Source of the DNA: Lachnospiraceae bacterium
GTDB lineage: Bacteria; Bacillota; Clostridia; Lachnospirales; Lachnospiraceae
Assembly: GCA_017543445.1 (NCBI GenBank)
Contig: JAFYGB010000035.1
Location: 1 to 33,645 of the forward strand
Reading direction: 5' to 3'
Length of the DNA stretch: 33,645 nucleotides
Under the pieces are notes generated by a model that saw nothing but the letters and a program-made list of their open reading frames with translations, ran no database searches and was not told where the DNA came from. Both the position numbers and the translations under genes were made by a program. Below are positions 1-33,645 of the stretch, piece after piece. Every line of letters begins with the position of its first letter. Within the stretch, counting starts at the first letter, position 1.

Positions 1-28
1 AAAAGAGATTTATTGAGGTTATAGCATT

Positions 29-1006
29 ATGATAGAACTGTTAGAAGGTTTAAGGGATGCTTTTGGGGAAGCATTAAGGGCATCGTACTATATATTTATT
101 GTTTTCATAGTCCTTTTAGAAATTGGCCTCATAGTCCTCGTTGTAAAACTTATCAATTCGGGCTGGAATAGACATGATCGAAACAAGCGCCAACAGGAGA
201 TACGGTACTTGCGTCCTTTGGACGAGAGGAAAGCGGAAACGGATACCGAGGCGTCAGGATTTCATGGGAACGAGACCGTACCGGAAGGGGCGTGGATTGG
301 ATTAGAGCAGCTTGCAGAAATGAAAAACAAGACCCGAATAAGGAACAAAAAGATCCTCAAGGTAGTTGCTTTAATTGCCCTCGCGGGGATTATCGTAGGT
401 ATCATTGTAGGTGAGTTCCTGAGGAGGCCCAGATATGTGGATATAAACTCGGCTGAAGTCGGTAGTAAGGTGTTATTCGGACATTATAACGATTCGAATG
501 GGTGGATCGTACTGGATAAAAGGGATGATAAACTGCTGATCCTGAGTGAGGAAGCGATATGCTATAAAAAATATAACGAGGAAGATGAAGCCGTGACATG
601 GAGTACATGTTCCCTTCGAAAGTGGTTGAACACAGAGTATCTCACACAAGCGTTTTCTGAGGGGGAACTGGAGAGAATAGCAGATACACCTGTGTATACG
701 GAGACTTCCCCCACTTGGAATTATTATTTCGACGGAGATAACACCGTAGCGGACGGAGAAAACACCATAGATAAAGTGCTTCTTTTATTGATAGAAGAAG
801 CTGAAAAGTATTTTTCAAATGATAAAGAACGAAGGACATTTATCGCGGTAATAGAGAGATGTACGTGGTGGTTGCGGACGCCCCGCGGTAAAGACATAGT
901 GGGAGAAGTTGATTACTCTGGCGAAATCAGCAAAAATGGTGTTCCAGTCAACGATGAATATACTGCCGTCAGACCTGCTATGTGGATCGAACTTTATACC
1001 AAATGA
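29..1006 (+). CDS. DUF6273-type membrane-anchored protein
   Basis: A 325-residue protein with two hydrophobic segments, about residues 19-43 and 108-130, separated by a charged stretch rich in Lys, Arg and Glu. The part after the second segment matches the DUF6273 pattern as I know it: a GWIVLDKRDDKLLILSE strand pair, then TWSTCSLRKWLN, then DKVLLLLIEEAEKYF, WWLRTPRG and a final VRPAMWIEL. DUF6273 domains are frequent in Lachnospiraceae surface or membrane proteins and their function is unknown. The C-terminal domain probably lies outside the membrane, but topology is inferred. A GAGG sequence about 10 bases upstream supports the start. Family call is from motif memory, not a search. Confidence 0.75.
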   Translation: MIELLEGLRDAFGEALRASYYIFIVFIVLLEIGLIVLVVKLINSGWNRHDRNKRQQEIRYLRPLDERKAETDTEASGFHGNETVPEGAWIGLEQLAEMKNKTRIRNKKILKVVALIALAGIIVGIIVGEFLRRPRYVDINSAEVGSKVLFGHYNDSNGWIVLDKRDDKLLILSEEAICYKKYNEEDEAVTWSTCSLRKWLNTEYLTQAFSEGELERIADTPVYTETSPTWNYYFDGDNTVADGENTIDKVLLLLIEEAEKYFSNDKERRTFIAVIERCTWWLRTPRGKDIVGEVDYSGEISKNGVPVNDEYTAVRPAMWIELYTK

Positions 1007-1095
1007 TAGTTGCCTGGAGCCGCGGGTAGATATGGCGGATAGTATCAAAATCGACGAACCAAGAGCTGGCTCAGGAAGAGCCATAAATGGGTTAA

Positions 1096-1126
1096 AAGAG
1101 GCATACTGATAGTGGGTATGTCTCTT
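1096..1126. other. 11-bp hairpin after DUF6273 gene
   Basis: AAGAGGCATAC (1096-1106) and GTATGTCTCTT (1116-1126) pair over 11 positions with one G-T pair and a 9-base loop. No T-run follows directly, so it is not a standard intrinsic terminator. It may be a 3' end processing or stabilising hairpin. The rest of 1007-1157 shows no gene that I can support. Confidence 0.4.
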
Positions 1127-1157
1127 ATGATTCTGCGACGTTTTTCACCTGAAATCA

Positions 1158-1186
1158 TTGATTTAAAAGCGTGGATATGGTACTAT
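1158..1186 (+). promoter_or_regulatory. Candidate promoter for thpR
   Basis: TTGATT at 1158-1163 and TACTAT at 1181-1186 are separated by 17 bases. TGG just before the -10 box gives an extended -10. The distance to the thpR start at 1216 suits a short leader. Seen by eye only. Confidence 0.5.
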
Positions 1187-1215
1187 AAAAGCAGTTAAAT
1201 GGGGTATGAAAATGT

Positions 1216-1722
1216 ATGAGACTTTTTATCGCTATTCGCTTAGATAATAAGCTCCTGGACGCTTTATCGCGGTTCCAGAGTGACTTGAAGAAACTGGGGG
1301 TGACGGGGCATTTTACTCCTAGGGAGAATATGCACATCACTCTGGCATTTATCGGAGAATATAATGATCCGGATGCTGTTTTGGAGGCGATGGACCGGGT
1401 GGAGTTCAGGCCGATGGAGATACGTACGGAGGGCATAGGTTGGTATGGAGACCTGTTTTGGGCTGGATTGGCCGAGAACCCGCAATTGCTTGAGTATGTC
1501 AAGAAGCTTCGGCATCAACTGGCGGAGAGCGGCATACCCTTTGACCGGAAGAAGTTTTCGCCACATATTACATTGACCCGAAAGTATGCATGTCCCCAAG
1601 GTAAGAAGATCGCGATACCGAACTTGCCTGGTGGAAGTATGATAGCGAGAGAAGTATCGCTGATGCGATCGGAGCGCGGAAAGAACGGCATGATCTACAC
1701 GGAAATAGGGAGTGTTGGCTGA
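1216..1722 (+). CDS. thpR: RNA 2',3'-cyclic phosphodiesterase (2H family)
   Basis: A 168-residue protein of the 2H phosphoesterase superfamily (formerly called 2'-5' RNA ligase). It opens with MRLFIAIRLD and carries the two catalytic HxT motifs, HITLAF near residue 41 and HITLTR near residue 118. Length and motif spacing fit bacterial ThpR, which hydrolyses 2',3'-cyclic phosphate RNA ends to 2'-phosphates. The physiological RNA substrate is not known. ATG at 1216 follows a GGGG stretch at 1201-1204; an earlier ATG at 1212 is out of frame. The next gene begins 14 bases after the stop, so the two may share a transcript. Confidence 0.9.
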   Translation: MRLFIAIRLDNKLLDALSRFQSDLKKLGVTGHFTPRENMHITLAFIGEYNDPDAVLEAMDRVEFRPMEIRTEGIGWYGDLFWAGLAENPQLLEYVKKLRHQLAESGIPFDRKKFSPHITLTRKYACPQGKKIAIPNLPGGSMIAREVSLMRSERGKNGMIYTEIGSVG

Positions 1723-1736
1723 AAGGGGATTGCTTT

Positions 1737-2369
1737 ATGAAATGCAAAATATGTGGAGAGGTGATCCCCGACAAAGAACCATTCTGCCCTAAATGTGGAA
1801 CGCCTGCGCAGTATTCTTTCGACGGACAAAAGGCACCGAAAAAGGAACAGCAGGTAGATGGTGGGGACTTAATCGAGGAAGCAACCCCTCCGAAGAAACC
1901 ATTTATACATGGGAAAAAGAAGTTTTGGATCATTGTAGGCATTGCCCTCGCGTTCGTGATCGGTGGCCTTACACTACTGTACTTCTGCTTATTGGAGCCA
2001 ACACCCAAGTATCGCCTGACGGTATCTGTACAATGGTGGATAGATCTCGGACCGGGACAACCCTATCCTGAAGTAAGCGTTTATGATAATATAATGCCAG
2101 GAACCGTGGTTTGTGAAAGTACTGAGTATTGTGAATCCATAATAGTCAATGAGGTGACCAACAATTATATCAGATTGAAGATCAATGGTTCATCTTTTCG
2201 GGGAGGCGGCTTCACGCCCGAAACCGACGGTTCTGAGAACAAAAACGATATACTATTAGTTCCGCTGGGTCAGACGAGAGAAATCCGTCCGATTTCAATA
2301 GATTTGGAGGACTATACCAGCCTTCAACTCGGTTATATTGGGTTTAAATTCGAGGAAATTAGGGAATAA
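1737..2369 (+). CDS. Zinc-ribbon single-pass membrane protein
   Basis: A 210-residue protein starting with a zinc ribbon, CKICGEVIPDKEPFCPKCG (two CxxC knuckles, residues 3-21), followed by a polar linker, one transmembrane helix at about residues 63-86 and a roughly 120-residue C-terminal region predicted outside the cell. The architecture is that of the widespread Firmicutes zinc-ribbon membrane proteins. I do not recognise the C-terminal region. AAAGGGG upstream is a reasonable ribosome binding site. It sits between thpR and an unknown gene, 15 bases before the latter. Confidence 0.7.
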   Translation: MKCKICGEVIPDKEPFCPKCGTPAQYSFDGQKAPKKEQQVDGGDLIEEATPPKKPFIHGKKKFWIIVGIALAFVIGGLTLLYFCLLEPTPKYRLTVSVQWWIDLGPGQPYPEVSVYDNIMPGTVVCESTEYCESIIVNEVTNNYIRLKINGSSFRGGGFTPETDGSENKNDILLVPLGQTREIRPISIDLEDYTSLQLGYIGFKFEEIRE

Positions 2370-2384
2370 CGGGGGAGAGTAGTT

Positions 2385-3011
2385 ATGAAATATGCAGATG
2401 GCTTCAGAGCATTATACAAGCAGTGCAACGCGTTGATGCTCAAAGAAGAGGATCAAATGCTGCAAGCACTCGATGGCTTTCCGCAAATGCCGGATGCAAA
2501 CTGCCTGCTTGTTTATGGTTATATCGACCACGAAAGCGGACTGACATTTGAGATCCTGGCGATGGGACGTAAGGATGACGATGTGTTCACCTTTGCAGAG
2601 GGGAGTCATGATGCTCGTGTCATAACCAGGGCAACTGCTTTATTAGACCATGACTTTTATCCGGTTGACGCATCCTATGCGGAGGAACATTCCAAGAAGA
2701 TCGAGTTGTTGAAGCATTATGATGTATCGCCTGAGATTGAGCAGACGCGCTTCATGGAGTTTCTGGACGAAAGCCGCGAGCCCGGCTACGTTGATGACGT
2801 TCTAGTCTATTTCATCAAGGATGAACTCGATGTCGAGGCCTGCTGGGTCCGCATCGAAAAGATGCAAACGCCACACCTCGTGGGGACGTTGCTGAATGAA
2901 CCAAATCAGGATTTTGGATGTCATATAAATGATTTGGTGACGTTCAGCGTAAGACGAATGGGAGACGGAAAAGTAGTATGCATAGCGGAGCTGGGGATGG
3001 CAGAGGCATAG
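2385..3011 (+). CDS. Hypothetical protein with DUF2314-like C-terminus
   Basis: A 208-residue soluble protein without signal peptide or membrane segment. Its N-terminal 130 residues are not recognised. The last 65 residues, including VEACWVRIEKM, LVGTLLNEPNQDFG and INDLVTFSVRRM, resemble the DUF2314/DUF2185 type of small beta-rich domain, in which a WVRI strand is followed by a GxLxNEP turn. That resemblance is from memory and is tentative. GGGGGAGAG lies ahead of the ATG. Confidence 0.6.
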   Translation: MKYADGFRALYKQCNALMLKEEDQMLQALDGFPQMPDANCLLVYGYIDHESGLTFEILAMGRKDDDVFTFAEGSHDARVITRATALLDHDFYPVDASYAEEHSKKIELLKHYDVSPEIEQTRFMEFLDESREPGYVDDVLVYFIKDELDVEACWVRIEKMQTPHLVGTLLNEPNQDFGCHINDLVTFSVRRMGDGKVVCIAELGMAEA

Positions 3012-3055
3012 AGACTGTTTCCAACCAAGAAGATTAATCGATAAGAGGAACCAAC

Positions 3056-3799
3056 ATGAACGACCTAGATTATAACACTTCCCATTTCCCGATAAAAGCT
3101 TGTACCATTGACTGGTCGCGGGTGGAGCCGCGGAGTTATCTGCGGGGTATTCCGGCGCTGGCGGGCGTGGAGCGGCTGGACTTTCAGAGGCCCATCACGT
3201 TTTTCGTGGGGGAAAATGGGAGTGGCAAGTCGACGCTGTTGGAGGCGGTTGCGGTGGCGTACGGGTTTAATCCTGAGGGCGGGACGAAGAACTATCGGTT
3301 TTCGACGTTCGACTCGCGCTCGGAGCTGTGCGATGCGGTCCGGTTGATCAAGGGGGCGCGCAAGCCGGCCTGGGGGTATTTTCTGCGGGCGGAGAGTTTC
3401 TACAATGTGGCGACCGCGGAGGATGAGTACGGGAAGGAGATCGGCGGGAAGCCGCAGTATTATCACTATAAGTCGCACGGGGAGAGCTTTCTCTCGGTGG
3501 TGCAGGCGAACTTCCAACCGAACGGCATTTACCTGCTCGACGAGCCCGAAGCGGCATTGTCCCCGCAAAGACAGCTGACGCTGTTGATCGAGATCGTGAA
3601 GTGCGCACGCGCAGGGGCACAGTTTATCATCGTGACGCATTCGCCGATCCTGCTCGGGATACCGGAGGCGGAGATCTGGTCGTTTGACGAGGGGCAGGTA
3701 CATCCCATCGAGTATGAGGAGACCGACAGCTACCAGGTGACGGAAATGTTTATCAACAACCGCGAGCAGATCCTGCGGCGTCTGCTGAGTGATCTATAA
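3056..3799 (+). CDS. AAA family ATPase (SbcC/RecF-like single domain)
   Basis: A 247-residue ATPase. Walker A is FFVGENGSGKST (about residues 48-59), Walker B is IYLLDEPEAALSP (about 158-170), and an ABC-type H-loop follows at IIVTHSPILL. This single-domain form resembles the stand-alone AAA ATPases (AAA_21/AAA_15 type) common in Firmicutes, often of unknown partner. No nuclease or TOPRIM domain lies next to it, so it is not an obvious OLD-type defence pair. The TAA stop at 3797-3799 overlaps the first base of a repeat element. GC is visibly higher than in the preceding genes. Confidence 0.8.
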   Translation: MNDLDYNTSHFPIKACTIDWSRVEPRSYLRGIPALAGVERLDFQRPITFFVGENGSGKSTLLEAVAVAYGFNPEGGTKNYRFSTFDSRSELCDAVRLIKGARKPAWGYFLRAESFYNVATAEDEYGKEIGGKPQYYHYKSHGESFLSVVQANFQPNGIYLLDEPEAALSPQRQLTLLIEIVKCARAGAQFIIVTHSPILLGIPEAEIWSFDEGQVHPIEYEETDSYQVTEMFINNREQILRRLLSDL

Positions 3800-3832
3800 T
3801 GTGTCACGGGGGGACGGTTCCAATTGACACAT
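3799..3832 (-). repeat. Simple palindromic element 1
   Basis: Starts on the last base of the ATPase stop codon (TAATG junction). Ends are ATGTGTCA and TGACACAT, the GTGTCA stem version. Core on the minus strand reads GAACCGTCCCC. One base longer than standard (34). First unit of a minus, plus, plus triplet. Confidence 0.9.
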
Positions 3833-3844
3833 TCGTGACTGAAA

Positions 3845-3875
3845 ATGTGTCAAAGAGAACCGTCCCCACTGACAT
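3845..3875 (+). repeat. Simple palindromic element 2 (right arm shortened)
   Basis: Exactly 12 bases after element 1. Left end ATGTGTCAA; the right arm reads ACTGACAT and is two bases short. The gap to element 3 is only 4 bases instead of 12, so a small deletion seems to have removed part of the arm and spacer. Confidence 0.85.
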
Positions 3876-3879
3876 AAAA

Positions 3880-3912
3880 ATGTGACAAACAGAACCGTCC
3901 CCATTGTCACAT
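3880..3912 (+). repeat. Simple palindromic element 3
   Basis: Full 33-bp unit with perfect ATGTGACAA/TTGTCACAT ends. The ribosome binding site AGGAGG of the next gene begins four bases later. Confidence 0.92.
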
Positions 3913-3925
3913 TTTAGGAGGGTGT

Positions 3926-4747
3926 ATGAGAAATTTAATTGCTGTGGCAAATGAAACATTGAAGATATGTAAGGCGCGGGAGTACGAGGCCGACGGCGTG
4001 AAGGTCGTGTTTCCCGAGGGGGATTACGAGGCCGTTGAGGTCATCACGCCGCAGATGGGCGAGGAACTTCTGAAGGCGGAGATCGCTAGTTTATGTTTAC
4101 TCACGGGCGACGCGGAGCGGATGTGTAAGATCACGGTGAAAAACAGTGATTCGTACGCGGCGGCGAGGGAGTATTCCAACGTGCTGGTCATGAATTTTGC
4201 GAATGCGCATCATCCGGGCGGGGGCTTCCGGATCGGGGCGACGGCGCAGGAGGAAGCACTGTGCAGGTGCAGCACGCTTTATCCGTCGATCAACTCGAAG
4301 ATCGCAGAGGAGATGTATAAGTACAATGGCAGGCACCGAAGCCGCGTAGAGTCCGACTACATGCTCATTTCCCCCAAAGTACTGGTGTTCCGCGATGAGA
4401 AGCTGAACCTGTTGAAGGAGCCGTTTACGACGGCAGTGGTCACGGTGCCGGCGCCGAACCGGCGCGGTGCAGCGCTGCTTGCTTCGGGCACGTTGATCCG
4501 GGAAACATTTGAGCGGCGGATCCGCATCGTACTGAAGGCGGCGGCGCAGCGCGGGTATCGCAACCTCGTGCTGGGCGCGTGGGGGTGCGGTGCGTTCGGG
4601 AATAAGCCCGAGCAGGTCGCGCAGTATTTCCGCACGGTGATCGTGGATGAGAAGCTCGGCGCGGCGTTTGACGAGATCTGCTTCGCGATCTTTGGGAAGG
4701 AGGACGGGCGGAACATCACCGCATTTCGGGAAGTGTTTGGTGGATAA
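3926..4747 (+). CDS. TIGR02452/DUF2263 PARG-like protein
   Basis: A 273-residue protein. The signature PGGGFRIGATAQEEALCR (about residues 92-109) is the GGG-X(6-8)-QEE catalytic loop of poly(ADP-ribose) glycohydrolases, where the two Glu residues act in hydrolysis of the ribose-ribose bond. WGCGAFGN near residue 218 is the second conserved loop of the macro-like fold. The family is TIGR02452 (DUF2263, microbial PARG-like). Likely role: removal of ADP-ribose from protein or nucleic acid; the substrate is not shown by sequence. AGGAGG at 3916-3921 sits 4 bases from the ATG. Elements flank the gene on both sides. Confidence 0.88.
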   Translation: MRNLIAVANETLKICKAREYEADGVKVVFPEGDYEAVEVITPQMGEELLKAEIASLCLLTGDAERMCKITVKNSDSYAAAREYSNVLVMNFANAHHPGGGFRIGATAQEEALCRCSTLYPSINSKIAEEMYKYNGRHRSRVESDYMLISPKVLVFRDEKLNLLKEPFTTAVVTVPAPNRRGAALLASGTLIRETFERRIRIVLKAAAQRGYRNLVLGAWGCGAFGNKPEQVAQYFRTVIVDEKLGAAFDEICFAIFGKEDGRNITAFREVFGG

Positions 4748-4799
4748 TTACACAATATTTGCCGCATATGTAAAAGCACCCGTGAAGGTTGAAATAAAA

Positions 4800-4832
4800 A
4801 TGTGTCAGTAGGGACGGTTCTAATTGACACAT
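4800..4832 (-). repeat. Simple palindromic element 4
   Basis: Ends ATGTGTCA/TGACACAT (GTGTCA version); core GGGACGGTTCT. Lies 52 bases after the PARG-like gene. First of a second minus, plus, plus triplet. Confidence 0.9.
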
Positions 4833-4844
4833 TCGGGACGGAAG

Positions 4845-4877
4845 ATGTGACAAAGAGAACCGTCCCCATTGTCACAT
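4845..4877 (+). repeat. Simple palindromic element 5
   Basis: Perfect 33-bp unit with GTGACA stem, 12 bases after element 4. Confidence 0.92.
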
Positions 4878-4908
4878 GTGACAAAGAGAACCGTCCCCAT
4901 TGTCACAT
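4876..4908 (+). repeat. Simple palindromic element 6, head-to-tail with 5
   Basis: Identical to element 5 and sharing its terminal AT, so the two form a direct tandem with a 31-base period and no spacer. The GGAGG of the MutS-like gene follows within four bases. Confidence 0.92.
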
Positions 4909-4920
4909 CTGGAGGTAAAT

Positions 4921-6429
4921 ATGGCGAAAGAGGGTTTCAGTATCCTGAGTATCGATGAGCAGGATCATGCAGCGGAGTCAAATGATGAGATGTACCAGGA
5001 CTTGAATCTGGAGCAGATCATCGATCGGCTGGCGGCGAAGTGCGGGTCGAGGGTCCGGAAGCAATTTAACTATATGCCGGGGAGCGCGGAGGAGGAAGCG
5101 TACCGGCGGGCTGTGTATAACGACGTGAAGAAGGATGCGATGTACGAGGCGCTGATCCGCTTTACGGATCGTTTGGCTCTGCTGGAGGAACTGAAGAAGA
5201 AGGCGGATAAGGTGCAGAATACCTTGCAGCAGGCGATGTGGGATATCCGCATGGTCGATGCGTACTGCGGGGCGTATGCGCAGCTGGCGGAAGATATGGC
5301 GCAGGCGGATCTGGAGTCGGAGGGCATGCAGGTCTTTTTGAAGATCCTGCAGGATATTCTGGCGAAGGATGAGTTTAAAAAGGGTATAGAGCACACGGGT
5401 TCTATCCTGAAAGAACTTCGCGAGACGCATTTCCTCATAACGTATGAAAAAGACCGCATCAGCATTGCCCTCGGAGAGGTGCCGGGGGACGGCGCGTACG
5501 AGGAGTGGGCCAGTTCTGTGGACGGCGCGGAGGTCGGGCTGTTGGAGAACCCGACCGCGGCGGATATTCCGGTCAATGAACTGGAGGTTGCCTGCCTGCA
5601 TATTTTGCAGGAGAAGAAGCCGGCGTTGTTTAAGGCGATCCGGCGATCCGAGGAGCGGCTCGAAACTTACGAGCGGCCGCTGCTGAAACGATTTGAGGAT
5701 GAGATACTGTACTATTTGTCGTATTGCATGATGCAACGCGAGATGGAAGCTGCAGGATTTGCATTTACCACGCCCACGACGAATGGGAAGAAGCGGATGG
5801 AGGCGACCGGGCTGTACGACCTGGCGCTGGCTCTTCTGGCCCTGAAAGACGGACGTAAGATAGTGGCAAATGATTTTTATTATGGAGAGGGCGAGCGGTT
5901 TTTCGTGCTCACCGGGCCGAACCAGGGCGGTAAGACAACATTCGCCCGGAGCCTGGGGCAGCTCGTGTTCCTGACGAAGATGGGCTTCGACGTGCCGGCA
6001 CAGGCGGCAAATGTACCGTTTCTGCCGGGGCTTCTGACGCATTTCTCCGTCGAGGAAAGTGTCGAAACGGGACGCGGTAAGCTCATGGAGGAGCTGGTTC
6101 GACTGGCTCCGATGATGAAAGACTACAGGAAGGGCTCTTATGTGGTCATAAACGAACTTTTTACCACGGCGGCGAACTATGACGCGCAGATCATGGGAAA
6201 ACGCGTTCTGGAGCATTTTGTCGGGCTGGGGTGCATCGGCATCTACGTCACCCACCTGAAGGAATTGACCGATGAACAGACGGGCGTGGTGGCCCTGCAG
6301 GCCATGCTGGATGAAAACGGGATCCAGACGTTTGAGATACGGCGCGGCGTTGCGCCGGACACCGCCTGCGCGCAGAACCAGGTAAATAAGTACCATCTGA
6401 CTTACGAGCAACTTAAGGAGCGCCTATGA
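4921..6429 (+). CDS. MutS-family ATPase, first of a pair
   Basis: A 502-residue protein with a helical N-terminal core (about 1-320) and a C-terminal MutS-type ATPase domain. Walker A is FVLTGPNQGGKTTFARS (about 331-347), Walker B is SYVVINELFTTAANYD with Asn-Glu where MutS normally has Asp-Glu, and the TxH loop is IYVTHLKEL. It lacks the mismatch-binding domain I of MutS and the Smr nuclease domain of MutS2. Start chosen at 4921 because GGAGG is 8 bases upstream; extending to 4900 would read into the repeat. The stop overlaps the next start (ATGA), so the two products are probably made together and may form a heterodimer. Its target is unknown. Confidence 0.85.
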   Translation: MAKEGFSILSIDEQDHAAESNDEMYQDLNLEQIIDRLAAKCGSRVRKQFNYMPGSAEEEAYRRAVYNDVKKDAMYEALIRFTDRLALLEELKKKADKVQNTLQQAMWDIRMVDAYCGAYAQLAEDMAQADLESEGMQVFLKILQDILAKDEFKKGIEHTGSILKELRETHFLITYEKDRISIALGEVPGDGAYEEWASSVDGAEVGLLENPTAADIPVNELEVACLHILQEKKPALFKAIRRSEERLETYERPLLKRFEDEILYYLSYCMMQREMEAAGFAFTTPTTNGKKRMEATGLYDLALALLALKDGRKIVANDFYYGEGERFFVLTGPNQGGKTTFARSLGQLVFLTKMGFDVPAQAANVPFLPGLLTHFSVEESVETGRGKLMEELVRLAPMMKDYRKGSYVVINELFTTAANYDAQIMGKRVLEHFVGLGCIGIYVTHLKELTDEQTGVVALQAMLDENGIQTFEIRRGVAPDTACAQNQVNKYHLTYEQLKERL

Positions 6430-8057
6430 AAGTTTGTTTGTTATATGAAGACCACGAGCGTGGCTTTGAGAAAACCTATTACGATACCGAGAGCATCATT
6501 CAGGATCTCGGGTTAGATTCGCTGTTTCTGGCGGCCTCGAAGGAGGTCATCTACGAGGATGACGCGGTGAAAAAGCTCGCGGATGAAGATACATTCGTCC
6601 GTGAAACATTGCATAAGGCGATGATGGTGCCGTTGAAAACTGCGGAGGAGATCACGTTTCGACAGGATGTGATCCGCGACTGCCTGAAGACTCCGGACCT
6701 GATGCGCTGGCTTTATTCCACCAGCACGACGGTGAAGGGGACTCGGGACGACCAGAGCAGCGGGCTCGATCGCAGCAGGCAAGGCAGCCCTGCGCAGTCT
6801 CTGGTCAATGAAATTAAGCGTTTGCGGAAATATATCGATGCATTGGCTACGATCCGCGACACTATGATGCGGCAGAGCGACCTGACATCGAAGGGACTGT
6901 CTATGTTCCGCGGGGAGTTACTAACTTCGTTTTCGCTCGAGCGCGAGTCGAATCTTCGCAAACTTTTGGACGATGTTACATTTTTCACCGATCGAATCGC
7001 GGTGAAGGATGAATATCGTGACAAGCTGGTGCGGCCGCGCGTCGTGCTGGAGTGTACGCTGGAGGACGGGCTGAAACTGGGCCCCATGAAGGTGGAAGAA
7101 GTGTCGTCGGAGTATTCGAAGTTCTACAAGCGCGGCGGCACGCGTGAGAAGATCCAGCGCTTCAAGGAGAGCCGCATACCGGATTCATTTCTTACCATCG
7201 AAGACCCGAGGATCCTGGGGCAGACCCAGCAGCTCGAGTTTGAATTAGTCAATCACCTAGTGAAGAAACTGAAGAATTTCAGCGACGAATTCCGTACGTT
7301 TTTCGACCAATTGAAATATCAGAGCGCGTTCTATGTCGGGGCGATCCAGATGGTGCAGCACATCGAGCGGTTCGAGATGGAATACTGCTTCCCGGAGGTT
7401 TGCGACCGCCGCGATCTGATTTTTGAGGATCTGAAGGAATTCGTCATGGCGCTCGAGCAGCGCATACATGTGGTCGGAAACACCAGCGCACTGATGCAGA
7501 AGGACCTGCTGATCGTCACGGGTGCGAACCAGGGCGGAAAATCCACGTTCCTGCGTAGTATTGGTATAGCGCTTGTTATGATGCAGTGCGGCCTGCCCGT
7601 CACCGCGCACTCGTTTAAGAGTGGCATCTTCCCGAACATCTTCGTGCATTTCACACGGCGTGAAGACAGCGCGATGAACAGCGGCCGCTTGGACGAGGAA
7701 CTGAAGCGAATGAACGACATCATCGATCACATCGACGAGCATTCCCTCATCATGCTCAACGAGTCCTTCGCGACGACCACCGAGCGCGAAGGCGCGGTAA
7801 TCGCCTATGACATTATCCGCGCACTGAAGGAAGCCGGCGTGCGCATCCTGACCGTAACCCACCTGCTCTCCTTCGCGGAGCGCGTCTACAACGAGACGAA
7901 GGACGATCCCGACTCGGGCGTCGCCTTCCTGTCCGCGGAGCGCCGCCAGGATGGTACCAGAACTTTCCACATGATCCCGAGCGAGCCGACCTTCACCAGC
8001 TTCGGCCTGGACCTCTACGAAAAGATTGTCGGATGTGCCACGGTTGCAGATCTGTGA
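6426..8057 (+). CDS. MutS-family ATPase, second of a pair
   Basis: A 543-residue partner of the preceding gene, translationally coupled by a 4-base overlap. Walker A is IVTGANQGGKSTFLRS (about 360-375) and Walker B is SLIMLNESFATTTERE, again Asn-Glu. VTHLLSFAERV is the sensor loop. The N-terminal 350 residues are helical, with TREKIQRFKESRIPDSF near 240. The last seven codons (CATVADL and TGA) lie inside a composite palindromic element, so the natural C-terminus has probably been replaced. The family is seen in Clostridia as paired MutS-related proteins; mismatch repair itself is not implied. Confidence 0.85.
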   Translation: MKVCLLYEDHERGFEKTYYDTESIIQDLGLDSLFLAASKEVIYEDDAVKKLADEDTFVRETLHKAMMVPLKTAEEITFRQDVIRDCLKTPDLMRWLYSTSTTVKGTRDDQSSGLDRSRQGSPAQSLVNEIKRLRKYIDALATIRDTMMRQSDLTSKGLSMFRGELLTSFSLERESNLRKLLDDVTFFTDRIAVKDEYRDKLVRPRVVLECTLEDGLKLGPMKVEEVSSEYSKFYKRGGTREKIQRFKESRIPDSFLTIEDPRILGQTQQLEFELVNHLVKKLKNFSDEFRTFFDQLKYQSAFYVGAIQMVQHIERFEMEYCFPEVCDRRDLIFEDLKEFVMALEQRIHVVGNTSALMQKDLLIVTGANQGGKSTFLRSIGIALVMMQCGLPVTAHSFKSGIFPNIFVHFTRREDSAMNSGRLDEELKRMNDIIDHIDEHSLIMLNESFATTTEREGAVIAYDIIRALKEAGVRILTVTHLLSFAERVYNETKDDPDSGVAFLSAERRQDGTRTFHMIPSEPTFTSFGLDLYEKIVGCATVADL

Positions 8058-8087
8058 TCTGCAACAGGGACGGTTCTGTTTGACACA
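8033..8087 (-). repeat. Composite palindromic element 7
   Basis: A 55-bp unit. The inner palindrome is GTTGCAGATC-TGT-GATCTGCAAC, the A-T version of the inner stem. The outer right arm TTTGACACAT is intact; the left arm ATGTGCCACG is degenerate. It contains the stop codon of the second MutS-like gene and is followed at once by GGAGGAGG. Confidence 0.88.
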
Positions 8088-8101
8088 TTTTGGAGGAGGC
8101 T

Positions 8102-9187
8102 ATGGAGAGATTTTACTTAGAGGTGCCGGGGATCGAGCGCAAGGAAGAAGCGCTCGAACTGATCCGGGAATACGCAGAAGACGGCTCGAAGATGAACGGG
8201 GCGGGAGGACTGAATAAGCATCCGGAGGACTACGAGGGATGGCTTAAGATGACCGACGAGTATAATTTTCTGACGCCGGATGAAAAGAGGGTTCCCGCGC
8301 GCGAGTTTTTCTTCGTGCGGGAGAGTGATCGCCGAATCGTCGGGATGATCAATATCCGCATAGCATTGAACGAGCGCTTACGGGCGCATGGTGGCCACAT
8401 TGGTTACAGCATTCGACCGTCGGAACGAGGGAAAGGTTACAACAAGGTCAATCTCTACCTGGGGCTGAAGATCTGCAACCAGTACGGGATCGAGACGGTG
8501 TTGATGGATGCCGATCTGGAAAACCCTGCTTCGTGGAAGACGATGGAGTCCCTCGGCGGGATACGCGTCCGCGAGTTTTTCGATGAGGTGGATGCGCACT
8601 GCATGGTCGTGGACTATGAGATCGACACGAAGAAAGCATTGGCCGAGCACGCCTGGCTCGAGGAGATGGTCGTGCCGTTCCGGTTGGAGACGGAGCGCCT
8701 GATCCTGCGGGAGCTGCAGCCTAGTGACTATGATGCTTTGTACGCGGTGCTGGCGGACTCCGATATCATGCAACATTATCCCTATACATTTGATGAGAAG
8801 CGCGTGCACGGGTGGATCGAGCGCAACCGGGCGCGGTACCACCAGTATGGTTTCGGCCTGTTTGCCGTCTGCCTGAAGGAGACCGGCGAGATGATCGGTG
8901 ACTGTGGTATGACGTTCCAGAACATCGACGGCGAGACATTGCCCGAGATCGGATATCATTTTCGCGCGGACATGCAACGTAAGGGCTACGCGAAGGAGGC
9001 GGCGGCCGCCGTGCGCGACTGGGCGTTTAAGAACACGTCCTTCAAGGCGCTGTATTCCTATTGCAAGCACACGAACGTGCCGTCCATGAAGACCGCGGAG
9101 TCCATCGGCATGCATTTCTGGAAGGAATACCCGGACACGGACAATGATATCTCGCATGTGTCCGTCATTTTCCGAGAGAACTACTAA
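8102..9187 (+). CDS. Tandem double GNAT N-acetyltransferase
   Basis: A 361-residue protein of two GNAT domains. The first (about 1-185) has IGYSIRPSERGKGYNK as the acetyl-CoA binding strand and loop, with LENPASWKTMESLGG downstream. The second (about 195-361) starts with LETERLILREL, typical of the RimJ/RimL type, and has EIGYHFRADMQRKGYAKEAA as motif A. Substrates are unknown. Start at 8102 because GGAGGAGG lies about 5 bases upstream, overlapping a possible TTG start at 8090. The join between the domains contains no repeat element, unlike the two fusions further on. Confidence 0.85.
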   Translation: MERFYLEVPGIERKEEALELIREYAEDGSKMNGAGGLNKHPEDYEGWLKMTDEYNFLTPDEKRVPAREFFFVRESDRRIVGMINIRIALNERLRAHGGHIGYSIRPSERGKGYNKVNLYLGLKICNQYGIETVLMDADLENPASWKTMESLGGIRVREFFDEVDAHCMVVDYEIDTKKALAEHAWLEEMVVPFRLETERLILRELQPSDYDALYAVLADSDIMQHYPYTFDEKRVHGWIERNRARYHQYGFGLFAVCLKETGEMIGDCGMTFQNIDGETLPEIGYHFRADMQRKGYAKEAAAAVRDWAFKNTSFKALYSYCKHTNVPSMKTAESIGMHFWKEYPDTDNDISHVSVIFRENY

Positions 9188-9189
9188 AG

Positions 9190-9221
9190 TGTGACAGTGG
9201 GGACGGTTCTCTTTGTCACAT
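9190..9221 (-). repeat. Simple palindromic element 8
   Basis: GTGACA stem version; first base of the consensus end replaced (AGTGTGACA). Two bases after the GNAT stop codon. First of a minus, plus, plus triplet. Confidence 0.9.
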
Positions 9222-9233
9222 TCGTGATGGAAA

Positions 9234-9266
9234 ATGTGACAAAGAGAACCGTCCCCACTGTCACAT
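9234..9266 (+). repeat. Simple palindromic element 9
   Basis: 33-bp unit, 12 bases after element 8. Right half ACTGTCACAT, left half ATGTGACAA. Confidence 0.92.
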
Positions 9267-9278
9267 TCGTGGCGGGAA

Positions 9279-9311
9279 ATGTGACAAAGAGAACCGTCCC
9301 CATTGTCACAT
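9279..9311 (+). repeat. Simple palindromic element 10
   Basis: 33-bp unit, 12 bases after element 9; identical in sequence to elements 5, 6 and 18. Confidence 0.92.
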
Positions 9312-9377
9312 CGAAAAGGTGACGAAAGTCATGTGGGTTCGTTGCTTTTCTCACTACAAAACCGAAAAACGAAAACG

Positions 9378-9383
9378 TATAAT
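9378..9383 (+). promoter_or_regulatory. Possible -10 box of ABC/two-component operon
   Basis: TATAAT at 9378-9383, 58 bases before the ABC ATPase start, in a gap of about 130 bases without coding signs. I find no good -35 box at 16-18 bases, so confidence is low. Confidence 0.35.
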
Positions 9384-9385
9384 GA

Positions 9386-9418
9386 ATGTGTCAATCGACG
9401 AGAGGTCGTTTGGCACAT
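9386..9418. repeat. 33-bp palindrome with the element's ends but another core
   Basis: Left end ATGTGTCAA and right end TTGGCACAT pair over 9 positions with one G-T pair, as in the repeat family, and the length is also 33. The middle is TCGACGAGAGGTCGT, itself a small palindrome, instead of the GAACCGTCCCC core. It follows a TATAAT by two bases, so it would lie at the start of the transcript. It is either a diverged member or an operator for this operon. Confidence 0.55.
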
Positions 9419-9440
9419 TCTTTTTGCGAGGAGTTATGAG

Positions 9441-10193
9441 ATGGCGACGATATTGAAGACGAAGGATCTGACGAAGAAATACGGGACGAAGGTCGTGGTG
9501 GATAACCTGAACCTCGAGATCGAGGAGGGGGAGATCTTCGGGTTGCTGGGACCGAACGGGGCCGGCAAGAGTACGACGATGAATATGATCTGTGACATCG
9601 TGCGGCCGACGCTGGGCGAGGTCGAATTCATGGGGAAGGATTTTCGGAAGAACCGGAAGGAACTGCTCACGTACCTGGGGTATATTCCGCAGGATCTGGC
9701 GATCCACGGGAACCTGAAGGCTTGGGAAAATGTGGAGTTGTTCACATCGCTGTACGGTATCAAGGGCGCGCTTCTGAAGGAACGAATCGACGAGGCACTG
9801 GAATATGTGGGATTGTCCGAGAAGAAGAATGAGTACGCGAGGACATTTTCCGGTGGAATGAAGCGACGGCTCAACATCGCCTGCGCCATTGGCCACCATC
9901 CGAAACTTTTGATCTTCGATGAGCCGACGGTCGGCATCGACCCGCAGTCACGAAACTTCATCCTCGAGCGTATCAAGCAGTCGAACCAAAACGGCGCAAC
10001 GGTCATCTACACCAGCCACTACATGGAGGAAGTCGAGGCGATCTGCACGCGGATCGCGATCATGGACAATGGTAAGATCATCGCGACGGGAACGAGCGAG
10101 GAACTGAAGAAGATGGTGGTCGAGGATACATCGAAGATCACACTGGAAGAAGTCTTCCTGACATTGACCGGTAAGAAACTCAGAGATTATTGA
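9441..10193 (+). CDS. ABC transporter ATP-binding protein
   Basis: A 250-residue ABC ATPase. Walker A is LGPNGAGKSTT (about 37-47), the signature is FSGGMKRRL (about 139-147), Walker B is LLIFDEPTVGID (about 159-170) and the H-loop is TSHYMEE. This is the CcmA/DrrA-like class that works with ABC-2 permeases. Start at 9441 rather than an upstream in-frame codon because GAGGAG lies at 9428-9433 and the upstream extension would run through a repeat element. It is the first gene of an apparent five-gene operon. Substrate is unknown; drugs, lipids or peptides are typical for the class. Confidence 0.92.
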   Translation: MATILKTKDLTKKYGTKVVVDNLNLEIEEGEIFGLLGPNGAGKSTTMNMICDIVRPTLGEVEFMGKDFRKNRKELLTYLGYIPQDLAIHGNLKAWENVELFTSLYGIKGALLKERIDEALEYVGLSEKKNEYARTFSGGMKRRLNIACAIGHHPKLLIFDEPTVGIDPQSRNFILERIKQSNQNGATVIYTSHYMEEVEAICTRIAIMDNGKIIATGTSEELKKMVVEDTSKITLEEVFLTLTGKKLRDY

Positions 10194-10208
10194 TGAGGAA
10201 AATGTGAG

Positions 10209-11387
10209 ATGATACGATATTTGATCAAAAACAATTTCAAGATCATGTTCCGCAGTGCGGCGAATATCCTGATGCTGATCGTGGCGCCATTGGCCGTGAT
10301 CGCCGTGCTCTCCAGCGCATTTTCCGCGTTGATGGAGAGTTACGAGGACGTAGGAAGCATGAAGGTCGGTTACCGCATCGTGGATGAGGGGCTTTCGGAG
10401 CAGATGGAAGATGGCCTGAAGAAGGCGGCGACGCAGCAGGACATTCTGTTGATCGAGTACACAGATCAGGATCCGCAGGAACTCGTGCGATCCGAGAATC
10501 TGAGCGGCTTTGTAACGTTTGCGAAGGGCAGTTACACAGTATATGAAAATGAAGACCTGAAGGGCAATGGTCAGGCCTTGGAATACTTTATACACGCGGT
10601 GTACGAGCAGGTGGCCTTGCAGAATATGGAAATGACGAGGTCGCTTAGCTCATACCAGAGGTTTCCGGAGGAATCTTTATCTGATGATAGCAGTGAGACT
10701 GGTGAAGGCAGCGATCGAATCACAGAGTATCCCGTGAACGTGATCAATGACTACTCGGTGGTGAAGGCGGATCACATGCCGGCGGTCGACTCCACGGATT
10801 ATTATGGAATTATTTACATAGCGTATTTCAGCTGGTGTACCATCGTGTGCGGCGCGGGGCTGTTCTCAGCGGAGAAGAAGAATCGCATCGGCAATAAGCT
10901 GCGCGTTTCGGGAATCTCAGAATTCAAAGCCTATCTGGCAAAGTTCATTCCGCTGGTCCTGGTCGTGATCGCCGGCATGGCGGTAGCGACGGGGGCATCT
11001 ATAGTCCTCTTTGGAGTGCACTGGGGCTCGCCACTGTGGTCGTTCTTACTGGTTGCGATCGGCATCACGGCAGCGATGTCCTTCGGCCTGATGATCTACA
11101 CGATCTTCGACAATATGGTGATCACGGTCATTCTGGTTTTCATGGCGGTCTGGACCTGGGGCTTCCTGGGCGGCAGTTTTGAGACTTATCTGTTCTCGGA
11201 GATGTCGGCCTCCATTCAGCACCTGTCACCGATCTATTATCTGAACCGTTCCCTGATCGAATTATCCACCATGGGTGAGAGCGATTACGTGTGGCGTTCC
11301 TTGGCGATATCTGGCGCGATGACCGTGGTTTGCTCGGCACTCGCGGTATTTGCCGGAATGATCCGAAAGAGAGGTAAGAGAGCCTGA
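10209..11387 (+). CDS. ABC-2 type permease, subunit 1
   Basis: A 392-residue membrane protein with one N-terminal helix (about 20-42), a large external loop of about 170 residues and five C-terminal helices (from about 200), the ABC2_membrane_3 layout. The stop overlaps the start of the next permease by one base (TGATG), so the two subunits are coupled and probably form the channel together with the ATPase encoded upstream. GAGGA lies before the ATG. Confidence 0.85.
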   Translation: MIRYLIKNNFKIMFRSAANILMLIVAPLAVIAVLSSAFSALMESYEDVGSMKVGYRIVDEGLSEQMEDGLKKAATQQDILLIEYTDQDPQELVRSENLSGFVTFAKGSYTVYENEDLKGNGQALEYFIHAVYEQVALQNMEMTRSLSSYQRFPEESLSDDSSETGEGSDRITEYPVNVINDYSVVKADHMPAVDSTDYYGIIYIAYFSWCTIVCGAGLFSAEKKNRIGNKLRVSGISEFKAYLAKFIPLVLVVIAGMAVATGASIVLFGVHWGSPLWSFLLVAIGITAAMSFGLMIYTIFDNMVITVILVFMAVWTWGFLGGSFETYLFSEMSASIQHLSPIYYLNRSLIELSTMGESDYVWRSLAISGAMTVVCSALAVFAGMIRKRGKRA

Positions 11388-12703
11388 TGAGACCTTTAGT
11401 GAAATCAACGATGAAATTATTGCTCCGCATGAAGGGCTTCTGGTTCTTCCTTTTGATCACGCCGATCTTGTCGACGCTCGTCTTGAATACGAAGCAGAGC
11501 AACCTGTCTTATTACGAACGTTCCAACGTGAGCGATATGACCGAACTCGAACGGATCGACATAAAAGTCGCGTACTACGGCGGCAAGGGGAAATATGTGA
11601 TCAAGGTCTACGACGCCGCGCGGAGCGAGCTGTCCGAGTACTTGCTTCAGAACCTTTCGGAGAGCGGGCTGTTCCATGTGTGCCGTGTCGACCTGACCGA
11701 CGCAAAGATCCTCGCGGACAATGCGCTTTCGCCGGAGGATCCGGATCTTTCCGTTAAGTTGCAGGAGCTGGTAAATGCCCGGATCGAGGCAGATGGCTTC
11801 AGCGACCGTATGGGTGCCGCGATGTACATTTACCCCGAGTTTGATGAGAATCTGATCGATCTGAATCGTGAGAGTCTGAAGATCTACGAACTTTCGGAGG
11901 ATTCGCGGTCGGCGGCTTTGAGAATGGAACTTGATACGCAGATGCAGAAGTTGCGCAGTGCGTACCAGATCTCGCATAGCAATAGTGAAGCGCTCAGTTA
12001 CCTGGGGCGCGCGGACGCGGCGACACCGCAGAAGGAAGTCGTGACATTTTCCGCGGAAGGAAAGCGAAACCTGAGTATGACCCAGGTGGACCAGCGGACG
12101 CGCATGGGGTATGCGATGGCGATCCTGACGCTCGGTTACGTGTTCTGCGGACTGTTCGTGGCGCACATCGCGATCCACGAGCAGAATGACAGCGTGTATT
12201 TGCGCGTGCGGCTGGCCGGAGTGAACGTGTTCACCAACTTCCTGACGAAGGTCGTGACGGTGGTTTTCGTCACGCTGATGGTCTCGGCCGTGATGGGCGT
12301 GTGCAACCTGTTTCTGGACGTCGAGAGCATGGGCATTGACCGCGTGCACTTCCTGACGGTACTGACGCTCATGGGCCTGATCTTCAGTACTCTGAGCATG
12401 CTGCTCGGCATGATCGTCGGCGACGTCATGAGCTCGAATATTGCGGCATTTACCGTGTGGAGTGTGTCCTCCGTGCTCAGCGGCCTGTATTTCCCGATGG
12501 ATTATACGACCGACACGCTGAAAGTCCTCTCGGGACTCATGCCGCACAAATGGTTTCTGGACGGCGTCGAAATGATATTATTAGGTGACAAAACCGCCGT
12601 TCCTATGCTATTATGTGTTACAGTAGCATACCTGGTTGTCATAGGCAGCCTCGGCAGTCTCGGACTCAAAGTAAAGAGGGTGGACGAATGGGGGAACGCT
12701 TAA
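11387..12703 (+). CDS. ABC-2 type permease, subunit 2
   Basis: A 438-residue permease with the same plan as its neighbour: an N-terminal helix (about 12-30), an external domain of about 220 residues and six C-terminal helices beginning at MGYAMAILTLGYVFCGLFV. FPMDYTTDTLKVLSGLMPHKWFLDGV is near the last helices; the Pro and Trp there are usual in ABC-2 permeases. It overlaps the sensor kinase gene by 16 bases. Confidence 0.83.
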   Translation: MRPLVKSTMKLLLRMKGFWFFLLITPILSTLVLNTKQSNLSYYERSNVSDMTELERIDIKVAYYGGKGKYVIKVYDAARSELSEYLLQNLSESGLFHVCRVDLTDAKILADNALSPEDPDLSVKLQELVNARIEADGFSDRMGAAMYIYPEFDENLIDLNRESLKIYELSEDSRSAALRMELDTQMQKLRSAYQISHSNSEALSYLGRADAATPQKEVVTFSAEGKRNLSMTQVDQRTRMGYAMAILTLGYVFCGLFVAHIAIHEQNDSVYLRVRLAGVNVFTNFLTKVVTVVFVTLMVSAVMGVCNLFLDVESMGIDRVHFLTVLTLMGLIFSTLSMLLGMIVGDVMSSNIAAFTVWSVSSVLSGLYFPMDYTTDTLKVLSGLMPHKWFLDGVEMILLGDKTAVPMLLCVTVAYLVVIGSLGSLGLKVKRVDEWGNA

Positions 12704-13887
12704 GGGATAGGATCTTTTTGATCGTCCGAATGATCATAATGATCGCTTTTAGCATCTTCGGTTTTTCGAAGATGACGAAGCAGGAAACAGGAGTATCCGT
12801 AACGGTACTCCTGCTTGTTGCGTTTTTTATAGCGACCATGACGTTTTTGATATTATATAGTGCTTCTGCGGAAAATGTGTCGGGTAGTCATCATGTTTCA
12901 GGGGGCAATGGTTTGTCAAGCCGGAGGTTTTGGCTCGGGTGCCTGGCGCTTGCTTTAGGCGCGGGGTTTCTGGCGGCGCTGATCGCCATCGGTGGGCCGG
13001 CTTTTGTTTTGCTGGGTTACTACCTTGCTTTTGAAGCTCTGGCATTTTTCAAAGCACCGCTCGGCTTGTACGGTGTCGCTTTGTTTCTTTCGCTGATCCC
13101 GACGCCGGCCGGTTTCCTGACGCAGTTTTTGCTGATGATCATGATGGCGGCCTGCTATGTGCAACAGGCGTTCGTGGTCGAACCGTACCGTAAGCAGGTG
13201 CGCGAGGAGACGATCCTGGAGCAGGGTCTGAAGTCAGACATGGCGAGCCGTGAGCAGGCGGCGCGGGCGGAACTTAAGAAAAATATGCTCGCCGCGAGCA
13301 ACCAGATCCTGGAGGAGCGGTCGAACCTGGCGCAGGCCCTGCACGACAAATTGGGCCACAACATCAACGGTTCGATCTACCAGCTCGAGGCGATCAAGGT
13401 GCTTATGGATCGCGACCCCGAGAAGTCGCGGCAAATGACGCAGAACGTTATCGACCAGTTGCGGACGGGCATGGACGAGATCCGCGCCATTCTGCGAAAA
13501 GAGCGCCCAGAGAAGAAAGATCTTGCACTCTTGCAGATATACAAACTGTGCGAAGACTGCAATAATAAAGGCGTCGAGACGAACCTCGAGACCGAAGGCG
13601 ACATCAGCCAGATCAACGACAAACTCTGGGAAGTCATCCTGGACAATGCCTTCGAGGCCATTTCAAACTCGATGAAATACGCTAAATGTAAAAACATCCT
13701 GATCACGATCACGGTTTTGAATAAGTTTGTACGTTGCGTGATCCGGGATGATGGCATCGGTTGTCTGAACGTCAAGGATGGCATGGGCATCTCTGGCATG
13801 AAGATGCGCGTCCGCGCCGTGAACGGCACGCTGGATGTGTCGTCGGAGAACGGCTTCATCGTCAGCATGCTGCTGCCATGTGACTGA
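12688..13887 (+). CDS. NarL/DesK-type sensor histidine kinase
   Basis: A 399-residue membrane kinase. About five or six hydrophobic segments fill residues 10-165. A coiled region follows, then the HisKA_3 dimerisation box ALHDKLGHNINGSIYQLEA with the phospho-accepting His (about residue 220), an N-box LWEVILDNAFEAISNSMKYA and a G-box DDGIGCLNVKDGMGISGMKMR. The start at 12688 has GAGGG upstream and lies inside the end of the permease gene, suggesting coupling. The final codons (Cys, Asp and TGA) fall within a composite element. It probably senses the compound exported by, or envelope stress linked to, the ABC transporter; that is inference from gene order. Confidence 0.9.
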   Translation: MGERLRDRIFLIVRMIIMIAFSIFGFSKMTKQETGVSVTVLLLVAFFIATMTFLILYSASAENVSGSHHVSGGNGLSSRRFWLGCLALALGAGFLAALIAIGGPAFVLLGYYLAFEALAFFKAPLGLYGVALFLSLIPTPAGFLTQFLLMIMMAACYVQQAFVVEPYRKQVREETILEQGLKSDMASREQAARAELKKNMLAASNQILEERSNLAQALHDKLGHNINGSIYQLEAIKVLMDRDPEKSRQMTQNVIDQLRTGMDEIRAILRKERPEKKDLALLQIYKLCEDCNNKGVETNLETEGDISQINDKLWEVILDNAFEAISNSMKYAKCKNILITITVLNKFVRCVIRDDGIGCLNVKDGMGISGMKMRVRAVNGTLDVSSENGFIVSMLLPCD

Positions 13888-13933
13888 GTTGCAGATCTTT
13901 GATCTGCAACAGGGACGGTTCTGTTTGACACAT
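13878..13933 (-). repeat. Composite palindromic element 11
   Basis: A 56-bp unit with inner palindrome GTTGCAGATC-TTT-GATCTGCAAC (A-T version, like element 7). Includes the stop codon of the sensor kinase. Left outer arm ATGTGACTGA is partly degenerate. Confidence 0.9.
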
Positions 13934-13945
13934 TTTCGCGTTAGA

Positions 13946-13978
13946 ATGTGACAATGGGGACGGTTCTATTTGTCACAT
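13946..13978 (-). repeat. Simple palindromic element 12
   Basis: 33-bp unit, 12 bases after element 11, with ATGTGACAA/TTGTCACAT ends. The next gene's GGAGGG starts two bases after it. Confidence 0.92.
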
Positions 13979-13992
13979 TCGGAGGGAGATTT

Positions 13993-14619
13993 ATGGATAA
14001 GATTAAGGTTATAATCGCGGATGACAGTGATTTCGTACGTGATGGAATGAAGATCATTTTGGACGTGGACCCGGATTTCGAGGTGCTGGGGTGCGCCGCG
14101 AACGGGCGTGAGGCAATCGAACTTGCCGAAAAGGAGAAGCCCGACGTATTTTTGATGGACATTCAGATGCCTGTGATGGACGGGATCGAAGCTACGAAGA
14201 TCATTGCTGAACGCGGTCTGGGAAAGGTTTTGATATTGACCACGTTTGACGACGATGACCTGGTGAAGCGCGCCCTGAAGAACGGCGCGAAGGGGTATTT
14301 GATCAAGAATCACACGCCGGAGCATCTGAAGCAGATGATTAAATCTGTCTATAATGGGGCCGGCGTCATGGATGAAAATATACTGGAAACATTGGCCAAT
14401 CAATCTGCCTCGACGAGTTTTGAATTGGGAAATTATACGGAACGGGAGCTTGATATTATAAAGGCCGTGGCGGAAGGATTGTCCAATAAGGAGATCGCGG
14501 CGAAGTTGTTTATTTCTGAAGGGACAGTGAAGAACTACATCACGACCATCCTGGCAAAAGAAGGACTGTCGCACCGGACGGCATTGGCCGTATATTACCT
14601 CACGGGACGGAAGTCGTAA
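13993..14619 (+). CDS. NarL/FixJ-family response regulator
   Basis: A 208-residue regulator. The receiver domain (1-120) has the acidic pair IIADDSDFVR, phospho-acceptor Asp in FLMDIQMPVMDG (about residue 54), Thr in LILTTFDDDD and Lys in GYLIKNH. The C-terminal LuxR-type helix-turn-helix is TERELDIIKAVAEGLSNKEI...SEGTVKNYITTIL. Start at 13993 follows GGAGGG. It is the cognate partner of the upstream kinase and probably controls the ABC genes. Its TAA stop overlaps the next element by one base. Confidence 0.93.
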   Translation: MDKIKVIIADDSDFVRDGMKIILDVDPDFEVLGCAANGREAIELAEKEKPDVFLMDIQMPVMDGIEATKIIAERGLGKVLILTTFDDDDLVKRALKNGAKGYLIKNHTPEHLKQMIKSVYNGAGVMDENILETLANQSASTSFELGNYTERELDIIKAVAEGLSNKEIAAKLFISEGTVKNYITTILAKEGLSHRTALAVYYLTGRKS

Positions 14620-14675
14620 TGTGACAAACGGAACCGTCCCTGTTGCAGGTCCCTGACCTGCAACGAAAGGCACAT
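14619..14675 (+). repeat. Composite palindromic element 13
   Basis: A 57-bp unit; left arm ATGTGACAA, core GGAACCGTCCC, inner palindrome GTTGCAGGTC-CCT-GACCTGCAAC, right arm GGCACAT (one mismatch). Joined to the regulator stop codon as TAATG. Confidence 0.9.
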
Positions 14676-14688
14676 TGACATATTGTGG

Positions 14689-14724
14689 AATGCGGATCGC
14701 AGGGTTGCGGTCCGCATTTTTTTT
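14689..14724 (+). terminator. Intrinsic terminator of ABC/two-component operon
   Basis: A 13-bp stem, AATGCGGATCGCA (14689-14701) with TGCGGTCCGCATT (14706-14718), one G-T pair and loop GGGT, followed by a run of eight T (14717-14724). Confidence 0.93.
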
Positions 14725-14746
14725 GCTTTTAAAATAGCATGCGATA

Positions 14747-14755
14747 TGGTATAAT
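14747..14755 (+). promoter_or_regulatory. Extended -10 promoter
   Basis: TGGTATAAT at 14747-14755. TTTAAA at 14728-14733 is a weak -35 at 16 bases. It lies just after the terminator and before the relic gene, so it probably also drives the genes from 15341 onward. Confidence 0.55.
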
Positions 14756-14814
14756 TTAATATGGGAGTATGGAACCAAAGGAGAGGTGGAACGCTCCCTG
14801 TGAGAGGAATGAAA

Positions 14815-15268
14815 ATGAAGGAAATTTTGAGCCGATTGTTTCGGCAAGTCGGGCTCGGCGAGGTCGAGGGCGAGGTGCTTTCGGTCAGCGGCGGATGCTG
14901 CCGCCCATGTCGGCCATCAGCAACGACGACATGGATCCGAAGAACATCATGTGGGATGCGGGGCGCGCGCGCATGATCGACCTGGGCATTGGGTGGCGGT
15001 GAAGAGCGAAGCGCAGGGGCAGGGGCTGTCGAAGCCGCTGATCACGTACGTATTGAAGCGTTTGCTGGCATTGGGATACACGCATGTGAAACTGCATACG
15101 CAGACGTTGAGCTGGCTGGCCTGCAAGTTCTACTATGACCTCGGTTTCCGCCCGACGGCACAGAGCCTCACGGAGAATCGCTTCGGCTGGAAGATGGTGG
15201 AGTTGCTGACGGGCGTAAAATGTGTCTTCGTTGCAGGTGATACCTGCAACAGGGACGGTTCTGATTGA
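14815..15268 (+). pseudogene. Relic of an APH-family phosphotransferase joined to a GNAT relic
   Basis: Three coding pieces in three different frames. The first, about 14815-14893, begins MKMKEILSRLFRQVG and ends LSVSGG, like the N-terminus of small APH/choline-kinase proteins. The second, about 14893-14993, contains NDDMDPKNIMWDAG and MIDL, the Brenner box and metal-binding Asp region of that family, so about 130 or more middle residues are missing. The third, about 14993-15268, is a GNAT C-terminal half: VAVKSEAQGQGLSKPL (acetyl-CoA loop) and CKFYYDLGFRPT. Its reading frame runs on into a composite element, which supplies the stop. AGGA before 14815 remains. Two deletions with frame changes best explain the pattern. 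Confidence 0.8.
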
Positions 15269-15273
15269 CACAT
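15220..15273 (-). repeat. Composite palindromic element 14
   Basis: A 54-bp unit with inner palindrome GTTGCAGGT-GAT-ACCTGCAAC and outer right arm ATTGACACAT. Identical in sequence to element 17. It encodes the last residues (ending CNRDGSD and stop) of the GNAT relic frame. Confidence 0.92.
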
Positions 15274-15285
15274 CGAGATGGAAAA

Positions 15286-15318
15286 ATGTGACAAATGGAA
15301 CCGTCCCCACTGTCACAT
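15286..15318 (+). repeat. Simple palindromic element 15
   Basis: 33-bp unit, 12 bases after element 14, GTGACA stem version. Confidence 0.92.
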
Positions 15319-15340
15319 TACAAGAGGGGAGAAGCATATT

Positions 15341-15847
15341 ATGAAAGAAAATAAAGAGAATTCAGACTACCAGATCGTGAAGGCGACGGAAGCGGATCGC
15401 GAGGAGCTCCTGGCGCTATATCATGCGCAGCTCGGGCGGGAATTCTGCCCGTGGGTGGAGGACTATCCGGGCAATGATAACATCGACTGGGATCTGGAGC
15501 ACGATGCATTGTACGTAATGAAGAAAGACGGACGCATTGCTGCGACGATCTCGCTGGAGTTTGATGAGGAGGTTGATTCATTGGCATGTTGGGATCCGAA
15601 GCTGGAGCCTGCCGGCGCGCTCTCGCGCCTGGGGGTATTGCCCGAGTACCAACGTGCAGGCTATGGTAAGATCATGCTGCAGTTCGGCATGGATGAACTG
15701 AAGCGGCGCGGCTACCGCGGCCTTCATTTCCTGGTGATCCTGGGGAATAAGCCGGCGGTGCGTTGCTATGATGCGTTTGGTTTTAATATCGTTGGCGAAT
15801 GCGATTTGTGGGACAGACATTTCCTTTGCTACGAAAAAGAACTGTAA
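15341..15847 (+). CDS. GNAT family N-acetyltransferase
   Basis: A 168-residue single GNAT domain. LSRLGVLPEYQRAGYGKIML (about 88-107) is the acetyl-CoA binding motif A, and GNKPAVRCYDAFGFNIVGEC is the usual C-terminal motif B. Substrate unknown. Start at 15341 after GAGGGGAG. It is a complete domain, in contrast to the relic just upstream. A composite element begins one base after its TAA. Confidence 0.88.
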   Translation: MKENKENSDYQIVKATEADREELLALYHAQLGREFCPWVEDYPGNDNIDWDLEHDALYVMKKDGRIAATISLEFDEEVDSLACWDPKLEPAGALSRLGVLPEYQRAGYGKIMLQFGMDELKRRGYRGLHFLVILGNKPAVRCYDAFGFNIVGECDLWDRHFLCYEKEL

Positions 15848-15848
15848 A

Positions 15849-15904
15849 ATGTGTCAAATGGAACCGTCCCTGTTGCAGGTCACAGACCTGCAACGTAGAC
15901 ACAT
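15849..15904 (+). repeat. Composite palindromic element 16
   Basis: A 56-bp unit: ATGTGTCAAA, GGAACCGTCCC, inner palindrome GTTGCAGGTC-ACA-GACCTGCAAC, right arm AGACACAT. GGAGGGG of the next gene follows two bases later. Confidence 0.92.
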
Positions 15905-15917
15905 TCGGAGGGGCACT

Positions 15918-16796
15918 ATGACGATAAGAGAAGCAAGAGAGATTGCAAGACGTTTCGATGAAAGAAAGAAATTGACCGATGAAGACGTGTTCATGTTCAC
16001 GGAGGCGATGAGTTTCCTGGTCAATGAATTGCACGATCCGAGGGACATGATGCACCTCGGCGGGTACTACTATGAGATCAAAAAGTTCGATCTGGCGCTG
16101 AAGTATTACGAGATGGCGGCGACGTACGATTATGACCCGGCCTACGAGTGTCTCGGTTATATTTGGTATTACGGGCGGACCGGCGAGCGCGATTTCAAGA
16201 AGGCGTTCGAGTATTTCTCCAAGTTGATGGAGAAGGGCGACCCCGTCGCTACTTATAAGGTCGCCGACATGTATAAGAACGGCTACTATGTTGAGAAGAA
16301 TCAGCAGAAATATGAGGAGATCATCGAGAAACTGTACCTGGAAGTGAAGAACATGGACGATCCGTTCGACCCGATCCCCGAAGTGTTCACGCGCCTCGCG
16401 AGGATCCGCATTGACCAGGGAAAGAAGGACGAGGCGATCGATCTGTACTCGTATGCGAAGGAAGTCCTGGCGATCCGAATTAAATATAATGCATTCTTCG
16501 GCAATCTGAACATCATGAAGTGGCTGATCGACGATTTGTATAAACTGGTCGACTTTGATGTGAAGAACTTTGATTTCTTCGACATGTACTACCTGCTCAC
16601 GAGCCCGCATAAGATCACGTTTATGTATCGCGGGCGGAAGCAGGAGCTGGAGTCCGTTGTGGAGGACGGCGAGTGCCACGTTTGCTTTAACGGAAAATGG
16701 TTCCGTAGCCGCGACGACTTCTACAAAGACGCATGTATCGACGACGTTCATTTGACTGCGATTCACGAAAATATGTTCGACTTCACGGTAGAGTAA
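15918..16796 (+). CDS. SEL1/TPR-like repeat protein
   Basis: A 292-residue soluble protein. Residues about 45-165 hold helix pairs of the SEL1/TPR type: DMMHLGGYYYEIKKFDLALK, YECLGYIWYYGRTGERDFKK and TYKVADMYKNGYYVEKNQQK. A further helical pair is RLARIRIDQGKKDEAIDLY. The C-terminal 100 residues are not recognised; they include ECHVCFNGKWFRSRDDFYKD. It probably mediates protein contacts; no partner is evident. Start at 15918 follows GGAGGGG, since an upstream extension would cross the repeat. Confidence 0.78.
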   Translation: MTIREAREIARRFDERKKLTDEDVFMFTEAMSFLVNELHDPRDMMHLGGYYYEIKKFDLALKYYEMAATYDYDPAYECLGYIWYYGRTGERDFKKAFEYFSKLMEKGDPVATYKVADMYKNGYYVEKNQQKYEEIIEKLYLEVKNMDDPFDPIPEVFTRLARIRIDQGKKDEAIDLYSYAKEVLAIRIKYNAFFGNLNIMKWLIDDLYKLVDFDVKNFDFFDMYYLLTSPHKITFMYRGRKQELESVVEDGECHVCFNGKWFRSRDDFYKDACIDDVHLTAIHENMFDFTVE

Positions 16797-16797
16797 A

Positions 16798-16851
16798 ATG
16801 TGTCTTCGTTGCAGGTGATACCTGCAACAGGGACGGTTCTGATTGACACAT
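16798..16851 (-). repeat. Composite palindromic element 17
   Basis: A 54-bp copy identical to element 14, beginning one base after the TAA of the SEL1-like gene. Confidence 0.92.
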
Positions 16852-16863
16852 CGAGAGAGAAAA

Positions 16864-16896
16864 ATGTGACAAAGAGAACCGTCCCCATTGTCACAT
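16864..16896 (+). repeat. Simple palindromic element 18
   Basis: 33-bp unit, 12 bases after element 17; perfect ends. AGGAGG of the next gene starts four bases later. Confidence 0.92.
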
Positions 16897-16908
16897 CGAA
16901 GGAGGAAA

Positions 16909-17733
16909 ATGAAAAATCAGGTTTTGGTTTCCACGGGCGCGTTGATCGGGCGGCCGAATGGGAGAGACTACAGATTATTGAAAGAGTTTGCCCGGCAGCT
17001 AGACTGCGATGGCTTTGAGTTCATGATGTACAGCGACTGGTACGAGAAGATCCCGGATATCGTGGAGTTTCTACGCGCGAACGGCATTTCGACGCCGCTG
17101 TATCATTGCCAGAAGAGCATCGGCGAGGGCATCAGCAAGGGTGGCGAAGATTTTGAGAAGGCGATCGAGAACTTCCGAATCAATGCGCAGATGGCACATG
17201 ATATCGGCGCTGGGAAGATGGTCATGCACCTGTGGGACGGTATAACGTCGGATGCATTTTTCGATAATAACATCAAGGCATATCCGATCGTGCGGGAGAT
17301 CGCAGACGCGTGCGGCGTGGAACTGCTGATCGAGAATGTGGTTTGCAATCAGAAGGATCCGATGACGCATTGGAGCGAGCTGGCGAAACTTTTCCCCGAC
17401 ATCAAGTTCATATTTGATACGAAGATGGCGGCTTTTCACGGACAGTTGGAGCTTCTGTATGATCCGGCAAATGAATGGCTGTGGAAGGAGGGACACATTC
17501 GCCACTACCATGTGAACGACTACGCCGGCGGCATCAAGGACTGGGCGAATTTGAGGACGCTTCCGATCGGTGCCGGGCACATTGATTTCGAGCGGTTTTT
17601 CGCGTTCGTTCGAAGCACTGGGTATGAAGAGCATTTCACGCTCGAGTCGACTGCATTCAACAAAGAAGGCGTGGTCGACATCGAGATGCTGAACCGACAG
17701 GTGGAATGTGTCAAAGAGAACCGTCCCTGTTGA
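16909..17733 (+). CDS. Sugar phosphate isomerase/epimerase-like TIM barrel
   Basis: A 274-residue protein of the xylose isomerase-like TIM barrel group (AP endonuclease 2 superfamily). Likely metal ligands and signature loops: LLIENVVCNQ (Glu), KFIFDTKMAAFHGQ (Asp, His), RHYHVNDYAGG (His-x-Asp) and HFTLESTAF (final Glu). The actual sugar substrate cannot be read from sequence. AGGAGG precedes the ATG at 16909. The last eight residues, CVKENRPC, and the stop lie in a repeat element, so the native end of the gene is lost. Confidence 0.82.
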   Translation: MKNQVLVSTGALIGRPNGRDYRLLKEFARQLDCDGFEFMMYSDWYEKIPDIVEFLRANGISTPLYHCQKSIGEGISKGGEDFEKAIENFRINAQMAHDIGAGKMVMHLWDGITSDAFFDNNIKAYPIVREIADACGVELLIENVVCNQKDPMTHWSELAKLFPDIKFIFDTKMAAFHGQLELLYDPANEWLWKEGHIRHYHVNDYAGGIKDWANLRTLPIGAGHIDFERFFAFVRSTGYEEHFTLESTAFNKEGVVDIEMLNRQVECVKENRPC

Positions 17734-17737
17734 CACA
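17706..17737 (+). repeat. Palindromic element 19, composite core without inner palindrome
   Basis: ATGTGTCAAAGAGAACC, then GTCCCTGTTGACACA. The CCCTGTTG junction is that of composite units, but the inner palindrome is absent, leaving a 32-33-base unit. It sits inside coding sequence: the isomerase stops within it and an orphan open stretch follows. Confidence 0.85.
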
Positions 17738-17873
17738 CTACGCCCCAGACTTCGGGTTGGCGGATTTCGAGAGGATCGTGCGATGGATGCCGTACATCGT
17801 GGAGATGGAATTTGAAGGAGAAGAATTAGTAGGCGTGCGCGAGCTGGCGCACGTAGACAAAACACGAAAATGA
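17735..17873 (+). pseudogene. Orphan C-terminal coding stretch
   Basis: In the frame starting at 17735 an open stretch of 45 codons plus stop reads HYAPDFGLADFERIVRW, then MPYIVEMEFEGEELVGVREL and AHVDKTRK. Codon usage looks like that of the neighbours, but there is no start codon or ribosome binding site. I do not recognise the protein. It looks like the end of a gene whose front was deleted when element 19 arrived, or the displaced end of the isomerase gene. Confidence 0.45.
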
Positions 17874-17889
17874 AGAGAGGGGTTGAATT

Positions 17890-19092
17890 ATGGTTTATTA
17901 TCAGGATGGGAAGCTGACCATTCGAAGTATGGAGGCGGGTGATCCGCAGGTCATTTACGATACATATATGACCTACGGCTGGCACCCGCAAATCGAATAT
18001 TATCAAAATTACATGAAGGAAGAACAGCTCGGCGAGCGCCTGACGTTTATCGCCGTGTGGGAGGGCGCCGTTGTGGGCCTGTGTACGCTGGTCCTGCATC
18101 CGAAGGAGGGCCCGTGGGCCGGCGGCGATTACCCCGAGATCGTGGACCTCGCTGTTTTCTATCATGTGCATAATCTCGGCATTGGCAACAAACTTCTGGA
18201 TGTTGCGGAGACGGAGGCTGCGAAACGCGCGGACATGGTCTTCCTGGCCGTGGGCGTGCACTCGGGTTACGGCCCCGCGCAGCGCATCTATGCGAAGCGC
18301 GGCTACATTCCGGATGGCAGCGGCGTCTGGTATCAAGGTAAGGTGCTGGATCAGTATGCGCCTTGCGTGAATGACGACGACCTGCTACTGTTCCTGTCGA
18401 AAAATGTGTCTGAGTTGCAGGTGAGACCTGCAACAGGGACGGTTCCATCTGACACATATTCCGATACCCTCGATTGGTATCGGGACCATGCAGAGGCGTT
18501 TATCGCCAATACGCAAGAGGCGGATATTTCGTCGCTTTATGAAGCTTTCATGGAGCATTTGCCGGAAAATGCACGCGTACTCGACCTAGGCTGCGGCGCC
18601 GGCAACGCTTCTTTGTACTTTGCGAATGCCGGGTATTCGGTCCTGGCCGTGGATGGTTGCCGGGAATTCTGCGACTACACGCATGACCGCGTCGGCTGTC
18701 CGGTGCGCTGCATCCGCTTTGATGAATTGGATTATGAGGCGGAATTCGACGGCGTCTGGGCCTGTGCGTCGCTCTTGCACGTGAGTAAGAACGAACTTCC
18801 GGGCATCCTGCGCCGCATTTCCCGCGCACTGAAGCCGGGCGGCATCTTCTATGCGTCCTTCAAGTATGGGGATGGAGAACGCATTCGAGACGGAAGAGCA
18901 TTTTCCGATTTCACTGAGGAGTCGCTGCGTGAGTTGCTGGATGCGACGGGCGGTTTTGCGGTGACTTCGCTTGGGATGACGCAGGATGTGCGCCCCGGCC
19001 GCGCTGACGAACGCTGGGTCAATGTGTTCTGCGTAAAGGAATGTGTCAACCGTTGCAGGTCTTCGACCTGCAACAAGGACGGTTCTGATTGA
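17890..19092 (+). CDS. GNAT acetyltransferase-methyltransferase fusion linked by a repeat
   Basis: A 400-residue product. Residues 1-171 are a GNAT domain (LAVFYHVHNLGIGNKLLDV as motif A, RIYAKRGYIPDGSGVWY near its end). Residues 172-189 are encoded exactly by composite element 20, read NVSELQVRPATGTVPSDT. Residues 190-385 are a class I SAM methyltransferase: YSDTLDWYRDHAEAFI, motif I RVLDLGCGAGNASLYF (about 229-244), ACASLLHVSKNELPGIL and the LKPGG loop. The last 16 residues, ending CNKDGSD, come from element 21. The methyltransferase half has no start codon or ribosome binding site of its own, so the element seems to have joined two former genes. Activities of both halves are inferred from motifs; substrates are unknown. 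Confidence 0.85.
   Translation: MVYYQDGKLTIRSMEAGDPQVIYDTYMTYGWHPQIEYYQNYMKEEQLGERLTFIAVWEGAVVGLCTLVLHPKEGPWAGGDYPEIVDLAVFYHVHNLGIGNKLLDVAETEAAKRADMVFLAVGVHSGYGPAQRIYAKRGYIPDGSGVWYQGKVLDQYAPCVNDDDLLLFLSKNVSELQVRPATGTVPSDTYSDTLDWYRDHAEAFIANTQEADISSLYEAFMEHLPENARVLDLGCGAGNASLYFANAGYSVLAVDGCREFCDYTHDRVGCPVRCIRFDELDYEAEFDGVWACASLLHVSKNELPGILRRISRALKPGGIFYASFKYGDGERIRDGRAFSDFTEESLRELLDATGGFAVTSLGMTQDVRPGRADERWVNVFCVKECVNRCRSSTCNKDGSD
18404..18457 (-). repeat. Composite palindromic element 20, in frame inside a gene
   Basis: A 54-bp unit, 18 codons. Inner palindrome GTTGCAGGT-GAG-ACCTGCAAC; outer arms ATGTGTCTGA and TCTGACACAT. No stop codon in the frame used. Confidence 0.93.
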
Positions 19093-19097
19093 CACAT
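19040..19097 (-). repeat. Composite palindromic element 21
   Basis: A 58-bp unit with inner palindrome GTTGCAGGTC-TTC-GACCTGCAAC. It supplies the C-terminus and TGA of the fusion gene. AGGAG of the next gene follows five bases later. Confidence 0.92.
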
Positions 19098-19113
19098 TAA
19101 CAAGGAGTAGAAA

Positions 19114-19923
19114 ATGAGTATTAGTGATAAAAACACGGTTGAGAAGCAGTACAATACGTCGAATCATTTGAATACGAGGATATCGATTCACGATAAGTAT
19201 TCGACGAACAAACAAGGATTTGGTAATTGGATCACGTCGCATTATGACATCCGGGAAGGCATGAAGGTGCTGGAACTGGGGTGCGGCACGGGAAGCATGT
19301 GGGTCGGAAAAGGCGAGCTGGTTGCGAAGTGTTCGCAGCTCATTCTTTCGGATTTTTCAGCGGGAATGCTTGAGCAGACGAAGAGTACATTGGCCGATCT
19401 CGAGGGAATCGAGTATCAGGTGATCGACATTCAAAACATTCCGTATGCGGATCAGACGTTTGATGTGGTCATCGCCAATATGATGCTGTATCATGTTCCG
19501 GACTTGGAGCGCGGTTTGCGCGAGGTGCGCCGCGTTCTGAAGGAAGACGGGACGTTTTACTGCGCGACGTACGGCGAGAATGGTATCATGGAGTACATCT
19601 ATGGTCTGTTTGAGAAGTATGACGTGAAGGCCTCGCCGAACCATGCATTTACCATGCAAAACGGCGCGGACAAATTGGGAAATGTTTTTGACGAAGTCAA
19701 GAGATTCAATTATGAGGACGCTCTTGAGGTGACGAACTTCGATGACATGGCAGACTATGTTTATTCATTGGCCGGCATGTCCGGACTGGAAAATGTGTCG
19801 CGGGAAACGATGCTTCAAGTGCTGAATGAAAATGCGGTGGATGGCGTGCTGCGCGTTCCAAAGGATTATGGAATGTTTACCGCAAAAAGTGTCAAACGGA
19901 ACCGTCCCTGTTGCAGGTCGTGA
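19114..19923 (+). CDS. Class I SAM-dependent methyltransferase
   Basis: A 269-residue methyltransferase of the UbiE/Methyltransf_11 type. Motif I is KVLELGCGTGSMWVGKG (about 51-67), motif II DVVIANMMLYHVPDLER (about 115-131) and the post-II LKEDGTFYCATYGENG. Substrate unknown. AGGAG before ATG at 19114. The last 11 residues, SVKRNRPCCRS, and the stop are encoded by element 22. It is not a close copy of the methyltransferase half of the upstream fusion. Confidence 0.88.
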   Translation: MSISDKNTVEKQYNTSNHLNTRISIHDKYSTNKQGFGNWITSHYDIREGMKVLELGCGTGSMWVGKGELVAKCSQLILSDFSAGMLEQTKSTLADLEGIEYQVIDIQNIPYADQTFDVVIANMMLYHVPDLERGLREVRRVLKEDGTFYCATYGENGIMEYIYGLFEKYDVKASPNHAFTMQNGADKLGNVFDEVKRFNYEDALEVTNFDDMADYVYSLAGMSGLENVSRETMLQVLNENAVDGVLRVPKDYGMFTAKSVKRNRPCCRS

Positions 19924-19941
19924 CCTGCAACGAAGACACAT
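19888..19941 (+). repeat. Composite palindromic element 22
   Basis: A 54-bp unit: AGTGTCAAAC, GGAACCGTCCC, inner palindrome GTTGCAGGTC-GT-GACCTGCAAC, right arm AGACACAT. The first bases of the left end are altered. It contains the upstream stop codon and is followed by CCAGGAGG. Confidence 0.9.
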
Positions 19942-19955
19942 TCCAGGAGGATAAA

Positions 19956-21500
19956 ATGACAGAGAGAATTGGAATTATATCCGATGTGCACGGGAATCTG
20001 CCGGCGTTTACGGCCGTGCTGGAGGATGCGAAAGCGCGTGGCATCGGGCAGTTCGTGATCGCGGGGGATTATTGTTTAAGCGGGGCGTGGCCGGACGGCT
20101 GCATCGAGAAGCTTAAAAACCTTCCGAACGCCCACATCATCCGGGGCAATGAAGAGCGCTACCTGGAGAATTTGATCGGGAAGGATCAGAGCACCTGGAC
20201 GGATGGCCAGATGCAGATCTCGTATTGGAATTACCGAAATATCCGCAAGGAAAACCTGGATTATGTTCTGAACTTGCCGCACACGATCGACTATGTGTGT
20301 AATGGCGTGAGCATTCATGTAGCGCATGCATCCGACGCATTCCTCGGGGAGTGCGAGTTCGGAAAATTCGGGCCCGCGCTTCTGGCGAAGCAGTATGCGG
20401 AAGTAGAAGTTACGCCCGAAATGCTGCATGACGACATCCATAAACTTCTGGATAATGATCCGGAAGTACAAAATAAATTGAAAAATATGCCGGAAGGAGT
20501 TTACATCTTCGGTCATTCCCATGTACAATGGAGTTATCAAGCGAAAGATAAGAATGTGTGGTTAGTAAATCCTGGTTCCTGTGGCCTGCCGCTGGATTGC
20601 ATCCGTGGCAGCGTTCCCTACGACATATTGTCGATCACGGATGCCGGAGAGGTTCAGCTGGAGGAAGTGCGAGTTACATTTTCCAAGGAAGCCTATGTGG
20701 AGCAGTTGAAGCAGACGACGCAGTTTACACAGGCACGGGTCTGGACAGAAGTGATCTTTCGGGAATTATTGACCGCGCAAGAGCACTTGACGTTCTTTTT
20801 ACAATTTGCCGAGCAATACGCGCAGAAGATCGGGGACACAAGGCGTCCTTATTGCGTAGAGACGTGGGAGGCAGCCTATGAATCCTGGGCACGCGAGCAA
20901 AATGTGTCAAATGGAACCGTCCTTGTTGCAGGTCAAAGACCTGCAGCGGTTGACACATTCCTGGAGATGCATCCGGGGTTTTTCGAGCGGGACTACGTGC
21001 GCGAGCGCGGGGACGAAGTAGCATCCGAAATGATGCTGGCGCTAAGGAAGTTCGACGAAGGATGCTACGTAAAAACATATCCGGAGAACGTTACCTTCGG
21101 ATATTATAACGGCAGTCTTGAGGAACTGAAAAAAGCGGTGGCGGAGGTGATCCCGCACTGGGTGGATTTCTTCAGTGAGAAGTCACGGGTGTATTGTGGG
21201 TTTATCGACGGAGAGATCGCCTGCTTCTGCATAATCGAGAATTTCGGCGAGCACGAAGTGAATGGCGAGACATGGAAGATCGGCGGCCCCGGATGTGTCG
21301 GAACATTGCCCGCGTACAGAAACCGAGGGTTGGGCCTCACGATGGTGAAGCATGTTACGAAGATCCTTCAGGACGAGGGTTACACACATAGTTATATACA
21401 CTTTACGTACGAGGTCGGATGGTACGCGAAGCTGGGGTATAAGACGTTTCTTCGGTGGAACGGCCGCGGCGTCGTGTGGACCGGTGAGATGGATTCATAA
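19956..21500 (+). CDS. Metallophosphoesterase-GNAT fusion linked by a repeat
   Basis: A 514-residue product. Residues 1-315 are a calcineurin-like phosphoesterase of the YfcE/ApaH type with the metal motifs ISDVHGN, VIAGDYC, IIRGNEE, HVAHASD and FGHSHVQ. Residues 316-334 are encoded by composite element 23, read NVSNGTVLVAGQRPAAVDT. Residues 335-514 are a GNAT domain with GPGCVGTLPAYRNRGLGLTM as acetyl-CoA loop and YEVGWYAKLGYKTF near the end. Start at 19956 follows CCAGGAGG. The GNAT half lacks its own start and ribosome binding site. No known pathway needs these two activities in one chain, so the fusion is probably accidental. Confidence 0.85.
   Translation: MTERIGIISDVHGNLPAFTAVLEDAKARGIGQFVIAGDYCLSGAWPDGCIEKLKNLPNAHIIRGNEERYLENLIGKDQSTWTDGQMQISYWNYRNIRKENLDYVLNLPHTIDYVCNGVSIHVAHASDAFLGECEFGKFGPALLAKQYAEVEVTPEMLHDDIHKLLDNDPEVQNKLKNMPEGVYIFGHSHVQWSYQAKDKNVWLVNPGSCGLPLDCIRGSVPYDILSITDAGEVQLEEVRVTFSKEAYVEQLKQTTQFTQARVWTEVIFRELLTAQEHLTFFLQFAEQYAQKIGDTRRPYCVETWEAAYESWAREQNVSNGTVLVAGQRPAAVDTFLEMHPGFFERDYVRERGDEVASEMMLALRKFDEGCYVKTYPENVTFGYYNGSLEELKKAVAEVIPHWVDFFSEKSRVYCGFIDGEIACFCIIENFGEHEVNGETWKIGGPGCVGTLPAYRNRGLGLTMVKHVTKILQDEGYTHSYIHFTYEVGWYAKLGYKTFLRWNGRGVVWTGEMDS
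20902..20958 (+). repeat. Composite palindromic element 23, in frame inside a gene
   Basis: A 57-bp unit, 19 codons. Inner palindrome GTTGCAGGTC-AAA-GACCTGCAGC (one mismatch); core GGAACCGTCCT with one change from consensus. No stop in the frame used. Confidence 0.92.
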
Positions 21501-21564
21501 CGATGTCTTGATATGAGACGTCGCAGAATAAATGGTTACACAAAAAACAGATAGGAGAAAAACC

Positions 21565-22698
21565 ATGGAGAAAAGAAGATTTGAAAAATTGGGCATCGAT
21601 GTTTCATTGTTGGGGTTCGGTTGTATGAGATTGCCCGTTTCCGGAGACGGAAAGATCGACCGACCCATGGCGGAAAAAATGCTGGATAAGGCGATCGCGG
21701 CCGGGGTCAATTATATCGACACGGCGTACCCTTACCACGGCGGCGAGAGCGAGTTGTTCGTCGGCGAGGCGCTGAAGAAGTACCCGCGCGACTCGTACTA
21801 TTTGGCGACGAAGCTGCCCGTTTGGTTCGTGAACACAGTCGAGGATGTCGACAAATATTTCAATGAGCAGCTTAAGAAACTGCAGGTGGACCATTTTGAT
21901 TTTTACCTGATGCATGCCATGAACCGCGGAAGCTGGCGGAAAATGGTGGAGATCGGATGCGTAAAGAGACTTGAAGAACTGAAAGCCGAAGGTAAGATCC
22001 GCTTCTTAGGCTTCTCGTTCCACGACAGCTACGAAGCGTTTGAAGAGATCATCAACTACAGAGACTGGGACTTCTGCCAGATCCAGCTCAACTATATGGA
22101 TATCGACGAGCAGGCCGGCATGAAGGGATACAAGCTCGCGGAGGAAAAGGGCATTCCGCTCACCATCATGGAGCCGATCAAGGGCGGTTCCCTGGCGAAA
22201 TTCTCCGACGACATCATGGAAGTTTTCGACAGCGTGCGCCCCGGTAAGAGCGCGGCTTCGTTTGCCCTGCGCTACGTGGCGACTCTGCCGAACATCCTGA
22301 CGGTGCTGAGCGGCATGTCCACGATGGAGCAGGTCGAGGATAACCTGGACACATTTACCGATTTCGTACCCATGGAAGAGAAGGAGTACGAGGCGATCGA
22401 CACGATCAAAAAGATCATGAACAGCAGGATCCAGAACGGCTGCACCGGCTGCCGGTACTGCATGCCTTGCCCGTTTGGTGTGGATATCCCCGGTAACTTC
22501 AGTGTTTGGAACCGCTACCATATGTATCAGAATTTTGATGTCGTTAAGTGGCAGTGGGAAGGCATGGAACGCGACGGCAAGACCGCGAAGAGTTGCAAAG
22601 AGTGCGGAAAATGCGAGAAGGCTTGCCCGCAGCTTCTGCGGATCCGCGAAGATCTCAAGAAAGCATTGGCCGATCTGACAAAGGCGGCGGAAGACTAA
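21565..22698 (+). CDS. Aldo/keto reductase with C-terminal 4Fe-4S domain
   Basis: A 377-residue oxidoreductase. The aldo/keto reductase barrel (1-275) begins FEKLGIDVSLLGFGCMRLP and has the tetrad Asp and Tyr in NYIDTAYPYHGGESE, Lys in YYLATKLPV and His in FDFYLMHAM. The C-terminus carries two cysteine clusters, CTGCRYCMPCPFG and CKECGKCEKACP, for iron-sulfur clusters. This fusion is common in anaerobic Firmicutes and is probably an NAD(P)H- or ferredoxin-linked reductase of unknown substrate. TAGGAG precedes the ATG. The TAA overlaps the next element (TAATG). Confidence 0.92.
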   Translation: MEKRRFEKLGIDVSLLGFGCMRLPVSGDGKIDRPMAEKMLDKAIAAGVNYIDTAYPYHGGESELFVGEALKKYPRDSYYLATKLPVWFVNTVEDVDKYFNEQLKKLQVDHFDFYLMHAMNRGSWRKMVEIGCVKRLEELKAEGKIRFLGFSFHDSYEAFEEIINYRDWDFCQIQLNYMDIDEQAGMKGYKLAEEKGIPLTIMEPIKGGSLAKFSDDIMEVFDSVRPGKSAASFALRYVATLPNILTVLSGMSTMEQVEDNLDTFTDFVPMEEKEYEAIDTIKKIMNSRIQNGCTGCRYCMPCPFGVDIPGNFSVWNRYHMYQNFDVVKWQWEGMERDGKTAKSCKECGKCEKACPQLLRIREDLKKALADLTKAAED

Positions 22699-22730
22699 TG
22701 TGACAACAGGGACGGTTCCAATTGACACAT
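22698..22730 (-). repeat. Simple palindromic element 24, mixed arms
   Basis: A 33-bp unit with left arm ATGTGACAA (GTGACA version) and right arm TTGACACAT (GTGTCA version), so the stem is mismatched in the middle. It overlaps the reductase stop codon by one base. First of a minus, plus, plus triplet. Confidence 0.9.
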
Positions 22731-22742
22731 TCGGCGGTAAAA

Positions 22743-22775
22743 ATGTGTCAAAGAGAACCGTCCCCATTGACACAT
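22743..22775 (+). repeat. Simple palindromic element 25
   Basis: 33-bp unit, GTGTCA stem version with perfect ends, 12 bases after element 24. Confidence 0.92.
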
Positions 22776-22787
22776 TCCAAGGCAAAA

Positions 22788-22820
22788 ATGTGACAAAAAG
22801 AACCGTCCCCATTGTCACAT
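22788..22820 (+). repeat. Simple palindromic element 26
   Basis: 33-bp unit, GTGACA stem version, 12 bases after element 25. Last member of the family in this window. Confidence 0.92.
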
Positions 22821-22823
22821 CTG

Positions 22824-22832
22824 TGGTATAAT
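22824..22832 (+). promoter_or_regulatory. Extended -10 promoter of c-di-GMP cluster
   Basis: TGGTATAAT at 22824-22832, four bases after element 26. The -35 position falls inside element 26 and has no match to TTGACA, so the extended -10 would have to carry recognition. Transcription would start near 22839. Confidence 0.55.
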
Positions 22833-22885
22833 AGGGGTGGGGGTATGGCAATGAACGGCTGGCGGCCGGCTTAGGAGGATTCTAC

Positions 22886-24631
22886 ATGGTCATAGCATAT
22901 TACCAGATCCTGTTTGTTCTTTCAATTCTTCTGACATTGTTGTACATAATGACGTGGCATAAGCATTTTGATGTGCATGTTACGCTGATCTTTACGATGG
23001 TCCCGATCGCGATCCTGGGTAACCTGATGACGGCGAATGCTTCGAACCTGTCGGAGGCGATCCTCGCGAATAAGATCACGTATTTCGGTGGCACGTTTTT
23101 GATGCTTATGATCACGCTGGCCATTTTGCAGCTTTGCGATTTCCGTGTGCCGCGGTGGCTGCGGTTTGCGATGTTTGCGGCCAGTACGTTGACTTTCTTT
23201 GGTGCATTGACGGTGGGACGCAACCAGTGGTTCTATAAGTCCGTAGATTTTGCGAAGAAGAATGGAGCCGCCTGGCTGACGGATAAGAAGTACGGTCCGT
23301 TCCACACGGTTTTCGTGGCACTCGTTCTGGCGTATTTCGCCATCAGTTTCGCTGCCATGCTTTACAGTGCGGTACGGAAGAAGAACGTGCCGAATAAGAT
23401 CATCCTGTTGATGTATATTCCGGAGATGGTTGCGGTGATCACCTTCTACGGTGTGCGCACCATCATTACCCCGCAGGTGGAACTGCTGCCGGTCGCGTAT
23501 GTGTTCGCGCAGATCATGTACCTGATCATCATTCACCAGGTCTGCCTCTACGATATCACGGACTCCGGCATCGACACGATGGTCCAGTCCGGCGACAAGG
23601 GCTTTGTTTCCTTCGACTTTAAGCGACGCTACCTCGGATGTAACGAGACTGCGCTCGGGATCTTCCCCGAACTTGCAGAGGCGAAGGTCGATAAGATCCT
23701 TCCTGAAAAAACATCGGTGTCGGAGCAGGTGAACCGCTGGCTCGACACCTTTGAAAACGATAATACACAGAATTCATTTCGCTATCACTATGGCGATAAC
23801 AGCTATCTGGTCACATTGACCCATCTGTACGACGGAAAACGTAAGGGAGGCTACCAGTTCTTCCTGGCGGACGACACGAAACGGCAGAAATATATCGAAC
23901 TGATCAATAACTTCAATATGCGCCTGAAAGAACAGGTCGCTGAGAAGACACAGCACATCGAGGAGATGCACGAGAAACTGGTCCTCGGTATGGCGACCAT
24001 GGTTGAAAGTCGTGATAATTCGACCGGTGGTCATATTCGTCGTACGAGCGAGGGCGTCCGCATGCTTACGGATGAGATCCGCAAGGACGATTCCCTGAAT
24101 CTTACGGACGATTTCATCAAAAATGTCATCAAGGCAGCGCCCATGCACGATCTCGGTAAGATCGCGGTCGATGACGTGATCCTGCGTAAGCCGGGGCGTT
24201 TCGAACCTTGGGAGTTTGAGAAGATGAAGGCGCACGCAAAGGAAGGCGCGCGTATCGTCCATGCGATCCTGGAAGGAACGGACGATGTGGAATTCCACGA
24301 GATCGCGGAAAATGTTGCACATTACCATCACGAACGCTGGGACGGTTCGGGTTATCCCGAAGGCCTGAAGGGGGAGGAGATCCCGCTGGAGGCACGCATC
24401 ATGGCGATCGCCGATGTGTACGATGCGCTTGTAAGCAAGCGAGTATATAAAGACAGCATGCCGTTTGATAAGGCAAATGCCATCATCATGGAGGGCATGG
24501 GAACGCAGTTCGATCCGCAGTTAGAGAAGTACTACGTGGTTGCGCGCCCGCGCCTGGAGGCTTACTATAGCGAGCAGGAAGCCGTCGCGGACGGTTCCGG
24601 ATTGATCGGTGAAGGCATGTGTAAGAAATAA
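22886..24631 (+). CDS. Membrane HD-GYP domain protein
   Basis: A 581-residue protein. About six or seven helices fill residues 1-215 in the pattern of the histidine-kinase 7TM sensor region. A PAS-like stretch (about 225-330) and a coiled region follow, then an HD-GYP domain (about 350-560) with HIRRTSEG, the HD pair APMHDLGKIAVDD, and the GYP segment YHHERWDGSGYPEGLKGEEI. These are the metal and GYP residues of active c-di-GMP phosphodiesterases. Likely role: hydrolysis of c-di-GMP in response to a membrane signal. TTAGGAGG precedes the ATG. A GGDEF gene follows after 35 bases. Confidence 0.9.
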   Translation: MVIAYYQILFVLSILLTLLYIMTWHKHFDVHVTLIFTMVPIAILGNLMTANASNLSEAILANKITYFGGTFLMLMITLAILQLCDFRVPRWLRFAMFAASTLTFFGALTVGRNQWFYKSVDFAKKNGAAWLTDKKYGPFHTVFVALVLAYFAISFAAMLYSAVRKKNVPNKIILLMYIPEMVAVITFYGVRTIITPQVELLPVAYVFAQIMYLIIIHQVCLYDITDSGIDTMVQSGDKGFVSFDFKRRYLGCNETALGIFPELAEAKVDKILPEKTSVSEQVNRWLDTFENDNTQNSFRYHYGDNSYLVTLTHLYDGKRKGGYQFFLADDTKRQKYIELINNFNMRLKEQVAEKTQHIEEMHEKLVLGMATMVESRDNSTGGHIRRTSEGVRMLTDEIRKDDSLNLTDDFIKNVIKAAPMHDLGKIAVDDVILRKPGRFEPWEFEKMKAHAKEGARIVHAILEGTDDVEFHEIAENVAHYHHERWDGSGYPEGLKGEEIPLEARIMAIADVYDALVSKRVYKDSMPFDKANAIIMEGMGTQFDPQLEKYYVVARPRLEAYYSEQEAVADGSGLIGEGMCKK

Positions 24632-24666
24632 AACAGAAACAGGGTATTGGAAGGGAGACGTGATTT

Positions 24667-26073
24667 ATGGATTTCCAAGCATTTGTTGACTGTATTGATG
24701 TTATGACCTGTGTGATCTCCGTTGAGATGAAAGAGGACGGAAAGTACGGAGACATTCGGTTGGTAACGGGTAATAAAGCCTATATTGCATCCATCGAGCA
24801 GGTATGGGACGGACCGGCGCTCATGAGCAACAAGTTCGTTCCGAATAGTCTCTATCAGAACTATTTCCCGCAGGATCTGAATTTTGAAACGGTGTGTTAT
24901 CGGGCAGCGGTCGAAAAGGTGCCCGTGCATACCTATGTCCATCCGGAGCGGTATGACTTCTGGTTCGACCTGTTTCTGCTGCCTTTGATACATGAGGGCA
25001 ATATGTACTACTGCACCTATACGCAGCAAGTCACGCAGAAGGGTGACACGCGTAAGATGGCCCAACTGTCGGAAAGTACGGCAGCGGAGGTCTTAAACAT
25101 TTGCTTGAAGCTTCACGGGACATCCGATTTTAAGATGGCTATGGGAGAAGTATTGCACGAGATCCGCAACTTGTGTAAGGCCAGAGCCTGTACGATCCTG
25201 CTGGTCGATACGAAGGAGAAGTCCTGTAGAGTGCTTGCGGAAGACCGTGAAGATAAGCGGGAAGAGGCAACCATGCGTTCCGTTGTTCGTCGGGAACCGG
25301 ATTTCTACGACATCGTTGAAACCTGGGAAGGTACGATCGCAGGAAGCAATTGTCTGATCGTAAAAAATGAAAACGACATGGAATACGTGAAGAAGATGAA
25401 TCCGCGTTGGTATGAATCACTGAAAAAAGCCGGTGTTTGGAGTATCGTTTTGTTCCCGTTGAAGACCGGTGGCGAACTGCTCGGGTATATCTGGGCCACG
25501 AACTTCCAGGCACAGAATACCGAGGATATCAAGGAAACCTTGGAGCTGGCTACGTATTTCGTTACTTCGGAGCTGGCTAATGATCTGCTCGTGAAGCAGT
25601 TGAAGATCTTAAGCTCCATCGATATGCTGACGGGCGTTATGAACCGTAATGAAATGAACAACCGCATCGACCGTATCGTTGTAGGAGAGGATCAACTGAA
25701 TAACCTGGGCGTTGTTTTTGCCGATCTGAATGGTCTGAAGCGGGTCAATGATGACCGGGGCCATATCTCCGGTGACCAGCTTCTGAAGCAGGCTGCCGGT
25801 GTCCTTCAGGAAGTCTTCCCGGAGGGAAGCATTTTCCGCGCAGGCGGCGACGAGTTTATGGTCATCGTTCCAGACACGACCGAAGCGATCCTGCAGGAAA
25901 AAGCCGCGATCATACGTAAGAGTGACCTCGGTTTCGGAAGCGCATGCTTCGCTGTGGGAATATGTTTTATAGAGAACTCCAAGGATATCCTGAAGGCATT
26001 GCACATCTCGGATGAGCAGATGTACGCGGATAAGGAGCGTTTCTACGCAGAGCATCCGGAGTTGAAACGATAA
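24667..26073 (+). CDS. GAF-like/GGDEF diguanylate cyclase
   Basis: A 468-residue soluble protein. Residues 1-120 are not recognised (PAS-like position). Residues about 150-300 look like a GAF domain (CKARACTILLVDTKEKSC, SIVLFPLKTGGELLGYIW). The GGDEF domain (about 315-465) starts SSIDMLTGVMNRNEM and has the active-site loop FRAGGDEFMVI with the full GGDEF sequence. It should make c-di-GMP. No RxxD inhibitory site is obvious just upstream of the loop. GGAAGGGAG before the ATG. It is probably co-transcribed with the HD-GYP genes on either side. Confidence 0.9.
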   Translation: MDFQAFVDCIDVMTCVISVEMKEDGKYGDIRLVTGNKAYIASIEQVWDGPALMSNKFVPNSLYQNYFPQDLNFETVCYRAAVEKVPVHTYVHPERYDFWFDLFLLPLIHEGNMYYCTYTQQVTQKGDTRKMAQLSESTAAEVLNICLKLHGTSDFKMAMGEVLHEIRNLCKARACTILLVDTKEKSCRVLAEDREDKREEATMRSVVRREPDFYDIVETWEGTIAGSNCLIVKNENDMEYVKKMNPRWYESLKKAGVWSIVLFPLKTGGELLGYIWATNFQAQNTEDIKETLELATYFVTSELANDLLVKQLKILSSIDMLTGVMNRNEMNNRIDRIVVGEDQLNNLGVVFADLNGLKRVNDDRGHISGDQLLKQAAGVLQEVFPEGSIFRAGGDEFMVIVPDTTEAILQEKAAIIRKSDLGFGSACFAVGICFIENSKDILKALHISDEQMYADKERFYAEHPELKR

Positions 26074-26094
26074 AGCAGAAAGCCGGGTGGCATT

Positions 26095-28059
26095 ATGGAT
26101 ATGCTTAGGGAGATACAATTAGACCTGATGCTGGCTTTGATCGGCGTCGGTCTGGCGTTTGCGATCCTGATCCTTCTCTCCAAAGGGGTATCCAAAAGGA
26201 GGAGGGTGGCGATCGCAGCGATCGAAATGATCGCGGCACTTCTGTTGTGCTGTGATCGAATCGCATATATTTACGATGGAAATGCAAGTGACATCGGATT
26301 CGCCATGACGAAGATCAGTAATTATCTGTTGTTTTTACTGAGTCCGCTTTGTGCGTTTGCATTTTGTCACTATATCATGTCTCTGATCCACGAGGATCTG
26401 GGCTTGAATCAGCCAGATCATCTTCATTTCTCTGTTGCTGTTTTTGATCGGACCGGTGGTCGGTTCCGTTATCCAGGCTTTTGTTTATGGTTTTTCGTTC
26501 GGAAACCTGAGCATCATGGTGGCGTCGATCCTGATCTACATCTTCGCTTATCTGGACATGAACGAGAAGGCCAGCAACGCAAACCGCATCAAGATCGAGC
26601 ATCTGGAAGAGAAGCAGCGCCTGTCGGAGAGTCTATTCGAACAGACCGCAACGGCATTGGCCAATGCAATCGATGCAAAGGACGAGTATACACGAGGCCA
26701 TTCCGTGCGCGTAGCCGAGTATTCCAAGAAGATCGCCGAACGCATGGGTAAGAGCGAAGAAGAGTGCCGGAAGATCTACTATACGGCGCTGCTGCACGAC
26801 GTGGGTAAGATCGGCGTGGCCGACAGCATCATCACGAAAAACGGAAGATTGACCGACGAAGAGTATGAGGCGATCAAGCAGCATCCCGTGATCGGAAACC
26901 AGATCCTGTCCAGTATTCGCGACTATCCGTACTTAAGCATTGGCGCGCATTATCATCATGAGCGTTACGATGGCAAGGGATACCCGGACCACCTGAAGGG
27001 TGAGGAGATTCCGGAAGTCGCACGGATCATATCCGTTGCGGATGCTTACGATGCCATGACTTCGCACCGTAGCTATCGTGCTGCGATCCCGCAGCAGATC
27101 GTGCGGGAGGAGATCTTAAAGAATTCCGGAACACAGTTCGATCCGGAGATCGCAAAGATCATGCAGCATCTGATCGATATCGACGATGAATACAAGATGA
27201 AAGAGCTGACCGAGGCGACGCAGCTGCATGGCGATGATGCTATGGTCTGCAAGGAATTCGGCCAGTCGGTTTCCGAAGGTATCCTGCTTTCGACGCAGGA
27301 GGTCCTGATCCGGTTTAAGCATGAAGGCGCAGGCGAGCCTTCCCTCGTCCTGTTTGACGCACTGGATGCGAATTATCATACCGACGAGCGGGAAATGCGA
27401 GACTTATCCTTCCTGGAATACGGGATCATCGGTTTTGACGGCAATGTGACTTGTGCGGCTGCCCGCAAGATGGAAGTTTGTAAGAGCCACGATGAGCCCA
27501 GTAGCGATAACAAGGCCGGTTCGGCGAAAGAGTACCGTATCCTCGCTGCCCGTGTGCGCGACCATGCGCGGATCACGCTGGATAACGGACGGGAAGTCAA
27601 AGACGTGATCGTAGCATTTCCCGACAGCGCACGGTTTGCCTATATCGGTCTGACCGGTGAGAATTGCAAGATCTCGGATGTGAAGATGGACCGTGAGGAG
27701 CAGGAAACGACCGCGGCCCAGATCCCGCGGATCGCCGAGGAGATCCTCTATACGAACGGACCCGAGGGCGATGTGCCGAATGTGCAGGTGGATGGTTTCC
27801 GTTCTGCGTCTTCGAAGGGTATCGAGATCACGGACGGCATGAAGCTCAAAGTTGGGAAGTCTGGAAGCAGGGGAATAAAGACGGCATTGACGTTTCCGTC
27901 GAGTTTTTCTGTCGACCGGATCAGGTTACGGTGAAGACGTCGAATTTGGGTATCTCGCTCGAGAATACGACGCGGATCAACAACGGCAAGGACATCGTTT
28001 ATGTAGCACTGTCCGGCGACCAATGTGCGCTGACCAACATACGCGTTCAGAGAAAATAA
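26095..28059 (+). pseudogene. HD-GYP protein gene with two frameshifts
   Basis: Reading the three frames together gives a protein of about 654 residues: an N-terminal membrane region (MDMLREIQLDLMLALIGVG onward), a coiled region, an HD-GYP domain (LLHDVGKIGVADS, HYHHERYDGKGYPDHLKGEE) and a C-terminal carbohydrate-binding-like region ending ALSGDQCALTNIRV. The frame changes near 26405-26420, after FCHYIMSLIHEDLGLN, where the membrane helix IIFISLLLFLIGPVVG continues in the next frame. It returns to the first frame near 27845, where QSWEVWKQGNKDGIDVSVEF continues. One insertion and one deletion, or sequencing errors, would explain this. The HD-GYP core is intact and could be made from an internal start at 26435. 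Confidence 0.75.
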
Positions 28060-28062
28060 AAG

Positions 28063-28097
28063 AACCGTGGGTGATCGGAATGTCACCCACGGTTTTT
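28063..28097. terminator. Two-way intrinsic terminator
   Basis: AACCGTGGGTGA (28063-28074) pairs with TCACCCACGGTT (28083-28094), a perfect 12-bp stem, followed by TTTTT on the + strand and by an A-rich stretch on the other side. It ends the HD-GYP unit and upp, which converge here. Confidence 0.9.
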
Positions 28098-28102
28098 CGT
28101 TT

Positions 28103-28732
28103 TTATTTGGTTCCGAAGATACGGTCGCCGGCATCGCCGAGGCCGGGAACGATATATCCGTTTTCGTTGAGATGTTCGTCCATGGCGCCGATGTAGATGT
28201 CTACATCCGGGTGCGCTTTACGAAGAGCTTCCAGTCCTTCCGGCGCTGCGATGAGGCACAGGAAGCGGTTGCGGTAAATGCCACGCTTCTTCAGCATGTC
28301 GATGGCTGCGATCGCGGAGCCGCCCGTCGCAAGCATGGGATCCACGACGAAGATGTCACGCTCGGCAGCGTCGTGGGGCAGTTTGCAGAAATACTCGTGG
28401 GGCTCTAAGGTCTTCTCATCACGGAAGAGGCCGATGTGGCCGACCTTCGCGTTCGGGTTCATCCGAAGGATGCCGTCGCAAAGACCGATGCCTGCGCGCA
28501 GAATCGGTACGACGCAGAGCTTTTTGCCGGCGATCTCTTTTACCGTGGTCTTGCAGATCGGGGTCTCGATCTCCTTATCTGCCAGAGGCAGGTCGCGGCT
28601 CGCCTCGTAATAGATCAGCATCGCGACTTCATTTACCAGGTCGCGGAAATCTTTTGTCGTTGTTTCTTTCATCCGCATGATGCCGATCTTATGCTGCAAA
28701 AGCGGATGGTCCATGATTACTACTTTTCCCAT
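28103..28732 (-). CDS. upp: Uracil phosphoribosyltransferase
   Basis: A 209-residue enzyme of full family length that makes UMP from uracil and PRPP in pyrimidine salvage. It starts [20 protein letters not shown]. It has the uracil-side region [18 protein letters not shown], the PRPP-binding loop [16 protein letters not shown] and the C-terminal [18 protein letters not shown] that closes on uracil. AGGAGG lies about 8 bases before the ATG. It is the only minus-strand gene here and has its own promoter. Confidence 0.97.
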
Positions 28733-28760
28733 CGTAACGTCCTCCTGAAAATGCTGTTTT

Positions 28761-28771
28761 CGTACGGAAAA
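28761..28771 (-). promoter_or_regulatory. Operator-like direct repeat, copy proximal to upp
   Basis: CGTACGGAAAA on the + strand (TTTTCCGTACG as read by upp). Located just downstream of the upp -10 box, near the transcription start. A second exact copy covers the -35 side. Confidence 0.45.
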
Positions 28772-28783
28772 ATACCTGCGTTT

Positions 28784-28812
28784 ATTATACTACCGTCGTA
28801 CGGAAAAGTCAA
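28784..28812 (-). promoter_or_regulatory. upp promoter
   Basis: On the minus strand TTGACT (28812-28807) and TATAAT (28789-28784) are 17 bases apart, a near-consensus housekeeping promoter. Confidence 0.85.
28797..28807 (-). promoter_or_regulatory. Operator-like direct repeat, copy at upp -35
   Basis: Second exact CGTACGGAAAA, 36 bases from the first, lying in the spacer and touching the -35 box. Each copy contains the palindrome CGTACG. Confidence 0.45.
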
Positions 28813-28858
28813 AACGTAATCGTGGAAAAAATACGGTCCGCATCCTCGGTTTGCAACC

Positions 28859-28887
28859 TTGTATGCCGACCATATCTATGGTAAAAT
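28859..28887 (+). promoter_or_regulatory. Promoter of the YfcC-like gene
   Basis: TTGTAT at 28859-28864 and TAAAAT at 28882-28887 are 17 bases apart, with TGG before the -10 box. Confidence 0.55.
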
Positions 28888-28928
28888 GATAGAGTGTTTT
28901 TCAGACAGTTTGGGGGATGTTACGACGT

Positions 28929-30191
28929 ATGCCGCAGGAAGGGGTAGAAACATTGGACGAGATACAGCAAAAGTCGATCCTGGCGCCGATGTTGGTTTTC
29001 GCTTCGGGAGACGGCTGTCGCTCATCTTCCTGACGCTGTTCATTCTTTCGATCTCGGCGTCGTTCAACGTGATGGGAGAGCTCGGCGGAGTACGGGCCAT
29101 CGTGAGCGTCGTAGTGCGGCGCTTCGAAAGCCGCCGCATGTGGTTGGTCGTTGTTTTGTCGTTCGTGTTTTACAGTTTCGGCGCGTTCCTGGGACTCTTC
29201 GAGGAAATGATCCCGTTGCTGCCCATCGTATGCGCTATCTGCCTCTCCATCGGTTTTGACTCCTTTACGGGATTCTTATGCTGCATAGTATCCTGCGGCT
29301 TTGGTTTCGCCAGCGCCATCACGAACCCTTTTACCGTGATCCTGGCGTCGGATATCATTGGCGTGAGCCCGATGGAGCACATCTGGTTCCGCCTGCTGAT
29401 CTTCGTGGTCATGTTTGCGTTGCTGCAGGGCTTCATCCTGCTGTATATCCGAAAGATCGCGAAGAAACCCGAGACCAGCCTGACCTACGCCCGGGATACA
29501 AGGCTTAAGAAAGCGGAGCAGGTCGCGCTGGAGGAAAAGGTAAAAGACGAGAAAAAACTCGTTCGCTCGTACGCGGCATTCTTACTCGGTTCCCTCGTTT
29601 TGATCATCGTTTCTTCTTTGATCCCTGCGACGCGTGACATCACGGTCGTTTTGCTCACGGCCTATACACTGGCGTTTGGGACATGGACCGCTATATGTCA
29701 GCAAGGACATTAAAACCGTCGCTACGGCCTTTCTACGCGGCCTGGCGGGGGCTTTGCCCGCCGTGCTGTGCATCGCATTGGCCGCATCCATTAAATATGT
29801 GTTCGAAGAGGGGCGGGTATTGCCGATCATCGTGGACAATATCAATCGTTTCACGAACGGTCAGGAGCCGTTGCTGAACGCGTTGTGTATTTTCCTGATC
29901 GTGCTGGTGCTGGAGTTTTTCATTTCGTCGTCGACGGCGAAGGCGCTACTGGTCATGGGCATCCTCGGGATGGTGGACACAGGTTTTAGCAAACCCATGT
30001 CGGTGTTGCTGTATACGTTTGGCGATGGTTACACGAACGTGCTGTTCCCGACCTCGCCGGTCCTGCTGATCTCGCTAGCCATGCTGGATGTCGAATACTT
30101 CCGCTGGGTGAAGAAAAGCAGCCTGTTTTTCCTGCTTACCTTCCTGGTGGTGGTTGGATTCATCTGCCTCGGCATCGCCGTCGGGTATTGA
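28929..30191 (+). pseudogene. Broken YfcC/DcuC-type membrane transporter
   Basis: Three frames together resemble a YfcC-family carrier, normally about 470-510 residues. The first piece starts MPQEGVETLDEIQQKSI at 28929 after GGGGGA. Near 29005-29015 the frame changes and SLIFLTLFILSISASFNVMG continues; the first transmembrane helix and external loop of the family are missing, so a deletion is likely. FYSFGAFLGLFEEMIPLLPI and SAITNPFTVILASDIIG are the conserved middle. Near 29690 the frame changes again, after LLTAYTLAFGTW, and SKDIKTVATAFLRGLAG runs to the end at 30191 with SSTAKALLVMGILGM and LFPTSPVLLISLAML. The substrate class in the family is carboxylates or amino acids; it is not predicted here. 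Confidence 0.75.
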
Positions 30192-30215
30192 CCGCGCGAC
30201 TCTACGAAGCGTAGG

Positions 30216-30244
30216 TTGTAAGCGCCGAACGGCCGAATTATAAT
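30216..30244 (+). promoter_or_regulatory. Promoter of the XRE-regulator gene
   Basis: TTGTAA at 30216-30221 and TATAAT at 30239-30244, 17 bases apart. Confidence 0.7.
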
Positions 30245-30274
30245 GCGTACAAAACAAAAGAAAGGTTGGTACGC
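30245..30274. promoter_or_regulatory. Inverted repeat GCGTAC/GTACGC around the ribosome binding site
   Basis: GCGTAC at 30245-30250 directly follows the -10 box and its reverse complement GTACGC lies at 30269-30274, two bases before the start codon. It could be an operator for self-control or an RNA hairpin that hides the ribosome binding site AAAGG. Confidence 0.45.
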
Positions 30275-30276
30275 TT

Positions 30277-30873
30277 ATGAACCAATATGTTACCGGCGCG
30301 GTCATTAAGGACCTGCGCGAAAAGAAAAAGATGACCCAGCGGGAGCTGGCGGAGAGACTCGCGGTGAGCGATAAGACCGTTTCCAAATGGGAGACGGGGA
30401 AGGGGTATCCGGACATCACGCTCCTGGAGCCGATCGCGAAGGCGTTCGGGATCTCAGTCACGGAGCTGATCTCGGGAAACACCGTGTTCAACGCAAATGT
30501 GTCCGCGAATATGCTGCGTTCGAAGTTTTATGTATGCCCGGTCTGCGGGAATGTGATCCACAGCATGGGCGAGGCAGCCGTGACCTGCCACGGCATCCTG
30601 CTGACGCCGCTGGAGGCGGAGCCGGAGGATGCGATGCACACGGCGCACGTGGAGCGGGTGGAAGATGAGTACTATGTGAACATCGACCACTGCATGACGA
30701 AAGAGCATTATATTTCATTTGTTGCGGCGGTATCGTCCGAGGGACTGCAAATGGTGAAACTCTATCCCGAGGCTTCTGCGGAGGCAAGATTTAAGATCCG
30801 CGGCGTGCGGATGATCTATTATTGCTGCAATCGGGACGGGCTGTTTAGAATCGAACCCGTGAAGAAGGGGTAG
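30277..30873 (+). CDS. XRE regulator fused to a superoxide-reductase-like domain
   Basis: A 198-residue protein. Residues 8-65 are an XRE/Cro helix-turn-helix (LREKKKMTQRELAERLAVSD then KTVSKWETGKGYPDITLLEP). Residues about 86-195 look like desulfoferrodoxin/neelaredoxin: a FYVCPVCGNVIHSMG start, HCMTKEHYISFVAAV with the conserved His residues, and a final YYCCNRDGLF. In superoxide reductases that end normally reads CNxHG, giving the Cys and His iron ligands; here the His is Asp. It probably senses redox state or metal rather than catalysing. A chromate transporter pair follows after 27 bases. Confidence 0.8.
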   Translation: MNQYVTGAVIKDLREKKKMTQRELAERLAVSDKTVSKWETGKGYPDITLLEPIAKAFGISVTELISGNTVFNANVSANMLRSKFYVCPVCGNVIHSMGEAAVTCHGILLTPLEAEPEDAMHTAHVERVEDEYYVNIDHCMTKEHYISFVAAVSSEGLQMVKLYPEASAEARFKIRGVRMIYYCCNRDGLFRIEPVKKG

Positions 30874-30900
30874 ATTTTTATTTTTTGGAGGAGGCCGAAC

Positions 30901-31476
30901 GTGCCTATACTGTTGGAATTGTTTTTGACTTTCGCGAAGATCGGGATGTTCACCTTCGGTGGCGGATACGCAATGTTATCGATCATCGAGAACGCCTGCG
31001 TGGAGCGAAAGAAGTGGATCACACATGAGGAGATGATGAACCTCGTGGTGATCGCGGAATCGACGCCCGGACCGATCGCGATCAATTGCGCGACCTTTGT
31101 CGGTTATAAACGCGGGAAGCTTTTGGGCGCGATCGCTGCGACCCTGGGCGTGGTCCTGCCGTCGTTTGTCATCATTTTCGTGATCTCGTTTTTCCTGGAT
31201 CATTTCCTGGAGATCGTCTGGGTGGCAAATGCGTTTAAGGGCATTAAGATCGCGGTCGGCATCCTTATCGTGGATGCGGCGCTGAAGATGCTGAAGAAGA
31301 TGAATCTGACGCCGATTCAGGTTGGAATATTGGCCTGCGCAGTCTGTGCGATACTTCTGATCAGTTTCTTTTCCTGGAACATTTCCTCGATGGTGCTCAT
31401 GCTCTCAGCGGCACTGTTCAGCATTCTGATCCTTCCGTTCACGAAATCAAAAGCAAAGGAGGGATCGAAGACATGA
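30901..31476 (+). CDS. Chromate transporter (CHR), first half
   Basis: A 191-residue membrane protein of the short CHR family with a GTG start after GGAGGAGG. MFTFGGGYAMLSIIE (about 17-31) and ESTPGPIAINCATFVGYKRG (about 59-78) are the family signatures. Short CHR proteins act in pairs with opposite membrane orientation; the partner follows with a 4-base overlap (ATGA). Chromate or another oxyanion may be the substrate; the family name does not prove it. Confidence 0.9.
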   Translation: MPILLELFLTFAKIGMFTFGGGYAMLSIIENACVERKKWITHEEMMNLVVIAESTPGPIAINCATFVGYKRGKLLGAIAATLGVVLPSFVIIFVISFFLDHFLEIVWVANAFKGIKIAVGILIVDAALKMLKKMNLTPIQVGILACAVCAILLISFFSWNISSMVLMLSAALFSILILPFTKSKAKEGSKT

Positions 31477-32030
31477 TCTATTTGGATCTTTTGCTTGGTT
31501 TTCTCCAGGTAGGCTGCTTCTCCTTCGGCGGAGCATACGCTGCGATCCCGCTGATCCAGGACGTGGTGCGTGCCTATGGCTGGATGGACGAGGAGATGCT
31601 TACGTACATGATCGCCGTGAGCGAGAGTACGCCGGGCCCCATCATGGTCAACATGGCCACGTATGTCGGAGCCGCGAAGGGAGGCATCCTCGGGGCCATG
31701 ATCGCTACGACTGCAGTCGTATTGCCCGCATTTATCATCATTATCCTGGTCATGGTCGTGATGAAGAAACTGCTTCAGAACACCTATGTAAAAGCAGTGC
31801 TCAGCGGCCTGAACCCTTGTATCATCGGTATTATCCTGGCGACCGGTCTGTGGATGATCCTGAAAAACAGCGGCATCGCGTCCGGCTCGATCGACATTTT
31901 GACGACGTTCCTGATCGTCGGGATCGGTGCGATCTATTTTGGGTCACGGAAGTTTAAGAAAAGAGGGATCTCGCCGATCACGCTGATCTGCCTATCGGCT
32001 GTGGTCGGAGTCATAGCCTACGGCGTGTAG
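31473..32030 (+). CDS. Chromate transporter (CHR), second half
   Basis: A 185-residue partner of the preceding protein, with CFSFGGAYAAIPLIQDVV (about 15-32) and ESTPGPIMVNMATYVGAAKG (about 51-70). AAAGGAGGG lies within the end of the upstream gene. The overlap suggests equal production of both halves. Confidence 0.9.
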   Translation: MIYLDLLLGFLQVGCFSFGGAYAAIPLIQDVVRAYGWMDEEMLTYMIAVSESTPGPIMVNMATYVGAAKGGILGAMIATTAVVLPAFIIIILVMVVMKKLLQNTYVKAVLSGLNPCIIGIILATGLWMILKNSGIASGSIDILTTFLIVGIGAIYFGSRKFKKRGISPITLICLSAVVGVIAYGV

Positions 32031-32051
32031 GACTTAAGCGGAGGAAAAAAC

Positions 32052-33461
32052 ATGGCGTTTCAGATCATTCGAAATGATATTACAAAAGTAAAGGCGGATG
32101 CAATCGTTAACACGGCCAATCCGAAACCGAAGTATGTGAGCGGGGTGGACTATGCGATCTACACGGCAGCGGGGACTGAGAAGCTGCTGGCCGAGCGGCA
32201 GAAGATTGGGGACATCGCCCCGGGGCAGGCGGCAGAGACGCCTGCGTTTGCATTGCCCGCGAAATATATCATACATACGGTCGGTCCTGCGTGGATCGAT
32301 GGAAAGCACGGCGAGACCGATGTGTTGCGCGAGTGTTACTCGAACAGTTTGCAGCTGGCGCAGAAACTCGGCTGCGAGAGTATCGCGTTTCCGCTGATCG
32401 CCACCGGCGTGGAAGGTTTTCCGAAGCCGGACGCGCTGCAGATCGCAGTAAAAGTGATCGTTGAGTTCCTGGCCAATGCCGATATGGAGATCACGCTGGT
32501 CGTTTTTGACGAGACTTCATTTGTGCTGTCCGGCGGACTGTTCGCCGGCGTGGACGCGTTCATCGATGACAATTACGCGACGGAGCGGTTTGAAAGTGAA
32601 TACGGCCAGGGCATGGCAGCCAGAATGTCGTCGGATATGTCGGGTGATGGTGCCGGTTCTGAGGAACTTGTCAATAAAAGACGAAAAAGCCTGTTTGCGA
32701 GTGGTTTATTCCGAAGAAGAAAGAAGGTCGGTAAGGCGTCAGCGCCCTGCGAAGATGCCGCAATGCCGCGGAGAGAAGAAGCAAAGACGAAGCCCCATGA
32801 GGAGCCGGAAAAGTTTTCCGAGGAAGCATTGGAAGAGGCTGCGGAAGATCTTTGCGAAGAGGCTGCAGAGGAGAGCTACGACGAGGCCGTTGAGGAGATT
32901 GAAGATCTTTGCGAGGAGGCTGCTGAGGAAGAAACTTTCGAAGAGAAGGCTTTCGAGGAGTCTGAAGCAGAGGCTCCCATCCATGAGAAACGAGAAACTG
33001 ACGCTTTCATGGGAGCGGCACTCGATGAAGGAAATAGAACCACCGGTCCGGCCTTTGCTTTCCGACCGATGGCGGAAGCCGCGAAGCCGAAGCGTACGCT
33101 CGATGACCTCATGAAACATGTGAGTGAAACCTGGCAGGAAAGCCTGCTTCGCATGATCGATGAACGTGGTTACACCGATACCGAAGTATATAAGCGAGCA
33201 AACGTCGACCGGAAACTTTTCTCGAAGATCCGAAGCAACGCAAACTATCAGCCCAAGAAGATCACTGCGATGGCGTTCGCACTGGCACTTCGCCTGAGCT
33301 TGGATGAAACAAAAGACTTCCTCCGCCGCGCCGGGTACGCATTGTCCCCCAGCAGTCGATTTGATTTGATCGTAGAATACTTCATCGAACAAGAAGTGTA
33401 TGATACATACACCATCAACCTGGCCCTGTTCGACCACAACCAGCCACTGCTAGGCGTGTAG
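32052..33461 (+). CDS. Macro-domain protein with acidic linker and conserved C-terminal domain
   Basis: A 469-residue protein. The macro domain (about 1-165) has FQIIRNDITKVKADAIVNTA, a variable GVDYAIYTAAG loop and IAFPLIATGVEGFPK, which form the ADP-ribose pocket. An acidic linker (about 235-320) is built of Glu-Ala-rich repeats such as EEALEEAAEDLCEEAAEE. The C-terminal domain (about 345-469), with TDTEVYKRANVDRKLFSKIR and a final NQPLLGV, recurs in Firmicutes macro proteins and is helical, possibly HTH-like. It may bind or remove ADP-ribose. GGAGG precedes the ATG. Confidence 0.87.
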   Translation: MAFQIIRNDITKVKADAIVNTANPKPKYVSGVDYAIYTAAGTEKLLAERQKIGDIAPGQAAETPAFALPAKYIIHTVGPAWIDGKHGETDVLRECYSNSLQLAQKLGCESIAFPLIATGVEGFPKPDALQIAVKVIVEFLANADMEITLVVFDETSFVLSGGLFAGVDAFIDDNYATERFESEYGQGMAARMSSDMSGDGAGSEELVNKRRKSLFASGLFRRRKKVGKASAPCEDAAMPRREEAKTKPHEEPEKFSEEALEEAAEDLCEEAAEESYDEAVEEIEDLCEEAAEEETFEEKAFEESEAEAPIHEKRETDAFMGAALDEGNRTTGPAFAFRPMAEAAKPKRTLDDLMKHVSETWQESLLRMIDERGYTDTEVYKRANVDRKLFSKIRSNANYQPKKITAMAFALALRLSLDETKDFLRRAGYALSPSSRFDLIVEYFIEQEVYDTYTINLALFDHNQPLLGV

Positions 33462-33518
33462 TGAGTAAACTCCCGTTCGCGCCGTGTGCGGATGCGCACC
33501 TTTATTCGAGCGGTGCAC
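33461..33518. repeat. 58-bp direct repeat, first copy
   Basis: Begins on the last base of the macro gene's stop codon with GTGAGTAAACTCCCGTTCGC. Contains the hairpin GTGCG-GATG-CGCAC at 33486-33499. It matches 33588-33645 at 57 of 58 positions. Confidence 0.9.
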
Positions 33519-33587
33519 ATTCGCCGTTCGCTATGCGTACGGCTCATTACGCGCTGTCGCGCTATGCATCCGCAATCGTCTCGAATC

Positions 33588-33645
33588 GTGAGTAAACTCC
33601 CGTTCGCGCCGTGTGCGGATGCGCACTTTTATTCGAGCGGTGCAC
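33588..33645. repeat. 58-bp direct repeat, second copy, cut by window end
   Basis: Same sequence with one C-to-T change, 127 bases after the first copy. The 69 bases between copies are GC-rich and full of short palindromes but show no coding signs. The array may continue beyond the window. Confidence 0.9.

Follow-up and report, generated by a model that had tools for sequence, protein, structure and literature searches.

A REP-like repeat as the probable in-frame linker of two enzyme fusions in a Lachnospiraceae genome

In-frame insertions of Rickettsia palindromic elements (RPEs) into genes have been described (PMC10969869, PMC2229807), and nearly half of the RPEs of R. conorii, which are ~150 bp long, lie in open reading frames (ORFs) (PMC10969869). 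In the ERIC/RU-1 group, an RU-1 copy at the 3′ end of ECA3499 has apparently eliminated the stop codon and extended the protein (PMC2759123). Di Nocera et al. 2013 reported GTAG/CGTC REPs inside ORFs, as well as REP termini that give stop codons, and suggested that insertions in flexible linkers or loops are possibly neutral (PMC3733652). The portions of these papers used here thus already describe repeats read in frame, repeats that form C-terminal tails and REPs inside genes, as insertions or tails. What appears to be new at the locus presented here is a repeat that constitutes all of the linker joining two domains whose genes are separate in relatives, in two instances within 3 kb; a literature search by title and abstract opening returned no report of two genes having been fused by a REP or MITE.

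The locus lies in a contig of a Lachnospiraceae bacterium, and the whole 33,645-nucleotide stretch analysed is hereafter called the window. Its repeats resemble REP/REPIN sequences and their RAYT (TnpA-REP) transposases in being short palindromes in tens of copies, single and as inverted pairs, at gene 3′ ends, some of which supply the stop codon, and in that inverted copies bracket an IS200-like Y1 transposase gene in relatives. They differ in that no GTAG end tag was seen, the arms enclose a conserved core (GGGGACGGTTC), an additional hairpin is present in the composite form, no PF01797 gene was found in the window's genome and two copies join separate domains. With RPEs they share a palindrome read in frame within a protein. 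However, RPEs occur inside many genes and their host is Rickettsia, whereas here 2/249 element clusters lie in coding sequence, each at a two-domain junction, and the nearest named GNAT records are from uncultured Clostridiales and Lachnospiraceae; the element is also shorter (54–57 bp versus the ~150 bp given in the portion of PMC10969869 used). As in ERIC/RU-1 and similar MITE-ORF fusions, stop codons occur inside elements (29/249 clusters), but RU-1 ends its protein, whereas translation here would continue into a second enzyme domain. Finally, Di Nocera et al. describe REPs inserted into single genes, Firmicutes are not among the phyla named in the part of their paper used, and its CGTC repeats are described there as having no flanking transposase gene (PMC3733652).

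The first fusion, ORF 17890–19092, runs for 400 codons without interruption in the contig and is made up as follows.

17890..18402, + strand: GNAT acetyltransferase domain of the fusion ORF, residues 1–171 (PF00583)
18404..18457, + strand: 54-bp composite palindromic element, the linker of the first fusion (palindrome and genome-wide composite matches)
18458..19041, + strand: SAM-dependent methyltransferase (MTase) domain without its own recognisable start codon or ribosome binding site (PF13649)
19042..19096, + strand: next composite element, from which the fusion ORF takes its C-terminal tail (...CVNRCRSSTCNKDGSD) and its stop (contig reading)

Pfam placed Acetyltransf_1 at residues 30–139 and Methyltransf_25 (class I methyltransferase) at residues 230–318. 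The first base of the element is base 2 of codon 172 (18403–18405) and its last is base 1 of codon 190; it is worth 18 codons and encodes the peptide NVSELQVRPATGTVPSDT. The open ORF and the Pfam domains bear out the preliminary description of this locus, made from the sequence alone, in which the 54-bp unit supplied 18 in-frame codons between a GNAT and a SAM methyltransferase. As GNAT homology ends at about residue 171–173 and MTase homology begins at about residue 190–195 (fusion numbering), the element is the entire linker of this ORF. From the element onwards, the ATG, GTG and TTG codons in the MTase frame are GTG173, TTG176 and GTG178, with ATG221 next. These in-frame GTG and TTG codons would allow two proteins to be made from the open frame, with the MTase arising by internal initiation in the element (GTG173, TTG176, GTG178) or by re-initiation. 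We regard this as very improbable, since no Shine-Dalgarno-like sequence was seen by eye within 20 bases upstream of any of the four codons, and a start at ATG221 would remove residues that are invariant in the MTase family (Y197, T208, F220). The earlier statement that the MTase domain has neither start codon nor ribosome binding site therefore holds, with no usable start seen among the four. Tryptic peptides predicted for the fused product include NVSELQVR and PATGTVPSDTYSDTLDWYR.

In relatives, the two domains are encoded separately. No match covering both was found at E 0.001 or better in 60 other genomes, no GNAT-MTase fusion, with or without an element, was present among 7 genome_contigs loci, and among 37 loci collected (flanks up to 1.5 or 4 kb) both domains occurred only in the window's own locus (L001). 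GNAT orthologues, whose identity to the fusion's GNAT ranged from ~95% (L031) down to 57% (L006), reach a stop codon 3 (L031, L032, L028), 4 (L033, L034, L035), 5 (L006) or 6 (L037) residues past the last pre-element residue, L028 and L037 being partial orthologues at contig ends. Most MTase relatives align from residue 190–195 in fusion numbering, and 15/18 are stand-alone with a plausible start, as judged by eye and with several frames extending open further upstream; the others are a NUDIX-fused protein (L010), a weak HTH-fused match (L029) and a 202-aa frame (L027). The separate orthologues that the preliminary description had proposed to look for thus exist, with GNATs that stop 3–6 residues on and MTases that mostly look stand-alone.

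The same GNAT also takes part in fusions that contain no element: it is joined to a second GNAT in G001 (L004), G003 (L003) and G005 (L005), and in G004 (L031) a P-loop protein is fused at its N-terminus. Fusion of this GNAT domain is, as read from these sequences, common in the genus, and the element is not required for it, because four sister genomes achieve it without one. Of the earlier proposal that the element turned two genes into one, the separate existence of the parts in relatives stands in support, but the element-free fusions of the same GNAT weaken it, and the element may be incidental to the fusion. GNAT and MTase genes adjacent but unfused, with or without an element between them, were found in no genome examined, which leaves insertion between neighbours, recombination and insertion into a fusion that already existed indistinguishable.

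A second in-frame case, absent from the preliminary description, lies on the same contig 2.5 kb away. ORF 19956–21500 encodes a metallophosphoesterase-element-GNAT protein (Pfam); the mechanical ORF list starts it at TTG 19911, and ATG 19956 is taken here.

19956..20901, + strand: metallophosphoesterase domain of the second fusion (PF12850/PF00149; ATG at 19956)
20902..20958, + strand: 57-bp composite element in opposite orientation, the linker of the second fusion, read as NVSNGTVLVAGQRPAAVDT (contig reading)
20959..21500, + strand: GNAT domain of the second fusion (Pfam, relatives)

Its phosphoesterase is stand-alone in G001 (L051), G002 (L052) and G004 (L053). Its GNAT corresponds to the C-terminal half of a protein with two GNAT domains in G001, G002, G003 and G005, and is stand-alone in G038 and G043. 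The partner, N-terminal half of that two-GNAT protein is present in the window's genome (G000) as a stand-alone gene with its own stop at C50:65266, and no element was seen in the surrounding 3.6 kb. Homology of both parts of the second fusion reaches both element edges. Both linker elements (18404–18457 and 20902–20958) can be read without a stop in the frame of the preceding gene and lead, in frame and without further linker, directly into a domain for which no start of its own is recognisable.

These edges bear on the possibility that a GNAT-MTase fusion came first and that the element was inserted later into its linker, in the manner of RPEs and intragenic REPs. REPs inside genes are documented, at least in the part of PMC3733652 used, and element-free fusions exist for the same GNAT (L003, L004, L005, L031) and for a related MTase (the NUDIX-MTase L010), which suggests that these bacteria readily form fusions without an element. 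We nevertheless think this order of events unlikely, as insertion into a linker would usually leave some of it behind and both fusions lack any appreciable stretch of other linker next to the element, and as neither the 60 other genomes nor the 7 genome_contigs loci hold a GNAT-MTase fusion.

The element at 18404–18457 is an imperfect palindrome with outer arms ATGTGTC/GACACAT, an inner 9-bp hairpin (GTTGCAGGT/ACCTGCAAC) and the core GGGACGGTTCC. Its RNA fold has a free energy of −22.9 kcal/mol (z −3.1; 2/200 shuffles as stable). Exact matches to the composite form across 61 genomes numbered 20 in the window's own genome (a draft of 2.64 Mb in 83 contigs, 93% complete), 3 in G002, 2 in G004 and 0 in the other 58; the linker element is one of the 20, and 10/20 fall in the window's contig, which holds 15 clusters of the repeat family. 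The repeat core had 145 matches in this genome versus 5 for a reversed control pattern, a frequency far above chance, and 29–76 matches in each of five sister genomes. Counts of GAACCGTCCCY were 28–129 in the six genomes of the genus, 107 in G039 and 0–3 in the other 14 searched. Three matches to the composite core in viral_contigs were rejected as element copies, the palindrome being absent from all 3.

To which family the element belongs is suggested by its neighbours in relatives. IS200-like Y1 transposase genes (PF01797) were present in 10/21 genomes. Among 12 such loci fetched, 4 (G002, G003, G005, G039) were bracketed by inverted element cores and 8 were without a copy. The transposase of G005 matched the NCBIfam model REP_Tyr_transpos (REP-associated tyrosine transposase; E 1.6e-11), with a score of 44.3 bits that is below the cut-off of 80. 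Beside the four RAYT-type genes the core GGGGACGGTTC was constant while the palindrome arms differed between genomes (GTGACA in G002 and G003, TGGCA/TGCCA in G005, GATACAA in G039). Across L043, L044, L046 and L047, the same core with differing arms looks as if arms and transposase change together. Inverted element pairs occur as -+ and -++ clusters, e.g. at window positions 3811, 15252 and 22709. In copies inspected by eye, no GTAG stood at the palindrome foot, and CGTC lay inside the core ACCGTCCC, between the arms and not at the end. We read the repeat family as REP-like, with a RAYT-type transposase in relatives; it is called REP-like rather than assigned to REP/RAYT in the strict sense, because no PF01797 match, i.e. 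no RAYT, was found in the window's genome (93% complete) and the GTAG tag was not seen. RPEs, named as the precedent in the preliminary description, serve only as an analogy, given the inverted cores that bracket an IS200-like transposase in four relatives. This gives a clostridial repeat family a likely transposase partner in relatives.

Element positions were then compared with gene ends in six genomes. Core sites fetched (144/145 in G000, 236/236 in G001–G005) gave 288 clusters, 249 of which were genuine by the arm rule. With gene calls from a simple codon score trained on G000, so that stop-position counts are approximate, the called stop lay inside the element in 29 of the 249 clusters, at most 12 bp before it in 89, at 13–100 bp in 46 and at 101–300 bp in 17, and 68 had no called 3′ end within 300 bp. 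Random intergenic 54-nt intervals from the same loci (n = 20,000) gave 6.3%, 4.3%, 15.8%, 20.4% and 53.3% for the same classes. A stop inside the element or at most 12 bp before it was therefore seen for 47% of the clusters versus 6.3% + 4.3% of random intervals, and the enrichment lies mainly in the 12 bp past the stop (36% versus 4%). Elements preferentially lie at the 3′ ends of genes, where some of them provide the stop codon.

Coding sequence contained 2/249 clusters, both in the window and forming the first and second fusion. Four had been flagged inside a called gene, and two of these (L253, L266) were rejected as mis-called starts, plausible starts coming after the element. Over all 288 clusters, 155 frames ran uninterrupted across the cluster, with 30 aa or more to either side; 14/155 had a codon score of at least 0.05 on both sides, two of them the window's fusions. 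Other in-frame candidates were also rejected: L113, L200, L250, L234, L085, L275, L203, L208, L175, L281, L204 and L243 have no element arms and look like chance 11-mers in ordinary genes; L168 and L280 are armless; L248 has arms, but its scores are weak (0.09 and 0.02) and it looks non-coding by eye; L079 and L098 look antisense by eye; and in L109 and at window position 15860, flagged at a looser margin, an ATG follows the element. Averaged over 24 composite copies (including 3 measured too short at 35 nt because the pattern caught the inner hairpin), 1.3 of the three reading frames were open on one strand and 2.4 on the opposite strand. Since composite copies are often open and one third of downstream frames fit, chance in-frame joining is plausible.

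Within the window, elements occupy 13/18 boundaries between called genes from 3056 to 22886, all genes lying on one strand (counted by eye). Elements near the two fusions include the following.

15218..15327, no strand assigned: element pair between two GNAT coding regions, which are one element-free open frame in G001:C21 (contig and G001 comparison)
17707..17737, no strand assigned: simple element over the 3′ end of the upstream TIM-barrel gene; tail ...CVKENRPC and stop (contig reading)
19886..19944, no strand assigned: composite element between the second MTase gene and the phosphoesterase, overlapping the MTase 3′ end (contig reading)

The sister contig G001:C21 (6 kb fetched) is compact: gnat_a and gnat_b are followed by the genes for the TIM barrel, the phosphoesterase and the aldo/keto reductase, and then by the gene that lies at 22886 in the window, by eye that of an HD-type protein. 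These 6 kb contain a single genuine element cluster, which follows the reductase. The window keeps this order, and its junctions hold elements and extra genes (an ORF ending at 16796, GNAT::MTase, the second MTase and the second GNAT). Six contig genes, three on each side of the first fusion, are collinear with G001:C21, and G002:C84 likewise has GNAT, second MTase and phosphoesterase in this order, interspersed with other genes. In G001, gnat_a and gnat_b are one open frame without an element, with gnat_b preceded by ATG and a Shine-Dalgarno-like sequence and the contig beginning within gnat_a; in the window, the pair at 15218–15327 separates them and gives the stop. From window 14951–15847 against L166 1–773, the element seems to split GNAT coding regions as well as join them.

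Further features of the contig were observed. The G001 TIM-barrel 3′ end (L166 1590–1630; ...KKNRPY stop) resembles an armless element core where window 17707–17737 has a full element, and may be either a decayed copy or a coincidence. The first GNAT (14951–15268) matches only the later part of Pfam profiles, and in the stretch 14680–15268 the sequence before it may hold a disrupted N-terminal half. Two adjacent genes at 4900–8057, with a 4-base overlap, carry the Walker-type motifs GPNQGGKTT and GANQGGKST, and we take their translations to be reminiscent of MutS-like ATPases. A direct repeat (33461–33518 and 33588–33645; 58 nt, 98% identical), whose second copy ends at the contig end, may be where the assembly stopped.

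The conserved gene order also bears on an assembly or sequencing artefact, in which an indel masks a stop codon or unrelated sequences have been joined at a repeat. Assemblies are notoriously prone to false joins at short repeats, this one is a draft in 83 contigs, and each element has an A-run at its 5′ edge (AAAAA at 18400–18404, AAAA at 20899–20902). Against this, an undetected stop would not give the MTase the start codon that it lacks, in-frame joining is seen twice independently, and gene order is shared with G001:C21 around the first fusion and with G002:C84; we put little weight on an artefact.

Taken on its sequence context, the arrangement is probably best explained by a REP-type element, whose core flanks an IS200-like, RAYT-type transposase gene in relatives, that has become an accidental in-frame interdomain linker. 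At the 3′ end of the GNAT gene, insertion of the element or recombination with it would have removed the GNAT stop; the element's far end would have been joined to the MTase coding sequence just inside its start, and the element would then be read through into an in-frame domain to give the fusion. Because the start codon was lost in both fusions, insertion alone would be insufficient and deletion or recombination would be needed, and recombination between element copies appears to be the simplest route for this loss. A broader reading, which we advance tentatively and think rather less probable, is that REP-type elements in the genus are swap points for protein domains, with copy-copy recombination repeatedly joining and splitting enzyme domains, as elements are placed at stop codons and many of their reading frames are open. 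GNAT::MTase and phosphoesterase::GNAT would then be joins, and the two GNAT regions, continuous in a single open frame in G001, would be a split.

The product of the first fusion is predicted to be one ~45-kDa protein with two separately folding domains on a flexible, element-coded tether. With MTase relatives, AlphaFold gave mean pLDDT values of 92–98 for blocks over residues 191–380, and values below 50 for residues 148–186 and for the tail (388–396 and 398–400). With GNAT relatives, block means were 67–95 for residues 1–120 and 47–58 for 121–170, and values were below 50 for 171–300. Each model had an alignment for one domain only and carries no information on relative domain placement. The MTase retains glycines G234, G236 and G238, and departs from its family at columns that are at least 90% conserved in a 17-sequence alignment (S237A, R239N, D240A, S257C), for which reason a working bifunctional enzyme is not assured. 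The tether is most likely near neutral, and any gain from 1:1 co-expression would be secondary.

Two neighbouring cases would give a concrete, testable route from a tiny mobile repeat to multidomain proteins. If the elements are indeed swap points, a non-autonomous mobile repeat would drive domain shuffling in this genus and itself become the linker peptide.
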